A DNA stretch of 64,000 bases from Streptomyces hydrogenans (GTDB lineage: Bacteria; Actinomycetota; Actinomycetes; Streptomycetales; Streptomycetaceae), in the NCBI RefSeq assembly GCF_014656075.1, contig NZ_BNBS01000018.1, forward strand, positions 1 to 64,000, read 5' to 3'. Position 1 is the stretch's first letter. Every line of letters starts with the position of its first letter. The notes under the pieces were generated by a model. It saw nothing but the letters and a program-made list of their open reading frames with translations. It was not told where the DNA came from and made no database searches. The position numbers were made by a program, and so were the translations under genes. Below are positions 1-64,000 of the stretch, one piece after another.

Positions 1-508
1 AGACCGGCAGCGCGGCCGTCAGCAGCCCCGCCGCGACCAGCGGCACGGCCGCCGGCAGCAGCCACACCGCGACGGCCAGCGCCCCGGTCTCGCCCGCCGC
101 CGCGCCCACCGCCGGGAGCAGACACCGCACCAGCAGGTCCTGCACGGCGTCGCTGTCGCTGACCATCCGGCTCAGCAGGTCGCCGCCGCGGCGGACCGGC
201 CCGGCGGGGGCCAGCGCCGCGAAGAGCCGCCCGCGCTCGGCGGCCTGGGCCCGCAGCGCCACGTCGTGTCCGGCCAGCCGCTCGCTGTACCGGAACACGC
301 CCTTGAGCGTGGCGCAGGCGCGGACGGCGACGATCGCCACGCTGAGCGCGGACAGCGGCGGCTGCCCGGCCGCCCGTGTGATCAGCCAGGCCGCCGCAGC
401 GGTCAGCCCGAGCCCGGTCCAGGTGGCGAGCGCCCCGCAGACCACCGCCCAGACGGTACGCCCCCGGTATCCGGCGTCCGACGCGCCGGGCTTCCTCGTC
501 CGTGCCAT
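1..508 (-). CDS. cydC: CydC, thiol reductant ABC exporter subunit (partial, N-terminal part)
   Basis: This is the N-terminal membrane domain of a heterodimeric ABC transporter subunit, cut by the left edge of the window, so the ATPase domain is not visible. The CydDC family exports cysteine/glutathione to the periplasmic side and is needed to assemble cytochrome bd. The visible part has a Trp-rich first membrane segment, then 'GVFRYSERLAGHD' and 'GDLLSRMVSD', both typical of the CydC/MsbA fold. ATG at 508 has a GGAGG box 8 nt upstream. An in-frame GTG at 589 overlaps the cydD stop (GTGA) and would add 27 mostly Pro/Thr residues. I prefer 508 but 589 is possible. It follows cydD directly and is probably co-translated with it. 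CydC and CydD are separate genes here. From memory, many Streptomyces carry them as one fused CydCD protein. Confidence 0.85.
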   Translation of the reverse strand, partial: MARTRKPGASDAGYRGRTVWAVVCGALATWTGLGLTAAAAWLITRAAGQPPLSALSVAIVAVRACATLKGVFRYSERLAGHDVALRAQAAERGRLFAALAPAGPVRRGGDLLSRMVSDSDAVQDLLVRCLLPAVGAAAGETGALAVAVWLLPAAVPLVAAGLLTAALPV

Positions 509-585
509 GCCGCGGGCCTCCGTCGTCGGGATCGTGAGGGGAGTGGGGGTGGGAGCGGGGGTGGAAGTGGGGTCCTGGGGGTCGT

Positions 586-2259
586 TCACCGTGCGGCCCC
601 CGCCGGGCGCGGACGCTCGTGCGGTGCGGCCGTCGTGCGGGTGTCGGAGACCACGCGGCCCTCGTGGAGCCGGATCACGCGGTCGGCGAGGGCGATCATC
701 GCCGGACGGTGCGCCACGATCACCGCGGTGCGGCCGGCGGTGAGCGCGCGGGCGGCGGCGACCACGGCCCGTTCCGTCCCGGCGCCGAGCCGTGCCGTGG
801 GCTCGTCCAGGAGCACGAGACCGGCGGGCGCGGCGCAGAACGCCCGCGCGAGGGCGACGCGTTGGCGCTGCCCGGCGGACAGTTCGGTGCCGCCCTCGCC
901 GAGCCGCGTCCGGTGGCCCTCCGGCAGCCGGTCCAGGAACTCCTCCGCCTGCGCGGCGCGGACCGCCGCCCGCACTTCCGCCTCGCTCGCGTCCGGCGCC
1001 CCCAGCCGTACGTTGTCCGCCACCGTGCCCGCGAAGAGATGGGGCCGCTGCGGCACGTACAGCGGGCGTTCCCCGCCGGCCAGGCGCACGGTCCCCCGCT
1101 CGGGCGTCACGAAGCCCATGAGCAGGCGCAGCAGGGTGCTCTTCCCGGCACCGCTCTCGCCGACGAGCGCGACCCGCTCGCCGGGGGCGATCTCCAGGTC
1201 CAGGCCGTCCAACACGGCTGGCCCGGCCATGTGATGACGGACCGTCACCCCCAGGAGGGAGACGGCTGGCGCGGCGCCGTCCGTGGTGCGCTCCGGCGCC
1301 CTCTTCGCGGTCCCGGCACCGTCCTCGTCCTCGCGGTCCAGGACCTCGAACACCGCGTCCGCCGCCGTCACGCCCTCCATCGCCGCGTGGAACTGGGCGC
1401 CGAGCCGGCGCAGCGGCAGATACGCCTCGGGGGCCAGCAGCAGCACGAGGAGCGCCGTCGACAGGTCGAGCGTGCCCGACATCAGCCGCAGGCCGACCGG
1501 CACGGCGACCAGAGCCAGCGACAGGGACGCCGCCAGCTCCAGGACCAGGGAGGAGAGGAAGGCGACGCGCAGCGCCCGCATGGTCGCCGTCCGGTGCCCG
1601 TCCGCCATCCGGCCGATCACCTCGGCCTGGTGCCGGACCCGGCCGAAGGCCCGCAGCGTCGGCAGCCCGCGCACCACGTCGAGGAAGTGCCCGCCCAGCC
1701 GGGTCATCTCGCGCAGCTGCCGCTCCGTGGTCGCCTTGGTGTGCATGCCGACCAGCGCCCCGAAGAGCGGGATCAGCGGCAGTGTCATCAGGACCACGAG
1801 CGCGCTCGTCCAGTCGGCGCCCGCCAGCCGGATCAGCACGGCCAGCGGCACGACCGCGGCCACGGCCGCCGCCGGGAGGTAGCCCGTGAGGTACGCGTCG
1901 AGCGCGTCCAGGCCCCGCCCGGACAGCGCCACCAGCTCGCCCGAGCGCTCCTCGCTCCGGGCCGCCGCGCCCGGGCGGGCCAGCCGCGCCGCCAGCCGGT
2001 CCCGCAGCCCGTTCTTCACCGCGGACGCGGTGCGCGCGGCGGCGGCCGACTGCCCCCAGCCGAGCACGGCCCGGACGGCGACGACACCGGCGAGCACGGC
2101 CCACACGGCCTCCGCGTGCCGCCCGGAGAGCAGGCCCGCGAGGAGCTCCGCCTGGACGAGCACGAGCAGCCCGGCGAGGGCCGCGGCGGCCAGGCAGAGG
2201 GAGAGGTGGCGCAGCACGATGGGGGCGGAACGCACCGCCCCGAGCAGTCCTTTATGCAT
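586..2259 (-). CDS. cydD: CydD, thiol reductant ABC exporter subunit
   Basis: This 557-residue half-transporter has an N-terminal six-helix membrane domain (about residues 15-310) and a C-terminal ATPase. The ATPase shows Walker A 'GESGAGKST' near 365-373, signature 'LSAGQRQRVALARA' near 458 and Walker B 'LVLLDEPT' near 480. With CydC it forms the exporter of reducing thiols required for haem insertion into cytochrome bd. ATG at 2259 is chosen because residues then start with a short amphipathic stretch and the first membrane helix follows. The open frame continues far upstream but that part is Pro/Arg/Gly-rich and not protein-like. The gene lies 6.3 kb from cydB, with glycosyltransferase and exporter genes in between, although all cyd genes point the same way. 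Confidence 0.88.
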   Translation of the reverse strand: MHKGLLGAVRSAPIVLRHLSLCLAAAALAGLLVLVQAELLAGLLSGRHAEAVWAVLAGVVAVRAVLGWGQSAAAARTASAVKNGLRDRLAARLARPGAAARSEERSGELVALSGRGLDALDAYLTGYLPAAAVAAVVPLAVLIRLAGADWTSALVVLMTLPLIPLFGALVGMHTKATTERQLREMTRLGGHFLDVVRGLPTLRAFGRVRHQAEVIGRMADGHRTATMRALRVAFLSSLVLELAASLSLALVAVPVGLRLMSGTLDLSTALLVLLLAPEAYLPLRRLGAQFHAAMEGVTAADAVFEVLDREDEDGAGTAKRAPERTTDGAAPAVSLLGVTVRHHMAGPAVLDGLDLEIAPGERVALVGESGAGKSTLLRLLMGFVTPERGTVRLAGGERPLYVPQRPHLFAGTVADNVRLGAPDASEAEVRAAVRAAQAEEFLDRLPEGHRTRLGEGGTELSAGQRQRVALARAFCAAPAGLVLLDEPTARLGAGTERAVVAAARALTAGRTAVIVAHRPAMIALADRVIRLHEGRVVSDTRTTAAPHERPRPAGAAR

Positions 2260-2285
2260 AGTGCGGCCACTCTCGCGCCCCCGGG

Positions 2286-2328
2286 TCGAGCGCGGCCCCA
2301 GCGTCGCTTGAGCGCCCCGTGCCGGACC
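2286..2328 (+). promoter_or_regulatory. Candidate SARP-type promoter for the phosphotransferase gene
   Basis: Three heptamers follow at 11-bp steps: TCGAGCG (2286), CCCAGCG (2297) and TTGAGCG (2308). Eight nt later, where the -10 should be, lies CGGACC (2323-2328), a poor hexamer. The layout matches known SARP promoters and the better copies at 3569 and 11950. The resulting leader to the ATG at 2563 would be about 230 nt, which is long, so this is the weakest of the six sites. Confidence 0.4.
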
Positions 2329-2386
2329 GGAACCCCACGCGCCGCCCCGCCGGCCGCACCCGCCCCGCACCGGTCCCGCCGCCCGT

Positions 2387-2432
2387 CCCGTACGCGTACC
2401 GCCGTCCCGCCCCCGTACGCGTACCGCCGTCC
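2387..2432. repeat. Two 21-bp direct repeats centred on the palindrome GTACGCGTAC
   Basis: A 21-bp sequence occurs at 2387-2407 and again at 2412-2432, 25 bp apart. Each copy contains the perfect 10-bp palindrome GTACGCGTAC (2390-2399 and 2415-2424). They lie in the 303-bp gap between divergent cydD and the phosphotransferase gene, a gap otherwise made of C-rich noncoding sequence. They could be operator half-sites for a dimeric regulator, or a slippage product. Confidence 0.55.
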
Positions 2433-2562
2433 TCGTCCCCGGTCCCGCACCCGCCCCGTACCGCCGCCCCCGCCCCCAGCACGCCTCCACGCCGCGTCCA
2501 GCGCCCCCGGGCAGGCTGCCGCCCCACGCGCGGGGCCCGCCCGTACCACCGGGGAGAGACAC

Positions 2563-3504
2563 ATGACGACCAGCCAAGCCACCACCACCACCGCCTCCAC
2601 TCCCACCGCCGGGCTCACCGAGGCGGCGGCCCGTGCCACGCTGCGCGCCGCCTGCGCGGCGGCCGGGCTGGAACCGGCCGGCGCCCGCCTGCTGCGGCTC
2701 GGCGAGAACGCCGTCTTCGCGCTGGCCGGACGGCCGGTCGTGGTCCGGGTCTCCCGGGCCGCCGCGCTGCCCCGCGCCCGCCGCGAACTGGCCGTGGCCC
2801 GCTGGCTGGAGCGGGTCGGCTTCCCCGCCGTACGGGCGCTCCCCGACGTACCGGGACCGTCCCTCCTCGACGGCCGGGTCGTCACCTTCTGGCGCGAGCT
2901 GCCGGACCACGGCGGCACGGCGCCCTTCCCCGCGCTCGCCGAGGCCCTGCGAGGCCTGCACGAGCTGCCCGCCGAGGACGCGCCGCCGCTGCCCGCGCTC
3001 GACCCGGTCGCCGAGGTGGCCGGCCATCTGGCGCAGGCGGGTGGCGCCCCCGTGCCGGAGGCCGATCTGGAGTTCCTGCGGCAGCGGGTGACGGAGCTGC
3101 GCGAGGAGACCGCCGCGCTGCGCCCCGAGCTGCCCGCCGGGCCCGTGCACGGGGACGCGCACAAGGGCAACTACCTCCGGGCCGCGGACGGTTCGGCGAT
3201 CCTGATCGATCTGGAGCACGTCGCCCACGGGCCGCGCGAGTGGGACCTCGCCACCGCCTTCGGCATCCCCTGCCGCGGCTTCGGCTGGCTCGGCGAGGAC
3301 GACTACCGGCGGGCGGTCCGCGCGGTGGGCTTCGACGTGGTGGCGTGGCCCGGCTTCGACGTCCTGCTGCGCCTGCGCCTGACGGCCATGACGACCGCGC
3401 TGCTGCGCGACACGCCCCACGACCCGGCCGCGCGCGCGGAGTTCGCCCGCCGGGTCGCGACCCTCCGCGGCGGCACGGACGCCTCCGGCTGGCGCCGCGG
3501 CTGA
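2563..3504 (+). CDS. APH-family phosphotransferase
   Basis: This 313-residue kinase-fold protein of the aminoglycoside/choline phosphotransferase superfamily is probably cytosolic. The catalytic loop is 'VHGDAHKGN' (about residues 195-203), with Asp as base and Asn as metal ligand, followed by 'LIDLEHVAHGPREWDLA', which carries the metal-binding Asp. The N-terminal half has the expected nucleotide-binding beta sheet ('LRLGENAVFALAGRPVVVRVSR'-like region near 45-65). ATG 2563 is preceded by GGGGAGAG. It stands between cydD and the GT87/ABC operon, with a candidate SARP promoter upstream. In that setting it could phosphorylate a sugar, an intermediate or the product for self-protection. Sequence alone does not identify the substrate. 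Aminoglycoside resistance is not implied. Confidence 0.8.
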   Translation: MTTSQATTTTASTPTAGLTEAAARATLRAACAAAGLEPAGARLLRLGENAVFALAGRPVVVRVSRAAALPRARRELAVARWLERVGFPAVRALPDVPGPSLLDGRVVTFWRELPDHGGTAPFPALAEALRGLHELPAEDAPPLPALDPVAEVAGHLAQAGGAPVPEADLEFLRQRVTELREETAALRPELPAGPVHGDAHKGNYLRAADGSAILIDLEHVAHGPREWDLATAFGIPCRGFGWLGEDDYRRAVRAVGFDVVAWPGFDVLLRLRLTAMTTALLRDTPHDPAARAEFARRVATLRGGTDASGWRRG

Positions 3505-3568
3505 GCGGCCCCGGCCGACGCGCGGGCCGCCCGTCCGGTTCCGGGACGGGACCGCGCCCGACCCGGGT

Positions 3569-3611
3569 TCCAGCGATCTTCCAGGGGCTGCCGAGGCGCC
3601 GCTGCGACGGT
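3569..3611 (+). promoter_or_regulatory. Candidate SARP-type promoter of the GT87-ABC exporter operon
   Basis: Heptamers TCCAGCG (3569), TCCAGGG (3580) and CCGAGGC (3591) lie exactly 11 bp apart. After 8 nt comes GACGGT (3606-3611) as -10. The same GACGGT at the same distance is found at the PKS promoter (11987-11992). Spacing of this kind places the activator on one face of the helix next to RNA polymerase, as established for ActII-ORF4 and DnrI. Confidence 0.65.
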
Positions 3612-3637
3612 CGGGGGTGACAGCACGACGGCACCAC

Positions 3638-3721
3638 GGATCCACCGCTCGACGGCACGGGTCCACCGCACGACACGACGGATCCACCGCTCGACGGCAC
3701 GGATCCACCACACGACACCGC
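3638..3721. repeat. Four tandem copies of a 21-bp unit in the GT87 leader
   Basis: Four imperfect 21-bp units run head to tail at 3638-3658, 3659-3679, 3680-3700 and 3701-3721. Units 1 and 3 are identical. All begin GG(A/G)TCCACC and end in a CGACGGCAC/CGACACGAC-like block. They start 27 bp downstream of the candidate -10 and end 74 bp before the GT87 start codon, so they would be in the transcribed leader. The 21-bp period equals two helical turns. Confidence 0.75.
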
Positions 3722-3795
3722 ACGACAGACACCACCGCACCACCAGACACCGACCAGGCCAGAACCGGATACGGAAAACGGAAAGGGGAGCCGAC

Positions 3796-5169
3796 GTGAC
3801 CGCGGTCATCACCGACGAGGGCGTGCAGAGCGGCAAGGGAGGGGGTGGCGCGGCAGGCGGCGGCCGGTTCGCCGGACGCGCCGGGCTGGTGCTCGGCGTC
3901 ATGCTGGGCGTCGCCCTCCTCAAGCTGGCCTGGCACGCCACCACCAGTTACGTGCTCCAGCCCCAGCTCGCCGAGTACTTCCTCGTCGACCTGGACATCT
4001 ACCTCGACGCCACCGACCAGATGCTGGGCGGCGGCGAGCTGTACGACGCCGACCCGCCCTTCAACTACCCGCCGTTCGCGGCCTATCTGTTCATCCCCTT
4101 CGCCGTGGTGCCGCAGTGGCTCGCGGCCGGCGTCTGGTACGTCGCCAAGATGCTCTGCCTCCAGCTCCTGATCTTCTGGTACCTGGGCCGCCGGGGCACC
4201 CCGCTGCGCCGCCGACTGACGCTCGCCGCGGTCTGGGCCTTCCTGCTGTCGCTCGTCTTCGACGCGCTCCAGCACGACTTCTCGGCCGGCCAGGTCAACC
4301 TGCTGCTGATGGGCCTGGTCCTGTGGGACCTCTTCCGCGACCCGGGCGACACGGGCAGGGCCGCCCGCTGGCGCGGTGTCGGCACCGGTCTGGCCGCCGC
4401 GGTGAAGGTGGTGCCGGCGCTGTTCATCGTCCACCTCTTCCTGACCCGCCAGTACCGCACCGCCGCCGTCGCCACCGGCACCTTCCTCGCCACCGTGGCC
4501 GTCGGCTTCGCCACCCTGCCGCACTCCGCCTGGCGGTACTGGACGGAGGTCCTGTGGGCCTCGGAGCGGGTGCACGAGTTCCCCAGCAACGTCCTCAACC
4601 AGTCGCTGCGCGGCGTCGTCACCCGGGCCGTCGGGCTCGACTCCGACCCGCTGTGGCTGGCCTCCGCCGCCCTGGTGGCCATCGGCGGCCTCGCGCTCGC
4701 CGTCGGCCTGCACCGGCGCGGCCTGACGCTGGAGGCGCTGTGCGCCATCGGCGTCGTCATCCCGCTGGTCACCCCGCTGGCCTGGACGCACCACTGGGTC
4801 TGGGCGTTCCCTGCCACCCTGCTCGTCTACACCTGGGCGCGCGGCTCCTGGAAGCGCGTCACGGTCGCCGTCGTCGTCACCCTGCTGCTGCACGGCAAGG
4901 TCTACTTCCTCGCCAACATCGGGGTGAGGGACGACGACGACCTGTGGACGCACGTCGGCTCGCTCGAACTCGGCCCGGGGCAGCAGCTGCTGGCCTCCAG
5001 CGTCGTCAGCGGCGGCCTGGTCCTGCTCCTGCTGGGCGCCCTGGCCCTGCGCGCGGCGGCCCGGCGTCCCTCGGTGGACCCGGTGGCCGGCGCGCCGCGC
5101 CCCGCGCTCGTGGAGCAGAAGCCCCGGGGGGAGCGGACCCGGAAGAAGGCCCGGGAGGAGCGGGTGTGA
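3796..5169 (+). CDS. GT87-family membrane glycosyltransferase (polyprenyl-phosphate-sugar dependent)
   Basis: This 457-residue polytopic membrane protein has about ten hydrophobic helices from residue 30 to 415 and a basic C-terminal tail. The extracytoplasmic loop after helix 1 holds 'DLDIYLDA' and the next loop 'YDADPPFNYPPFAAY'. The Asp pair and the NYPP motif are typical of GT-C fold GT87 enzymes, which in actinobacteria transfer mannose or other sugars from polyprenyl phosphate. GTG 3796 is preceded by AAAGGGGAG. It is the first gene of an operon with the DrrAB-type exporter (GTGA overlap). A GT-C enzyme beside a polyketide exporter suggests sugar transfer at the outer face of the membrane, as known for mannopeptimycin. 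A housekeeping glycan role cannot be excluded. Confidence 0.8.
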   Translation: MTAVITDEGVQSGKGGGGAAGGGRFAGRAGLVLGVMLGVALLKLAWHATTSYVLQPQLAEYFLVDLDIYLDATDQMLGGGELYDADPPFNYPPFAAYLFIPFAVVPQWLAAGVWYVAKMLCLQLLIFWYLGRRGTPLRRRLTLAAVWAFLLSLVFDALQHDFSAGQVNLLLMGLVLWDLFRDPGDTGRAARWRGVGTGLAAAVKVVPALFIVHLFLTRQYRTAAVATGTFLATVAVGFATLPHSAWRYWTEVLWASERVHEFPSNVLNQSLRGVVTRAVGLDSDPLWLASAALVAIGGLALAVGLHRRGLTLEALCAIGVVIPLVTPLAWTHHWVWAFPATLLVYTWARGSWKRVTVAVVVTLLLHGKVYFLANIGVRDDDDLWTHVGSLELGPGQQLLASSVVSGGLVLLLLGALALRAAARRPSVDPVAGAPRPALVEQKPRGERTRKKAREERV

Positions 5170-6161
5170 GCACCGACCTGATGATCGAGGCCGACGGCCT
5201 CGGCGTGACCTTCGACGGCCGTCCCGCGCTGGACGGCGTCACCCTGGAGGTGCCCCGCGGCGGGGTGCTGGGCCTGCTCGGCCACAACGGCGCGGGCAAG
5301 ACCACCCTCGTCCGCACCCTCACCACCGTCCTGCCCCCCACCTCGGGCAGCGCCCGGGTGGCCGGACTCGACGTGGTGCGGGAGGCGGCGGCCGTACGGC
5401 ACCGGATCGGCGTCACCGGCCAGTTCGCCGGCGTCGACGACCGGCTCACCGGCACCGAGAACCTGGTCCTGGTGGCCCGGCTGCTCGGCGCCGGCCGGGC
5501 CGAGGCCCGCTCCCGGGCCGAGGAGCTGCTGCACGCCTTCGGGCTCACCGAGGCCGCCGGCCGCCGGGCCCGTACCTACTCCGGCGGCATGCGCCGCCGG
5601 CTCGACCTGGCGTGCAGCCTCCTCGGCCACCCCGAGGTCGTCTTCCTCGACGAGCCCACCACCGGCCTCGACCCGGCCGCCCGGCAGGCCCTGTGGGACC
5701 TGGTGGACGACCTCACCAGGGACGGCACGACCGTCCTGCTCACCACGCAGTACCTGGAGGAGGCCGACCGCCTCGCCGACCTCGTGACGGTGCTCTCCAA
5801 GGGCTCGGTCGTGGCGGCCGGCACGGCCGCCGCGCTCAAGGCCGAACTCGGCCACCGCACCGCCACCCTGACCCTCTCCCGCCCCCACGAGCTGCCCGAG
5901 GCCGTGGAGGCGGTGCGCCGGGCCGGGCTGCGGCCGGTCGCCGAGGACGGCCGGATCACCGCCCCGATCGGCGACACCACCGAGTTCTTCGCCCTGGTAC
6001 GGGCCCTGGACGCGGCCGGGATCGCCCCGGACGGCCTCACCCTCCACGAGCCCTCGCTCGACGACGTGTACCTGGCTCTGGTCGGCCCGGACGCACGCCC
6101 CCCGGCCGCGCCCGACGCGTCCGGGAAGCCCGCGCCACTGAAGGAGGCCGCACCGGCATGA
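5166..6161 (+). CDS. DrrA-type ABC transporter ATP-binding protein
   Basis: This 331-residue ATPase subunit has Walker A 'GHNGAGKT' at 39-46, signature 'YSGGMRRRLDLA' from 138 and Walker B 'VVFLDEPTTGLD' near 158-169. A C-terminal extension of about 100 residues is typical of daunorubicin-resistance (DrrA) family proteins. It energises export of the hydrophobic product through the permease encoded next (ATGA overlap, 6158). GTG 5166 overlaps the GT87 stop codon. The pair is most simply read as product efflux and self-resistance for the polyketide. Confidence 0.9.
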   Translation: MSTDLMIEADGLGVTFDGRPALDGVTLEVPRGGVLGLLGHNGAGKTTLVRTLTTVLPPTSGSARVAGLDVVREAAAVRHRIGVTGQFAGVDDRLTGTENLVLVARLLGAGRAEARSRAEELLHAFGLTEAAGRRARTYSGGMRRRLDLACSLLGHPEVVFLDEPTTGLDPAARQALWDLVDDLTRDGTTVLLTTQYLEEADRLADLVTVLSKGSVVAAGTAAALKAELGHRTATLTLSRPHELPEAVEAVRRAGLRPVAEDGRITAPIGDTTEFFALVRALDAAGIAPDGLTLHEPSLDDVYLALVGPDARPPAAPDASGKPAPLKEAAPA

Positions 6162-6994
6162 CCACCCCCACCGCCGTCGTCGGCCACGCCCCCGCGGGGC
6201 GCCGGACCGCCCCGCTCTGGACGGGCTCCTCGCTCCTGACCCAGGTGGCCGTGCTCACCGGGCGGCTGCTGCGCTCGCTGCGGGACCCGCGGATGCTGGT
6301 GGTCAGCGTCATCCAGCCGTTGATCATGTTGGCGCTGTTCAGCCAGATGTTCCGCACCCTCGCCGACTCCCCGTACTTCCCGCAGGGCGTCCGCTACATC
6401 GACTACCTGCTCCCCGCGATCCTCGTCACGAGCACCGCCCAGGCCACCGTCTGGGCCGGGGTGGCGCTCGCCGACGACCTCCGCGAGGGGCTGGTGGGCC
6501 GGCTGCGCACGATGCCGGTCGACCTGCTCGCCCTGCTCGCCGCCCGCAGCCTGTACGCCGCCGTCCGCAACGGGCTCCAGCTGGTGGTCCTGGTGCTGGT
6601 GGGCGTGGCGCTCTTCGGCTACCGGCCGGCCGGCGGCCCGCTGGGGGCCTTCGCCGCGCTGCTGGTCGCCCTGATCGTCAGCTGGGGGCTCTCCTGGGTC
6701 TTCCTCGGCCTCGGCGCGCGGGTGCGCAATCCCGAACTGCTCCAGACCATCGGCATGGTGGTGATCTTCCCGCTGGCCTTCGTGTCCAGCGCGTTCGTGC
6801 CGCTGGCCGGGCTCCCGGCCGCCGCCCGCGCGGTGGCCACGGCCAATCCGCTGACCCAGGCCGTGGAGGCGGCCCGCGGACTGTCGCTCGGTGAGCCCAG
6901 CGCCGGCTGGATCATCGCCGTCCTGCTGGCCAGCGCCCTGCTCGCGGTCGGCGGCGGGATCTGGGCCTCGTACGAGGTGCGCCGGGTGAGCTGA
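6158..6994 (+). CDS. DrrB-type ABC-2 transporter permease
   Basis: This 278-residue integral membrane subunit has six predicted helices. It contains the ABC-2 region ending 'LAGLPAAARAVATANPLTQAVEAAR', with the 'NPLT' motif conserved in DrrB/NodJ-type permeases. It partners the ATPase encoded just upstream (ATGA overlap) to export a hydrophobic metabolite. Transcription probably ends at the strong hairpin at 7014-7056. Confidence 0.9.
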   Translation: MTTPTAVVGHAPAGRRTAPLWTGSSLLTQVAVLTGRLLRSLRDPRMLVVSVIQPLIMLALFSQMFRTLADSPYFPQGVRYIDYLLPAILVTSTAQATVWAGVALADDLREGLVGRLRTMPVDLLALLAARSLYAAVRNGLQLVVLVLVGVALFGYRPAGGPLGAFAALLVALIVSWGLSWVFLGLGARVRNPELLQTIGMVVIFPLAFVSSAFVPLAGLPAAARAVATANPLTQAVEAARGLSLGEPSAGWIIAVLLASALLAVGGGIWASYEVRRVS

Positions 6995-7013
6995 CCCCCG
7001 TACCGGCACCCGA

Positions 7014-7056
7014 AAAGGTCCCGGCCCCCTCTCCTGGAGAGGGGGCCGGGACCTTT
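7014..7056. terminator. Bidirectional terminator between the ABC permease and MGT glycosyltransferase
   Basis: A perfect 21-bp inverted repeat (7014-7034 with 7036-7056) with a single central T lies between the convergent genes. It carries AAA at one end and TTT at the other, so it can act on both strands. Confidence 0.9.
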
Positions 7057-7074
7057 CGTCGTGCGCCCGGGGGC

Positions 7075-8253
7075 TCAGCCCACGACCAGCTTCTCCAGCT
7101 CGGCGGCGGCCGCGGCGGCGACGCCGACGGCACCGGGCGACCGGCCCAGCTCCGCGAGCGCCCGGCGCACCGCCGGGTCGGCGGCCGCGGTCTCCACCGC
7201 CGTCCGCAGGCCCTCCGCGTCGAGGGTGTCCGGGTCGACCCGGGTGCCGAGGCCCAGGAGCTCCACCTGGTCGGCCGTGATGGCGTGCTCCGGCGCGCGG
7301 GCCGCGACCACCATCGGCACCTCGTGCACCAGGGCCTCCATCACGCTGTTGGTGCCGCCGTGGGTGACGAACACGTCCGCCCGGCGCAGCACCTCCAGCT
7401 GCGGCACCGACTTGCGCACGACGAAGTGGTCGGGGAGCGCGGCGGCCGGCACCTCACGCTCGCCGGTGGCCAGCAGCACCTGCCAGCCGGCTCCGGAGAA
7501 CGCCTCCCGGAGCGCCGCCAGCACCGCGTCCGTCAGCTCCACCACGGTGCCGAAGGAGACGTAGGCGAGCCGGCGGCCGTGCGGGACGGGCGGGCAGACC
7601 GTGCCCGCGGCCTCCTCGCGGAGCGAGGCGCCGATGAACCGGAACGGCTCGCCGAAGGTCTCGCCGGCCGGGTGGAAGGCGCGGGGCATGACGACGAGCA
7701 CGACCTGCTCGTCCCGGGCGAACAGGTCCTGCGGGCGGACGTCGAGGCCGTGACGGGCGTTGATCCGCGCGATGACCTCGCCGGTCTCCCGGAAGCCGGA
7801 CGCCAGGTGGTCCTTCATCGCCGCGTAGTGCCGGGTGCGCACCGGCGAGAAGTGCTCGTTGCCGACGTAGCTGCCGACCACCATCGCCGCCGGGCCGGGC
7901 CGCAGCCTGGCCAGCAGCCGGCCCCACACGCACGTCATGTCGTAGAGCACCGCGTCCGGCCGGTCCTCGTCGACCGCCGCCAGGACCTGCGGCAGGACGT
8001 CCTCCGCCTCGGCCGCCAGCCACATCGGGACCTTGGCGAAGCGCGCCACCGGGTCGGGCTCCCGGCGGTAGCCGTGCGCCTCGCGCAGCCGTATCGGCGA
8101 CAGCCGGGCGCCCACGGACTCGACCTGGGCCCGGAACTCCTCCGGCAGGTGGTACGTCACGTGGTGGCCGCGGCCGATCAGCTCGGCGGCCATCGGAAGG
8201 GTCGGGTTGACGTGTCCCGCCATCGGGGACGGGAACATCGCGTACCTGGCCAT
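7075..8253 (-). CDS. MGT-family (GT1) NDP-sugar glycosyltransferase
   Basis: This 392-residue soluble GT-B enzyme is of the macrolide glycosyltransferase type (OleD/OleI-like). The N-terminal acceptor domain begins 'PSPMAGHVNPTLPMAAELI', with the conserved His that acts as general base. The C-terminal donor domain has 'FVTHGGTNSVMEAL' near 295-308, the sugar-nucleotide binding HGG motif. It would transfer a sugar from an NDP donor to a hydroxyl of the polyketide, and the RmlA/RmlB pair at 24-25.9 kb can supply a dTDP-4-keto-6-deoxyhexose. OleI-like members also glucosylate antibiotics for self-protection, so tailoring and resistance are both possible. It lies downstream of cydAB on the same strand, separated by a terminator-like hairpin and a repeat-rich gap. 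Confidence 0.88.
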   Translation of the reverse strand: MARYAMFPSPMAGHVNPTLPMAAELIGRGHHVTYHLPEEFRAQVESVGARLSPIRLREAHGYRREPDPVARFAKVPMWLAAEAEDVLPQVLAAVDEDRPDAVLYDMTCVWGRLLARLRPGPAAMVVGSYVGNEHFSPVRTRHYAAMKDHLASGFRETGEVIARINARHGLDVRPQDLFARDEQVVLVVMPRAFHPAGETFGEPFRFIGASLREEAAGTVCPPVPHGRRLAYVSFGTVVELTDAVLAALREAFSGAGWQVLLATGEREVPAAALPDHFVVRKSVPQLEVLRRADVFVTHGGTNSVMEALVHEVPMVVAARAPEHAITADQVELLGLGTRVDPDTLDAEGLRTAVETAAADPAVRRALAELGRSPGAVGVAAAAAAELEKLVVG

Positions 8254-8355
8254 GGATCAACTCTCCTCGGAGTGGGACGAACACGGGGAACGGTCGGGCG
8301 TGAGAGCAAGGGAGCAAAGGAGTGGGGGAGCAGGGGGAACGCGCGCCACGAAGGC

Positions 8356-8396
8356 GCGTGAGCGCGTGAGCGCGGTGGGGCGGGAACGCGTGAGCG
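8356..8396. repeat. GCGTGAGC octamer repeats upstream of the MGT gene
   Basis: GCGTGAGCG occurs at 8356, 8364 and 8388 (steps of 8 and 24 bp), with a related GCGTGAG at 8298. They sit in the 284-bp gap between cydB and the glycosyltransferase gene, about 100 bp before its start. I see no clear -10/-35 pair and no SARP-like heptamer array in this gap. Confidence 0.5.
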
Positions 8397-8441
8397 CGGC
8401 GGCGCCTGCACCGGCCCGCGGCGGCCGCGCGGGAACGACGA

Positions 8442-8474
8442 GGGCCGCCCCTCGCACTGGGCGCGGGGCGGCCC
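8442..8474 (-). terminator. Probable terminator after cydB
   Basis: A 10-bp perfect GC-rich stem (8442-8451 with 8465-8474, loop 13 nt) lies 64 nt downstream of the cydB stop, with no U tract. It probably separates cydAB from the glycosyltransferase gene. Confidence 0.6.
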
Positions 8475-8537
8475 GAGAGGGGTCCGGGACGGCGTACGGT
8501 CGGGGCGTGGCCCGAGCGGGACTCGGGCGTGGCCCGG

Positions 8538-9500
8538 TCAGAAGAAGGCGACGCTCCGCTGGTCGACCTTGCGGCGGAACAGCCACAGCACCCAGCCCTG
8601 CGCCAGCAGCACCACGGCCAGCGCGGGCAGCAGCAGCGAGGACAGCGGGTCGAGGACGTCGGCCGGGGCGGCCAGCTCGGTCAGCGCCGACGCCGCACCC
8701 GCGCCGACCGCCAGCAGGGGAGCGGGGGCGGCGAGCGCGCCGAGCGCGAAGCCGGGACCGTGCGCGACCCGGCCGGACAGCGAACCCGCGAAGAACGCGG
8801 CGACCGCCCCGGCGACGACGAGGAGCAGCCCGACCACCGGCGAGGTCACCCCGTCGGCGAAGGGCACGCCCGCCACCGCGGCGGCCAGCAGCAGCCCGGC
8901 CGCCGGCAGCGCCAGCCGCCTGGCCTCGGCGGCGGCCCGCCGGGACGGCTCGCCGGTGGTGCGGGCCGCGGTGAACGCGGCACCGTGCAGCGCGAGCAGC
9001 GCCACCATGGCGACCGCGCCGAGCAGCGGCAGGACGCCGAAGAGGGTGCCGAAGGAGACCTGGCCGGACACGGCCGGCAGCCCCTGCGCCAGATTGCCCA
9101 GGACCAGGCCCCAGCAGGCGGCGAAGCCCGCCGAGGCGCCGGCCAGGAGCCGCTCCCAGCGGCGCTGGGTCGCCTCCTCGGGACGCCGGGCGCGGAACCA
9201 GATCGAGGCGCTGCGCAGCACCCAGCAGCAGACCAGCACCACCAGGACCGGCCGGAAGGCGGTGAAGGCGCTCTTCTCCAGGTCCGGGTAGGCGGCGATG
9301 AGCACGCCCGCCGAGACCACCAGCCAGACCTCGCCGGCCAGGAAGTAGGGGCCGACGGCGGCCATCACGGTCCGGCGCTCGTCCGGGGTGTGGGCGACGC
9401 GGCGCAGGAGCATGCCGGTGCCGATCACGAAGCCGTCGAGCACGAACCATCCGCCGAGCATGAGCCCGAGCACGCAGAGCCAGAGGACGTCCATCGTCAT
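8538..9500 (-). CDS. cydB: Cytochrome bd oxidase subunit II, divergent
   Basis: This 320-residue membrane protein has eight to nine helices. It contains 'GGWFVLDGFVIGTGMLL' near 15-32 (canonical GxFVLDGFDLGVG) and 'GPYFLAGEVWLV' near 49-60 (canonical GPxWDGNEVWL), so it is a CydB but clearly diverged. CydB pairs with CydA to form the quinol:O2 oxidoreductase that bypasses the bc1-aa3 branch. The start used is an ATG preceded by an AAGGA-type box; a second in-frame ATG follows two codons later. It lies 55 nt downstream of cydA and probably shares its transcript. Confidence 0.88.
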   Translation of the reverse strand: MTMDVLWLCVLGLMLGGWFVLDGFVIGTGMLLRRVAHTPDERRTVMAAVGPYFLAGEVWLVVSAGVLIAAYPDLEKSAFTAFRPVLVVLVCCWVLRSASIWFRARRPEEATQRRWERLLAGASAGFAACWGLVLGNLAQGLPAVSGQVSFGTLFGVLPLLGAVAMVALLALHGAAFTAARTTGEPSRRAAAEARRLALPAAGLLLAAAVAGVPFADGVTSPVVGLLLVVAGAVAAFFAGSLSGRVAHGPGFALGALAAPAPLLAVGAGAASALTELAAPADVLDPLSSLLLPALAVVLLAQGWVLWLFRRKVDQRSVAFF

Positions 9501-9555
9501 TCCTTCTTGTTTCCGGGGCGGTGCGGCCGGGCCGCGCGCGGGTCGGGGCCGGGGG

Positions 9556-10911
9556 TCACAGCGGGGGCAGGGGGGAGAGCGCGTCGTCGCGCGCGGCGGT
9601 CCGCCGCGCGGATCCGTCCGGGTCTCCGTCCGCCGCGCCGCCCTCGGTGTCCCGGCCGGTGCCCGCCGGGTCGTCGGCGAGGGTCAGGCCCAGGAACATC
9701 CGGCCGGTGCCGCGCCGGACGGTGCGGGCGATCAGCACCCAGTCCACGACGGCCAGTGCCGCGAAGACGGTGACGAAGGCGATCAGCGAGAACAGCATCC
9801 CGCCGGCCGAGACGTCCGACAGGGCGTCCTTCACGGCGACCTCGCCGTAGACGGCCCACGGCTGACGGCCCATCTCCCGGATCAGCCAGCCGCAGAGCAC
9901 GGCCACGAACGGCAGCGGGATCGTCCACACCAGGACGCGCAGCATCGTCCTCGTCCGCTCGATGCGGCGGCGGATGAAGAAGAAGGCGGCGACGACGCCG
10001 ATCGTCCAGGCCAGGTAGCCGGCCATCTGCATGGTCGAGAAGGCGGTGCTCAGCCACTCCGGCGGAGCCCAGTCCCCCGGCCCGAGGAGCTTGGTCATCT
10101 CGGCCTGGTACGCGGCCAGCGCCTCGGCGTCGCCGTTGATCGCGGCCGACTTGCCCTCCTGGTCGCCGACGAAGGACAGCTGCGGGAAACCGTTCAGGAC
10201 GGCCATCCAGACGCCGCCGATGCCGAGCGCGACGCCGCCGTGCAGCGAGCGCCGGAAGACCTCGGGGTCGGTGGTGCCGCGCAGGAAGTGCCAGGCGCTC
10301 GCGCCGGCGATCAGGAAGCCGCCGACGCCGATCGAGGCGGCGGTCAGGTGGTAGAGGGCGGGCAGCGCGCCGTCGTTGGTCAGCAGCGCGCCCAGGTCGG
10401 TCAGGTACATGGTGCCGTCCTCGCGCTTGGCGAAGCCGACCGGGTTCTGGAGGAACCCGTTGGTGACCATGATCCAGTACGCGGAGGCGTAGGCGGTGGC
10501 CGTCACGACGTAGAACGACAGCATGTGGGCCCAGCGCGGCAGCAGGTGCCAGCCGAAGATCCACAGGCCGAGGAAGGTGGACTCGACGAAGAAGGCGACG
10601 ATCGTCTCCATCGCCAGGGTCGTGCCGAACACGTCGCCGGTCAGCCGGGACAGGCCGGTCCAGCTCAGCCCGAACTGGAACTCCATCACCAGGCCGGTGA
10701 CGATGCCCAGCGCGTAGTTGATGACGTACACCTGACCCCAGAAGCGGGTCATCCGGTCGAAGACCGGGCGCAGGGCCGGTTTCCGGGTGAACACCGCCCG
10801 GCTGTTGATGTAGGCGAGGAAGGGCGCCAGGCCCAACGTCACCACGACGAAAGAGAAATGAAGGAACGCGGTCAGCGCGAACTGAAGCCGGCCCAGGTCT
10901 ACGGCGGTCAA
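9556..10911 (-). CDS. cydA: Cytochrome bd oxidase subunit I, divergent with shortened Q-loop
   Basis: This 451-residue subunit carries the haems and the quinol site. The haem-ligand His is in 'LQFALTAFLHFSFVVVTLG' (His18). The proton-path Glu pair is in 'AMETIVAFFVEST', a second ligand His in 'ALYHLTAAS', and 'GRQPWAVYGEV' matches the conserved GRQPW motif. The region between 'FPQLSFVGDQEGK' and the next helix ('STMQMAGYLAWT') is only about 45 residues. In standard CydA the periplasmic Q-loop and flanking helices are much longer there. TTG 10911 is preceded by AGGAGAG. The promoter upstream looks SARP-controlled (10964-11006), and no Rex-type operator (TTGTGAA-N4-TTCACAA) is seen in the 203 bp up to the next gene. 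This suggests a paralogue dedicated to the cluster, not the housekeeping bd oxidase. Confidence 0.85.
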   Translation of the reverse strand: MTAVDLGRLQFALTAFLHFSFVVVTLGLAPFLAYINSRAVFTRKPALRPVFDRMTRFWGQVYVINYALGIVTGLVMEFQFGLSWTGLSRLTGDVFGTTLAMETIVAFFVESTFLGLWIFGWHLLPRWAHMLSFYVVTATAYASAYWIMVTNGFLQNPVGFAKREDGTMYLTDLGALLTNDGALPALYHLTAASIGVGGFLIAGASAWHFLRGTTDPEVFRRSLHGGVALGIGGVWMAVLNGFPQLSFVGDQEGKSAAINGDAEALAAYQAEMTKLLGPGDWAPPEWLSTAFSTMQMAGYLAWTIGVVAAFFFIRRRIERTRTMLRVLVWTIPLPFVAVLCGWLIREMGRQPWAVYGEVAVKDALSDVSAGGMLFSLIAFVTVFAALAVVDWVLIARTVRRGTGRMFLGLTLADDPAGTGRDTEGGAADGDPDGSARRTAARDDALSPLPPL

Positions 10912-10963
10912 GGTCGCTCTCCTACAGGGCTTCGGAGGACGCCTCGGCGGTCGGCGCCCGGGC

Positions 10964-11006
10964 CATGATCGCCCCCGCCGGTCGAGTCCGGCTGGAGAAC
11001 GGATGG
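10964..11006 (-). promoter_or_regulatory. Candidate SARP-type promoter of cydAB
   Basis: Reading the minus strand, heptamers TCCATCC (11006-11000), TCCAGCC (10995-10989) and TCGACCG (10984-10978) are exactly 11 bp apart. Eight nt later comes GATCAT (10969-10964) as -10. The geometry is identical to that of the PKS promoter. Transcription would start near 10957, giving a leader of about 45 nt before the TTG at 10911. Confidence 0.6.
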
Positions 11007-11114
11007 ATCCGCTTCCGTCCGCCGCCTGACGCCCCTTCCACCGCGCTCCCCCCTACTGGACGGGCACCGGCGGCAGCGCCGGTCGGCACGCCTGGACGAG
11101 GGGAGCCGCACCAC

Positions 11115-11912
11115 ATGGAAGAGCACCGCCCGGACCGCCCCGGCGGCCCGCAGGTCCCGCCCCGCGAAGCGCCCGCCGGGCCGTACGCCCCCCGGTGGGC
11201 GCAGCTCGCCGCCTCCCGGGGCCAGGGGGCCGACGCCGGCCGGCTGCGCGCCGCGCTCGCCGCGGCGAGCCGCGCGGCGGCCGCCGCCGTCACCCGCTGG
11301 ACGGCGCTCGAACCCCGCGACTGGACCCTGCCCCCGCTCGACGGCCGGCGCTGCGGCGCCCCCGTGCCCGTCTCCGTACGCGGCTGGCTCGTCGGGCCCG
11401 ACGGCACCGCCCAGCGCCTCGGCCCCACCTTCAACAACCTCTCCCGCACGACCGTGGAGGCCGCGGTCGCCGAGCTGGCCGGCCGGGTCGACCGGCACGC
11501 GCCCGCCGGGAGCCGCTGCGTCGTCGCAGCCCAGCGCTTCGTGCCCGCCGAGGCCACCGTCCTCGCCCACACCCTCCCCGACGCGCGCACCGTACGGCTG
11601 CGCATGTGCTGGGGACTGGCCGAACCCCTGGGCGACGGGCTGCACTTCGACACCTGCACCGTGCGCGACGGACAGCCGCCCGAGGACTACCGGGTCACCC
11701 TCAAGCCCACCGCCACCGCCGCCATGCCCGGCGGCACCGGGACCGTCGGCGTGCCGCCCCGGCTGCGCGGCCGCCCGGTCCTCTCCCCGGCCGCCGCCCT
11801 CGACTGCGCCCGCGCCGCGCTCGACGTGGCCGGCGCCGTCGGAGGCCCCTGCGACCTGGTCTTCTCGCTGACGGGCCCGGACCGCACCCTGCTGGACTGC
11901 CGTCCGCTGTGA
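11115..11912 (+). CDS. PPDK/PEP-synthase N-domain-like protein of unknown function
   Basis: This 265-residue protein is probably cytosolic. The middle and end resemble the ATP-grasp (PPDK_N) domain of PEP synthase and rifampin phosphotransferase: 'CVVAAQRFVPAEATVLAHT' parallels the VVVQRMVxAExSGVxFT block, 'RLRMCWGLAEPLGDGLHFDTCTV' parallels the xASWGLGEAVVxGxVTPDxYxV block, and the C-terminus 'LVFSLTGPDRTLLDCRPL' parallels the VEWAxxxGxLYLLQARP block. The N-terminal ATP-binding half is short and no swivelling His or PEP domain follows, so it may bind nucleotide or polyketide without complete catalysis. ATG 11115 has GAGGGGAG 9 nt upstream. It is divergent from cydA and leads into the PKS operon. 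Remote homology by eye only. Confidence 0.6.
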   Translation: MEEHRPDRPGGPQVPPREAPAGPYAPRWAQLAASRGQGADAGRLRAALAAASRAAAAAVTRWTALEPRDWTLPPLDGRRCGAPVPVSVRGWLVGPDGTAQRLGPTFNNLSRTTVEAAVAELAGRVDRHAPAGSRCVVAAQRFVPAEATVLAHTLPDARTVRLRMCWGLAEPLGDGLHFDTCTVRDGQPPEDYRVTLKPTATAAMPGGTGTVGVPPRLRGRPVLSPAAALDCARAALDVAGAVGGPCDLVFSLTGPDRTLLDCRPL

Positions 11913-11949
11913 CGCTCGGCCGGGACTCAGCCGCGGCTCCAGCGCGGCG

Positions 11950-11992
11950 TCCAGGGACCTTCGAGCCGTCCTCCAGACCCCCTTGCGACGGT
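11950..11992 (+). promoter_or_regulatory. Candidate SARP-type promoter of the PKS operon
   Basis: Heptamers TCCAGGG (11950), TCGAGCC (11961) and TCCAGAC (11972) are 11 bp apart and are followed after 8 nt by GACGGT (11987-11992). A further TCCAGCG lies at 11938, one bp out of register. TCGAGCC matches the known ActII-ORF4/DnrI heptamer TCGAGSS. The TTG start of the cyclase gene follows about 32 nt after the predicted start point. Confidence 0.7.
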
Positions 11993-12029
11993 TGCCACCA
12001 CCGACGACCACCCACCCAGGAGGCTCGCG

Positions 12030-12365
12030 TTGCACCGCACTCTCATCGTCGCCCGACTCGCCGGTGACACCACCGGCGAGATCGGCGACGTGTTCGCCGA
12101 GTCCGACTCCACGGACCTGCCCCACATGATCGGGGTCTCCCGGCGGACCCTCTTCTCCTTCCACGACCTCTACTTCCACCTCGTCGAGGCCGACCAGGAC
12201 ATCACGCCGAACCTGTACAAGGCCCGCAGCCACCCGCTGTACGACGACATCAACACCCGCCTCGCCAAGCTGGTCTCGCCGTACGACCCGAACTGGCAGG
12301 AGCCCAAGGACGCCATGGCGTCCGCCTTCTACACGTGGACCCCGCAGGAGGGTGTACAGCGATGA
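12030..12365 (+). CDS. TcmI-family type II polyketide cyclase
   Basis: This 111-residue protein has the ferredoxin-like fold of TcmI-type cyclases (WhiE-ORFVII, PdmK relatives). It contains 'DSTDLPHMIGVSRRTLFSFHDLYFHLVE' and, nearer the C-terminus, 'DPNWQEPKDAMASAFYTW', both hallmarks of the family. These enzymes close the last ring(s) of tetracenomycin-type and pentangular polyphenols. TTG 12030 is chosen because GGAGG ends 6 nt before it and no in-frame ATG exists nearer the conserved start 'HRTLIVARL'. It is the first gene of the nine-gene PKS operon and overlaps the next gene (ATGA). Confidence 0.93.
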   Translation: MHRTLIVARLAGDTTGEIGDVFAESDSTDLPHMIGVSRRTLFSFHDLYFHLVEADQDITPNLYKARSHPLYDDINTRLAKLVSPYDPNWQEPKDAMASAFYTWTPQEGVQR

Positions 12366-12790
12366 CGACCGCACTGCCCGCGAAGATCAACGTCACGGAC
12401 GCCGCCCCGAACACCAAGCGCGGCGGCGACATCCGGGTCACGCTCAGCCCCAAGACCACCGGCTGCGGTTCCGGCTTCGGCGGTGTGCTGTGGCTGGAGC
12501 CCGGTGAGTGGATCACCGAGCACTACCACCCGTACTCCGAGGAGTTCCTGCACGTCGTCACCGGCGAGCTGGAGATCGCGCTGGACGACCGCAAGGTCGC
12601 GCTCGGCCCCGGCGACTCCCTCATGGTGCCGATCGACGTCCGGCACCGCCTCGTCAACACCGGGACCGAGAAGGCGCACCTCGTCTTCCACCTCTCCCCG
12701 CTCGCTCCCCGGCCCGAGCTCGGCCACGTCGACACCGAGGAGCCGCTGAACCCGGGCGCCGCCAACCCGGACGTGGGCGGGACGCGATGA
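12362..12790 (+). CDS. Cupin-type polyketide cyclase (WhiE-ORFII/RemF class)
   Basis: This 142-residue single-domain cupin has motif 1 near residues 55-70 ('[20 protein letters not shown]', with the His-X-His-type metal ligands and Glu) and motif 2 '[18 protein letters not shown]'. Metal-binding cupins of this class are found in spore-pigment (whiE), resistomycin and pradimicin-type clusters and assist regiospecific ring closure. It overlaps both neighbours by four bases (ATGA), so translation is coupled from the TcmI cyclase to KS-alpha. Confidence 0.9.
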
Positions 12791-14055
12791 CCCGGCGCGC
12801 CGTCATCACCGGCATCGGCGTCGTCGCCCCCGCGGCGGTGGGCCGTGAGGCGTTCTGGGACCTGCTGTCCTCGGGCCGCACCGCCACCCGGCCGATCAGC
12901 CTCTTCGACGCCAGCGCGTTCCGCTCCAGGATCGCCGCCGAGGTCGACTTCGACGCGGTGGCGGCCGGCCTGTCCCCGCAGGAGATCCGGCGGATGGACC
13001 GGGCCGGCCAGTTCGCGGTGGTCTCGGCGCGCGAGGCACTCGCCGACAGCGGTCTGGACATCGGCGGCGTCGACCCCGGCCGCCTCTCGGTGAGCCTGGG
13101 CAGCGCCGTCGGGTGCACCACCGGTCTGGAGGAGGAGTACCGCGTGCTCTCCGACGACGGCCGGCTGCACCACGTCGACCACCGCTACGGCGTTCCCCAC
13201 CTCTACGGCCACATGGTGCCCAGCACCCTGGCCGTGGAGGTGGCCAGGACGGCCGGCGCCGAAGGCCCGGTCGCCCTCGTCTCCACCGGCTGCACCTCCG
13301 GGATCGACGCCGTCGCGCACGGTGCCCAGCTCATCGAGGAGGGCTCCGCGGACATCGTCCTGGCCGGCGCCACGGACGCCCCCATCTCGCCCATCACCAG
13401 CGCCTGCTTCGACGCGATCAAGGCCACCTCGCCGAACAACGACGAGGCCGGCCACGCCTCGCGCCCCTTCGACGCCCGTCGGGACGGCTTCGTCCTGGGC
13501 GAGGGCGCGGCGGTCATGGTGCTGGAGTCCGAGGAGTCGGCGCTGGCCCGCGGCGCCCGGATCTACGCCGAGGTGTCGGGCTTCGCCAACCGCAGCAACG
13601 CGTACCACATGACCGGACTCAAGCCGGACGGCCGCGAGATGGCCGAGGCGATCTCGCTCGCCCTCGACCGGGCCCGGCTCGACCCGTCGGCGGTCGACTA
13701 CATCAACGCCCACGGCTCCGGCACCAAGCAGAACGACCGGCACGAGACCGCCGCCTTCAAGCGGAGCCTCGGGGCCCGCGCCCACGAGGTGCCGGTCTCC
13801 TCCATCAAGTCGATGATCGGGCACTCGCTCGGCGCCATCGGCTCCCTGGAGATCGCCGCCTGCGCCCTGGCGCTCCAGCGGCAGGTCGTCCCGCCGACGG
13901 CCAACCTCCACCACCGCGACCCCGAGTGCGACCTGGACTACGTGCCGCTCGTCGCCCGCGACCACGTCATGGACACCGTCCTGACCGTCGGCAGCGGATT
14001 CGGCGGCTTCCAGAGCGCGATGGTCCTCACCCGCACCCTCCAGGAGGCGGCGTGA
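12787..14055 (+). CDS. Ketosynthase alpha subunit of type II minimal PKS
   Basis: This 422-residue enzyme catalyses decarboxylative condensation of malonyl-ACP units together with the chain length factor. The active-site Cys is residue 169 in '[10 protein letters not shown]', and the catalytic histidines are 309 ('[12 protein letters not shown]') and 346 ('[10 protein letters not shown]'), numbering identical to the actinorhodin KS-alpha. ATG 12787 overlaps the cupin stop (ATGA). The C-terminus overlaps the CLF start (GTGA), the usual translational coupling of KS-alpha and CLF. Confidence 0.97.
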
Positions 14056-15317
14056 GCACCGTCGACCGCCCCGGCGGGCGGATCCTCGTCACCGGACTCG
14101 GCATCGTCGCCCCCACGGGCCCGACCGTCGAGGACCACTGGCAGGCCGTGCTGGCCGGCAAGTCCGGACTCGGCCGCATCACCGCCTTCGACCCGACCGG
14201 CTACCCCGTCACCGTCGCCGGGGAGGTCGCGGGCTTCGAGGCCCGGGGCCGCGTCCCGGGCCGGGTCGTCCCGCAGACCGACCGCTGGACCCACCTGGCG
14301 CTGGTCGCCACCGACGCCGCCCTCGCGGACGCCGGGGCCGACCCGGCCGAACTGGACGAGTACGAGATGGCCGTGGTCACCTCCAGCTCCTCCGGCGGCA
14401 CCGCCTTCGGCCAGAACGAGATGGAGAACCTGTACCGGCAGGGCCCCTCCTGGGTCGGCGCCTACCAGTCCATCGCCTGGTTCTACGCCGCCACCACCGG
14501 CCAGATCTCCATCCGGCACGGCATGCGCGGCCCCTGCGGCGTCGTCTGCGCCGAGCAGGCCGGCGGCCTGGACGCCATCGCCCAGGCCCGCCGTCTGCTG
14601 CGCACCGGCTCGCGGCTCGTGGTGACCGGCGGCACCGACTCCTCGCTCTGCCCGTACGGCGTCGTGGCGCAGCTGGCCGACGGCCGGCTGTCGACCCTCG
14701 ACGACCCGGCCCGCGCCTACACCCCCTTCGCCACCGACGCCCCCGGGCACGTGCCGGGGGAGGGCGGCGCGATCCTCGTCACCGAGACCGAGGAGGCGGC
14801 CCGCGCCCGCGGCCGTACCCGCTCCTGGGGCGCCGTCGAGGGCTGGGCGGCCGGCTTCGACCCGTACGACGACGCGGCCCGCACCGAGGGCAGGACCGAG
14901 GCGCCGAACCGGCCGCCGGTCCTCGCCGGAGTCATCCGCCGCGCCCTCGCCGACGCCGGTCTCGCCCCCCGTGACGTCGACGTCGTCTTCGCCGACGGCG
15001 CGGGCACCCCGGAGCGGGACGCCGACGAGGCCCGCGCGCTCGCCGAGGTCTTCGGCCCGCGCGGCGTCCCGGTCACCGCCCCGAAGTCGCTCACCGGGCG
15101 GCTCTACGGCGGCGGCGCCCCGCTCGACGTCGCCACCGCCCTGCTGGCGCTGCGGGACGGCATCGTCCCGCACACCGCCGGCACGGCGCGCCCCGACCCG
15201 GACTACGCCCTCGACCTGGTCGTGGACCGGCCCCGCGAACTCCCGCTGCGCCACGCCCTCGTGGTCGCCCGCGGCCACGGCGGCTTCGTCTCCGCCCTCG
15301 TCGTCGGCTCGGCATGA
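14052..15317 (+). CDS. Chain length factor (ketosynthase beta)
   Basis: This 421-residue partner of KS-alpha sets chain length. At the position of the KS active-site Cys it has Gln169 ('[13 protein letters not shown]'), the diagnostic residue of CLF. The His positions of KS-alpha are not conserved. Presence of TcmI-type and cupin cyclases, a KR and ABM enzymes argues for a long chain (C24-C26, pentangular class), but chain length cannot be read directly from the sequence here. GTG 14052 overlaps the KS-alpha stop. Confidence 0.96.
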
Positions 15318-15366
15318 GCCGGCGGCTCACCCACCCCCTCACCCGCTCCCGGAAGGACGGACAGCT

Positions 15367-16090
<724 letters not shown>

Positions 16091-16108
16091 ACCGAAGGAC
16101 CCACCACC

Positions 16109-16861
16109 ATGGACCTCAGCCTGAACGGCCGCAAGGCTCTCGTCACCGGCGGCAGCCGCGGCGTCGGCCGCGGCATCGTGCTCGCCCTCGCCCGCGCCGG
16201 CGTCGACGTCGTCACCTGCTACCGGCAGGAGAGCGAGGCCGTCGAGTCGCTCCGCGTCGAGCTCAAGGAGATCGGCGGCGACCACCACGTGCTGCGCGCC
16301 GACCTCACCGACCCCGCCGAGATCGAGGGCCTCCTCGCCGAGTGCGCCACCCGCCTCGGCCGCCTCGACCTCGTCGTCAACAACGCCGGCGCGATCAGCC
16401 ACATCCCCTTCGGCGAGCTGGCGCTCGACGAGTGGCACCGGGTCATCGACACCAACGTGACGGCCTCGTACCTGATCGTCCAGCACGCCCTGCCGCTGCT
16501 GCACGAGGGCTCGTCGATCGTCTCGATCGGCTCCAAGTCCGCCGAGGTCGGCATCCCGACCCGCGCCCACTACACCGCCTCCAAGGCCGCCCTCATAGGC
16601 CTGACCCGCTCGCTCGCCAAGGAGCTCGGCCCGCGCGGCATCCGCGTCAACGTGGTCGCCCTCGGCGTCATCGAGACCGAGGCCATGGCGGCCCTCCCGG
16701 ACGACGTCCGCACCCAGATGCGCGAGCGCTACGAGGCCAAGACGGCCCTCGGCCGGCTCGGCACCCCGACCGAGGTCGGCCAGGCCATCCTCTTCCTGGC
16801 CAGCCCGCTCTCCTCCTACGTGACCGGCGCCACCCTGAACGTCGACGGGGGTATCTCCTGA
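16109..16861 (+). CDS. Polyketide ketoreductase (SDR)
   Basis: This 250-residue classical short-chain reductase has cofactor motif '[10 protein letters not shown]' near 13-22, 'NNAG' near 92, Ser near 142 ('SIGSKSAEV') and the Tyr155-X3-Lys159 pair ('[11 protein letters not shown]'). In pentangular clusters the KR works on a late carbonyl (C-19 type) together with an ABM monooxygenase, as in pradimicin PdmG/PdmH. The ABM gene follows here with a TGATG overlap. Its presence separates the cluster from a plain spore-pigment locus. Confidence 0.9.
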
Positions 16862-17256
16862 TGACCGCGACCACCGACACCATCGCCCCCGCGACGTCCG
16901 ACGCCGCGACCACGGGCCCGTACCGCGTCATGCTCCGCATGGAGATCCGGCCGGGCATGACCGAGGACTTCGAGAAGGTCTGGCTCGCCATCGGCGACTC
17001 GGTCACCTCGCACCCCGCCAGCCTGGGCCAGACCCTCGCCCGCGCCACGGACGAGGAGAACGTCTACTACATCGTCAGCGACTGGACCGACGAGCCGAGC
17101 TTCCGGCTCTTCGAGACCAGCGACCGCCACCTGGAGCACCGCCAGCAGCTGCACCCGTTCCGCAGCCAGGGCTCCATGGTGACGATGCAGGTCACCGCCC
17201 GGGTCGACCCGTCCGGCGAGCACGCCACGCACGCCGACTGGGAGGCGGCGCGTTGA
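16861..17256 (+). CDS. Antibiotic biosynthesis monooxygenase (ABM), quinone-forming
   Basis: This 131-residue cofactor-independent oxygenase has the dimeric ferredoxin-like fold. Core: 'RVMLRMEIRPGMTEDFEKVW', then 'NVYYIVSDWTDEPSFRLFETSDRHLEH', with the Trp and His residues usual for ABM enzymes of the ActVA-Orf6/PdmH type, which oxidise an anthrone-like ring to a quinone. A 20-residue Thr/Ala-rich head precedes the domain. It overlaps the KR stop (TGATG) and the next ABM gene (TTGA). Confidence 0.9.
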   Translation: MTATTDTIAPATSDAATTGPYRVMLRMEIRPGMTEDFEKVWLAIGDSVTSHPASLGQTLARATDEENVYYIVSDWTDEPSFRLFETSDRHLEHRQQLHPFRSQGSMVTMQVTARVDPSGEHATHADWEAAR

Positions 17257-17567
17257 GCGTCGCCCCGGCCGGCGAGGTGCGCGTGCTCGTCTACCACGCG
17301 ACGACGGACGAGCAGGGCGTCGAGGCCGCCTACCACCAGGTGAGCCTGGAGATGGCGAAGGTCGACGGGATGCTCGGCAACGAGCTCCTGCACTCCCTGC
17401 CCGACCCCCAGGGGTTCCTCGTGCTGAGCCGCTGGCGCGACGAGGAGGCGTTCCACGCCTGGGAGCGCGGTGCCTCGCACCAGGACAGCACCTCGCCGCT
17501 GCGCCCCTTCCGGGACACCCGGATGAGCGTCCCGTTCGGGATCTACCGGGTGCGCGCCGCGTACTGA
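17253..17567 (+). CDS. Second ABM-type monooxygenase
   Basis: This 104-residue protein of the same fold as its neighbour contains 'VRVLVYHATTDEQGVEAAYHQVS' and 'GFLVLSRWRDEEAFHAWERG'. TTG 17253 overlaps the preceding stop (TTGA) and has GGGAGG 7 nt upstream, which decides the start. Paired ABM proteins often work as partners or on two positions of a polyketide. It is the last gene of the PKS operon, ahead of a very strong terminator. Confidence 0.85.
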   Translation: MSVAPAGEVRVLVYHATTDEQGVEAAYHQVSLEMAKVDGMLGNELLHSLPDPQGFLVLSRWRDEEAFHAWERGASHQDSTSPLRPFRDTRMSVPFGIYRVRAAY

Positions 17568-17576
17568 CCGTCCACC

Positions 17577-17638
17577 GCACCACAAGGGCCTGGCCCCGGT
17601 CTCCGAGAAGGAGAACCGGGGCCAGGCCCTTGTGGTGC
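17577..17638. terminator. Bidirectional terminator between the PKS operon and FAD hydroxylase operon
   Basis: A perfect 24-bp inverted repeat (17577-17600 with 17615-17638) with a 14-nt loop lies 10 nt after the ABM stop and 65 nt from the convergent hydroxylase stop. It is the longest perfect hairpin found in the window. Confidence 0.93.
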
Positions 17639-17702
17639 TCGTGCGCTCTCCGGCCTCTCCGCCTTCCCGTCGGTCCGCCCGCGCGCGCACGGGCGGACCG
17701 GC

Positions 17703-19229
17703 TCACAGGAAGCGGCGCACGCTCTGGAGGTGCCGTTCCAGGACCGCCGGCTCGGCCGGCGAACCGTCGAAGGAGACGTGCCCGTCCGGGCGGACCAGCA
17801 ACAGCCGGGCCCCCGCGTCCGGTACGCCCTCCGGGGCGGGCGCGGCGCCGGCGGCCTCGGCGGCGGGTACGGCGGGGCAGGCCACCAGCGGCAGCCCGAA
17901 CCGCGCGGCGACCGCGGCCGCCGCCCGGCCCGCCTCCGCGCCCGGACGGCCCGGCCGGGCCGGGCCGGTGCCGGGCAGCAGGGCGACGTACCAGCCGGGA
18001 CCCGCGGCGCGGCCGGCGCCCTCCGGCACCCGGTGGCCCGCGAGCGCGCCGCCGGCCGCCGTGAGCGGACCCGGGGCGTGCACCGTCTCCGGCTCCGTGC
18101 GCAGCTCGAAGACGCGGGCCAGCAGCCGGTCGCGGATGACCTCCAGGGGCACCGTCGAGCCGTAGCCGAGCACCCGCTCGGCCCGCTCCCGGATCCGCTC
18201 CGCGGCCGTCCGCCGCTCGGCGTCGTAGGTCGCGAGCAGTTCCGTCCCGGCCGCGGCCGGGAGCGAGGCCGCGGCGGCCAGCTTCCAGCCGAGCTCGGCG
18301 GCCTCCTGGAGGCCCGTGTTGAGTCCGTGCACCGGCATCGGGAAGGACCGGGCGGCGTCGCCCAGCAGCACCACCGGGCCGTCCACGAAGGCGTCGGCCA
18401 CCCAACTCCGCGGCCGCACCGCCCAGATTGCCCCGGGCTCGCCGGTCAGGCGCACCCCGACCGAGCGCCGGGCGGCCTCGACGACCTCGGCCGGCGTCGG
18501 CTGCCGGTCCGCCCCGGCCGGGTCGTCCGGCAGGGCCAGGAAGAGCCGGTGGCCGCCGCCCGGCAGGGGCACCAGGCCGCCGTGGCCCGTGTGGTCGCGC
18601 AGGATGTGCTCGACGCCGGGCGCGGGCGTGTCCTCCGGGGCCACCGACACGTCGGCGAGCAGCCAGCGCATGCCGACCGGCGCCACGTCGGCCGGACCGG
18701 TCACCCCGGCCACCCGGCCGGCCGCGCCGGTCGCGCACACCACCCGGTCCACCGGGGCCTCCTCGACCCCGTCGGGGCCCCGGAGCACGACGACGGCGGG
18801 GGCCCCGGCACCGTGCCGGGACGCCCCGCCGTCGTTCCGGCGGACCTCCAGGAGCTCCACCCCGTACTCCACGGCGCCGCCGAGGGCGCGCAGCCGTTCC
18901 AGGAGCAGTCGTTCCAGGTCTTCCTGGCGGATCAGCAGCGGCGCCGCGAACGGACCGTCCCCGGACCGCAGGTCGACCTCCGCGTCGGCGCCCGCGATCA
19001 GGAACCGCTTGCGCTCCAGCGCCGTGCCCGCCCGGCGCAGCGCCTCGACGGACACCCCCGCCGCGTCCAGCACCCGCAGGGTGCGCTGCCACAGCGTGGG
19101 GCAGCGCGAGCCGCCCGCCGGGCCGGGCCGCCGGTCCACCACCCGGCAGGGGACGCCGCGCGCCGCCAGTTCGACGGCGCACAGCAGACCGCTCGGCCCG
19201 GCCCCCGCGATCAGGATCCGCCCGGTCAC
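17703..19229 (-). CDS. FAD-dependent aromatic polyketide hydroxylase
   Basis: This 508-residue flavoprotein is of the PHBH-like class (WhiE-ORFVIII, TcmG, RdmE, PgaE relatives). The ADP-binding motif 'IAGAGPSGLLCAVELAA' is at about 6-22 and the second FAD motif 'VVLLGDAARSFPMPVHGLNTGLQEA' near 287. A C-terminal thioredoxin-like region carries 'LLLVRPDGHVSFDG', typical of the family. It hydroxylates an aromatic ring using NAD(P)H and O2. GTG 19229 overlaps the SchA/CurD stop (GTGA), which fixes the start. It is the last gene of the minus-strand operon starting at 20513. Confidence 0.92.
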   Translation of the reverse strand: MTGRILIAGAGPSGLLCAVELAARGVPCRVVDRRPGPAGGSRCPTLWQRTLRVLDAAGVSVEALRRAGTALERKRFLIAGADAEVDLRSGDGPFAAPLLIRQEDLERLLLERLRALGGAVEYGVELLEVRRNDGGASRHGAGAPAVVVLRGPDGVEEAPVDRVVCATGAAGRVAGVTGPADVAPVGMRWLLADVSVAPEDTPAPGVEHILRDHTGHGGLVPLPGGGHRLFLALPDDPAGADRQPTPAEVVEAARRSVGVRLTGEPGAIWAVRPRSWVADAFVDGPVVLLGDAARSFPMPVHGLNTGLQEAAELGWKLAAAASLPAAAGTELLATYDAERRTAAERIRERAERVLGYGSTVPLEVIRDRLLARVFELRTEPETVHAPGPLTAAGGALAGHRVPEGAGRAAGPGWYVALLPGTGPARPGRPGAEAGRAAAAVAARFGLPLVACPAVPAAEAAGAAPAPEGVPDAGARLLLVRPDGHVSFDGSPAEPAVLERHLQSVRRFL

Positions 19230-19966
19230 GGGCGGACGGCCGCGGCGGGAGCGGGCGCCGACCCGGCGCCCACCGGCACGGACAGGGCGCGCCGCTCCAT
19301 GGACCGCCGCTCGAAGACGGCCACGAAGCCCTCGGGGGTGCTGGTGTCGCCGTACTCCTCCAGGTAGGGCGTCAGCCGGGCCTCGATCTGCGGCCGGCCC
19401 GGCCGGTGCGCCATGTAGCGGGCGACGTCGGCGACCTCGCCGTCGTAGGCGACGACGCGCACCATGTGGGGGCCGGTCACGAAGACCGCGACCCCGTGCA
19501 GGCTGCCGCTGGTGTCGCCCTGCTCGTCGCGGAGCATCGGCGTGGCCTGCGGCCGGACGGCGGTGAAGATCGTGGTGAGCTCGTCGGCGGCGCCCGGCCG
19601 CACCGGGTAGTGGATCGCCGACAGGGCGGCCGGCACCGCGTTCACCACGCGCTGCTGCACCCGGCGCATCAGCCGCTCGCGGAGCGCCTCCGCGAATCCG
19701 GCGGACGGGTCCCAGGGCGTCTCCAGGAACGGCGCGACGTGCTCCGCCCAGCGCGCCACCTCGGGCAGCCCGGCCAGTACGGCGGCCGGGTCGTCGTACT
19801 CCTCGCGCAGGTGGAAGGCGAGGATCAGCAGCTCCTCGCGGACGAAGACGGCGGCGGACAGCACCGGGCCGTCCGCGTCGAGCAGCGGTGACGGCGGCGG
19901 GGGAGCCGCGGCGAACCGGCGGACGGCGTCGGGCGCGAGACGCGCGCCCACGGCGACGAAGGACAT
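19226..19966 (-). CDS. SchA/CurD-like domain protein (WhiE-ORFI class)
   Basis: This 246-residue protein resembles SchA/CurD/WhiE-ORFI proteins, found next to spore-pigment and pentangular type II PKS genes. Features are 'RVQQRVVNAVPAALSAIHYPVRPGAADELTTIF' and 'GVAVFVTGPHMVRVVAYDGEVADVARYMAHRPG', which look like two alpha-beta barrel units similar to ABM domains. The biochemical role of the family is unsettled, perhaps oxidation or cyclisation. It is co-translated with the FAD hydroxylase, so the two probably act in sequence. Confidence 0.82.
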   Translation of the reverse strand: MSFVAVGARLAPDAVRRFAAAPPPPSPLLDADGPVLSAAVFVREELLILAFHLREEYDDPAAVLAGLPEVARWAEHVAPFLETPWDPSAGFAEALRERLMRRVQQRVVNAVPAALSAIHYPVRPGAADELTTIFTAVRPQATPMLRDEQGDTSGSLHGVAVFVTGPHMVRVVAYDGEVADVARYMAHRPGRPQIEARLTPYLEEYGDTSTPEGFVAVFERRSMERRALSVPVGAGSAPAPAAAVRP

Positions 19967-20054
19967 GCGGAGAACCTCCGGAAAGGGATGACAAGGGAAA
20001 CGGGGCAGTCGAGGGAAGCGGGGGAGAGGAGCGGGGGCGGAGGGGCGGGCCGCG

Positions 20055-20513
20055 CTACGGCAGCAGGACCGCGGCCGCCGAGGTCAGACCCAGCGCGCCG
20101 AAGGCGCACGAGGTGCGCAGCACGTGCCACTGCCGCCAGCGCGGCCTCGGGTCCGGCCAGTCGGCGCCGAGCGCGCCCGGCCGCATGGTGGCCACCACCT
20201 TGTTGATGGGCACGTTGCCGAACTGCGACACCACCTGCACGCCGACCAGCAGCAGCGCGGAGGCCGCGAACAGCAGCCGCAGCCCGGTGGTCGGCGCCGT
20301 CACGACCAGCGCCACGTCGGCCAGCAGCGCCGCCGTCACGATGATCGGCATGTACGGGTGGTAGCCCTTGCCCAGCAGCTGGTGGGTCACCACGTAGTCG
20401 TCCGGCTTCAGCGCGAAGAGGGTGGGCAGCACGCTCACCGCGACGGCGAAGAACACGCCCGCGACGAGCCCGGTGCCCAGCAGGGTGACGCCCCCCAGGA
20501 TCTGTGTGAACAC
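20055..20513 (-). CDS. DUF1772 membrane protein (anthrone oxygenase-like), copy 1
   Basis: This 152-residue protein has four hydrophobic helices and the DUF1772 landmarks 'PTLFALKPDDYVVTHQLLGKGYHPYMPII', 'FGNVPINKVV' and 'WRQWHVLRT'. Some fungal DUF1772 members (HypC type) oxidise anthrones to anthraquinones. GTG 20513 is the likely start; GGAAGGAAG lies 12 nt upstream, a little far. It leads the minus-strand operon with SchA/CurD and the FAD hydroxylase. A second DUF1772 gene starts divergently at 20702. Confidence 0.78.
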   Translation of the reverse strand: MFTQILGGVTLLGTGLVAGVFFAVAVSVLPTLFALKPDDYVVTHQLLGKGYHPYMPIIVTAALLADVALVVTAPTTGLRLLFAASALLLVGVQVVSQFGNVPINKVVATMRPGALGADWPDPRPRWRQWHVLRTSCAFGALGLTSAAAVLLP

Positions 20514-20598
20514 GGTCGGTACCGACTTCCTTCCGGCAGGGCCGGGACGGGACGGGCCCGCGCCCCGGCATGTAGGCCCGCACCCTGTCGCAGCCGCC

Positions 20599-20659
20599 TC
20601 GCGCGCCGGTCCAGGCACCCTCCAGCGCCGACCCCAACGCCCCTCGACCCCTCGTCGAG
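20599..20659. promoter_or_regulatory. Overlapping divergent SARP-type promoters for the two DUF1772 operons
   Basis: Plus strand: TCGCGCG (20599), TCCAGGC (20610), TCCAGCG (20621) and CCCCAAC (20632) step by 11 bp; GACCCC (20647-20652) lies 8 nt after the last. Minus strand: TCGACGA (20659-20653), TCGAGGG (20648-20642) and TTGGGGT (20637-20631) step by 11 bp; GAGGGT (20622-20617) lies 8 nt after the last. The two arrays interlock, so one bound regulator could fire both operons or the two promoters could compete. Confidence 0.5.
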
Positions 20660-20701
20660 CAGCGCCCCGGACGCTGTGGCCGACCGAGGAGGAGAAACCC
20701 C

Positions 20702-21166
20702 GTGACCGAACTGCTGATGGCCCTGGTCCTGGCGGGCAACGGCGTCGCCGCCGGCGTCTTCGCCGGCACCGTGCTGGGCGGCGTCCCGCTGCTCATGTCG
20801 CTGCCGCCCCAGGGCTACGTCCACGCCCACCGCTTCCTGGCGACCCGTTACGACCCCTTCATGCCGGTGACGCTGGCCGCCAGCGCCCTCATCGACATCG
20901 TGCTCGCCTTCACCGCCCCCACCGGCACCGCCCGCACCCTGTACGGCGTGGCGGCCGTGGTCCTGCTGAGCGTGATGACGGTGTCGGTGACCAAGACCGT
21001 GCCGATCAACCGCTGGGTCGTCACCCTGACGCCGGAGTCCATGCCCGACGACTGGGAGGACGTCGACCCGCGCCGCGACTGGCAGCGCTGGAACGCCGTC
21101 CGCAGCTCCCTGTGCGTGCTCGGCCTGTTCGTCAACCTGGCCGCGCTGACGACCGCCTGGAGCTGA
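20702..21166 (+). CDS. DUF1772 membrane protein (anthrone oxygenase-like), copy 2
   Basis: This 154-residue protein has four membrane helices and is homologous to the divergent neighbour: 'YVHAHRFLATRYDPFMPVTL', 'TVPINRWVVTLTPESMPDDW' and 'DWQRWNAVRSSLCVLG' align with the same blocks. The conserved Asn/Pro/Ile-Asn and Arg-Trp residues suggest both copies share one activity or form a heteromer. GTG 20702 is preceded by GAGGAGGAG. First gene of the tailoring/sugar operon running to 25874. Confidence 0.8.
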   Translation: MTELLMALVLAGNGVAAGVFAGTVLGGVPLLMSLPPQGYVHAHRFLATRYDPFMPVTLAASALIDIVLAFTAPTGTARTLYGVAAVVLLSVMTVSVTKTVPINRWVVTLTPESMPDDWEDVDPRRDWQRWNAVRSSLCVLGLFVNLAALTTAWS

Positions 21167-21177
21167 GGGGAACCGCC

Positions 21178-21963
21178 ATGCACCGCCGTACCGCGCTCGT
21201 CACCGGCGCCTCCAGCGGGCTCGGCGAGGTCTTCGCCCGCGAGCTCGCCGCCCGCGGCCAGGACCTGGTCCTGGTGGCCCGCCGCGCCGACCGGCTGCAC
21301 GCCCTGGCCGGCGAACTCACCACCGCGCACGGCGTCGTGGCGGAGGTGCTGCCCGCCGACCTGACCCGGCCCGAGCAGCTCGCCGAGGTCACCCGCCGGC
21401 TCGCCGGAGGACCCACCGAGGTGGGGCTCCTGGTCAACAACGCGGGCGTCCTCGGCCGGATCGCCCCGCTCGCCGACCAGGACCCCGACGACCAGGCCGC
21501 CCTCGTCGACCTCGACGTCCAGGCGGCCGTCCGGCTCACCGCCGCCGCGGCCCGCGCCATGACCCGGCGCGGCGACGGACGCATCGTCAACGTCTCGTCG
21601 ATGACCGGCTTCCTGCCCGTCCCGCGCGGCGCGGTCTACGGCGCCTCCAAGGCGTTCCTCACCGCCTTCAGCGAGAACGTCCACTGCGAGACCGCCCACC
21701 TGGGCGTGCACGTCACCGCCGTCTGCCCCGGCTCGGTCCGCACCGGACTGCACCAGGGCTCCGGCACCAAGGGCCGGCTCGGCCGGAACCTCGACCCGCT
21801 CGACGTCGTCCGCGACGCGCTCGCCGCCGTCGAGGCGGGCCGCCCGCTGTGCGTACCCGGCCGCGACTACCGGCTCAAGGCCGGGCTCGCCACCGCCCTG
21901 CCCCGCGCCCTGGTACGGCGCGCCGTGCTGCGCCTCTGGCAGCAGGAGAGGAGATCCCGATGA
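21178..21963 (+). CDS. Short-chain dehydrogenase/reductase
   Basis: This 261-residue SDR has cofactor motif 'TGASSGLGEVFA' near 9-20, 'NNAG' near 85, 'NVSSMTG' near 138 and the catalytic pair Tyr154/Lys158 ('VYGASKAFL'). Its layout is closer to the DltE/YqjQ-type SDRs than to the PKS ketoreductase at 16.1 kb. Probably reduces a ketone or quinone of the polyketide, or a keto-sugar. It overlaps the next gene by ATGA. Confidence 0.85.
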   Translation: MHRRTALVTGASSGLGEVFARELAARGQDLVLVARRADRLHALAGELTTAHGVVAEVLPADLTRPEQLAEVTRRLAGGPTEVGLLVNNAGVLGRIAPLADQDPDDQAALVDLDVQAAVRLTAAAARAMTRRGDGRIVNVSSMTGFLPVPRGAVYGASKAFLTAFSENVHCETAHLGVHVTAVCPGSVRTGLHQGSGTKGRLGRNLDPLDVVRDALAAVEAGRPLCVPGRDYRLKAGLATALPRALVRRAVLRLWQQERRSR

Positions 21964-22373
21964 GTACCGAGCCCGCCGGCCCCGCCGCGCCGACCGGGGC
22001 GTCCCCGGCCGCCCCGCCCGCCCCGCTTCAGGTCCACGTCCGCCACCGCACCGCCGACGCGGACGCCCTGCGCGCCGCCTACGCCGTCTCCCGCCGGGAC
22101 CTGGCCGGCACCCCCGGCCTCACCGGTCTCTCGCTGCTGCGGCAGACGGCGGCCCCGGACGCCTGGGTCCTGGTCATGAGCTGGACCGGCCGGGCCGCGT
22201 ACGAGGCGTGGGAGTCCGGACCCGACCACAAGGCGTACCGGTCCCCGATGCGCGCCTTCCAGGACCGCGCCCACCCCGACGGCCACTACACGGTCTTCGA
22301 GGGCCTGCCGGGCGACGCCGTCCCCGGCGCGGACGCCGCCACGCCCGGCCCCGTCCCCACCCCCGCCGGATGA
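21960..22373 (+). CDS. Third ABM-type monooxygenase-like protein
   Basis: This 137-residue protein has a Pro/Ala-rich head and tail around one ABM domain: 'VHVRHRTADADALRAAYAVSRRDLAGTPGLTG' and 'AWVLVMSWTGRAAYEAWESGPDHKAYRSPMRAF'. It resembles the protein at 17253 more than the one at 16861. ATG 21960 overlaps the SDR stop (ATGA), with GGAGAGGAG upstream. With three ABM proteins, two DUF1772 proteins and one flavoprotein, the cluster is rich in oxidases. Confidence 0.8.
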   Translation: MSTEPAGPAAPTGASPAAPPAPLQVHVRHRTADADALRAAYAVSRRDLAGTPGLTGLSLLRQTAAPDAWVLVMSWTGRAAYEAWESGPDHKAYRSPMRAFQDRAHPDGHYTVFEGLPGDAVPGADAATPGPVPTPAG

Positions 22374-22386
22374 GGAGTCAGCCCCG

Positions 22387-23487
22387 ATGACGATGAAAGC
22401 GCTCGTGACGGCCGGTCACAGCAGCCGCGGTCTGCGGCCGGTGACCGCCGGCACCCCCACCCAGCTGGTGCCGCTGGCCAACGAACCCCTGCTCCACCAC
22501 TCGCTGCGGGAGATCGCCGCGGCCGGCGTCACCGACGTCGGCGTGGTCACCGGACCCGACGGGGGAGCCGTCCACCGGTCCCTCGGCGACGGCCACCGGT
22601 TCGGCGTCCGGATCACCTACCTGCACCAGCCGATGCGCCGCGGCCTCGCGCACGCGGTCATCGACGCCCGGGGCTGGCTGGGCGACGACGACTTCCTGCT
22701 CCACCCGGGCCACACCGTCTCGCACGGCGCGCTGCCCGCCCTCGTCGAGGACTTCCGGGCGGGCCGCGCGGACGCGCTGGTGATGGTCGACGCCGGCGGC
22801 GACGGCCCGGTGGACCTCGACGCCCTCTCCCGGCTCGGCAGCATGGAGCCCGGCCCGCCCGGTGCCGCGCCGCGCGTCCTGGACCCGGCGGAGGGCCCCG
22901 GCGGCCCGGGCGCCGGGACCATGACCGGCCTCTGCGTCTTCACGCCCGCCGTCCACCAGGCGGTGTCCGCGCTGCGGCCCTCGTGGCGCCGGACCCTGGA
23001 GTTCACCGACGCCCTGCTGTGGCTGGGCGAGCACGGCTACGAGGTGCGCGGCCACACCGCCCGCGGCTACTGCGGCGACGCGTCCCGCCCCGAAGGGCTG
23101 CTGGCCTGCAACCGGTACCTGCTGTCCGGCCGGCGGACCCTGATCGAGGGCACCGTCGACGAGGCCACGCACATCAGCGGGCCGGTGGTCGTCGCGCCCG
23201 GCGCGGACGTCACCCGCTGCCGGATCACCGGACCCGTCGTCATCGGCCACAACGCCGTGGTCGCGGACAGCGTCATCGGCCCCGACGTCTCGATCGGCCC
23301 GGACTGCGTCGTCCAGGACGCCTCCGTGCACGGCACGGTCCTGTTCGACGGCGCCTGGGTGTCCGGCGTGCACGGCCTGCGGGACTCCGTGATCGGCCGG
23401 GACGCCCGGGTGGTCCGCCGTCCGGAGCGGACCGACGGCCACCAGCTCGTCCTCGGCGACCGGGCCACCGCCCGGCTGAGCGCCTGA
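22387..23487 (+). CDS. Degenerate sugar-1-phosphate nucleotidyltransferase with left-handed beta-helix
   Basis: This 366-residue protein has the StrD-like long RmlA architecture: an N-terminal nucleotidyltransferase fold, then hexapeptide repeats from about 265 to 320 ('GPVVVAPGADVTRCRITGP', 'VIGPDVSIGPDCVV'). The catalytic motifs are broken. The nucleotide loop reads 'TAGHSSRGLRPVT', where GGxGxRLxPLT is normal. 'TPTQLVPL' lacks the Lys of SxKQL, and the metal-binding LGDN is replaced by His106-Pro-Gly-His109. The rest of the fold is intact ('GLAHAVIDARGWLG'). It is unlikely to make NDP-sugar. A regulatory or scaffold partner of true RmlA (25014), or a changed reaction, is more likely. Confidence 0.75.
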   Translation: MTMKALVTAGHSSRGLRPVTAGTPTQLVPLANEPLLHHSLREIAAAGVTDVGVVTGPDGGAVHRSLGDGHRFGVRITYLHQPMRRGLAHAVIDARGWLGDDDFLLHPGHTVSHGALPALVEDFRAGRADALVMVDAGGDGPVDLDALSRLGSMEPGPPGAAPRVLDPAEGPGGPGAGTMTGLCVFTPAVHQAVSALRPSWRRTLEFTDALLWLGEHGYEVRGHTARGYCGDASRPEGLLACNRYLLSGRRTLIEGTVDEATHISGPVVVAPGADVTRCRITGPVVIGHNAVVADSVIGPDVSIGPDCVVQDASVHGTVLFDGAWVSGVHGLRDSVIGRDARVVRRPERTDGHQLVLGDRATARLSA

Positions 23488-24089
23488 TGGCGACCGCCGA
23501 GGCGGGCCGTCCGGCGACCGGGTTACGGACCCGGCCGGCCCGCCGCCACCGGCTCACCGGGCGGCTGCCCGGCCGGCTGGGCGAGGTGGCCCGGTTCGCC
23601 GCCGTCGGCGGCACCGCCTTCGTCATCGACGCGGGCGGCGCCAACCTCCTGTGGTGGCTGCTCGGCGACGGCGGCCACCTCACCGGGAAGGTGCTGTCGG
23701 TCCTGGCCGCCACCACCTTCTCCTTCGCCGCCAACCGGCACTGGACCTTCGACGACCGCCCCCGCCGGGGACGGACCCGGGAGTTCGGGCTGTTCGTCCT
23801 GACGAACGCCCTCGCGGCCGGTGCCTCGCTGCTCTGCCTGGGCTTCACCGTCTACGTGCTCGGTCTCGAGTCGCTGACGGCCAAGAACGTCTCCGCCAAC
23901 GTCGTCGGCGTCGCCCTGGGCACCGTCTTCCGCTACTGGGCCTACCAGCGGTGGGTCTTCCCGAGCGGTCAGCTGGTTCAGGACCGTCCGAACCCTGAGG
24001 AAAGGAACGTCGATTCCGATGCGCATTCTGGTCACGGGGGGAGCGGGGTTCATCGGCTCCCGGTACGTCCGAGGAGTGCTGGGAGGTGA
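23487..24089 (+). CDS. GtrA-family membrane protein with a TTA codon
   Basis: This 200-residue protein has four membrane helices and the GtrA landmarks 'RFAAVGGTAFVIDAGGANLLW', 'TTFSFAANRHWTF' and 'VFRYWAYQRWVF'. GtrA proteins are thought to move polyprenyl-phosphate-linked sugars across the membrane. Codon 13 is TTA (23523-23525), the rare Leu codon read only by bldA tRNA, and the only in-frame TTA I noticed in the window. ATG 23487 overlaps the previous stop (TGATG). The 3' end overlaps rmlB by 71 bp, unusually long, so the last 25 residues are of doubtful value. Confidence 0.85.
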   Translation: MATAEAGRPATGLRTRPARRHRLTGRLPGRLGEVARFAAVGGTAFVIDAGGANLLWWLLGDGGHLTGKVLSVLAATTFSFAANRHWTFDDRPRRGRTREFGLFVLTNALAAGASLLCLGFTVYVLGLESLTAKNVSANVVGVALGTVFRYWAYQRWVFPSGQLVQDRPNPEERNVDSDAHSGHGGSGVHRLPVRPRSAGR

Positions 24090-25013
24090 GTACCCCGGGG
24101 CCGCGGACGCACAGGTGACCGTCCTCGACGCGTTCACCTACGCCGGCCGCCCCGAGAACCTCGACCCCTACCGGGGCGATCCCCGGCTGCGGGTGATCCA
24201 CGGCCGGGTCGAGGACCCGGAGGCCGTCGACCGTGCGATGCGCGGCCAGGACGCGGTGGTGCACTTCGCCGCCGAGTCCCACGTCGACCGCTCGATCGCC
24301 GACGGCGCCGCCTTCGTCCGCACCAACGTCCAGGGCACCCAGACCCTCGCGGAGGCCGCCCACCGCCACGGCGTCGGCGTCTTCGTGCACGTCTCCACCG
24401 ACGAGACCTACGGCTCCCTGGCCACCGGCAGCGCCGACGAGGACCACCCGCTGCGCCCCAACTCGCCCTACGCGGCGTCCAAGGCGGCCAGCGACCTGGT
24501 CGCGCTCGCCTGCCACCGCACCCACGGCCTGGACGTCCGGGTCACCCGGTGCACCAACAACTACGGGCCGTACCAGTTCCCCGAGAAGATCGTCCCGCTC
24601 TTCGTCACCCGCCTCCTGGAGGGCCGCTCGGTCCCGCTCTACGGGGACGGGCTCAACATCCGCGACTGGCTGCACGTCGACGACCACTGCCGCGGCGTCC
24701 AGCTCGTCCTCGAACACGGCCGGGCCGGCGAGGTCTACAACATCGGCGGCGGCACCGGACTGACCAACCTCGCCCTCACCGAGCGGCTCCTCGGCCTCTT
24801 CGGCGCGGGCCCGGAGCGCATCGAGTACGTCGAGGACCGCAAGGGCCACGACCGCCGCTACGCCCTGGACTGGAGCAAGATCCGCGACGAGCTGGGCTAC
24901 CGCCCGCGCTGGGACCTCGCCGAGGGGCTGGCCGCCACCACCCGGTGGTACGCCGAGAACCGCTCCTGGTGGGAGCCGCTGCGCTCCGCCCCGGCGGACA
25001 CCGTGGGCGCCTC

Positions 25014-25017
<4 letters not shown>
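24019..25017 (+). CDS. rmlB: dTDP-glucose 4,6-dehydratase
   Basis: This 332-residue extended SDR converts dTDP-glucose to dTDP-4-keto-6-deoxyglucose, the branch point for deoxyhexoses. NAD motif 'GGAGFIGS' is at 7-14, catalytic Asp128-Glu129 in 'STDETYGS' and Tyr151-X3-Lys155 in 'YAASK'. Most RmlB proteins read STDEVYG; the Thr after DE is a small deviation. 'NNYGPYQFPEKIVPLFV' and 'RDWLHVDDHC' are standard substrate-binding blocks. It overlaps gtrA upstream and rmlA downstream (GTGA). No later deoxysugar gene (C-3/C-5 epimerase, 4-ketoreductase, aminotransferase) is visible here. Confidence 0.93.
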
Positions 25018-27504
<2,487 letters not shown>

Positions 27505-27546
27505 CCCCGCCCCGGCACCCCCGCCGGGCCGAGGTCCCCCGCACCC

Positions 27547-27588
27547 GAACCCGCACCCCCGTACGTCTCCGTACGGGGGTGCGGGTTC
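27547..27588. terminator. Bidirectional terminator between guaB1 and the SGNH hydrolase
   Basis: A perfect 19-bp inverted repeat (27547-27565 with 27570-27588) with a TCTC loop lies between the convergent genes. Its right arm includes the first two bases of the hydrolase stop codon complement. Confidence 0.9.
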
Positions 27589-28570
27589 ATGCGTACGCGC
27601 GCAGCGCGCTCGTGACCGCCCGCCCCAGCGCCGCGTGCCCCGCGTCGTTGGGGTGGAGCCCGTCCGCCAGGTGCTCGGGCCCCAGCAGGGGGCGGCCCGG
27701 CAGGACGAGGAGCCGGTCGTCGCCCGCGGCCACCAGCTCCCGCGCCGCCCGCTCCATCGCCCGCCGCAGCTCCGTGAGGGTCGCCCCCAGGACGTTGCGG
27801 GTGTGCTCGGCGGCCGGGCGCAGCACGGGGGAGACGAGGAGCAGCGGGGTCCGCGGATGCCCCCGCCGGATCAGCCGCACATAGGACCGCACCGTGGCGT
27901 GCAGCCACTCGGGCGTGGCGGGCGCCCGGTCCCAGCAGTTGGTGCCGAACGCCAGCGTGATCAGCTCGCCCGGCAGCCGGGACAGCTGCTCCGCCAGCGG
28001 CAGTTCGCCGCGCGCCCCGCCCGCGTACCCCAGGTTCACCGGGTCGAGCCCCAGCGCCCGTCCCGCCGCCGCGGGCCAGGAGTGGGCCGGCCGGGTGGCC
28101 CACCAGCCCTCGGTGATGGAGTCGCCGAGGACCAGCCAGCGCGGCCGCGCCGCGGCGGGGGACAGCGCCCCGTCGACGGCCCGCACGCCGCGCACGACGG
28201 GCGCCTGCGCCTCCGGCAGGTGGACGGTGAACTCGCCGCCGCCCGGCGGGAGCCGGAGTCGTACCGTGGCCTCCTCCGCCGGTTCCGCGAAGACCTCCGT
28301 GACGCACCGGCCGTCCCGCCAGAGCGCGAACGCGTGCCGCAGCGCCCGCAGTTCGTCCCCGGCCGCCGGCACGGCCGCCCGGTAGCGCAGCTCCACCGCG
28401 GACGTGCCGGGCTCCGCGCGGAACTCCACCCGGACGCCGATCGGCAGCGCGGCCCGCTCCGCGATGTCCCAGGGCAGCCGTCCGAGGTCGGCGGGGTCGG
28501 CGCGGACGGGCCGGTCGCCGTCCCGCCAGGCCGTACCGCGCAGAAAGGGTTCGGGTTCCAGCCAGCTCAC
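27587..28570 (-). CDS. SGNH/GDSL-type hydrolase
   Basis: This 327-residue protein has an N-terminal beta-sandwich domain (about 1-150) and a C-terminal SGNH hydrolase. Block I is 'LVLGDSITEGWW' near 163, the Gly of block II is in 'GYAGGARGE', block III is 'FGTNCWD', and the catalytic Asp/His pair is 'DGLHPNDAGHAAL'. No signal peptide is seen, so it is likely cytosolic; esterase or deacetylase on a carbohydrate is typical for this two-domain type. GTG 28570 follows GGAGGT with a 5-nt gap. Confidence 0.88.
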   Translation of the reverse strand: MSWLEPEPFLRGTAWRDGDRPVRADPADLGRLPWDIAERAALPIGVRVEFRAEPGTSAVELRYRAAVPAAGDELRALRHAFALWRDGRCVTEVFAEPAEEATVRLRLPPGGGEFTVHLPEAQAPVVRGVRAVDGALSPAAARPRWLVLGDSITEGWWATRPAHSWPAAAGRALGLDPVNLGYAGGARGELPLAEQLSRLPGELITLAFGTNCWDRAPATPEWLHATVRSYVRLIRRGHPRTPLLLVSPVLRPAAEHTRNVLGATLTELRRAMERAARELVAAGDDRLLVLPGRPLLGPEHLADGLHPNDAGHAALGRAVTSALRAYA

Positions 28571-28688
28571 ACGGCACCTCCGGTCGGCCGGGTGCAGGGT
28601 GGTCCACGCGACCCGAGGAGTCAAGGCACACGCGGCGCGTCCGCCCCGCATCCGTCCTGTACCCGGATGTGTCGATTCATGCGGGGGC

Positions 28689-28783
28689 GCGCAATGTTTC
28701 CCCGTCCGGACCCGAAGTGCGCAATGATCATCCGCCGCTGCGCAAGAACACTGCGTTACGGATGCGAATCTGGACGCTAGGCT
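28689..28783 (+). promoter_or_regulatory. Permease promoter with a three-copy GCGCAA array (candidate Lrp operator)
   Basis: GCGCAATG at 28689, GCGCAATG at 28719 and GCGCAAGA at 28740 are spaced 30 and 21 bp. Downstream, TTACGG (28756-28761) and TAGGCT (28778-28783) with a 16-bp spacer form a possible promoter. A matching array with spacings 31 and 22 lies before the amidase gene at 31546. This fills the 355-bp gap between the SGNH and permease genes. Confidence 0.5.
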
Positions 28784-28925
28784 CATCCCTCGTACCAGGA
28801 GTGGCGGGGACCGCCTGCTCGGCGGTCTTCCTGCCCCCGTGGGCTGCTTCGGCATGCCCGCGCGTCCGGCACGCGTCCGTCGCGGTCCCCGTCGTACCGA
28901 CAGGCAGCGATAAGGAGCCTCCGCA

Positions 28926-30389
28926 GTGCTGGATCACGGCGCAGCCCCACCGGTCGAGGACACGACCGCCCGCAAGACCACCGTCCTGACCGCCCTCACC
29001 CGCCGCAAGCCGGTGGAACGCCTGGTCGCGGAGGGTGGACAGGGCGAGGGCGGCAATCTCCGCCGCTCGCTCTCCATGTGGCAGCTGACCATGATCAGCA
29101 TCGGTGCCACCCTCGGCACCGGCATCTTCGTCGTCCTCGGCGACGCCGTCCCCAAGGCGGGCCCGGCCGTCACCCTGGCCTTCGTGATCGCCGGTCTCAC
29201 CGCGCTGTTCTCGGCCCTCTCGTATGCCGAGCTGGCCGGCTCCATACCGGTGGCGGGCTCCTCCTACTCGTACGCGTACGCAACGATGGGCGAACTCGTC
29301 GCCTGGGTCTGCGGCTGGTGCCTGGTCCTGGAGTACGGCGTCTCGGTCGCCGCCGTGGCCGTCGGCTGGGGCGAGTACCTCAACGAGCTGCTCGACGGCA
29401 CGATCGGCGTCACCATCCCCGCGCTGCTCTCCTCGGCCCCCGGCGAGGGCGGCGTGATCAACCTGCCCGGTCTGATCGTGGTGCTCCTCGCGATGGTCTT
29501 CCTGCTCGGCGGCGCCCGCGAGTCCGCCCTGGTCAACACGATCATGGTCTTCGTGAAGATCGCCGCCCTGGTGCTCTTCTGCGCCATCGGCTTCGTCGGC
29601 TTCAAGTCCGGCAACTACGAGGACTTCATGCCGCTCGGCATGGCGGGCGTCAGCGCCGCCGGCGCCAGCCTCTTCTTCTCGTACATCGGCTTCGACGCCG
29701 CCTCCACCGCCGGCGAGGAGGCCAAGGACCCCAAGCGCGACCTCCCCCGCGCGATCATGCTCTCCCTGCTGATCGTCACGGTGCTGTACGTCCTCGTCGC
29801 CGCCGTCGCCGTCGGCGCGTGGAACTGGAAGGAGTTCGAGGGCTCCGAGGCCACCCTCGCGGCGATCATGAACGACGTCAGCGGCCAGACCTTCTGGGGC
29901 ACCCTGCTCGCCCTCGGCGCCGTCATCTCCATCGCCAGCGTCGTCCTGACCGTGCTCTACGGCCAGACCCGCGTGCTCTTCGCGATGTCCCGCGACGGCC
30001 TGGTGCCGCGCGTCTTCGCCAAGGTCAGCGGCAAGACCGGCACCCCGCGCGTGAACACGGTCATCGTCTCGCTGTTCTGCGCCGCCCTCGCCTCGGTCAT
30101 CCCGCTCGGCAAGCTCGTCGACGCGACCAGCATCGGCACCCTCTTCGCCTTCGCGCTGGTCAACATCGCCGTCATCGTGCTCCGCTACACCCGCCCCGAC
30201 ATGCCGCGCACCTTCAAGGTGGCGCTCGGGCCGGTCTTCCCGGTGCTCGGCTTCGGCTTCTGCGTCTACAACATGTTCAGCCTGGACACCGTGACCTGGG
30301 TCGTCTTCGGTTGCTGGATGGCGGCCGGGCTCGTGTTCTACTTCCTGTACGGCATGCGCCGCTCCCGACTGGCATCCGAACAGAAGTGA
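28926..30389 (+). CDS. APC-family amino acid permease
   Basis: This 487-residue transporter has twelve membrane helices after a 45-residue basic cytoplasmic head. The first helix has 'SIGATLGTGIFVVLG', the APC substrate-binding GxGIF motif, and the family block 'YIGFDAASTAGEEAKDPKRDLPRAI' is near 255-280. It imports a cationic or neutral amino acid by proton symport. GTG 28926 has AAGGAG about 9 nt upstream. The Lrp regulator follows 10 nt after its stop, and amidase and oxidase genes follow nearby, so import for catabolism is likely. Confidence 0.9.
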   Translation: MLDHGAAPPVEDTTARKTTVLTALTRRKPVERLVAEGGQGEGGNLRRSLSMWQLTMISIGATLGTGIFVVLGDAVPKAGPAVTLAFVIAGLTALFSALSYAELAGSIPVAGSSYSYAYATMGELVAWVCGWCLVLEYGVSVAAVAVGWGEYLNELLDGTIGVTIPALLSSAPGEGGVINLPGLIVVLLAMVFLLGGARESALVNTIMVFVKIAALVLFCAIGFVGFKSGNYEDFMPLGMAGVSAAGASLFFSYIGFDAASTAGEEAKDPKRDLPRAIMLSLLIVTVLYVLVAAVAVGAWNWKEFEGSEATLAAIMNDVSGQTFWGTLLALGAVISIASVVLTVLYGQTRVLFAMSRDGLVPRVFAKVSGKTGTPRVNTVIVSLFCAALASVIPLGKLVDATSIGTLFAFALVNIAVIVLRYTRPDMPRTFKVALGPVFPVLGFGFCVYNMFSLDTVTWVVFGCWMAAGLVFYFLYGMRRSRLASEQK

Positions 30390-30399
30390 TCCACCCGTA

Positions 30400-30855
30400 G
30401 TGCGACTCAACGATCTCGACGAACGCATCGTCCACGCCCTCGCGGAGGACGCCCGCCGCAGCTACGCCGACATCGGCTCGCTCGTCGGCCTCTCCGCCCC
30501 CGCCGTGAAGCGGCGCGTGGACCGGCTCCGGGCCGAGGGCGCCATCACCGGCTTCACCGTACGGGTGGACCCGGCGGCGCTCGGCTGGGAGACCGAGGGG
30601 TTCGTCGAGATCTTCTGCCGCCACAACACCTCGCCGGACGACATCCGGCGGGGGCTGGAGCGGTATCCGGAGGTGGTGTCCGCGTCGACCGTCACCGGTG
30701 ACGCGGACGCCGTCGTCCAGGTCTTCGCCTCCGACATGCGCCACTTCGAGCGCGTCCTGGAGCGGATCGCGGGCGAGCCCTTCGTGGAGCGCACCAAGTC
30801 CGTCCTGGTGCTCTCCCCGCTGCTGCGCCGTTTCTCCTCCGGCTCGCCCGCCTGA
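30400..30855 (+). CDS. Lrp/AsnC-family transcriptional regulator
   Basis: This 151-residue protein has an N-terminal helix-turn-helix (about 18-42, 'RSYADIGSLVGLSAPAVKRRVDRLRAEGAI') and a C-terminal RAM effector domain ('VVSASTVTGDADAVVQVFA'). Lrp proteins form octamers that wrap DNA and sense amino acids. The gene is 10 nt from the permease, so they share a transcript. It is the natural candidate to bind the two GCGCAA arrays at 28.7 and 31.6 kb. Confidence 0.9.
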   Translation: MRLNDLDERIVHALAEDARRSYADIGSLVGLSAPAVKRRVDRLRAEGAITGFTVRVDPAALGWETEGFVEIFCRHNTSPDDIRRGLERYPEVVSASTVTGDADAVVQVFASDMRHFERVLERIAGEPFVERTKSVLVLSPLLRRFSSGSPA

Positions 30856-30859
30856 CGCG

Positions 30860-31414
30860 CTACCCGGCCATGCCGTCGTAGATCCACGGCAGCACCCGGA
30901 AGTCCCCGCCGCCCCGTACGACCTTCTCGTGCGGGGCGGCCGCGTTGCACGGCGGCACCTCGTCCGTCAGCGGGGAGGAGACCAGCCAGCTGTAGCCCAG
31001 CCGGTCGCGCTTCCCGTCGTCGTACACCGACACACCGACCCGCTTCTTCCGCAGGCCCGGCACGTCCGTCTCCTCGACGATCCCGGTGACGGTCGCCACC
31101 GGACCGCCGGTGGAGAGGCAGTCGACCCGCACGAAGGCGGTGAACTCCTCCTTCCCCACGGCGTGGCTGTACCGGAAGGTGCCGGTGGCGGCCCTCGGGT
31201 CGTTGCGGTCCGCCCAGGCCAGGTGCGCGTCGAAGGAGAAGCGGACCCTCTCCCCGGTGGCCGGGTCGCGGTCCAGCCAGGCCGCGCCGGTCAGCGCGGC
31301 CGCCTCCCGGTGCGCCCCGGCCCCCCGCCCGGCGGCGGCGGTGGCCGCGCCCGTGGCCCCGACGCCGATCAGCACGGCGACGGCGACGGCGACGATCTTC
31401 GTACGGCGGTTCAT
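30860..31414 (-). CDS. Secreted hypothetical protein
   Basis: This 184-residue protein has a Sec signal peptide (basic 'MNRRTK', then a Val/Ala-rich core to about residue 27). The mature part is one predicted beta-rich domain with two Cys residues ('VDCLSTGG' and 'PPCNAAAP') that could form a disulfide. I do not recognise the family. The stop lies 4 bp from that of the convergent Lrp gene. ATG 31414 follows AAGGACC. Confidence 0.75.
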   Translation of the reverse strand: MNRRTKIVAVAVAVLIGVGATGAATAAAGRGAGAHREAAALTGAAWLDRDPATGERVRFSFDAHLAWADRNDPRAATGTFRYSHAVGKEEFTAFVRVDCLSTGGPVATVTGIVEETDVPGLRKKRVGVSVYDDGKRDRLGYSWLVSSPLTDEVPPCNAAAPHEKVVRGGGDFRVLPWIYDGMAG

Positions 31415-31545
31415 GGCGGTCCTTCCGGCAGGTCGATCGGACGCGTCCCACTCTTCCGCCCGGGCCCCGCCGGATCGTCGCGCCGGCGGACGATCCGGGG
31501 GTACGCCGCCGGTCGCGGAGCGCGTACGCCTCCGGTCCCACCCGC

Positions 31546-31644
31546 GCGCAACGAATCGCCGCTCAGGTCGTACATCGCGCAACGGTTCGACGGTCGGTCC
31601 GCAACGGTCCCGTCTTGTCCGGGACGAGCCCGGAACCGTACCGT
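31546..31644 (+). promoter_or_regulatory. Amidase promoter with a matching three-copy GCAACG array
   Basis: GCGCAACG at 31546 and 31577 and CCGCAACG at 31599 place the GCAACG core at 31548, 31579 and 31601 (31 and 22 bp apart). TTGTCC (31615-31620) and TACCGT (31639-31644) with an 18-bp spacer could be the promoter. The same repeat geometry occurs before the permease gene, suggesting common control. Confidence 0.5.
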
Positions 31645-31699
31645 TTTGAACGTCTCCCGCAGACACCCCTCCCTCCCCTCCGCCCCCACGAGGATCAGC

Positions 31700-32506
31700 A
31701 TGCCCACGGTGCGCACCGCCCTGCTCCAGAGCTCCGGCCGGCTCGGCGACGTGACCGCCAACCTGCGGATCCTCGACGAGGCCGCCGGCCGGGCCGCGGC
31801 CGCCGGGGCGGACGTGCTGCTCGCCCCCGAGCTGTTCCTCACCGGGTACGCCATCGGCGCCGACATCGCGCGGCTGGCCGAGCCGGCCGACGGGCCCTCC
31901 GCCCGCTCGGTCGCGGAGATCGCCGCCCGCCACGGCCTGGCCGTCGGCTACGGCTACCCGGAGCGGGACACCGAGCGGCACGGCGTGATCTACAACGCCG
32001 CCGCGCTCTTCGGCGCCGACGGAGCCCCGCTCGCGCACTACCGCAAGACCCACCTCTTCGGCGACTTCGAGCTGAAGTGGTTCACCCCCGGCGACGAACC
32101 CCTCGTCCAGGCCCGCGTCGGCGACCTCACCGTCGGCCTGATGATCTGCTACGACGTCGAGTTCCCCGAGAACGTCCGCGCGCAGGCGCTGGCCGGCACG
32201 GACCTCCTCCTCGTGCCGACCGCCCTCATGCACCCCGCCGAGATCGTGCCGCTGTCCGTGGTCCCGGTGCGCGCCTTCGAGAGCCAGATGTACATCGCGT
32301 ACGCCAACCGCGCCGGCGCCGAGGGCGACTTCGAGTTCGTCGGCCTCTCGGTGCTCGCCGGCCCCGACGGCACCGCCCGGGCCCGGGCGGGCCGGGGCGA
32401 GGACCTGGTCCTCGGCGACGTCGACCCCGAGGCCCTGGCGGCCTCCCGCGCGGAGAACCCCTACCTCCGCGACCGCAGGCCGGGCCTGTACGGCTCCCTC
32501 GTCTGA
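31700..32506 (+). CDS. Carbon-nitrogen hydrolase (DavA-like omega-amidase)
   Basis: This 268-residue nitrilase-superfamily amidase has the catalytic triad Glu44 ('LAPELFLTGY'), Lys116 ('YRKTHLFGDFE') and Cys150 ('MICYDVEFPEN'). Length and pairing match DavA (5-aminovaleramidase), which hydrolyses the amide made by a flavin amino-acid 2-monooxygenase. That enzyme type is encoded 61 nt downstream. Substrate could be 5-aminovaleramide, 4-guanidinobutyramide or indole-3-acetamide; sequence does not decide. Confidence 0.85.
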   Translation: MPTVRTALLQSSGRLGDVTANLRILDEAAGRAAAAGADVLLAPELFLTGYAIGADIARLAEPADGPSARSVAEIAARHGLAVGYGYPERDTERHGVIYNAAALFGADGAPLAHYRKTHLFGDFELKWFTPGDEPLVQARVGDLTVGLMICYDVEFPENVRAQALAGTDLLLVPTALMHPAEIVPLSVVPVRAFESQMYIAYANRAGAEGDFEFVGLSVLAGPDGTARARAGRGEDLVLGDVDPEALAASRAENPYLRDRRPGLYGSLV

Positions 32507-32567
32507 GCCGCCCCCGTCCCGCCCCCTCAGCTTCCCGCCCCACCCCCGCGCAAGGAGTCCGTACCCC

Positions 32568-34268
32568 ATGACGTCCACCGTGCCCAACGCCGTCGAGCAC
32601 GCCGACGAGCAGCAGCCGCCGATCACCATGTTCGGCCCGGACTTCCCCTACGCCTACGACGACTTCCTGGCCCACCCGGCCGGCCTGGGGCAGATACCCG
32701 CGACCGAGCACGGCGCCGAGGTCGCGGTCGTCGGCGGCGGCCTGTCCGGGATCATCGCCGCGTACGAGCTGATGAAGATGGGCCTCAAGCCCGTCGTCTA
32801 CGAGGCGGACCAGATCGGCGGACGGCTGCGCACGGTCGGCTTCGACGGCCCGGAGACCGAGGGGCTGACGGCGGAGATGGGCGCGATGCGCTTCCCGCCC
32901 TCCTCCACCGCCCTCCAGCACTACATCGACCTGGTCGGCCTGGAGACCACGCCGTTCCCGAACCCGCTGGCCGAGGCCACCCCCTCGACCGTCGTCGACC
33001 TCAAGGGCGAGTCGCACTACGCCGAGACCGTCGACGACCTGCCGCAGGTCTACCGCGACGTCGCCGCCGCGTGGAACAAGTGCCTGGACGAGGGCGCCGA
33101 CTTCTCCGACATGAACCGCGCGATGCGCGAGCGGGACGTCCCGCGCATCCGCGAGATCTGGGCGAAGCTCGTCGAGAAGCTCGACAACCAGACCTTCTAC
33201 GGCTTCCTCTGCGAGTCCGAGGCCTTCAAGTCCTTCCGGCACCGCGAGATCTTCGGCCAGGTCGGCTTCGGCACCGGCGGCTGGGACACCGACTTCCCCA
33301 ACTCCATCCTGGAGATCCTCCGGGTCGTCTACACCGAGGCCGACGACCACCACCGCGGCATCGTCGGCGGCTCGCAGCAGCTGCCGCTGCGCCTGTGGGA
33401 GCGCGAGCCGGAGAAGATCCTCCACTGGGCGCAGGGCACCTCGCTGGCCTCCCTGCACGAGGGCGGGCAGCCGAAGCCGGCCGTCACCCGGCTGAACCGC
33501 ACGGCGGGCAACCGGATCACCGTCACCGACGCCTCGGGCGACATCCGCACCTACCAGGCGGCGATCTTCACCGCCCAGTCCTGGATGCTGCTCTCCAAGA
33601 TCGCCTGCGACGACTCGCTCTTCCCGATCGACCACTGGACGGCGATCGAGCGCACCCACTACATGGAGTCCTCCAAGCTCTTCGTCCCCGTCGACCGGCC
33701 TTTCTGGCTGGACAAGGACGAGGAGACCGGGCGGGACGTCATGTCGATGACGCTGACCGACCGGATGACCCGCGGCACCTACCTGCTGGACGACGGCCCG
33801 GACAAGCCGGCCACCATCTGCCTCTCGTACACGTGGTGCGACGACAGCCTGAAGTGGCTGCCGCTCTCCGCGAACGAGCGCATGGAGGTCATGCTGAAGT
33901 CGCTCGGCGAGATCTACCCGAAGGTCGACATCCGGAAGCACATCATCGGCAACCCGGTGACGGTCTCCTGGGAGAACGAGCCCTATTTCATGGGCGCCTT
34001 CAAGGCCAACCTGCCGGGCCACTACCGCTACCAGCGGCGCCTGTTCACCCACTTCATGCAGGACCGCCTCCCCGAGGACAAGCGCGGCATCTTCCTCGCC
34101 GGCGACGACATCTCGTGGACGGCCGGCTGGGCCGAGGGCGCGGTGCAGACGGCGCTCAACGCGGTGTGGGGCGTGATGCACCACTTCGGCGGCGCGACCG
34201 ACGGCACCAACCCGGGCCCGGGCGACGTCTACGACGAGATCGCCCCGGTCGAGCTGCCGGAGGACTGA
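32568..34268 (+). CDS. Flavin amino-acid 2-monooxygenase/oxidase (DavB/IaaM-like)
   Basis: This 566-residue FAD amine oxidase has the dinucleotide motif 'VVGGGLSGIIAAYELMKMG' near 55, 'EADQIGGRLRT' and 'EMGAMRFPPSS', and the C-terminal FAD block 'GIFLAGDDISWTAGWAEGAVQTALNAV'. The 'EMGAMRFP' motif is typical of L-amino acid oxidases, tryptophan 2-monooxygenase (IaaM) and lysine 2-monooxygenase (DavB), which turn the amino acid into the shortened amide plus CO2. Its amidase partner precedes it. Together they form a short degradative route. Confidence 0.85.
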   Translation: MTSTVPNAVEHADEQQPPITMFGPDFPYAYDDFLAHPAGLGQIPATEHGAEVAVVGGGLSGIIAAYELMKMGLKPVVYEADQIGGRLRTVGFDGPETEGLTAEMGAMRFPPSSTALQHYIDLVGLETTPFPNPLAEATPSTVVDLKGESHYAETVDDLPQVYRDVAAAWNKCLDEGADFSDMNRAMRERDVPRIREIWAKLVEKLDNQTFYGFLCESEAFKSFRHREIFGQVGFGTGGWDTDFPNSILEILRVVYTEADDHHRGIVGGSQQLPLRLWEREPEKILHWAQGTSLASLHEGGQPKPAVTRLNRTAGNRITVTDASGDIRTYQAAIFTAQSWMLLSKIACDDSLFPIDHWTAIERTHYMESSKLFVPVDRPFWLDKDEETGRDVMSMTLTDRMTRGTYLLDDGPDKPATICLSYTWCDDSLKWLPLSANERMEVMLKSLGEIYPKVDIRKHIIGNPVTVSWENEPYFMGAFKANLPGHYRYQRRLFTHFMQDRLPEDKRGIFLAGDDISWTAGWAEGAVQTALNAVWGVMHHFGGATDGTNPGPGDVYDEIAPVELPED

Positions 34269-34281
34269 GTCCGCACGGCGG

Positions 34282-34989
34282 TCAGGGCCTGGCCAGGGGC
34301 GTCAGCAGCATCCGCCCCACCAGGCCCACCGAGCGGTCGAGCCGCTCGGTGAACTCGCCCGCGATCCCGGGCAGCGCCCGCAGCTGCCACAGCGAGCGGG
34401 CGGCGAGCCAGGCCCCGTCGCGGGCCCGGTCCAGGCTCCAGCAGCCGAGCAGGTGCGTCAGCGGGTCCGCGATCTCCAGGAGGTCCGGGCCCGGCATCAG
34501 TTCCTCGCGGATGCGCTCCTCCAGGAGGACGAGGACGTCGCCGACCCGGTCGAACTCGTCCTCCAGGTCCGCCGGTGCGCACTCCAGGGTGGCGCAGGCG
34601 TCGACGACGGCGAGCGCCAGGTCGTGCCCGATGTGGGCGTTGATCCCGGCGAGCGCGAACTGCAGCGGGGTCACGCCGGGGTGGCGGCGGTAGTGGAAGA
34701 GCGGCCGCCAGCAGGCGGGCCCCGGGCGGCCCGCCGCGTGGGCGTCGACGGCGGCGAGGTAGCGCTCGGCGAAGCGCACGTCCAGGGTGGCGGCCGCCCG
34801 CCGGTCCTCGAAGGCGCCCGCCGCGATGGCGTGCCCGATCTCCTCGGTGACGGTCAGGTACACCCGGTTGAAGACGGCGACCCCGTCGGCCGGGTGCCAG
34901 CCCGCCCGCAGCGACCGCATCCGGTCCACCACGGGGTCGACCGCCACGAACTGCCCGATCCGCTCTTCCGCCCACTGGGTCTGCGCCAT
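34282..34989 (-). CDS. DUF5995 family protein
   Basis: This 235-residue, mostly helical protein has 'DGVAVFNRVYLTVTEEIGHAI', 'CWRPLFHYRRHPGVTPLQFALAGINAHIGHDLALAVVD' and 'LGCWSLDRARDGAW', landmarks of DUF5995. Conserved His residues in the 'AGINAHIGHDL' block suggest a metal site. No function is established. ATG 34989 is chosen; an in-frame upstream start at 35031 adds a Gly/Pro-rich stretch with no similarity. Stop lies 14 bp from the convergent oxidase. Confidence 0.8.
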   Translation of the reverse strand: MAQTQWAEERIGQFVAVDPVVDRMRSLRAGWHPADGVAVFNRVYLTVTEEIGHAIAAGAFEDRRAAATLDVRFAERYLAAVDAHAAGRPGPACWRPLFHYRRHPGVTPLQFALAGINAHIGHDLALAVVDACATLECAPADLEDEFDRVGDVLVLLEERIREELMPGPDLLEIADPLTHLLGCWSLDRARDGAWLAARSLWQLRALPGIAGEFTERLDRSVGLVGRMLLTPLARP

Positions 34990-35062
34990 GGGGGCAGACT
35001 CCCAGCCGCCGGGCCCGGGAGGGAGTCCCACGGGCCCGGCTTCGCCGGAACGGGCGAATACC

Positions 35063-36469
35063 TCAGCTCTTCGCCGTGTCGCCGGAGCCGTTCTCGTACG
35101 AGCTGGTGCCGGAGTCCAGCAGCGGCTCCTGCTCCGTCGGCGCGGCCTTCAGGTGGGCCGGGGCGAAGGCGCGCAGCACGTGGTAGCCGGTGATGACGAC
35201 GATCGTGCCGAGCGCGATGCCGCCCAGCTCGAAGGTGTCGGTGAAGGTCAGCTTCACGCCGCCGACGCCGATGATGATGCCGGCGGCGGCCGGGACCAGG
35301 TTGAGCGGGTTGCGCAGGTCGACCCCGGCGTTGATCCAGATCTGCGCGCCGAGCAGGCCGATCATGCCGTAGAGGATGACGGTGATGCCGCCGAGGACGC
35401 CGCCGGGGATGGCGGCGACGACCGCGCCGAACTTGGGGCAGAGGCCGAAGAGGAGCGCGAAGCCGGCGGCGGCCCAGTAGGCGGCCGTGGAGTAGACGCG
35501 GGTGGCGGCCATGACGCCGATGTTCTCGGAGTACGTGGTGTTCGGCGGGCCGCCCAGGGCGGTGGAGAGCATCGACGCGGCGCCGTCGGCGGCGATCGCG
35601 GTGCCCAGCTTGTCGTCGAGGTTGTCGCCGGTCATCTCCCCGACGGCCTTGACGTGGCCGGCGTTCTCGGCGATCAGGGCGATGACGACGGGGAGCGCGA
35701 CCAGGATCGCGGACCACTCGAAGCTGGGGCCGTGGAAGGAGGGCAGGCCGATCCAGTCGGCCTGGCCGACGGCGGAGAGGTCGAGCCGCCAGTGGTCGGT
35801 GACCTGGCCGGACGGCGCCATCGAATGGATCTTCCCGAAGACCAGGTCGAAGACCCAGGAGATCGCGTAGCCGAAGATCAGGCCCAGGAAGATCGCGATC
35901 CGGGACCAGAAGCCGCGCAGACAGACCACGGCGAGCCCGGTGAAGAGCATCACGAGGAGCGCCGTCCACTGGTCCTGCGGCCAGTACGTGGAGGCGGTGA
36001 CCGGCGCGAGGTTGAAGCCGATCAGCATGACGACGGCGCCGGTGACCACCGGCGGCATCGCCGCGTGGATGATCCGGGCGCCGAACCTCCGCACCGCGAG
36101 ACCGGCGAGGAAGAGCACCGCGCCGACCACGAAGACGGCGCCGGTCACGGTGGCGCTGCTGCCGCCGGAGGCCCGGATCGCGGCGGCGACGCCCACGAAG
36201 GAGAGCGAGCAGCCGAGGTACGAGGGGACCGTGCCGTGCGTCGCGAGCAGGAAGATGACCGTGGCGAAGCCGGACATCATGATCGCGAGGTTGGGGTCGA
36301 GCCCCATGAGGACCGGGGCGACGAAACTCGCTCCGAACATGGCCACCACGTGCTGTGCGCCGAGACCGACGGTACGGGGCCAGGACAGCCGCTCGTCGGG
36401 GCGGACGACGGCCCCGGGGGCGGGCGTTCTCCCGTCCCCGTGCAGGGTCCAGCGCACGCCGAGTTTCAT
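35063..36469 (-). CDS. NCS2 uracil/xanthine permease
   Basis: This 468-residue nucleobase:cation symporter of the UraA/RutG type has about fourteen helices. It contains 'QHVVAMFGASFVAPVLMG', the substrate-binding block 'IALIAENAGHVKAVGEMTGDNL' (Glu of UraA), and 'ALGGPPNTTYSENIGVMAATRV', the second conserved Glu motif. The sequence fits uracil better than xanthine. It has an Asp/Ser-rich C-terminal tail. Stands alone, 116 bp from the MFS gene. Confidence 0.9.
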   Translation of the reverse strand: MKLGVRWTLHGDGRTPAPGAVVRPDERLSWPRTVGLGAQHVVAMFGASFVAPVLMGLDPNLAIMMSGFATVIFLLATHGTVPSYLGCSLSFVGVAAAIRASGGSSATVTGAVFVVGAVLFLAGLAVRRFGARIIHAAMPPVVTGAVVMLIGFNLAPVTASTYWPQDQWTALLVMLFTGLAVVCLRGFWSRIAIFLGLIFGYAISWVFDLVFGKIHSMAPSGQVTDHWRLDLSAVGQADWIGLPSFHGPSFEWSAILVALPVVIALIAENAGHVKAVGEMTGDNLDDKLGTAIAADGAASMLSTALGGPPNTTYSENIGVMAATRVYSTAAYWAAAGFALLFGLCPKFGAVVAAIPGGVLGGITVILYGMIGLLGAQIWINAGVDLRNPLNLVPAAAGIIIGVGGVKLTFTDTFELGGIALGTIVVITGYHVLRAFAPAHLKAAPTEQEPLLDSGTSSYENGSGDTAKS

Positions 36470-36556
36470 GGGGTAGCTCCCGTTCTCCGGTTCCGGCGGC
36501 CGTGTCAGGGCCGTAAAAGATCAGCCACATGGTATGCGCCGGAACCGGCCGGGGGA

Positions 36557-36575
36557 GGGGGCGTCGACGCGCCCC
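36557..36575 (-). terminator. Possible terminator after the MFS gene
   Basis: A short GC-rich hairpin (5 G against 5 C around CGTCGACG) lies just downstream of the MFS stop on the minus strand. No U tract follows. Confidence 0.4.
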
Positions 36576-36585
36576 CGCGCGGGGC

Positions 36586-37806
36586 TCAGCCGACCGGGCC
36601 CGCGCTCTTCGTCGCGTCGGCCCCGGCCGGCGCGGCCGAAGGGGCCCGAGGGGCGGTCCGCAGCACGCCGGCGCCCAGGACGAGGCCGAAGGCGAGGGCG
36701 GTGACCAGGCCGAACGAGAAGACCAGCGAGGTGGCGTCGGCGATCCCGCCGATCGCGGACGGGGCGATGAGCCCGGAGGTGTACGTGATGGTGGCGACAC
36801 CCGCGATGGCCTGGCTCGGGTTCGGGCCGCTGCGCGCGGCGGCGGCGAAGGCGAGCGGCACGACGACCGCGACCCCGAGGCCCACCAGACCGAATCCGGC
36901 CATCGCCGTGGCGGCGTTCGGGGCGACGACGACCAGCACCCCGCCGAGGGTGGCGGCCGCGCCGCCGACCCGGACGGTGCGGACCGCGCCGAAGCGGTCC
37001 ACGACCCGGTCGCCGACCAGCCGGGCCACGGCCATGGTCAGCGCGAAGGCGGTGGTGGAGGCGGCGGCGAGGCCGGCCGAGCCGCCCAGCTCGTCGCGGA
37101 GGTAGACCGCGGACCAGTCGAGGCTGGCGCCCTCGGCGAAGACCGCGCAGAAGCCGATCGCGCCGATCACCAGGGCGGACTTCGGGGGCAGCGCGAAGCG
37201 CGGCGGGGCCTCTTCCTCCTCGGCGGGCGCCGGGTCGAGGACGCCCTGGCAGAAGACGAGGCCGAGGACGGTGAGGACGAGCGCGGCGACCAGGTGGTGG
37301 AGCCGGGCGTCGCCGCCGAGGTGGGCGGCGACGGTGCCGGCCGCCGAGCCGAGCAGGGCGCCCACGCTCCACATGCCGTGCAGGCTGGACATGATGGAGC
37401 GGCCGAGCCGGTTCTCGGTCTCGACGCCGAGCGCGTTCATCGCCACGTCGGACATGCCGGCCGTGGCGCCGTACACGAAGAGCGCGGCGCACAGGCCCCA
37501 GATGTTCGGCGCGAGCGAGGGCAGGGTGAGCGCGAGGGTCCACAGCGCGAGCAGGCCGCGCAGCGCGGTGCGGGCGCCGAAGCGGTGGCTGATCCGGCCG
37601 GCCAGCGGCATCGAGAGCGAGGCGCCGAGGGCGGGGAAGGCGAGCGCGAGGCCGAGCTGCCCGGCGCTGACCCCGGCGTGTTCCTGGATCCAGGGGATCC
37701 GGGTCGCGAAGCTGCCGGTCACGGCGCCGTGCACGCAGAAGACGGCGGCGACGGCGAAACGGGCCCGTCGGAGCCGTTCGGAGCTGAGGACGGTCTCCGC
37801 CGCCAT
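36586..37806 (-). CDS. MFS transporter
   Basis: This 406-residue transporter has twelve membrane helices. The first cytoplasmic loop has 'PLAGRISHRFGARTAL', the MFS motif A, and its repeat-half copy reads 'VGDRVVDRFGAVRTV'. The family resembles FucP/YbjJ-like sugar or drug transporters. ATG 37806 has GGGGAGGA upstream. Divergent from a ROK regulator with an inverted repeat between, so it is probably a sugar transporter controlled by that regulator. Confidence 0.87.
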   Translation of the reverse strand: MAAETVLSSERLRRARFAVAAVFCVHGAVTGSFATRIPWIQEHAGVSAGQLGLALAFPALGASLSMPLAGRISHRFGARTALRGLLALWTLALTLPSLAPNIWGLCAALFVYGATAGMSDVAMNALGVETENRLGRSIMSSLHGMWSVGALLGSAAGTVAAHLGGDARLHHLVAALVLTVLGLVFCQGVLDPAPAEEEEAPPRFALPPKSALVIGAIGFCAVFAEGASLDWSAVYLRDELGGSAGLAAASTTAFALTMAVARLVGDRVVDRFGAVRTVRVGGAAATLGGVLVVVAPNAATAMAGFGLVGLGVAVVVPLAFAAAARSGPNPSQAIAGVATITYTSGLIAPSAIGGIADATSLVFSFGLVTALAFGLVLGAGVLRTAPRAPSAAPAGADATKSAGPVG

Positions 37807-37865
37807 AGGGGTCCTCCCCGGGAATTCTGGTGTCCGCGTTCTGTGTCGGATGACGGCCCGTAAAC

Positions 37866-37886
37866 TATCAGGAACCCTGCCTGATA
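37866..37886. promoter_or_regulatory. Inverted-repeat operator between MFS and ROK genes
   Basis: TATCAGG (37866-37872) and CCTGATA (37880-37886) are separated by 7 bp, in a local AT-rich patch. The site is 51 bp before the ROK start and 60 bp before the MFS start, well placed for the ROK protein to control both genes. Confidence 0.65.
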
Positions 37887-37937
37887 AATAGTGGTCCGGA
37901 GAGAAGACGGCGGGGAGGCGTCTGAGAGGATCACCGC

Positions 37938-39062
37938 ATGGCCGCATCCCCGAGCACCGCCCGGGCCATCAACGACCGGCTCGCCCTGCGCCTGCTCCAG
38001 GACGAGGGCCCGTTGACGGCAGCCCAGCTCAAGACCCTCACCGGGCTCTCCCGGCCCACCGTCGCCGACCTCGTCGACCGGCTCAGCGGCTCGGGCCTCG
38101 TGCACGTCGTCGGCGAGGCCGGCGCCGAGCGCCGCGGCCCCAACGCCAAGCTGTACGGACTGGTCGCCGACCGCGCCCACCTGGCCGCCCTCGACGTCCG
38201 CACCCGCTCGGTCGCCGTCACCGTCACCGACCTCCTCGGCACCCCGCTCGCCGAGGCCACCGCCCCGGTCGGCGAGGACGCCGGCACCGGCCCCGCCGTC
38301 GAGAAGGCCGTCGCCCTCCTGGAGCGCACCGCGAAGGATGCCGGCGTCGAGCGGCTCCACTCCGTCGCCGTCGGCGCCCCCGGCCTCATCGACCCGGAGA
38401 CCGGCGAGCTCCGCGACACCACCGGGCTGCCCGCCTGGCACCGCCGGCTCGTCGCCGTCCTCCAGGAACGGCTCCCGGCCCAGGTGCTCGTGGAGAACGA
38501 GACCAACCTCGCCGCCGTCGCCGAGCTGCGCGAGGGCGCGGCCGTGGGCCGCGAGGACTTCGTCCTCCTCTGGCTCGGCCTGGGCATCGGCGCCGCCGTC
38601 GTCCTCGGCGGCCGGCTGCGCCGCGGAGCCTCCGGCGGCGCCGGCGAGATCGGCTTCCTGCCGGTCCCCGGCACCTCGGGCCTGCCCTCGGCCACCGGCT
38701 GCGACGGCGGCTTCCACGAGTTGGTGAGCACGGTCGCCGTCGAGGCGCTCGCCGCCGCGCACGGCCTCGACCCGGCCCGCGCCCTCACCTCCGGACACGG
38801 TCCCTTCCTCGACGCCCTCGCCCGCCGGCTCGCGGTCGGCGCGGCGGCCGTCGCCGCCGTCCTCGACCCCGGCTGCGTGGTCCTCGCGGGCGAGACCGGC
38901 CACCAGGGCGGTCCGGAGCTGCGGGCCCGCGCCCAGGCCGAGCTCGCCGCGCTCTCCCCGCAGCGCACCGAGGTCCGCGCCACCACCCTGGGCGACGCGG
39001 CGGTCCTGCGCGGCGCGCTGCTGCGGGCCCGGGACGCGGCGCAGGACGCGCTCTTCCCGTAA
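37938..39062 (+). CDS. ROK-family transcriptional regulator
   Basis: This 374-residue protein has an N-terminal winged helix-turn-helix (about 12-65, 'GPLTAAQLKTLTGLSRPTVADLVDRL') and a C-terminal ROK sugar-kinase-like domain. The ROK domain has 'VGAPGLIDPETGEL', 'VENETNLAAVAEL' and 'LGLGIGAAVVLGG'. The zinc-binding Cys cluster of ROK kinases (CxCGxxGCxE) is reduced to one Cys in 'ATGCDGGFHE', so kinase activity is unlikely. A sugar ligand probably releases it from the TATCAGG operator next to the MFS gene. Confidence 0.9.
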   Translation: MAASPSTARAINDRLALRLLQDEGPLTAAQLKTLTGLSRPTVADLVDRLSGSGLVHVVGEAGAERRGPNAKLYGLVADRAHLAALDVRTRSVAVTVTDLLGTPLAEATAPVGEDAGTGPAVEKAVALLERTAKDAGVERLHSVAVGAPGLIDPETGELRDTTGLPAWHRRLVAVLQERLPAQVLVENETNLAAVAELREGAAVGREDFVLLWLGLGIGAAVVLGGRLRRGASGGAGEIGFLPVPGTSGLPSATGCDGGFHELVSTVAVEALAAAHGLDPARALTSGHGPFLDALARRLAVGAAAVAAVLDPGCVVLAGETGHQGGPELRARAQAELAALSPQRTEVRATTLGDAAVLRGALLRARDAAQDALFP

Positions 39063-39222
39063 GGGCCCCGGCCGGGGCGGACGCGACCGCCCCGCGCCCC
39101 GAGAAGCGCCCCGGAACGCGGCCGCGCCGCGCCCCGGACAGGGGGGCGCGGCCCGGAGCGTGCGGCCCGGCGGCGGCCAAGGGCCGTGAGACCGCCGCCG
39201 GGGGTCTTGCGGAGGGGCTGCG

Positions 39223-41595
39223 TCAGCAGGCGCCGAGGTCCTGCCAGACGCCCCAGTCACCGGTGGTGCCGGGCGCCTCGTTCTGGGTCCACCACTTGGC
39301 CTTGTACTTGCGGCCGTTGTGGGAGACCTCGTTGCCCGCGTTGTAGACCTGGCCGGCCACGTACGCCGGGACCGTGCCACAGCCGGCGGGCGGCGTGGTC
39401 GGAGGCGTGGTGGGCGGGGTGGTCGGCGGGGTCGTCGGAGGCGTGGTGGGCGGGGTGGTCGGCGGCGTGGTGCCCGTGCCGGGCTCCACGGTCGTCGTGC
39501 CGCGCGCCAGGTCGCCGGCGAGGGCGTACGTGGTGCCGTTGATGTTCACCGTCCAGTTGGAGGGGGTGGACACCGGCAGGTAGTAGTTGAAGGACAGCTC
39601 GACGGTCGCGCCCGGGGCCAGGGTCTGCCAGGCCGGGAGCTTCAGCGAGACCCGGTGGAAGTCGCCCTTCAGGCCGCCCACGTTGGAGCCCGTGTGGTCG
39701 CTGCTGATGACCTTGGTGCCGAAGCCGGACTGGTCGGAGGCGTTGGCCGGGGCCGAGGTGCCGTAGTCGAACTGGAACTCCGTGCCGCCGGGCAGCGTGG
39801 TGTTCGTCCGGTTGGTGATCTTCACCTTGGGCGTGATCGGGTAGTTCGAGTCGCCCAGCTTGAACTCGGTGAAGGCGGTCTCGATGTTCACGGCCTGGGC
39901 CGGCAGCGCCTTGTTCGACTTCTTGGCGCCGTAGGGGGTGGCGGCCTTGAACTTGTCGTACATCAGCGAGGTGAGCGTGGAGCCCATCTCGTACTGGCCC
40001 TTGGCGGCGTTCCAGGCGTAGTCGCCCGCCATCTCCCAGACCATGGTGCCGCCGATGCCGCGGTCGACCACGTAGTCGGCCTTGGCGGCCACGGACTGCT
40101 CGTCCTCGGTGGAGAGGAAGACCTTCTTCTCGGCGTTCCACAGCCACGGCGCGACCAGGGTCGAGTCGTACTTGCGGGCGTAGGTGCCGGTCAGGGTGGT
40201 GTTGGCGGGGAAGCCGTACTGCGTGACGTAGTCGCCGACGATCCCCTTCTCCAGGTTCTTGGCGTGCCACATCGGGTTGGAGCCGGCCGGCGACTCCTTG
40301 CCCGCGGTGTCCTTGTCGTGCCACAGGTTGTCGATGCCGACGGCACCGTCACCGCACTTGGTCAGACCGGCGCCGGCCGGGCAGGTGGCCGCGGTGGCCT
40401 TGCCCCACAGGCCGTCGGTGCCGCCCTGCACGTTCTTGTGGCCGCGGGTGTAGTACGGCAGGCCGATGTTGATGCGGCCGGCCGGCATGGAGCCGCGGAA
40501 GTAGTGGTAGGCCCAGTCGGTGTTGAGGTAACCGATGTTGCCGTACTGCGAGGAGCCGTAGACGTTGGCGGCGGCGAGCTCGCCGTCCTTGCCGTCGTCG
40601 AAGAGCGAGGCGTTCGGGCCGACGTACTCGTTCCAGGCGCCGTGCAGGTCGTACGACATGATGTTGACGTAGTCCAGGTACTTCTGGACCTGGAAGGTCT
40701 CCATGCCGCGCAGCAGGTAGCCGGAGGACGGGGCGGCGACGGTCAGCATGTAGTGCTTGCCGTCGGCGGCGCCGGCCGTGTCCAGCTTCTCGCGCAGGGA
40801 CTTCATGAGGGCCGCGTAGCCCTGGACCAGGCCGGCGCGGCGCGCGTTGGCGAAGGTCCAGTCGAGCGGGTTGCCCGCGTCCTTCATGGTGGTCGGGTAC
40901 TCGTAGTCGATGTCGACGCCGTTGAAGCCGTACTTCCGGATGAAGTCGACCGCCGAGGTGGCGAAGGTGTCGATGCCGGCCTGGTTGACCGAGCCGTCGG
41001 CGTTGGTGGCCATCGAGTAGAAGCCGCCGGAGTTCACCCGGTCGCCGTTGTCGGCGAAGTAGCCGCCGGTCTCGGCCCAGCCGCCGACCGAGATCAGCGT
41101 CTTCACGCTCGGGTGCTGCTTCTTGAACTTGTTCAGCAGGTTGAAGTGGCCCTTGTACGGGAGGGCCGGGTCCATCTCGGCGCCCGCCACACCGGGCCAG
41201 GTCATGCCGGTGGCGGCGTTGTCCGGGCCGTCCGTGCCGACCGAGAGCTTGTTGTCGCCGCCGATGTGGCCGAAGGCGTAGTTGATGTGGGTGATCTTCT
41301 CCCACGGGATGTCCTTGGCGAGGTACGCGGGCTCGCCGTTCTTTCCGGTGCGCCAGCCCGTGAAGTAGCCGATGACGCGGCGCTGGTGGTCGGCGCCCAT
41401 CTTCTCGCGGCCCTCGGTGTCGTAGACCGAGCAGTAGGGGACGTCGACGCCGGGCGTCTTGTACAGGCCGTCGGGGCGACAGCTCTCGTTGTCGGCGGCG
41501 TAGGAGACGCCTCCGGCGAGCGAGCTGAGCAGCAGGCCGGCGACGGCGGCACCGGACGCGAGCAGCGACGCTCTCTTGGTCGTGGGGGACAGCAC
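39223..41595 (-). CDS. Secreted GH18 chitinase with C-terminal chitin-binding domain
   Basis: This 790-residue secreted enzyme has a signal peptide (about 1-32), then a GH18 barrel (about 70-590) with catalytic 'GVDIDYEYP' near 226-234 and '[12 protein letters not shown]'. A beta-sandwich module follows ('[24 protein letters not shown]', cellulose/chitin-binding-like), then a linker of TTPP repeats, then a CBM5/12 domain ending in '[14 protein letters not shown]'. It cleaves chitin for growth. GTG 41595 has AAGGAGG 8 nt upstream and gives a normal signal peptide; upstream in-frame codons do not. Controlled by the direct-repeat promoter at 41706-41747. Confidence 0.93.
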
Positions 41596-41705
41596 GATCT
41601 GGTCCTCCTTGGGGAGGTAAAGAAACACGCAACGAACAAGGGGGTGGTACGTGTTGGGCCCGTGGTGTGCGCACACCGCCGGGCCGTTCCTCGGAGGTGA
41701 CACGG

Positions 41706-41747
41706 ACATTAAGAGGACTAGACCAGTGCGTCAATAGGTCTGGACCA
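41706..41747 (-). promoter_or_regulatory. Chitinase promoter with 12-bp direct repeat
   Basis: On the minus strand, TGGTCCAGACCT (41747-41736) and TGGTCTAGTCCT (41725-41714) form the direct repeat known from Streptomyces chitinase promoters, where it mediates chitin induction and glucose repression. TTGACG (41734-41729) is the -35 between the repeats, and TAATGT (41711-41706) the -10, with a 17-bp spacer. Confidence 0.88.
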
Positions 41748-41803
41748 ACGGAAGATTCCGTGGGACCGTGTGAGTCATCGCACAGGGAGCGTGTGCATGC
41801 CCA

Positions 41804-41833
41804 TTGACAGGGCGTGGCACACTGGCCCTGTAT
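41804..41833 (+). promoter_or_regulatory. Probable promoter of the riboflavin operon
   Basis: TTGACA (41804-41809) and CTGTAT (41828-41833) with an 18-bp spacer lie just upstream of the FMN riboswitch. The -35 is consensus; the -10 is weak. Confidence 0.55.
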
Positions 41834-41842
41834 CAGCAGCAG

Positions 41843-41968
41843 CGCACTCCGGGGTCGGTGTAATTCCGAACCGGCGGTATAGTCCGCGACCCGTCCGCAA
41901 GCCAGCGGCCGGTTGACCAGGTGAGATTCCTGGACCGACGGTGAAAGTCCGGATGGGAGGCAGTGCGC
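41843..41968 (+). ncRNA. FMN riboswitch (RFN element)
   Basis: Conserved blocks of the FMN aptamer are visible: 'CCGAACCGGCGGTATAGTCC' near 41866-41885, 'GGTGAGATTCCTGGACCGACGG' near 41920 (core GTGAGATTC), and 'GTGAAAGTCCGGATGGGAG' at 41941-41959. Stem P1 pairs GCGCACT (41843-41849) with AGTGCGC (41962-41968). FMN binding shuts down the downstream rib genes. About 180 nt separate it from the ribD start. Confidence 0.95.
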
Positions 41969-42145
41969 GGCGGGCGACCCCCGACAGGGGTGTGCCGGCC
42001 GTACGTCCGCTGGTGGCCGCGTTTCGCGTCGGCGCACCCGTGGACCTCCGGCCGTACCGGCATACCCCCTGCGCGGCGGCGTACCCGCTCTTCTGTCGTC
42101 ATCGACAGGCCCCGGAGTCCGTGCCCGAAGAGGCAGGAGGACCCG

Positions 42146-43222
42146 GTGGACCGGCAGGCCGACATCACCGCCATGCGACGCGCCGTGGAGCTCGCCGCCC
42201 GCGGACTCGGCGCCACCAGCCCCAACCCCGTCGTCGGCTGCGTCGTCACCGACGCCTCCGGCCACGTCGTCGGCGAGGGCTGGCACCAGCGCGCCGGAGG
42301 CCCCCACGCCGAGGTGCACGCCCTGCGCGCGGCCGGCGTCCTGGCCCGCGGCGGCACCGCCTTCGTCACCCTCGAACCCTGCAACCACACGGGCCGCACC
42401 GGCCCCTGCGCCCAGGCCCTGATCGAGGCCGGGATCAGCCGCGTCGTCTACGCCGTCGCCGACCCGAACCCGCAGGCCACGGGCGGCGCGGACACCCTCC
42501 GCGCGGCCGGGATCGAGGTCGGGCAGGGCCTCCTGGAGGACGAGGCCGAGGCCGGGAACCTCGCCTGGCTCACCTCCGTCCGCACCGGCCGCCCCTTCGT
42601 CCGCTGGAAGTACGCCGCCACCCTCGACGGCCGGATCGCCGCCGCCGACGGCACCTCCCGCTGGATCAGCTCCGCCGACTCCCGCGCCGACGTCCACCGG
42701 CTGCGCGCCGAGGCCGACGCCGTCGTCGTCGGCTCCGGCACCGCCCGCGCCGACGACCCCCACCTGGCCGTCCGCGGCGTCGAGGGGGCCGTCCAGCCGC
42801 TCCGGGTCGTCGTCGACACCGAGGCGAGCGCCGTGAAGCCCGGCGCCCGCGTCCTCGACGACGCCGCCCCCACCCTGATCGCCGTCGCCGAGGACGCGGA
42901 CACCGCGCTCCCCGACGTCGTACGGCTCCCCAGGGCCGCGGCCGGCGGCCTCTCCGTCCCCGCCCTCCTGGACGCCCTCCACGCGCGCGGCGTCCGCTCC
43001 GTCCTCCTCGAAGGCGGCCCCACCCTCGCGGCCGCCTTCCTCGCCGCGGGCGCCGTCGACCAGGTCGTCGGCTACCTCGCCCCGGTCCTCCTCGGCGCGG
43101 GCCCGAACGCCCTCGCCGACGCCGGAATCACCACCCTCACCGACGCGTTGCGCCTCCACGTCACCGACACCGCCCGCGTCGGCACCGACCTCCGCATCAC
43201 CGCCACCATCCAGGGAGCCTGA
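42146..43222 (+). CDS. ribD: Bifunctional riboflavin deaminase/reductase
   Basis: This 358-residue enzyme catalyses the second and third steps of riboflavin synthesis. The N-terminal deaminase has zinc motifs 'HAEVHAL' and 'PCNHTGRTGPCAQAL'; the C-terminal reductase has 'KYAATLDGRIAAADGTSRWISS' and 'LLEGGPTLAAAFL'. GTG 42146 is chosen because GGAGG ends 5 nt before it; an ATG at 42173 is possible but lacks such a site. First gene of the rib operon. Confidence 0.93.
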   Translation: MDRQADITAMRRAVELAARGLGATSPNPVVGCVVTDASGHVVGEGWHQRAGGPHAEVHALRAAGVLARGGTAFVTLEPCNHTGRTGPCAQALIEAGISRVVYAVADPNPQATGGADTLRAAGIEVGQGLLEDEAEAGNLAWLTSVRTGRPFVRWKYAATLDGRIAAADGTSRWISSADSRADVHRLRAEADAVVVGSGTARADDPHLAVRGVEGAVQPLRVVVDTEASAVKPGARVLDDAAPTLIAVAEDADTALPDVVRLPRAAAGGLSVPALLDALHARGVRSVLLEGGPTLAAAFLAAGAVDQVVGYLAPVLLGAGPNALADAGITTLTDALRLHVTDTARVGTDLRITATIQGA

Positions 43223-43224
43223 CC

Positions 43225-43833
43225 GTGTTCACCGGAATCGTCGAAGAGCTGGGCGAGGTCGTCGCCGTCGAGCAGCTGCCGGACGCCTCGCGCTTCCGCC
43301 TCCGCGGCCCCCTGGTCACCGAGGGCGCTCGCCACGGCGACTCGATCGCCGTCAACGGCGTCTGCCTGACCGTGGTCGAGACCGCCGACGGCGAGTTCAC
43401 CGCCGACGTCATGGCCGAGACCCTCAAGCGCTCCTCCCTCGGCGCCCTGGAGCCCGGCTCCCGGGTCAACCTGGAGCGCCCCATGGCCGTCGGCGGCCGC
43501 CTCGGCGGCCACATCGTCCAGGGCCACGTGGACGGCACCGGCACCGTCCTGGAGCGGACCCCCTCCGAGCACTGGGAACTCGTCAGGGTCGGCCTGCCCG
43601 CCCACCTCTCCCGGTACGTCGTCGAGAAGGGCTCCATCACCGTCGACGGCGTCAGCCTCACCGTGGTCGAGGTCGGCGACGACTGGTTCACCATCAGCCT
43701 CATCCCCACCACGCTCGCCCTGACCACGCTGGGGCACAAGCAGCCCGGCGCCCCGGTCAACCTCGAAGTGGACGTCATCGCCAAGTACGTCGAGCGGCTG
43801 CTCGGCACGGACGGACAGGAGAACGTCAAGTGA
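43225..43833 (+). CDS. ribE: Riboflavin synthase alpha subunit
   Basis: This 202-residue enzyme of two tandem lumazine-binding barrels begins '[12 protein letters not shown]'. Repeat motifs are '[13 protein letters not shown]' (about 44-56) and '[13 protein letters not shown]' (about 138-150). It dismutates 6,7-dimethyl-8-ribityllumazine to riboflavin. GTG 43225 is 2 nt after the ribD stop and its end overlaps ribM (GTGA). Confidence 0.94.
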
Positions 43834-44465
43834 ACTGGCTCAACTCCGAGGCGTTCACCCTCTTCGGCCAGCACATCATCTGGTCGGACATGATCGGCAA
43901 CACCATCGGCCTGATAGCCCTGGCCCTCGGCTGGCGCCGCTCCATCCTCACCTGGCCCGCCCAGCTCCTCTCCGGCCTGATCCTGGTCGGCGCCTACGCC
44001 TCCGCGGACCTCGCCGGCGGCGTCGGCAAGCAGCTCCTCGTCATCGGCGTCGCCGCCTGGGGCTGGTGGCAGTGGAACCGTGGCCGGCAGCAGGCCCAGG
44101 ACGGCTCCATCGCCGTCCGCTTCGCCACCTGGAAGGAGCGCGGCCTCCTCGCGGGCGGCGCCGTCCTCGGCACCCTCGCCGTCGGCGGACTCTTCACCCT
44201 CTTCCCGTCGCTCTCCTGGAGCCCGTGGGCCGACGCGTACATCTTCGTCGGCACCCTCGTCGCGATGGTCGCCCAGGCCCGCGGCCTGGTCGAGTTCTGG
44301 TTCGCCTGGCTCCTCGTCGACCTCGTCGGCGTCCCGCTCGCCTTCAGCAGCGGCCTCGGCTTCTCCGGCCTCGTCTACGTCGTCTACTTCGCCCTCGTCC
44401 TGTGGGGCATGCGCGACTGGTGGCTCCGGTCCCGCACCCCCGCCCTGGAAGGAGCCCCCGCATGA
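43830..44465 (+). CDS. ribM: RibM-type riboflavin transporter (PnuC family)
   Basis: This 211-residue membrane protein has seven helices and the PnuC landmarks '[21 protein letters not shown]', 'WGWWQWNRG' and '[16 protein letters not shown]'. PnuC proteins in rib operons (RibM of Streptomyces davawensis and Corynebacterium) carry riboflavin and its analogue roseoflavin by facilitated diffusion. It overlaps ribE and ribBA by four bases each, so it is made with the pathway enzymes. Confidence 0.88.
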
Positions 44466-45742
44466 GCAGCGCCCCGTCCGCCTGGGACACCGAGGACCTC
44501 GCCCTCGACCCCGTCGAGCAGGCGATCCGCGACATCGCCGCCGGCCGCCCCGTGGTCGTCGTCGACGACGAGGACCGCGAGAACGAGGGCGACCTCGTCA
44601 TCGCCGCCGAGAAGGCCACCCCCGAGGTCGTCGCCTTCATGATGAGCGAGTGCCGCGGCCTGATCTGCGCCCCCATGGAGCACGAGGAGCTGGAGCGCCT
44701 CCACCTCCCGCAGATGGTCGAGCACAACACCGAGTCCATGCGGACCGCCTTCACCGTGTCCGTGGACGCGAGCTTGGAGCACGGCGTCACGACCGGCATC
44801 TCCGCCGCCGACCGCGCCACCACGCTCCGGATGCTCGCGAGCGGCCGGCACGAGCCCTCCGACTTCGTCCGCCCCGGCCACATCTTCCCGCTGCGGGCCC
44901 GGGAGGGCGGCGTCCTCGCCCGTCCCGGCCACACCGAGGCCGCCGTCGACCTGGCCCGCCTCGCGGGACTGCGGCCGGCCGGCGCGATCGTCGAGATCGC
45001 GGGCGAGGACGGCGTGATGCTCCGCCTCCCCGAACTCGTCCCCTTCGCCCGCAAGCACGGCCTGACGATCATCTCCATCGAGGACCTGATCGCCTACCGG
45101 CGCTCCGCCGAGCCGACCGTCCGCCGCGAGGCCGAGGTCCACCTCCCCACCGCCCACGGCGACTTCACCGCCTACGGCTACCGCTCCACCGTCGACGGCG
45201 TCGAGCACGTCGCCCTCGTGCACGGTGAGATCGGCGACGGCGAGGACGTCCTCGTCCGGGTCCACTCCGAGTGCCTCACCGGCGACATCTTCCACTCGCT
45301 GCGCTGCGACTGCGGGCCCCAGCTCCAGGCGTCCATGGACCGCGTCCAGCAGGCCGGCCGCGGCGTCGTCGTCTACCTCCGCGGCCACGAGGGGCGCGGC
45401 ATCGGCCTGCTGTCCAAGCTGCGCGCGTACGAGCTCCAGGAGCGCGGCCGCGACACCCTCGACGCCAACCTGGAGCTCGGCCTGCCCGCCGACGCCCGCG
45501 ACTACGCGGCCGGCGCGCGGATCCTGGCCGACCTCGGCGTCCGCAGCCTGCGCCTGATGACCAACAACCCCGACAAGATCGACGCCCTCACCCGCCACGG
45601 CCTCGCCGTCGAGGGCCGCGAGCCGATGCCCGTGTCGGCCGGCGAGCACAACCTCCGCTACCTGCGCACCAAGCGGGACCGGATGGGCCACGACCTGCCC
45701 TGGCTGGACGGCTCCCCGGCCTCCACCTGCGGCAACCAGTAA
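44462..45742 (+). CDS. ribBA: Bifunctional DHBP synthase / GTP cyclohydrolase II
   Basis: This 426-residue fusion has DHBP synthase motifs at the N-terminus ('[16 protein letters not shown]' near 36-51, '[13 protein letters not shown]' near 158). The GTP cyclohydrolase II half has zinc ligands in '[18 protein letters not shown]' near 270-287 and '[12 protein letters not shown]' near 306. It supplies both precursors of the pathway from ribulose-5-phosphate and GTP. ATG 44462 overlaps the ribM stop. Confidence 0.95.
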
Positions 45743-45773
45743 GCACGTACGTACGAAACCGGCTAGGAGAGAC

Positions 45774-46271
45774 ATGAGCGGCAAGGGCGCACCCGTCCTC
45801 AGCGTGAAGAACTGCGGCGACCTCCGGGTCGCGGTCATCGCGGCGCAGTGGCACGAGAAGATCATGGACGGTCTCGTGGACGGCGCCCTGCGCGCCCTCG
45901 GCGAGCTGGGCATCGACGAGCCGACGCTGCTGCGCGTCCCCGGCAGCTTCGAACTGCCCGTCGTGGCCAAGGTGCTCGCGGAGCGCGGCTACGACGCGAT
46001 CGTCGCCCTCGGCGTGGTCATCCGCGGCGGCACCCCCCACTTCGAGTACGTGTGCCAGGGGGTCACCCAGGGCCTGGTCCAGGTCTCCATCGACACCGGC
46101 GTGCCCGTCGGCTTCGGCGTACTGACCTGCGACAACGAGGAGCAGGCGCTGGACCGCGCCGGCCTGGAGGGATCGAACGAGGATAAGGGGCACGAAGCGG
46201 TCACCGCCGCCGTCGCCACCGCCACCATCCTCCGCACGGTCAGCGAGCCCTGGCGCAAGTCCACGGAGTGA
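45774..46271 (+). CDS. ribH: 6,7-dimethyl-8-ribityllumazine synthase
   Basis: This 165-residue enzyme joins the pyrimidine and DHBP moieties. Motifs are '[20 protein letters not shown]', '[15 protein letters not shown]' and '[17 protein letters not shown]' with the catalytic His. Thirty-one nt after ribBA, with AGGAGAG before the ATG. Last gene of the rib operon; hisE starts 46 nt later. Confidence 0.95.
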
Positions 46272-46317
46272 ACCCCGGGGACGGAGCCCCCCGACGAAGC
46301 CGTACCCTAAGGACATC

Positions 46318-46590
46318 ATGGCGAACAAAACCTTCGAAGAGCTCTTCGTCGAGCTCCAGCTCAAGGCCGCCAACGGCGACCCCAGCACCTCCCGCACCGC
46401 CGAGCTGGTCGGCAAGGGCGTCCATGCCATCGGCAAGAAGGTCGTCGAGGAGGCCGCCGAGGTCTGGATGGCCGCCGAGTACGAGGGCAAGGAAGCGGCC
46501 GCCGAGGAGATCTCGCAGCTGCTGTACCACGTCCAGGTGATGATGGTCGCGCGCGGGATCTCGCTCGACGACGTCTACGCCCACCTCTGA
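46318..46590 (+). CDS. hisE: Phosphoribosyl-ATP pyrophosphatase
   Basis: This 90-residue MazG-like helical enzyme carries out the second step of histidine synthesis. Metal-binding motif '[31 protein letters not shown]' near 41-71 has the E-E-x-x-E and later E/D ligands. Length is normal for free-standing HisE. It is followed by hisG after 51 nt. Confidence 0.94.
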
Positions 46591-46641
46591 GCACCCACCC
46601 CACCGTTCTCCCACCACTCCCAGCCGAAGGAAGCTCACCCC

Positions 46642-47490
46642 ATGCTGCGCATCGCCGTCCCGAACAAGGGTTCCCTCTCCGGACCTGCGTCGGCCATGCT
46701 CCATGAGGCCGGCTACCGCCAGCGCAAGGAGTCCAAGGAACTGGTGGTCATCGACCCCGACAACGAGGTCGAGTTCTTCTACCTGCGGCCGAAGGACATC
46801 GCCATCTACGTGGCGTCCGGGAAGCTGGACATCGGCATCACCGGCCGGGACCTGCTCCTCGACTCCGGCGCCAGCGCCGAGGAGATCCTGGCGCTGAACT
46901 TCGGCCGCTCCACCTTCCGCTACGCCACCCGCCCGGGCACCGCCAAGGGCCCGGAGGACTTCGGCGGGATGACGATCGCCACCTCCTACGAGGGCATCGT
47001 CGCCAAGCACCTCGCGGACCAGGGGATCGACGCCTCCGTCGTGCACCTCGACGGCGCCGTCGAGACCGCGATCCAGCTGGGCGTCGCCCAGATCATCGCC
47101 GACGTCGTCGAGACCGGCACCAGCCTGCGCAACGCCGGCCTGGAGGTCATCGGCGAGCCGATCCTCAAGTCCGAGGCGATCGTGATCCGCCGCCACGGCG
47201 CCGAGACCGACCACCCGCAGGTCCAGCAGTTCCTGCGCCGCCTCCAGGGCGTCCTCGTCGCCCGCAGCTACGTGATGATGGACTACGACTGCCGCGCCGA
47301 GCACCTGGAGCAGGCCGTCGCCCTCACCCCGGGCCTGGAGTCGCCGACCGTCTCCCCGCTGCACAACGAGGGCTGGGTCGCCGTCCGCGCGATGGTCCCC
47401 GCCAAGGACGCGCAGCGGATCATGGACGACCTGTACGAGCTGGGCGCCCGCGCGATCCTCACCACCGCGATCCACGCCTGCCGTCTCTGA
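46642..47490 (+). CDS. hisG: ATP phosphoribosyltransferase (long form)
   Basis: This 282-residue enzyme is the first and feedback-inhibited step of histidine synthesis. It has 'IAVPNKGSLSGPASAMLHEAGY' at the N-terminus, 'LDIGITGRDLLLDSGA', the PRPP motif 'VVETGTSLRNAGLEVI', and a C-terminal ACT-like regulatory domain of about 75 residues, as in the mycobacterial long HisG. AAGGAAG precedes the ATG. Confidence 0.95.
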   Translation: MLRIAVPNKGSLSGPASAMLHEAGYRQRKESKELVVIDPDNEVEFFYLRPKDIAIYVASGKLDIGITGRDLLLDSGASAEEILALNFGRSTFRYATRPGTAKGPEDFGGMTIATSYEGIVAKHLADQGIDASVVHLDGAVETAIQLGVAQIIADVVETGTSLRNAGLEVIGEPILKSEAIVIRRHGAETDHPQVQQFLRRLQGVLVARSYVMMDYDCRAEHLEQAVALTPGLESPTVSPLHNEGWVAVRAMVPAKDAQRIMDDLYELGARAILTTAIHACRL

Positions 47491-47526
47491 ACCCTGCCGC
47501 ACCACTCCTGGCACCGAGGAACCCCG

Positions 47527-47979
47527 ATGTCCGAGTCGCTCACGCCCGCCCTCCCGGTCACCTTCCGGCCGGGCCGCACCCGCGCCGTCCTGCTGACCGT
47601 GGGCGTCGTCATGTTCGCGGCGATCACCGCGGTGGCGCTGATGCTGGAGCGGCTCGGACCGGGGGAGCGGGCCAGCTTCGTCTTCACCGCCGCGCTCTTC
47701 CTCGCCGTCCTGGTGCTGCTGAGCCGCCCGAAGGTCGTCGCCGACAGCGAGGGCGTCACGGTCGTCAACATCACCCGCACCCGGCGCCTCGCCTGGGCGG
47801 AGATCCTCCGCGTCAACCTGCGTCCCGGCGACCCGTGGGTCTTCCTCGACCTCAGCGACGGCACCAGCCTGCCGGCCCTCGGCATCCAGCCGGGCATCGC
47901 CAAGGAGTCCGCCATCAGGGACGCCCGCGCCCTGCGGGCCCTCGCGGACAGCCGCGGCACCGGGTCCGAGACGGCCTGA
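47527..47979 (+). CDS. PH-domain membrane protein
   Basis: This 150-residue protein has two membrane helices (about 20-65) followed by a bacterial PH-like domain ('VVADSEGVTVVNITRTRRLAWAEILRVNLRPGDPWVFLDLSDGTSLPALGIQ'). The type is common in actinobacteria next to hisG. Function unknown. It lies 36 nt after hisG. Confidence 0.82.
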   Translation: MSESLTPALPVTFRPGRTRAVLLTVGVVMFAAITAVALMLERLGPGERASFVFTAALFLAVLVLLSRPKVVADSEGVTVVNITRTRRLAWAEILRVNLRPGDPWVFLDLSDGTSLPALGIQPGIAKESAIRDARALRALADSRGTGSETA

Positions 47980-48091
47980 ACCCCGACGCGGGCCAGGGGC
48001 CGGCCCCCGGGCCGAGGACCGGGAGAAGCCCGGCCCGTCCCCCATCCGGGGCGTCCCCCCTGCCGTACGGGGCCCCCGCGTGACTACTCTT

Positions 48092-48149
48092 GAGGCGGTG
48101 GTGCCGAGCGCACCACCGCCTCGCGCGTGCAGGGCCGCCGCCGGCGGCC
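48092..48149 (+). promoter_or_regulatory. Structured leader upstream of the CNNM/CBS gene pair
   Basis: A perfect 13-bp hairpin (48092-48104 with 48110-48122, loop CGAGC) is followed by a 7-bp palindromic hairpin (48133-48139 with 48143-48149). A third small one lies around GGACGGATCGTCC near 48193. TACTCT just before the first hairpin could be a -10. The 268-bp gap between the PH gene and 48248 therefore encodes a folded leader or an internal terminator followed by a new start. Confidence 0.5.
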
Positions 48150-48247
48150 GGCGAGGCCACCCTTCGACCCGAGGAGTGACTCCCTCCGGCAATGGACGGA
48201 TCGTCCGGTAGTACCCGCGCCGCCCCCTCTCCCCACGAGGCGGCGGC

Positions 48248-49585
48248 ATGATCGTCTCTCTGCTGCCCCTTCTGGCAGCCTTCCTCCTGATCCTCGCCAA
48301 CGGCTTCTTCGTCGCCGCCGAGTTCGGTCTGGTGACCGTCGAGCGCGCCGAGGCCGAGCGGGCCGCGGCCGCCGGTGACCGGCGCGCCCGCACCGTCGTC
48401 TCGGCGCTGCGCGAGCTGTCCTTCCAGCTCTCCGGCACCCAGCTCGGCATCACCCTCACCTCGCTGATCGTCGGCATGCTCGCCGAGCCCGCGCTCGCCG
48501 GCCTGCTGCACGCCCCGCTGACCGCCACCGGGCTCCCCCCGGGCGCCGTCTCCGGGGTCGCCGTGGTGATCGGCATGCTGCTCGCCTCGGCCGTGCAGAT
48601 GGTCGTCGGCGAGCTGGTCCCCAAGAACTGGGCGGTCTCCCGGCCGCTCCAGGTCGCCCGCTTCGTCGCCGCCCCGCAGCGCCGCTTCTCCGCCGCCTTC
48701 CGGCCGGTGATCGCCCTGCTCAACCGGGTGGCCAACGGACTGGTCCGCGCCCTGGGCGTCGAGCCCACCGAGGAGCTGGACTCGGTCCGCACCCCGGGCG
48801 AGCTGGAATCCCTCGCCCGGCACTCGGCCCGCGCCGGCGCCCTCGAACAGGACACCGCCGACCTCTTCGTACGGACCCTGTCCCTGGCCGGCCTCACCGC
48901 CGAGCAGGTCATGACCCCGCGCGTGAAGGTCAGCGCCCTCCAGTGGGACGCCACCGCGGCCGACGTCCTCAACCTCACCCGCGCCACCGGCCTCTCGCGC
49001 TTCCCCGTCTACCGGGACCGCATCGACGAGGTCGTGGGCATGGTCCACCTCAAGGACGCGCTCGCCGTCGCCCCCGACGCCCGCCCGCGGACCTCCGTCG
49101 GCCGGATCGCCGTCCCGCCGCTCCTGGTCCCCGAGTCGCTGCCGGTCCAGGCCCTGCTGGAGCGGCTGCGCCGCGAGCAGCCGATCGCCGTCGTCGTCGA
49201 CGAGTACGGCGGCACGGCCGGCGTGGTCACCCTGGAGGACATCGTCGAGGAACTGGTCGGCGAGGTCCGCGACGAGCACGACCCCGCCGCCGGGGCCGGC
49301 CCCGAACTGGCCGCCGCGCCGGCCGAGGACGGCCGCCCGGCCTGGGAGGCCGACGGCTCCTGCCGGGTCCACACGCTGCGCCGGATAGGACTCGACGTGC
49401 CCGACGGCCCGTACGAGACGGTCGCCGGGCTCGTCGCCGACCTCCTCGGCCGGATCCCGGCCCCCGGTGACCGGGCCGAACTCCCCGGCTGGCGGCTCTC
49501 GGTCCGGCGCGTCGACCGCTTCCGGGCCGAGCGGGTCCGGATCGTGCGCACCGCCCCGGTGCCGATGGCGGAGGCGGCCCGATGA
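48248..49585 (+). CDS. CNNM/CBS-domain membrane protein (CorC/HlyC family), copy 1
   Basis: This 445-residue protein has an N-terminal CNNM (DUF21) domain with four helices ('NGFFVAAEFGLVTVERAEAE' near 19-38), a CBS pair (about 215-335, 'VMTPRVKVSALQWDATAADVL' and 'IAVVVDEYGGTAGVVTLEDIVEELVGEV'), and a C-terminal CorC_HlyC domain. Such proteins export Mg2+ or Co2+, with CBS domains sensing nucleotide. It overlaps the next gene (ATGA), so the two probably form one complex. The old name hemolysin is misleading. Confidence 0.9.
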   Translation: MIVSLLPLLAAFLLILANGFFVAAEFGLVTVERAEAERAAAAGDRRARTVVSALRELSFQLSGTQLGITLTSLIVGMLAEPALAGLLHAPLTATGLPPGAVSGVAVVIGMLLASAVQMVVGELVPKNWAVSRPLQVARFVAAPQRRFSAAFRPVIALLNRVANGLVRALGVEPTEELDSVRTPGELESLARHSARAGALEQDTADLFVRTLSLAGLTAEQVMTPRVKVSALQWDATAADVLNLTRATGLSRFPVYRDRIDEVVGMVHLKDALAVAPDARPRTSVGRIAVPPLLVPESLPVQALLERLRREQPIAVVVDEYGGTAGVVTLEDIVEELVGEVRDEHDPAAGAGPELAAAPAEDGRPAWEADGSCRVHTLRRIGLDVPDGPYETVAGLVADLLGRIPAPGDRAELPGWRLSVRRVDRFRAERVRIVRTAPVPMAEAAR

Positions 49586-50634
49586 ACACCCTGCAACTCC
49601 TCCTCGCCCTCCTGCTGGTCCTGGCCAACGGCTTCTTCGTCGGCGCCGAGTTCGCGCTCGTCTCCGTCCGCCGCAGCCAGATCGAGCCGCTCGGCGGTGC
49701 CCGCGCCAAACAGGTCCTCTACGGCCTGGAGAACCTGCCGCGGATGATGGCCGCCGCCCAGTTCGGCATCACCGTCTGCTCGTTGACGCTCGGCGCGGTC
49801 GCCGAACCGACCGTCGCCCACCTCCTCGAACCGGCCTTCCACGCCGTCGGGGTGCCGGCCGGTCTCATCCACCCGCTCGGCTATGTGATCGCCCTCGCCG
49901 TGGTCGTCTTCCTCCACCTCGTCATCGGCGAGATGGTCCCGAAGAACCTGGCGATGGCGGCGCCCGAGCGGACCGCGCTCTGGCTCGCCCCCGCCCTGGT
50001 CGGCTTCGCCCGGCTCTGCCGTCCGGTGACGGCCGCCCTGGGCGCCTGCTCGGCCCTGGTCCTGCGGGCCTTCAAGGTCGAGCCGAAGGACGAGGTGGAG
50101 GCCGTCTTCACCAGCGCCCAGCTCGGCCGGCTCGTCGAGGACGCCGGCCAGGCCGGATTCCTCGACCCGGCCGAGCAGGAGCGCCTGGAGGACGCCCTGG
50201 AGCTGGGCAGCCGCCCGGTCATCGACGTCCTCATCCCGGCCGCGGCGCTCGTCACCGTCCCGCCGTCGGTCACCCCCCGGGAGATCGAGGAGCTGACGGT
50301 GCGGACCGGCTACTCCCGTTTCCCGGTCCGCGCCGAGGGCCGGCAGGCCGTCTTCCTCGGCTTCGTGCACGTCAAGGACGTGCTGGACCTGGAGGAGCGG
50401 GAGCGGGCGGTGCCGCGGCAGCTGTGGCGCCCGATGGCGACGCTCCGCGCCGAGCTGCCGCTGGACGACGCCCTCACCGTGATGCGCCGGGCGGCGACCC
50501 ACCTCGCGCAGGTCGCCGACGCCTCCGGCCGGGTCCTCGGCCTGGTCGCCCTGGAGGACGTCCTGGAGACGCTGGTGGGCGAGGTCCGCGACCCCGCGCA
50601 CCGGCTGAACCCCGCCCCGGCGCCCGTCGCCTAG
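49582..50634 (+). CDS. CNNM/CBS-domain membrane protein (CorC/HlyC family), copy 2
   Basis: This 350-residue paralogue of the upstream gene has the CNNM domain 'NGFFVGAEFALVSVRRSQIE' and a CBS pair ('IPAAALVTVPPSVTPREIEELTVRTGYSRFPV', 'VLGLVALEDVLETLVGEV'), but no C-terminal CorC_HlyC domain. The acidic metal-sensing end is thus present in only one of the pair. ATG 49582 overlaps the upstream stop. Its stop lies 4 bp from the convergent ATPase gene. Confidence 0.9.
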   Translation: MNTLQLLLALLLVLANGFFVGAEFALVSVRRSQIEPLGGARAKQVLYGLENLPRMMAAAQFGITVCSLTLGAVAEPTVAHLLEPAFHAVGVPAGLIHPLGYVIALAVVVFLHLVIGEMVPKNLAMAAPERTALWLAPALVGFARLCRPVTAALGACSALVLRAFKVEPKDEVEAVFTSAQLGRLVEDAGQAGFLDPAEQERLEDALELGSRPVIDVLIPAAALVTVPPSVTPREIEELTVRTGYSRFPVRAEGRQAVFLGFVHVKDVLDLEERERAVPRQLWRPMATLRAELPLDDALTVMRRAATHLAQVADASGRVLGLVALEDVLETLVGEVRDPAHRLNPAPAPVA

Positions 50635-50638
50635 CGGG

Positions 50639-52558
50639 TCAGAAGGGCGGTTCCTGCTGGGGGCCGCGGTCCGCCGGACCGCGGCCCGACAGCACCTCCC
50701 CGTACGCCTGCATGAGGTCCCCGAGCCGCAGGGTGGCCAGGTCCTCGCGGGTGAGCGTGCCGGGGTAGCCGGAGAGCCGGAGGTCCCGGTAGGCGCAGGA
50801 CTTCTCGTACAGGGTGCGCAGGAAGCGGCCGTTGCCCAGCTCGTCGATCCAGCCCTGCTCGACCACGTGGCCGCTGATCGAGCGCAGCTCGTCCAGGGCC
50901 TCCTCGTCCCAGCCGTCGCCGTTCGCGGCGGCCAGCACCTCGCCGATCGCGGTCAGTTCGAGCGGCCGGTAGGACGGGAAGTCGACCCGGGTGGTGAAGC
51001 GGGAGGAGAGCCCGGGGTTGGCGGCGAGCAGCCGGTCCATGCCCTCCGGGTAGCCGGCCAGGATGACCACGAGGTGGTCCCGGTTGTCCTCGGCCCGTTT
51101 CAGCAGCACCTGGAGGGCCTCGTCGCCGTAGGCGTCGCCCTTGCTGTAGCCGGAGTTGGAGAGCGCGTACGCCTCGTCGACGAAGAGCACCCCGCCGACC
51201 GCCGAGTCGATCAGCTCGTTCGCCTTCACCGCCGTCTGGCCGAGGAACTCGCCCACCAGGTCGGCCCGTTGGGCCTCCACCAGATGGTCGCCGCCGAGCA
51301 GTCCGAGCGCGTAGAAGACCCGGCCCAGGATCCGGGCCACCGTGGTCTTGCCGGTGCCGGACGGCCCCGAGAAGACGAAGTGCCGCTTCGGCGGCTGCAC
51401 CGGCAGCCCCTGACCGGCCCGCAGCCGGGCCATCTCCAGCTGCGCCGACAGCGCCTTGACCTGCCGCTTCACGGGTTCGAGCCCGACCATGCCCTCCAGC
51501 TCGGCGAGGGCCTCCGCGAGCCGTACGGGATCCGTCGGTCCGGCGGGGAAGCGCGGCGGCCCGGGCTGCGCGGGCACCGGCGAGCTGTGCCGTACGACCT
51601 CCGGGGGCGCGGACGGCGCGGCGGGCGGCACCGGGTCGGGGGAGCGGCGCAGCCCGTCGCCGCCGGGGGAGGCGGGCTCGGTCTCGGGGCCGGCGGCGGT
51701 GTCCGTGCCGTCCGGGCCGGTGCCGCTGCCCACCGTGCCGAGGACGACGGCGGCGAGTCCGGCCTGCTCGTCCATGCCGTCGAGCCCGTCGAAGCCGTCG
51801 TACTCGGCGATGGCGGCGAGCCGGGCGGCGGTGTCCATGAACGCCGGGTCGACCCGGTGCACCGCGCGGTACAGCGGGAGGGCGGCGGCGCTGCGGCCGG
51901 TGCCCTCGTGGGCCCGGGCGAGCCAGTAGCGCAGCTCCTTGCGCTGGGGCTGTTCGCTGCGGCAGCGCATCAGGGCCGCCGACAGCAGCGGCTCGGCCTG
52001 CCCGTACATCTCCAGGCGCACCCGGGCCATGCCGCCGAAGAGGCCGGCCTCGATGCCCAGCAGCGGGTCGTCGACGAGCGGCTCGGTGTGCCGGACGAGC
52101 TGGTCCCAGTCCTTGACCAGGTAGGAGCGGCAGGCGTGCAGGAAGCGGACCTGCGGGTCGGTGTCGACCGGCGGGAGCTCGGCGAGGGCCCGGTCCAGCT
52201 CCGGCACGTGCCGCCCGTCGAGCCAGTGGGAGGCGTGCGCGAGCAGCAGGTCGCGCGGGCTCTCCAGCACCGGCTGCACCCACCAGCCGAGCCAGTACCA
52301 GGAGTTGAGCGTGCGCCGGTGGCGGGCGCGCTGCTCGCCGAAGCGCTCGCGGTTGCGGTACATGCGGAGCAGCGCGGTGGTGGTGTCCACCCGGAGCGCG
52401 TGCAGCCCCAGCCAGGCGTCCGCCATGCCGGGATCGCTCCGCACCGCGGCCCGGAACTCCTCCTCGGCCTGCGGATAGGCGCCCATGGTGTAGGCGTCCA
52501 CTCCGCGCAGCCAGGCGAGTTCGGCGGGGGCCTGCGCGCCCTGCGTGCCGATGTCCAT
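50639..52558 (-). CDS. AAA+ ATPase of the CbxX/EccA type with TPR-like N-terminus
   Basis: This 639-residue protein has an N-terminal helical TPR-like region (about 1-250), then a disordered Pro/Gly linker (about 250-340), then a CbxX-type AAA+ domain. Walker A is 'GPSGTGKTTVAR' near 398, Walker B 'GVLFVDEAYAL' near 456 and sensor 1 'LVVILAGYPEGMDRLL'. EccA proteins are cytosolic chaperones of type VII secretion. No other ESX gene is in the window, so a role in secretion is only suggested by similarity. ATG 52558 begins the helical domain; upstream in-frame sequence is a hairpin-rich leader. Confidence 0.85.
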   Translation of the reverse strand: MDIGTQGAQAPAELAWLRGVDAYTMGAYPQAEEEFRAAVRSDPGMADAWLGLHALRVDTTTALLRMYRNRERFGEQRARHRRTLNSWYWLGWWVQPVLESPRDLLLAHASHWLDGRHVPELDRALAELPPVDTDPQVRFLHACRSYLVKDWDQLVRHTEPLVDDPLLGIEAGLFGGMARVRLEMYGQAEPLLSAALMRCRSEQPQRKELRYWLARAHEGTGRSAAALPLYRAVHRVDPAFMDTAARLAAIAEYDGFDGLDGMDEQAGLAAVVLGTVGSGTGPDGTDTAAGPETEPASPGGDGLRRSPDPVPPAAPSAPPEVVRHSSPVPAQPGPPRFPAGPTDPVRLAEALAELEGMVGLEPVKRQVKALSAQLEMARLRAGQGLPVQPPKRHFVFSGPSGTGKTTVARILGRVFYALGLLGGDHLVEAQRADLVGEFLGQTAVKANELIDSAVGGVLFVDEAYALSNSGYSKGDAYGDEALQVLLKRAEDNRDHLVVILAGYPEGMDRLLAANPGLSSRFTTRVDFPSYRPLELTAIGEVLAAANGDGWDEEALDELRSISGHVVEQGWIDELGNGRFLRTLYEKSCAYRDLRLSGYPGTLTREDLATLRLGDLMQAYGEVLSGRGPADRGPQQEPPF

Positions 52559-52724
52559 CGGGTCCCCCACAACCGTCGGCGTATGGACGGGATTTGACCG
52601 CACCTGGGGGCATCGTACCTGCGCAGGGGTGGTGCGCTTAAGGAGAAGCGCAAGATCCGGAAGCGGTGACCCTGGGTGAGCGCGAGAGGTCGAGGGGGGC
52701 CCGGAGGGGGCCGCGAAGGGCAGA

Positions 52725-52764
52725 ACGAAGCCCCCGATCACGGGGGAACAACCGGGGGCTTCGT
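52725..52764 (-). terminator. Hairpin in the leader between uridine kinase and the ATPase
   Basis: A 12-bp perfect stem (52725-52736 with 52753-52764) contains an internal CGGGGG (52741-52746) that can pair alternatively with CCCCCG of the left arm (52731-52736). It lies about 35 nt downstream of the predicted -10 at 52800-52805. Two exclusive hairpins are compatible with an attenuator or a small-RNA terminator. Confidence 0.6.
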
Positions 52765-52799
52765 GTCTGCGGCGGCTGTCGAAAAGCCGCACATTGAGA

Positions 52800-52828
52800 A
52801 CGTAAGACCTGTACGCCCCCGGGGTCAA
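52800..52828 (-). promoter_or_regulatory. Promoter upstream of the ATPase gene or a small RNA
   Basis: On the minus strand, TTGACC (52828-52823) and TTACGT (52805-52800) have a 17-bp spacer. Transcription would start near 52793 and run through a small GCGGCT/AGCCGC hairpin and then the 12-bp hairpin at 52725-52764. The ATPase start codon lies 235 nt from this start point. Confidence 0.65.
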
Positions 52829-52867
52829 GCGCCCTCGGAGGACTTGCGGAAGCGGAATTCCGGGGAC

Positions 52868-53497
52868 TCAGTCCGCCGCCATCACGCCGTCACGGTGGGT
52901 GATGATCTGGTCCGGGCCCGCTGTCACAGCGGGCCCGGGAAGCCAGTCGTACCCCTCGTCCCGCTCCCGTACCAGGGTGTCGGCGAAGGGCCGCGACGGG
53001 TCCTCGGCGAAATGGCGAGTCTCCGCCACGACCCAACCGTCCCAGAACGCGGCCTGTTCCGGTCCGTCCCGGTGCCGCCCCCGCTCCCAGGACGCCGCGG
53101 CCGGCCGCTCCATCCACAGCAGCCACGCGAGGTGCGGCCGCAGCTTCCGCCGCCCGGATCCCACCCCCTCCACCAGCACCACGGGCGCCGGGGGCAGCTC
53201 CCGGGCGGGCCCGAAGCGTCGCAGGTCCCAGTCGTACGGCCGGTAGCGGGCGGTCGCGCCCCGCTCCAGCGGCTCCAGGACCTGGGAGCGCAGCCGGGCG
53301 GTCCAGGCGAAGAGCTCCTCGTGGGTGGCGAGGTCGTCGAGCCGCAGCACGGGCGCGCCGCCGAGCGCGGCGGCGAGCCGGCGGGCGAGCGTGGACTTCC
53401 CGGAGCCGGCGTGGCCGTCGACGGCGACAAGGCGGACCGGTCCGAGCGAGGGCGGCAGCCGGCGCAGCGCGCGGGCGGCGCGGTCGAGGTCGTCCAT
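52868..53497 (-). CDS. Uridine kinase-like P-loop protein
   Basis: This 209-residue P-loop kinase has Walker A 'DGHAGSGKST' near 26-35, 'RLDDLATHEELFAWTARL' with the Asp of the substrate site, and 'VVLVEGVGSGRR' as the Walker B-like strand. Related proteins are annotated uridine kinase. The length fits, but nucleoside specificity is not shown by the sequence. Monocistronic. Confidence 0.8.
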   Translation of the reverse strand: MDDLDRAARALRRLPPSLGPVRLVAVDGHAGSGKSTLARRLAAALGGAPVLRLDDLATHEELFAWTARLRSQVLEPLERGATARYRPYDWDLRRFGPARELPPAPVVLVEGVGSGRRKLRPHLAWLLWMERPAAASWERGRHRDGPEQAAFWDGWVVAETRHFAEDPSRPFADTLVRERDEGYDWLPGPAVTAGPDQIITHRDGVMAAD

Positions 53498-53680
53498 GCG
53501 GCCCAGGGTAGGTGAGGGGTGCCCGCGCAGGTCAGCGAGGTGCCACCGTCAGTGGTCCATACCCATGACGCCGGCGGCGACGCGGGCCGAAGTGCTGGCG
53601 GAGGCCCGGCCGAGCCGGGATAGTGGGCCCGCGCCGCCCCGCCCGATCGCCGTCTCCGTCCTCGACCGGAGGTCCTCGCC

Positions 53681-55066
53681 ATGCCCGGATCAGCCTCACG
53701 CCGGACCGTCCTCGCCGCAGCGCTCGCGGCCGCCGCGGGCACGGCCGCGGCGGAGGCCGCCACCGCCTCCGACCGTCCGGCCGTGCCGGAGCCGGCGCCG
53801 GATCCCGCCCCGGGCGGGGCTCCGGTGGGTGCTCCGGGGGGCGTCGCCAACCGCTTCTGGTCCACCTACACCGACTGGCGGACCGGCCACGCCGAGGGCA
53901 CCCGGGCCGTCGCCGGGCGCCGCCCCGGCCTGGTCCTGGACGCCCCCCTGGGCCGTACCGACTACACCGACCCGCACACCGGGCGGACCTCGGCCTGGGA
54001 GTACGCCCGCTGGACCTCGCCCGCGCACACCCCGGAGGTGCCGGCCACCGAGGCGATCGCCTCCTGGAACGCCCGCACCCCGGCCGGCACCTGGCTCCAG
54101 GTCGAGCTGTCCGGCACGTACTCCGACGGCACCGGCACCCCGTGGTTCGTGATGGGCCGCTGGGCCTCCGGCGACACCGACATCAGGCGCACCTCGGTCG
54201 ACGACCAGAGCGACGGCCGGAGCAGCGTCTGGACCGACACCTTCGCGGTCGACGACCCGGCGAGCGGGCTCCGGCTCGCCTCGTACCGCCTGCGCCTCAC
54301 CCTCTACCGGCGCCCCGGCACCACCCTCACCCCCACGGTCTGGCGGGTCGGCGCGATGGCCTCGGACGTCCCGGACCGCTTCACCGTCCCGGCGTCCGCG
54401 CCCGGCCTCGCCCGCGAGCTGGCCGTGCCCCGCTACTCGCAGAACACCCACGTCGGCCAGTACCCGGAGTACGACAACGGCGGCGAGGCGTGGTGCAGCC
54501 CGACCTCCTCGCAGATGATCGTCGAGTACTGGGGGCGCGAGCCGTCCGCCGCCGACCTGGCCTGGGTGGACCCCGCCTTCGCCGACCCGCAGGTCTGCCA
54601 CGCGGCCCGCTTCACCTACGACTTCCAGTACGCGGGCTGCGGCAACTGGCCCTTCAACGCCGCCTACGCCTCCGCCTACCCCGACCTCAACGCCGTCGTC
54701 ACCCGCCTCCGCTCCCTCACCGACCTGGAGACCCTGATCCGCGCCGGCATCCCGGCCATAACGTCCCAGTCCTTCCGCAAGGAGGAGCTGACCGGCGCCG
54801 GCTACGGCACCTCGGGCCACCTGATGACCGTGATCGGCTTCACCCCCGAAGGCGACGTGATCGCCAACGACCCCGCCTCCCCGACCAACGAGGCCGTCCG
54901 CCGCGTCTACCTCCGCCGCGAGTGGGAGAACATCTGGCTGCGGACCAAGCGGTACAACGCGAGCGGGAAAGTGGTGTCCGGCACAGGCGGGGTCTGCTAC
55001 TTGTACTTCCCCGACCGGCCGACTCCCGCGCAGCGCAAGGCGCTTCAGGCGGTCGGGGTGCTCTGA
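53681..55066 (+). CDS. Secreted C39-family peptidase
   Basis: This 461-residue protein has a Tat-like signal (Arg-Arg in 'SASRRTVLAAALAAAAG'), a Pro-rich segment, a beta-rich N-terminal domain (about 60-230) and a papain-like C39 domain. Catalytic residues are Cys272 ('GGEAWCSPTSSQMIVEYW'), His380 ('GTSGHLMTVIGF') and an Asp near 396 ('VIANDPAS'). Unlike C39 domains of bacteriocin transporters it is free and exported. Substrate unknown. ATG 53681 has GGAGG 8 nt upstream. Confidence 0.88.
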   Translation: MPGSASRRTVLAAALAAAAGTAAAEAATASDRPAVPEPAPDPAPGGAPVGAPGGVANRFWSTYTDWRTGHAEGTRAVAGRRPGLVLDAPLGRTDYTDPHTGRTSAWEYARWTSPAHTPEVPATEAIASWNARTPAGTWLQVELSGTYSDGTGTPWFVMGRWASGDTDIRRTSVDDQSDGRSSVWTDTFAVDDPASGLRLASYRLRLTLYRRPGTTLTPTVWRVGAMASDVPDRFTVPASAPGLARELAVPRYSQNTHVGQYPEYDNGGEAWCSPTSSQMIVEYWGREPSAADLAWVDPAFADPQVCHAARFTYDFQYAGCGNWPFNAAYASAYPDLNAVVTRLRSLTDLETLIRAGIPAITSQSFRKEELTGAGYGTSGHLMTVIGFTPEGDVIANDPASPTNEAVRRVYLRREWENIWLRTKRYNASGKVVSGTGGVCYLYFPDRPTPAQRKALQAVGVL

Positions 55067-55140
55067 GCGCTGCCGGTGCGGGCGGCGGGTGTGAGGGACG
55101 TCTCTGTACGGGGGCGTCGGGGTGCCCCATGGTGGTGGCC

Positions 55141-55296
55141 ATGAGCGCCACCACCACCCTCGCCGGCCGTCTGTTCGCGCGCACCCGCACGGGCGGCCCC
55201 CAGGACGACCGGGGCCCCGAGCTCCTGGAGCACGTCCTCGGCTGGACCCTCGTCGTCCTGCTCGCCGTCCTGGTCACCCGCGCGGGCCTGATGTGA
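55141..55296 (+). CDS. Small single-helix membrane protein
   Basis: This 51-residue hypothetical protein has an Arg/Asp-rich head ('FARTRTGGPQDDRGPELLE') and one C-terminal membrane helix ('VLGWTLVVLLAVLVTRAGLM'). Charge and hydrophobicity look like a genuine membrane peptide and codon third positions are GC. A start at 55129 would add four residues. No clear ribosome binding site. Possibly co-transcribed with the C39 peptidase. Confidence 0.5.
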   Translation: MSATTTLAGRLFARTRTGGPQDDRGPELLEHVLGWTLVVLLAVLVTRAGLM

Positions 55297-55311
55297 CCCG
55301 TCGGCGGGCGG

Positions 55312-55857
55312 TCAGGTCGCTTCGCCCGGCCCGACCAGCACCCCGCTGACCCGGACCGTCCGGTCGGCCCAGACCGGCCCCGCGGCGAGCCGCGTCCACT
55401 CCGCGTCCCGACGCCCGGGCAGGGCGCGCCCCTGGCTGGCCCAGAGCGCGTACAGCGCCTGGTAGATCGGCGGGTCGGGATGGACCTGTACGGGGACGGG
55501 AGCCGCGATCAGGGTGGGCACGGGCCCGACGGCCGTGGGCTCCGGGAGCGGCGCGGGCACGGAAACCCGTTCCGGACCCGGCCCCGGGACCTGCCCGGGA
55601 AGCGGTGCCGGAGCCTGCGGAGGGAGCGGTACGGGTGCCGCGGCCTGCGGGGGAGGGGGTGCCGGAGCCAGGGCCCGGGGGGGAAGGGGTGCCGGAGCCG
55701 GTCCCGGCACGGGCACCGGCACCGGAGCGGCGCCGTCGGGGGAGGGGCCGGGCGGGCCCGGCGCCTCCGGAATCCGGTGAAGAACCGATTCTTCACCGCT
55801 CGGTTCGGTCTGCCGATGCCGACCGACTCCGCTGGGTGTGGAGTACAGCGTGGTCAT
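55312..55857 (-). CDS. Proline-rich hypothetical protein
   Basis: This 181-residue protein is low-complexity Pro/Ala/Val in the middle (about 30-120, repeated 'PAPLPP' and 'PVPVP' patterns) with a conserved-looking C-terminal domain 'PPIYQALYALWASQGRALPGRRDAEWTRLAAG'. The C-terminal part, with aromatic residues in regular order, argues that it is translated. Function unknown. Convergent with the small membrane protein gene (16 bp). Confidence 0.6.
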   Translation of the reverse strand: MTTLYSTPSGVGRHRQTEPSGEESVLHRIPEAPGPPGPSPDGAAPVPVPVPGPAPAPLPPRALAPAPPPPQAAAPVPLPPQAPAPLPGQVPGPGPERVSVPAPLPEPTAVGPVPTLIAAPVPVQVHPDPPIYQALYALWASQGRALPGRRDAEWTRLAAGPVWADRTVRVSGVLVGPGEAT

Positions 55858-56006
55858 GCCCGAACCAACGCGTCCCGCCCCCGCCGGGTCACCCCCCGAC
55901 GGATTCGAGCGAAAGTTCCCCCCTTACCCGGCGTGGCCCCGACCCGACTCGCGCTTCGAAAGCGGCTCACCGCTTCGGGCATGGCTCACCGCTTTGAACG
56001 TGGTGC

Positions 56007-56036
56007 GTACCCGTACCCGTACCCGTACCCGTACTC
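56007..56036. repeat. Five tandem GTACCC/GTACTC hexamers
   Basis: GTACCC occurs four times from 56007 to 56030, followed by GTACTC to 56036. They lie in a 499-bp gap (55858-56356) of C-rich sequence in which I see no convincing gene. The only other clear element there is the palindrome at 56313-56329. Confidence 0.8.
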
Positions 56037-56312
56037 GTCCGCGCCCGACCCGTGGCCTGCCTGGCGGTCCGGCCCTCACCCCGCACCCACCTCGCGCCCC
56101 AGCTCCCGCCTTGGCCTGGCCTGCCCCCGGCCCCGGCCTCGACGTCCGCCGTCCCGTACCGCCCCGTACCGCCCCGCGCCGCCCCGCCACGCCCCGTCCG
56201 CCACCGCCCGAGCGCCCCGCCCCCTGCTCCCGGCATCGCCCCCGAGGGGAAGTCGGCGCCCACCCTGCCCCGGGCGGGCGCCCCTCGCACGACTCTGGTC
56301 CTCGCCGTGATG

Positions 56313-56329
56313 TCTGACGTACCGTCAGA
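56313..56329. promoter_or_regulatory. Perfect TetR-type operator palindrome
   Basis: TCTGACG-TAC-CGTCAGA is a perfect 7-bp inverted repeat with 3-bp spacer, 28 bp before the start of the 56357 gene. TGACG/CGTCA palindromes of this type are commonly bound by TetR repressors of lipid or acyl-CoA genes. No TetR gene is in the window. Confidence 0.7.
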
Positions 56330-56356
56330 TCCTCTTCGAGGACCAGGAGGTCAGCC

Positions 56357-57478
56357 GTGGACGACGACCGGCCCGTCGCGCTCGACGAATACCCCGTGCA
56401 CCAGGCTCCGCTGTCGATGAAGCACCACATCAGCGGGGACCGGAACGCCTACGACCGCTGCATCTTCCACGTCTTCGACCACGCCGGACGGGCCCTGCTC
56501 ATCGCCGGCCTCGGCGTCTATCCCAACACCGGGGTGATCGACGCCTACGCCACCCTGCGCACCGGCGACCGGCTGCACGCGGTCCGGGCCTCCGACGCGC
56601 TCGGCGACGACCGGACGCGCCTGGAGGTCGGCCCGCTGCGGATCACCGTCGACGAACCGCTGCGCCGCTTCACGCTGAGCTGCGCCGCCGATCCGGCCGA
56701 CCCCGACGGGCTCTCCTTCGACCTCACCTGGACCGGGGACTTCCCGACGCTCTGGGAGCCGCACCACCTCCAGCGCACGGGCGGCCGGCTGACCCTCGAA
56801 GGGCGCCGCTTCGTCCAGGCCGGTCGCTGCGCGGGCACCGTCACCGCGGGCGGTGAGCGGTTCGACGTCACGGCGGGGGAGTGGACCGGGACCCGTGACC
56901 GCAGCTGGGGAGTCCGCCCGATCCCCGGCGAGGAGCCCGGCCGCGCCGCCGAGACGCGGCCCGAGGGCTTCCACTGGCTCTGGATCCCCATGCGCTTCGA
57001 CGACCGCTTCGTGATGGTCGTCGCGCAGGAGGACGCCGACGGCTACCGCACCCTCAACCAGGCGCAGCTCGTCCGCGAAGGCCACCGGGACGCCCAACTT
57101 GGCTGGCCCCGCACCGAGATCGCGTACCGGTCCGGCACCCGCCACCCCGAGAGCGCCGTCGTGCACCTCACCGACCCCACCGGCAAGCCCCTGGAGATCG
57201 GCGTCGAGGTCCTCGCGTCGTCCCCGCTCGCCGTCGGCGCCGGCTACCCGCCCGCCGGCGACTGGCAGCACGGCACCTGGCAGGGCCGCGACTGGACCGA
57301 CCGGCGGGTCTACGACCTCTCCGACCCGACCGCCCATCCCCTGGCCGGCTACGGCGTCACCGACCACTCCGCCCGCTTCACCCTCGACGGCCGCACCGGC
57401 TACGGCATCTTCGAGCACGGCTCCTTCGGCCGCCACGACCCCAGCGGCTTCGCCGACTTCACCTCCACCGCGCCCTGA
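56357..57478 (+). CDS. Uncharacterised beta-rich protein (DUF7064/7065-like)
   Basis: This 373-residue soluble protein is predicted largely beta, with 'VHQAPLSMKHHISGDRNAYDRCIFHVFD', 'GEWTGTRDRSWGVRPI' and 'GFHWLWIPMRFDDRFVMVVAQEDADGYRTLN'. Proteins of this type are usually found beside ACAD10-like phosphotransferases, as here (next gene). It resembles lipocalin-like or hydroxysteroid-related folds but no function is established. GTG 56357 has AGGAGG 6 nt upstream, and a perfect palindromic operator precedes it. Confidence 0.75.
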   Translation: MDDDRPVALDEYPVHQAPLSMKHHISGDRNAYDRCIFHVFDHAGRALLIAGLGVYPNTGVIDAYATLRTGDRLHAVRASDALGDDRTRLEVGPLRITVDEPLRRFTLSCAADPADPDGLSFDLTWTGDFPTLWEPHHLQRTGGRLTLEGRRFVQAGRCAGTVTAGGERFDVTAGEWTGTRDRSWGVRPIPGEEPGRAAETRPEGFHWLWIPMRFDDRFVMVVAQEDADGYRTLNQAQLVREGHRDAQLGWPRTEIAYRSGTRHPESAVVHLTDPTGKPLEIGVEVLASSPLAVGAGYPPAGDWQHGTWQGRDWTDRRVYDLSDPTAHPLAGYGVTDHSARFTLDGRTGYGIFEHGSFGRHDPSGFADFTSTAP

Positions 57479-57635
57479 GCCACCTCCGCGCCTCCGGCCC
57501 CCGCACCGGCGTGTGGGCCGGGGCGGCGCACCGGGGACAGGGACCCGGCCGCGCGCGGCCGGGCGGACCAGGCGAAACGGAACCGGCCCGGCCGAACGCG
57601 GCCGCACCCGCGAGCCCGGCATCCCGGCATCCCGG

Positions 57636-57680
57636 CGTCCGGCGTCCGGGCGTCCGGCGTCCGGGCGTCCGGCGTCCGGG
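57636..57680. repeat. Three perfect tandem copies of a 15-bp repeat
   Basis: CGTCCGGCGTCCGGG occurs three times without mismatch at 57636-57650, 57651-57665 and 57666-57680, in the noncoding gap before the phosphotransferase gene. Each copy is itself a near-double of CGTCCGG. A polymorphic minisatellite-like tract is likely. Confidence 0.85.
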
Positions 57681-57737
57681 TGCTCCGCGCCCTCGCCCCG
57701 GAGGCGCACCCGAGCCCCAGCAGAGAGGGAGACCCGC

Positions 57738-58841
57738 ATGGCCACCGCCCCCCGTCCCCGCACCACCACCCGCGACCCCGAGGAGCTGGCCGCCCGGCTG
57801 ACCGCCTGGCTCGACCGCAGGCTTCCCGGGGCCCGGGTCTCCGGGCTCGCCGTTCCCGGTTCCAACGGGATGTCCAGCGAGACGCTGCTCTTCGACCTGG
57901 AGCACCCGGACGCCCCCGTCCGGGGCTGCGCCCTGCGGCTGGCCGCCGACCCCGCCGCGTACACGGTCTTCCCCGTGTACGACATGGCCCGCCAGCACCG
58001 GGTGATGGGGCTCGTCGCCGAGCACACCGACGTGCCCGTCCCCCGGGTCATGTGGCTGGAGGAGGACCCGGGACCGCTCGGCGCCCCCTTCTTCGTGATG
58101 GCCCGCGCCGAGGGGCGCGTCCCGCCGGACGTCATGCCCTACACGTACGAGGGGAACTGGTTGCACGGCGCCACCGACGCCCAACGCGCCACGCTGGAGG
58201 AGGAGTCGGTGGCGGTCCTGGCCCGGCTGCACGACCAGTTCCCGGCGAAGGAGGCCGAGTTCCTGCTCCCGGAGGGCGAGGGGAGCGCGCTGCGCCGCCA
58301 CGTCGACGCCCAACGCGCCTACTACGCCTGGGTGGTGGAGGGGCTCGCGCCCTCACCGCTCATCGAGGCGGCCTTCGCGCGCCTGGAGGAGCTGTGGCCG
58401 GACGACGAGGGGCCGGCGGTGCTCTGCTGGGGCGACGCCCGCATCGGCAACATCGTCTACGACGGCTTCGCCCCCGCCGCCGTCCTCGACTGGGAGATGG
58501 CGGCCTGCGCGCCCCGCGAGGTCGACCTCGGCTGGACCGTCTACCTCCACCGCTTCTTCCAGGACCTCACCGTGGGCTTCGGCCAGCCGGGCCTGCCGGG
58601 CTTCCTGCGCCGCGGGGCGATCGAGCGGAGGTACGCCGAACTCACCGGGCACGTGCCGCGCGCGATGGAGTTCCACACCCTGTACGCCGCGCTGCGGCAC
58701 GCGATCGTGATGCTGCGGATCGCGTACCGCCAGGCGTACTTCGGTGAGGTCGAGGTCCCCGCGGACCCCGACCGGCTCATCCTGCACCACGCCACCCTCG
58801 CGGCGATGGTGCGCGGCGACTACTGGACCGGCGAGGAGTAG
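57738..58841 (+). CDS. ACAD10-like phosphotransferase family protein
   Basis: This 367-residue kinase-fold protein of the APH superfamily has catalytic loop 'CWGDARIGNIVYD' (Trp231-Gly-Asp233), where most members have His-Gly-Asp, then 'VLDWEMAACAPREVDLGW' with the metal Asp. The Trp variant is typical of the ACAD10/fadE-linked subfamily, which phosphorylates hydroxyacyl groups rather than antibiotics. ATG 57738 has GAGAGGGAG upstream. Linked with the DUF7064-like gene, it suggests catabolism of a lipid or sterol-like compound. Confidence 0.82.
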   Translation: MATAPRPRTTTRDPEELAARLTAWLDRRLPGARVSGLAVPGSNGMSSETLLFDLEHPDAPVRGCALRLAADPAAYTVFPVYDMARQHRVMGLVAEHTDVPVPRVMWLEEDPGPLGAPFFVMARAEGRVPPDVMPYTYEGNWLHGATDAQRATLEEESVAVLARLHDQFPAKEAEFLLPEGEGSALRRHVDAQRAYYAWVVEGLAPSPLIEAAFARLEELWPDDEGPAVLCWGDARIGNIVYDGFAPAAVLDWEMAACAPREVDLGWTVYLHRFFQDLTVGFGQPGLPGFLRRGAIERRYAELTGHVPRAMEFHTLYAALRHAIVMLRIAYRQAYFGEVEVPADPDRLILHHATLAAMVRGDYWTGEE

Positions 58842-58847
58842 CCCGGC

Positions 58848-59216
58848 TCAGGCCGCGCGGCGCAGCTGCGCCGCGCGGATCGGCCGCGAGCCCGGGCCGC
58901 CGATGTGCGAGAAGGGCTGCTTCCGCCAGTCGAGGCCCTGGGGGAGCGTCAGGAGCAGCGCGGTGTCCTGCTCCTGGACCCCGACGCCGTCGTCGGCGGA
59001 GACCGCCTCGTCCGCGGAACGGCCGGTGCCGGCACAGACCGTGAGCGTGAAGGGGTTCCACGGCGACGGGCACAGCGCGTGCTCGGGCAGCGCGTCCTCG
59101 TCGGCGAGCAGGGCGATCGGCTGATCGCACTCCGGGCAGATGACCCGGAACATCTCAAAGGTGTCGTACGCGTCGAACTCGTCGGACGTGTCGACGGAAT
59201 CAACGGGCTCCTGCAT
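58848..59216 (-). CDS. Hypothetical protein with a CPEC motif
   Basis: This 122-residue acidic protein has one 'CPEC' motif at about 28-31 and two further Cys ('ALCPSP', 'TVCAGTG') that could complete a metal site. The N-terminus is Asp/Glu-rich. I do not recognise the family. ATG 59216 is preceded by GGGGGAGA. Its stop lies 7 bp from that of the convergent phosphotransferase. Confidence 0.7.
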   Translation of the reverse strand: MQEPVDSVDTSDEFDAYDTFEMFRVICPECDQPIALLADEDALPEHALCPSPWNPFTLTVCAGTGRSADEAVSADDGVGVQEQDTALLLTLPQGLDWRKQPFSHIGGPGSRPIRAAQLRRAA

Positions 59217-59440
59217 GGAGAATCTCCCCCTCGGACCGGTCGGTCGATACTGTGCGGCCGAACCACAGCAAGCCCTTCCCATGCGGGACTCCGCATAACC
59301 GTGAGCCGGCCGGCGATGCCCGGCGCAAACCTGTGGCGTTCGTCACATGCCTGTCGCAGGTGCCGCGTGATCGCCCATAGCGGCCGATAAGACCCGCTCC
59401 CGGCTGGGCCCGGGACCCCTCCGCGCAATAGGGTCGGCGC

Positions 59441-59881
59441 ATGGAGGAGCTGGATCGTCAGATCGTGGAGTTGCTCGTCAAGGACGGGCGCATGAGCTAC
59501 ACCGACCTGGGCAAGGCCACGGGCCTGTCCACGTCGGCCGTGCATCAGCGCGTCCGCCGGCTGGAGCAGCGCGGTGTCATCCGCGGCTATGCCGCCGTCG
59601 TCGACCCCGAGGCGGTGGGCCTGCCGCTGACCGCCTTCATCTCGGTCAAACCCTTCGACCCCAGCGCCCCCGACGACACCCCCGACCGGCTCGCCGACAT
59701 CCCCGAGATCGAGGCGTGCCACAGCGTCGCCGGTGACGAGAACTACATCCTCAAGGTCCGGGTGGCCACCCCGCTGGAGCTGGAGCACCTGCTCAGCCGC
59801 ATCCGCTCCCAGGCGCACGTCTCCAGCCGCACCACCGTCGTCCTGTCCACCCCGTACGAAGCCAGGCCCCCGCGCATTTAG
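59441..59881 (+). CDS. Lrp/AsnC-family transcriptional regulator
   Basis: This 146-residue protein has a helix-turn-helix at about 16-42 ('MSYTDLGKATGLSTSAVHQRVRRLEQRGVI') and a RAM domain with 'IEACHSVAGDENYILKVRVATPLELEHLL', the amino-acid sensing motif. It precedes the amidohydrolase by 9 nt and probably controls it and itself. The second Lrp gene in the window, not especially similar to the one at 30400. Confidence 0.92.
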   Translation: MEELDRQIVELLVKDGRMSYTDLGKATGLSTSAVHQRVRRLEQRGVIRGYAAVVDPEAVGLPLTAFISVKPFDPSAPDDTPDRLADIPEIEACHSVAGDENYILKVRVATPLELEHLLSRIRSQAHVSSRTTVVLSTPYEARPPRI

Positions 59882-59890
59882 CCTGGTCGC

Positions 59891-61519
59891 ATGAGCGACA
59901 CCCTGAACTCCGGCGAACACCGCACCGTGCTCCTGCGCGGTGGAGAAGTCCACAGCCCCGCCGACCCCTTCGCCACCGCCATGGTGGTGGAGCGCGGTCA
60001 CATCGCCTGGGTGGGGGAGGAAGGCGCCGCCGACGCCTTCGCCGCCGGCGTGGACGAGGTGATCGACCTGGAGGGTGCGCTCGTCACCCCGGCCTTCGTG
60101 GACGCCCACGTCCACACCACGGCCACCGGCTTCGCGCTCACCGGCCTCGACCTGTCCGCCGCCGCCTCGCTCGCCGAGGCGGCGGAGCTCATCCGTGCCC
60201 ACGCCGCCGCCCGCCCCGGGGACCGCATCCTCATCGGGCACGGCTGGGACGCCTCCCGCTGGCCCGAGCGGCGCCCGCTCACCCGCGAGGAGCTGGACGA
60301 CCTCACCGGCGGCCGCCCGCTCTACCTCACCCGGATCGACGTCCACTCGGCCGTCGTCACCACCGCGCTGCTCGACCTCGTGCCCGGCGTACGGGACCTG
60401 GACGGCTTCCACGACGGGCGCGCCCCGCTCACCGGCGACGCCCACCACGCCGTCCGGGCCGCCGCCTTCGCCGCCGTCTCCCCGCTCCAGCGCACCGAGG
60501 CCCAGCGCGCCGCCCGCGCCCACGCCGCCTCCCTGGGCATCGGCACCCTCCACGAGTGCGGCGGGCCGCAGATCTCCTCCGAGGACGACTTCACCGGCCT
60601 GCTGGACCTCGCCCGCGGCGAGCCCGGCCCCCGGGTGGTGGGCTACTGGGCCGACCTCGACGTCGAGCGGGCCCGCGCGCTCGGCGCCCTCGGCGCGGCC
60701 GGCGACCTCTTCGCCGACGGCTCCCTCGGCTCGCACACCGCCTGCCTCCACGAGCCGTACGCGGACTCCGCCGGCCACTCCGGCTCCGCCCACCTGGACG
60801 CCGCCGCGATCGCCGCCCACGTCGTGGCCTGCACCGAGACGGGCCTCCAGGCCGGCTTCCACGCCATCGGCGACGCCGCCGTCACGGCCGTCGTCGACGG
60901 CGTCCGCGCCGCCGCCGAGAAGCTCGGCCTGGCCCGGATCCGGGCCGCCCGGCACCGCGTCGAGCACGCCGAGATGCTCACCGCGGAGACCGTCGCCGCC
61001 TTCGCCGAGCTGGGCCTCACCGCCTCCGTGCAGCCCGCCTTCGACGCCCTGTGGGGCGGCGAGGACGGCATGTACGCCGAGCGCCTCGGCGCCGAGCGGG
61101 CCCGCACCCTCAACCCGTACGCGGCGCTGCTGAGGGCCGGCGTGCCGCTCGCCTTCGGCTCGGACAGCCCGGTCACCCCGCTCGACCCCTGGGGGACCGT
61201 CCGGGCCGCCGCCTTCCACCACACCCCCGAGCACCGGGTCTCGGTCCGCGCCGCCTTCACCGCCCACACCCGCGGCGGCTGGCGCGCGGTCGGCCGGGAC
61301 GACGCGGGCACCCTGGTGCCCGGCGCCCCCGCCGACTACGCGATCTGGCGGACCGGCGACCTGGTCGTCCAGGCGCCCGACGACCGGGTGGCCCGCTGGT
61401 CCACCGACCCGCGCTCCGGAACGCCCGGTCTGCCCGATCTGTCCCCGGGGGTCGAGCTCCCCGTCTGCCTCCGGACGGTGGTGCACGGACAGACGGTTTT
61501 CGTACGACCGAACGAGTGA
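59891..61519 (+). CDS. YtcJ-like metal-dependent amidohydrolase
   Basis: This 542-residue amidohydrolase superfamily enzyme has the HxH metal motif in 'VDAHVHTTATG' near 70, then 'LIGHGWDASRWPERRPLTREELD', 'GFHAIGDAAVTAVVDGVR' near 325 and 'HRVEHAEMLT' with metal His. 'PLAFGSDSPVTPLDPW' carries the conserved Asp. YtcJ-type enzymes hydrolyse amide bonds of formyl or aryl substrates; exact substrate unknown. Nine nt after the Lrp gene, so an operon. Confidence 0.88.
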   Translation: MSDTLNSGEHRTVLLRGGEVHSPADPFATAMVVERGHIAWVGEEGAADAFAAGVDEVIDLEGALVTPAFVDAHVHTTATGFALTGLDLSAAASLAEAAELIRAHAAARPGDRILIGHGWDASRWPERRPLTREELDDLTGGRPLYLTRIDVHSAVVTTALLDLVPGVRDLDGFHDGRAPLTGDAHHAVRAAAFAAVSPLQRTEAQRAARAHAASLGIGTLHECGGPQISSEDDFTGLLDLARGEPGPRVVGYWADLDVERARALGALGAAGDLFADGSLGSHTACLHEPYADSAGHSGSAHLDAAAIAAHVVACTETGLQAGFHAIGDAAVTAVVDGVRAAAEKLGLARIRAARHRVEHAEMLTAETVAAFAELGLTASVQPAFDALWGGEDGMYAERLGAERARTLNPYAALLRAGVPLAFGSDSPVTPLDPWGTVRAAAFHHTPEHRVSVRAAFTAHTRGGWRAVGRDDAGTLVPGAPADYAIWRTGDLVVQAPDDRVARWSTDPRSGTPGLPDLSPGVELPVCLRTVVHGQTVFVRPNE

Positions 61520-62094
61520 TGTGCCGTTGACGGCCACCCGGATGTACGCACCACGGGTTCGTTCCCGACCTGCGGATCTTCCCGCCCCGCCTGCGGTTTC
61601 TCGGGAACCCCGCAGGTCAAACGGGTGTTGACAGCCGACCGCCATGGCCCGGTAGGTTCTCCCGCGTCCACCACAGGACGTCCGACCGGACCGCACCTCC
61701 TCGCAGACGCCGACCGCCGCCCGCGCCTCGGCCGCGAGGGAAGGTTTCTCCGGCGGAAGGTGCGACCCGGGTGGGGCCCGGACGTTCAGTAGACAACGGC
61801 CTCGTGCCGATCCGCAGCCGGCGGGTCCCGGGTCGGACCGAAGGACGTCGGGCCCCGCACCGCACCCCGTCCCCTCCGGCCCCGCAGGGCCCCCTCTCCC
61901 GGTCCCGCCCGGCCCCCTCTCCCGGCGGCCGCACGCCCCCTCCTCCCGGCGCCGCACGGCACCCCCGCCCGCGCGCGCGGCGCCGTACGGCTTCCCCCGC
62001 CCCGCCCGGCGCGCCCCGCTCCGCGATCACGTCGCCGGTCTCACACCACCCACGCCACAGGGATACTCCAGGGACCTCGCTAAGGTGGGGGTCC
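61520..62094. other. 575-bp noncoding region upstream of ppm
   Basis: No convincing gene is seen. TTGACA (61628-61633) and TAGGTT (61653-61658), spacer 19 bp, resemble a vegetative promoter pointing right. The stretch 61880-62000 is C-rich with repeated CCCCTCTCCCGG blocks. A second possible -10 (TAAGGT near 62081) lies close to the ppm start codon. Confidence 0.5.
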
Positions 62095-62898
62095 ATGTCA
62101 GAATCCGAAGGGGCAGTAGTGAACGACGGTGGCCAGAGGCGTTACGGCCCGCTCGGCGACGTGCTGGTGATCATTCCGACCTACAACGAGGCGGACAACA
62201 TCAGGCCGATCGTCTCGCGTGTACGGGAGGCGGTGCCGGAGGCCCACGTGCTGGTCGCCGACGACAACAGCCCGGACGGCACGGGCAAGTTCGCCGACGA
62301 GATCGCCGCCGACGACGACCACGTCCACGTCCTCCACCGCAAGGGCAAGGAAGGGCTGGGCGCCGCCTACCTGGCGGGCTTCGCCTGGGGCATGGAGAAC
62401 GGCTACGACGTCCTCGTCGAGATGGACGCCGACGGCTCCCACCAGCCGGAGGAGCTGCCCCGGCTGCTCACCGCGCTCAAGGGCGCCGACCTCGTCCTGG
62501 GCTCCCGCTGGGTGCCGGGCGGCCGGATCGTGAACTGGCCGAAGTCCCGCGAGTTCATCTCGCGCGGCGGCAGCCTGTACTCGCGCCTCATGCTCGACGT
62601 CCCGATCCGGGACGTCACCGGCGGCTACCGGGCCTTCCGCAAGGAGACCCTGCTGGGCCTCGGCCTGGAGGACGTCGCCTCGGCCGGCTACTGCTTCCAG
62701 GTCGACCTCGCCCGCCGCGCCGTCGCCACCGGCTTCCACGTCGTCGAGGTGCCCATCACCTTCGTCGAGCGCGAGATCGGCGACTCCAAGATGAGCCGGA
62801 ACATCGTCGTCGAGGCGCTCTGGCGGGTCACCGGCTGGGGCGTGTCCGCCCGCGCCGAGAAGCTCTCCAAGGCCCTGGGCGGCCGCAAGCGCTCCTGA
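62095..62898 (+). CDS. ppm1: Polyprenol monophosphomannose synthase (Ppm1/DPM1 type)
   Basis: This 267-residue GT2 enzyme makes polyprenyl-phosphate mannose from GDP-mannose. Motifs are 'IIPTYNEADNIRPIV' near 29-43, 'VADDNSPDGTG' and 'VEMDADGSHQPEELP' (metal-binding DAD), and 'DVTGGYRAFRKETL'. No membrane segments, as usual for the soluble catalytic domain. In Streptomyces it supplies the donor for protein O-mannosylation; the same donor class could serve the GT87 enzyme at 3796. ATG 62095 is used. Confidence 0.9.
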   Translation: MSESEGAVVNDGGQRRYGPLGDVLVIIPTYNEADNIRPIVSRVREAVPEAHVLVADDNSPDGTGKFADEIAADDDHVHVLHRKGKEGLGAAYLAGFAWGMENGYDVLVEMDADGSHQPEELPRLLTALKGADLVLGSRWVPGGRIVNWPKSREFISRGGSLYSRLMLDVPIRDVTGGYRAFRKETLLGLGLEDVASAGYCFQVDLARRAVATGFHVVEVPITFVEREIGDSKMSRNIVVEALWRVTGWGVSARAEKLSKALGGRKRS

Positions 62899-63001
62899 CC
62901 CCGGCACCCGTCCCCCCTCCCGTCCGGCCCCCGGAGCCCCGCTCCGGGGGCTGATCTCTCCTTTACGCCGTTCCGGCGGCGGCCCAGGCACACTGGGGGG
63001 C

Positions 63002-63598
63002 ATGACGACAGGCGCACCGCCCCCTCTCGCCCCGAAGCGCTCCCGGGCGCGCACCTTCCTCCCGCTGGGCCTCGCCGCCTGGCTGGTCCTGGAGATCTGG
63101 CTGCTGACCGTCGTGGCGAACGCGGCCGGCGGGCTGACCGTCCTGCTCCTCCTGATCGGCGGCGCCGTCCTCGGCGCGGCGGTGATCAAGCGGGCCGGCC
63201 GCCGGGCCTTCGCCAACCTCACCTCCACCTTCCAGCAGGCCCAGGCCGCCGCGCAGAGCGGCACGGTCCCGGACGCGGCCGACCGCAAGGGCGCCGAGGA
63301 CCGCAACGGCTTCCTGATGCTGGGCGGGCTGCTCCTGATGATCCCCGGTCTGATCTCGGACGTCGCCGGCCTGCTGCTCCTCGTGCCCCAGGTCCGCACG
63401 GCCCTCGGCCGGACCGCGGAGAGGGCCGTCGAGCGCCGGATGGCCGCCGCGTCCCCCGGAAGCCTCCAGGACGCCTTCCAGCAGGCCCGTATCCACCGCC
63501 CGGACGGGAAGGTGGTCCAGGGCGAGGTCATCCGCGACGACGCCCCCCAGGGCCCGTACGGCCCCGCCGGCGGGCAGCGCCCGCCGCTGACCCCCTGA
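63002..63598 (+). CDS. fxsA: FxsA family membrane protein
   Basis: This 198-residue protein has two to three membrane helices near the N-terminus, 'LLLIGGAVLGAAVIKRAGRRAF' and 'GFLMLGGLLLMIPGLISDVAGLLLLVP', the FxsA signature, and a basic cytoplasmic tail. FxsA overproduction relieves phage exclusion in E. coli; its normal role is unknown. It stands between ppm1 and rbpA, a conserved order in Streptomyces. Confidence 0.9.
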   Translation: MTTGAPPPLAPKRSRARTFLPLGLAAWLVLEIWLLTVVANAAGGLTVLLLLIGGAVLGAAVIKRAGRRAFANLTSTFQQAQAAAQSGTVPDAADRKGAEDRNGFLMLGGLLLMIPGLISDVAGLLLLVPQVRTALGRTAERAVERRMAAASPGSLQDAFQQARIHRPDGKVVQGEVIRDDAPQGPYGPAGGQRPPLTP

Positions 63599-63664
63599 GC
63601 CGACGACGTACGGGCCCGCGCACTCCGTCCTCGGACGCGCGGGCCCGGCCGCCGGAGGCGCGAG

Positions 63665-63713
63665 AACGCCGAGGGGCCCGGTACACGGATCGTGTACCGG
63701 GCCCCTCGGCGTT
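63665..63713. terminator. Bidirectional terminator between fxsA and rbpA
   Basis: A perfect 23-bp inverted repeat (63665-63687 with 63691-63713) with a 3-nt loop lies between the convergent stops, with AA at one end and TT at the other. Confidence 0.93.
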
Positions 63714-63732
63714 GCTCGTGCCGGGCCGTCCG

Positions 63733-64000
63733 TCAGGCGGACTTGCGGCTGTCGCGCGGATGCACCGCGATGTTCATGGCGCCGGAGCGCAGGACGGCCA
63801 GCCTCTCGGCGAGGACCTCCTCCAGCTCCTCACGGGTACGCCGCTCCATGAGCATGTCCCAGTGCGTACGCGCCGGCTTGCCCTTCTTCTCCTCGGGTCC
63901 GTCGCCGTCCACCAGGAGAGCCTGGATTCCGCAGACCTTGCATTCCCACTCCGGCGGAATCTCCGCCTCCACCGAGAAGGGCATCTCAAAACGATGGCCC
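63733..64000 (-). CDS. rbpA: RNA polymerase-binding protein RbpA (partial, C-terminal part)
   Basis: The visible 89 codons are the C-terminal three quarters of RbpA and the gene runs off the right edge, so the Met at 63984 is internal. 'GHRFEMPFSVEAEIPPEWECKVCG' holds the second CxxC of the zinc site, and 'ARTHWDMLMERRTREELEEVLAERL' is the sigma-interaction domain that binds HrdB. RbpA activates transcription with the principal sigma factor and is SCO1421 in S. coelicolor, which marks this side of the window as core chromosome. Confidence 0.95.
   Translation of the reverse strand, partial: GHRFEMPFSVEAEIPPEWECKVCGIQALLVDGDGPEEKKGKPARTHWDMLMERRTREELEEVLAERLAVLRSGAMNIAVHPRDSRKSA

Follow-up and report, generated by a model that had tools for sequence, protein, structure and literature searches.

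A long-type RmlA homologue lacking catalytic residues in the sugar block of a Streptomyces hydrogenans polyketide cluster, a possible non-catalytic partner in dTDP-sugar synthesis

The window, i.e. the whole 64,000-nucleotide stretch analysed here (74 % GC) from the 9.0 Mb genome of Streptomyces hydrogenans, carries a polyketide cluster at approximately 12-26 kb. Its type II PKS core is followed by a set of tailoring genes, and three antibiotic biosynthesis monooxygenase (ABM) proteins are encoded in total. From the gene set the polyketide is taken by us to be of the pentangular type. The cluster ends in a sugar block, RLP-GtrA-RmlB-RmlA, followed by a gene of the GuaB1 family; matches to the RmlC and RmlD families sit elsewhere in the genome. 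RLP stands for the RmlA_long-like protein with a lost active site that is the subject of this work. Its gene lies 13 bases behind the end of an ABM gene (position 22373), and its stop codon overlaps the gtrA start codon in the sequence TGATG (23485-23489), so the tight operon coupling described in the initial annotation was confirmed. The features of the locus are collected in Table 1.

Table 1. Genes and motifs of the RLP locus (window coordinates)
Feature	Position	Strand	Basis or remark
Type II PKS core: TcmI-like cyclase, cupin, KS-alpha, CLF, ACP	12030..15627	+	
Tailoring genes: aromatase/cyclase, ketoreductase, two ABM, FAD monooxygenase, SchA/CurD, two anthrone-oxygenase-like, SDR	15629..21963	both	
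Antibiotic biosynthesis monooxygenase (ABM), upstream of RLP in the operon	21960..22373	+	
RLP (RmlA_long-like protein, active site lost)	22387..23487	+	ATG to TGA, 366 aa
RLP residues 9-18, AGHSSRGLRP, replacing the nucleotide loop (A/S)GGxGTRLRP	22411..22440	+	alignment
RLP T25, replacing the catalytic Lys of KQL	22459..22461	+	K in 121/121 homologues
RLP residues 81-87: Q81, G86, L87 kept, P84 changed to R	22627..22647	+	alignment
RLP residues 106-109, HPGH, replacing YLGD with the metal-binding Asp	22702..22713	+	D109 in 121/121 homologues
RLP D166-P167, replacing Glu-Lys (sugar-phosphate contacts)	22882..22887	+	alignment
RLP C229 (W in the family) to D231 (second Asp, kept)	23071..23079	+	alignment
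RLP left-handed beta-helix, approx. residues 250-345	23134..23421	+	hexapeptide-type matches; strand pattern of the model
GtrA-like membrane protein, start overlapping the RLP stop	23487..24089	+	PF04138
RmlB, dTDP-glucose 4,6-dehydratase	24019..25017	+	TIGR01181, 413.3 bits, over cut-off
Short-type RmlA	25014..25874 (alternative start 25056)	+	complete active site, but no C-terminal segment and several allosteric residues missing

Upstream of the polyketide core, a gene at 7075-8253 encodes a glycosyltransferase of the macrolide family TIGR01426, with a score of 290.2 bits where the cut-off is 260. Between it and the core lies a pair of cytochrome bd genes (8538-10911), consisting of the gene for oxidase subunit II (8538-9500, minus strand, Pfam match) and, beside it, an apparent subunit I (9556-10911, minus strand), which was read by eye. 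One possibility is that this pair plays a resistance role against a product directed at respiration.

The long-RmlA profile TIGR01208 matched RLP over positions 1-350 of 353 with 245.7 bits (244.0 in the genome-wide search), below the family cut-off of 320.25 bits. One hexapeptide-type match in the beta-helix was over its cut-off and the remainder were under. The retention of a StrD-like fold and of the beta-helix, claimed previously, is supported by the extent of the profile match and by the fold of the model described below, and the protein is indeed full length, the frame being uninterrupted over its 366 amino acids.

RLP was aligned with 97 homologues, of which 37 came from search loci and 60 were chosen, not at random, from ranked lists; loci of its own genome and CLF loci were left out. 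The set was then enlarged to 121 by the addition of three sequences from viral contigs, two of them identical in the alignment, and of 21 genus members with weak best matches (8e-56 to 7e-67), selected deliberately and by eye. No degenerate homologue was found in these 21 weak-match genomes, one of which encoded a protein with a single Gly-to-Ala change. The eight catalytic positions G11, G13, R15, K25, D109, E166, K167 and D231 were all intact in 120 of the 121 homologues, and homologue L222 carried the single change G13A. In RLP seven of the eight differ and only D231 is retained. The Gly-rich loop reads TAGHSSRGLRP instead of the family LAGGxGTRLRP, TQLV stands for KQLV, HPGHT (residues 106-110) for YLGDN, DPA (166-168) for EKP, with E166D a mild change, and CGDAS (229-233) for WxDTG. 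The reported losses of the Gly-rich loop, the Lys of SxKQL and the Asp of LGDN, with HPGH at 106-109, were thus all borne out by the alignment with 121 homologues. Homologues with the same substitutions were searched for, as the initial annotation had proposed, and none was found, the RLP changes being unique among the homologues examined.

More widely, RLP keeps 74 of the 106 columns conserved at ≥95 % in the 97 homologues. L8, G11, G13, R15, K25, P84, D109, N110, E166, K167 and W229 are among the lost residues, whereas G10, Q26, Q81, G86, L87, G151, G181 and D231 are retained. The motif differences are substitutions within an unbroken reading frame, with no stop, frameshift or truncation. 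Neither a frameshift nor an assembly error accounts for the altered motifs, because the frame of 366 codons is open and alignable over the entire length of the family. The two Asp residues equivalent to D109 and D231 hold the metal.

The roles of these residues were transferred to RLP by our own mapping from VTC1. In the sections of the VTC1 study that were available (PMC9168903), Gly9, Thr12, Arg13 and Lys23 surround citrate or pyrophosphate, Glu195-Lys196, Asp111 and Asp219 are termed catalytically critical, the Glu-Lys pair being assigned to the sugar phosphate, and Gly85 is assigned to the base. Judged from its sequence, RLP lacks the residues for thymidylyl transfer, a conclusion that is strongly supported. 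That RLP retains some nucleotidyltransferase activity, or an altered one, in spite of its substitutions could be argued from the preserved fold, Q26 and D231, but is very improbable in view of the combined loss of G11, G13, R15, K25, D109, E166 and K167, all kept in 120 of 121 homologues. Of the positions on the thymine (base) side, Q81 and G86 do not vary among the 121 homologues and L87 occurs in 119 of them; as these three are kept in RLP while the residues of the chemistry are gone, the protein might retain binding of a nucleoside or dTDP-sugar without catalysis.

The substitutions brought histidines into the pocket, H11 at the loop glycine and H109 at the metal Asp, next to the retained second Asp, D231. 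It is conceivable that His11, His106, His109, His113 and Asp231 form a rebuilt pocket around the former metal site for another metal-dependent reaction or a non-Mg site, and the fast change of the catalytic domain, not shared by the rest of RLP, would agree with such a new reaction. Residues 15-19 and 148-177 of RLP are, however, modelled with low confidence, and a new reaction is considered improbable.

The AlphaFold2 model of RLP, built from eight alignment rows, reached a mean pLDDT of 70.5 and a pTM of 0.69, with weak stretches at residues 15-19, 137-139, 148-177 and 348-366. An earlier model had a mean pLDDT of 62.4, and Foldseek gave the same fold for both. In VIA-align the model was matched with RmlA, GalU, GlmU, GMPPA/GMPPB and eIF2B-type chains at Z scores of 25-28, many of them tied; the Sulfolobus entry 2ggo gave Z 26.9 (rmsd 7.7, 325 residues aligned) and the GMPPA/GMPPB entry 7d72 gave Z 25.7 (rmsd 7.5, 334 aligned). 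The structure comparison backs the predicted fold of RLP and is silent on its function.

The loss of so many conserved residues raises the question of whether RLP is a relic, i.e. the original long RmlA of the cluster, no longer needed beside the short RmlA, whose motifs are intact, and now drifting. The two domains of the protein were compared separately. Identity of the catalytic (N-terminal) domain to the homologues was on average 0.412 and at most 0.457, which is below the minimum of 0.513 among homologue pairs (mean 0.68). In the beta-helix (C-terminal) the mean identity of RLP to homologues was 0.403, within the range of homologue pairs (mean 0.54, minimum 0.325). RLP has therefore diverged fast in the catalytic domain and at an ordinary rate in the beta-helix, which is no more diverged than in pairs of intact homologues.

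The losses were also counted by column, using 21 RmlA positions that we take to form the active site and that agree with the VTC1 roles where the two sets overlap. Among columns conserved at ≥95 %, RLP lost 11 of 19 in the active site and 21 of 87 elsewhere (Fisher p 0.006); the enrichment was also seen with cut-offs of 90 % (p 0.038) and 99 % (p 0.008). None of the eight invariant beta-helix columns was lost. Outside the active site the catalytic domain lost 17 of its 67 columns at ≥95 %, and the beta-helix 4 of 20. Since conserved columns outside the active site were lost too (24 %, compared with a mean of 1.1 % of all conserved columns in the homologues), constraint on RLP has been relaxed in general, as the relic explanation would have it. 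This explanation also gains from the very long end branch of RLP in a quick tree (4.86, median 0.12), which puts the protein beside long RmlAs that carry MPKQLI-like motifs, its exact position being unsure.

Codon usage was examined by simulating drift through 88 neutral amino-acid changes under four mutation biases, with 400 runs each, all begun from the present sequence and its GC3. Simulated mean GC3 was 0.89-0.94 and the highest value of 400 runs 0.943-0.973, so that the GC3 of RLP, 0.973, is at or above the maximum under each of the four biases. The probability of encountering no stop under drift ranged from 0.04 to 0.44 across settings; the absence of stops was therefore rejected as proof of selection, being too weak, and in several settings it is compatible with drift. 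For a relic, the open frame might be explained by a recent loss of function or by translational coupling to the downstream gtrA gene. The lack of any frameshift or stop counts against a relic all the same, as do the GC3 value and the behaviour of the beta-helix, and the relic explanation, including this account of the open frame, is regarded as rather unlikely. Simple decay of RLP is unlikely, given the ordinary divergence of its beta-helix beside a fast-changing catalytic domain and a GC3 still at 0.973, although the eroded conserved columns outside the active site point towards it. Taken together, domains, columns and codon usage make a maintained function more likely than decay. The previous statement that RLP is not simply decaying stands on the domain contrast and codon usage, but it gets little help from the missing stops and has to be read beside the relic explanation.

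RLP had no match above 46 % identity besides the query among the matches listed from overlapping draws of 295, 395 and 391 genomes, mostly of one genus and with matches ranked; the homologues listed were 36-46 % identical. A scan of named genomes with six exact 8-residue patterns yielded three homologues of 38-39 % identity, all with intact motifs, although a diverged orthologue could escape such patterns, and the 554 plasmid records matching RLP were all below 60 % identity. With no orthologue found in these searches, RLP is a singleton so far, which is what a drifting relic would also look like. The literature search found no report on an inactive RmlA homologue among the matches listed, and nothing on a thymidylyltransferase in pentangular gene clusters.

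The isolation of RLP may in part be that of the whole sugar block. The best identities among the matches listed were 49 % for GtrA (246 genomes) and 57 % for the window RmlA (121 genomes), and 68 % for RmlB, which was compared among the RmlA loci only. The best listed relative of GtrA lies inside a longer, 896-codon frame (L206, 9084-11774). In the 1.5-kb flanks of 29 non-self GtrA loci from the 246 genomes no RLP, RmlB or RmlA was found at E 1e-5. At least 30 of 392 genomes contain a polyketide core clearly akin to that of the window (core and tailoring genes at 12030-21963), the CLF being 67-71 % identical. The surroundings of the best 30 CLF matches, one in each of these 30 genomes, were inspected over up to 3.5 kb upstream and 16.4 kb downstream, and RLP, GtrA, RmlB and RmlA were not found in these stretches (E 1e-4, 40 % of the query). 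Counted downstream from the CLF start, the sugar block of the window occupies 8.3-11.8 kb, which makes stretches L085 and L088, with contigs ending after approximately 7 kb, uninformative; in L090, L093, L097 and L099 the contig ends after 12-15 kb. As the block was unseen in the 30 nearest CLF clusters, it may have joined the polyketide cluster within its own lineage.

RLP had been described as lying next to an intact RmlA. The two genes are not adjacent, as those for GtrA and RmlB lie between them, and only the active site of the RmlA is intact. In comparison with 29 relatives (loci taken from 51 non-self matches listed), the window RmlA kept all 16 active-site columns conserved at ≥93 %, and at the 85 % cut-off one of 18 differed, by Thr to Ser. 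It ends, however, at 272 amino acids, against 287-318 in the relatives, and scores 302.7 bits against a cut-off of 360.65 for its own family. The C-terminal Tyr of a YGxY-type motif is found in 29 of 29 relatives, and the segment that carries it is missing from the window RmlA together with all three conserved C-terminal columns. A frameshift behind the short C-terminus was considered and rejected, as no YGxY was present in the three forward frames over 300 bases at that place. In the own genome, TIGR01208 gave eight matches, none over cut-off and RLP the best (244.0 bits); the short RmlA family likewise gave none over cut-off, with the window RmlA best at 301.9 bits and the next match at 90.3. 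Besides the window RmlA, no RmlA-type enzyme with intact motifs was found in the genome, the motifs of the remaining matches having been read for L001, L003 and L004 only.

The allosteric pocket of P. aeruginosa RmlA, as given in the accessible excerpts of PMC8613358, comprises Leu45, Gly115, His119, Glu120, Ile256, Arg259 and Gln260, and the C-terminal Tyr293 is near its mouth; for the Salmonella enzyme an excerpt of PMC10375476 names Glu256 and His117 as allosteric-site residues. The positions in these excerpts were mapped through alignments of RmlA chains other than that of P. aeruginosa and through the genus alignment. At the mapped positions the window RmlA has Ala43, Ala113, Pro117, Ala253, Thr256 and Ser257, while Glu118 and Glu252 are kept. 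Leu43, Gly113 and Arg256 occur together in 23 of the 29 relatives, the mapped positions not all being conserved in the genus. Three of four mapped allosteric columns conserved at ≥85 % were lost, compared with 32 of 121 outside the active site and C-terminus (Fisher p 0.066); at 93 % the counts were two of three and 19 of 100 (p 0.105), so that neither contrast reaches significance alone. A selective loss of the allosteric site is suggested by this pattern, which is not proof because the window RmlA is divergent in general: of 122 conserved columns it has 24 altered or absent, a relative nine at most. Devoid of the C-terminal segment and of several putative allosteric residues, the enzyme may be insensitive to feedback. 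The presence of a damaged RmlA with an intact active site alongside RLP is a point new in this analysis.

Since nearly all its catalytic residues are gone, RLP is probably a helper or regulator and not a working RmlA itself. The reading preferred here, although tentatively, is that RLP is a non-catalytic homologue of long RmlA, retained in the cluster's dTDP-sugar branch as a partner with a regulatory or structural role. RLP would bind a dTDP-sugar or dTDP without turnover and, with its beta-helix in direct contact with RmlA or RmlB, would relay the bound state to that protein, sensing and catalysis being placed on two proteins by analogy with GMPPA/GMPPB. The position of the gene inside a coupled operon with those of RmlB and RmlA counts for a partner. 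It counts against it that RLP (long) and the window RmlA (short) are from different subfamilies. The earlier suggestion of an allosteric partner of RmlA draws some support from the apparent damage to the allosteric site of the enzyme and is weakened by the subfamily difference. A more specific version, considered doubtful, is a split of dTDP-sugar catalysis from feedback sensing, in which the short RmlA would have given up its allosteric site and C-terminus, and RLP, after losing its active site, would act as a separate sensor that may carry a new His/Asp metal site in the former catalytic pocket.

A partner of another kind was also weighed, namely a glycosyltransferase that RLP might stabilise or activate, as EryCII does for EryCIII. 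EryCII sets a precedent for an enzyme homologue acting on a glycosyltransferase in a sugar cluster (PMC3391682), and an MGT-family glycosyltransferase is encoded in the window. The product of the latter scores only 34.7 bits with the activator-dependent family TIGR04516, against a cut-off of 440, and its gene is approximately 14 kb away on the opposite strand, behind the cytochrome bd genes. Moreover RLP is no P450 homologue, and a glycosyltransferase helper is judged to be improbable.

Should the preferred reading of RLP as a non-catalytic partner be true, the locus would provide a bacterial pseudo-partner of the thymidylyltransferase type in an antibiotic-type cluster and a compact system for the move of regulation from one polypeptide to two, and it would be relevant to users of RmlA for making sugar nucleotides. 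Among known systems, the RmlA_long/StrD-type proteins (TIGR01208) share with RLP the domain order, the length and the beta-helix, but RLP differs in the loss of seven of eight catalytic positions and in its score below the family cut-off. EryCII, too, is homologous to an enzyme but serves as an activator in the sugar pathway of an antibiotic (PMC3391682); it has another fold than RLP, and the window glycosyltransferase falls by score outside the activator-dependent family. GalF (TIGR01105, named GalU regulator) is homologous to nucleotidyltransferases and carries an annotation as the regulator of one of its relatives; RLP matches it weakly, over residues 3-63 (31.2 bits against 659.2).

GMPPA, in the available portions of PMC11228364 and PMC9168903, is catalytically inactive, binds GDP-mannose, inhibits GMPPB and makes contact with a partner that shares its architecture, and in plants its homologue KJC1 raises VTC1 activity. 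In contrast to GMPPA as portrayed in these portions, RLP is accompanied in its genome by a short RmlA only. RLP is not placed in the GMPPA system, since the search of its own genome with the TIGR01208 profile, in which RLP was the best match and none was over cut-off, found no partner of like architecture. The apparently complementary losses in RLP and the window RmlA fit a division of labour like that of GMPPA and GMPPB but do not prove it. RLP resembles human GMPPA in its modelled fold and in a sequence that appears non-catalytic, and an RmlA with intact motifs is encoded in the same operon.
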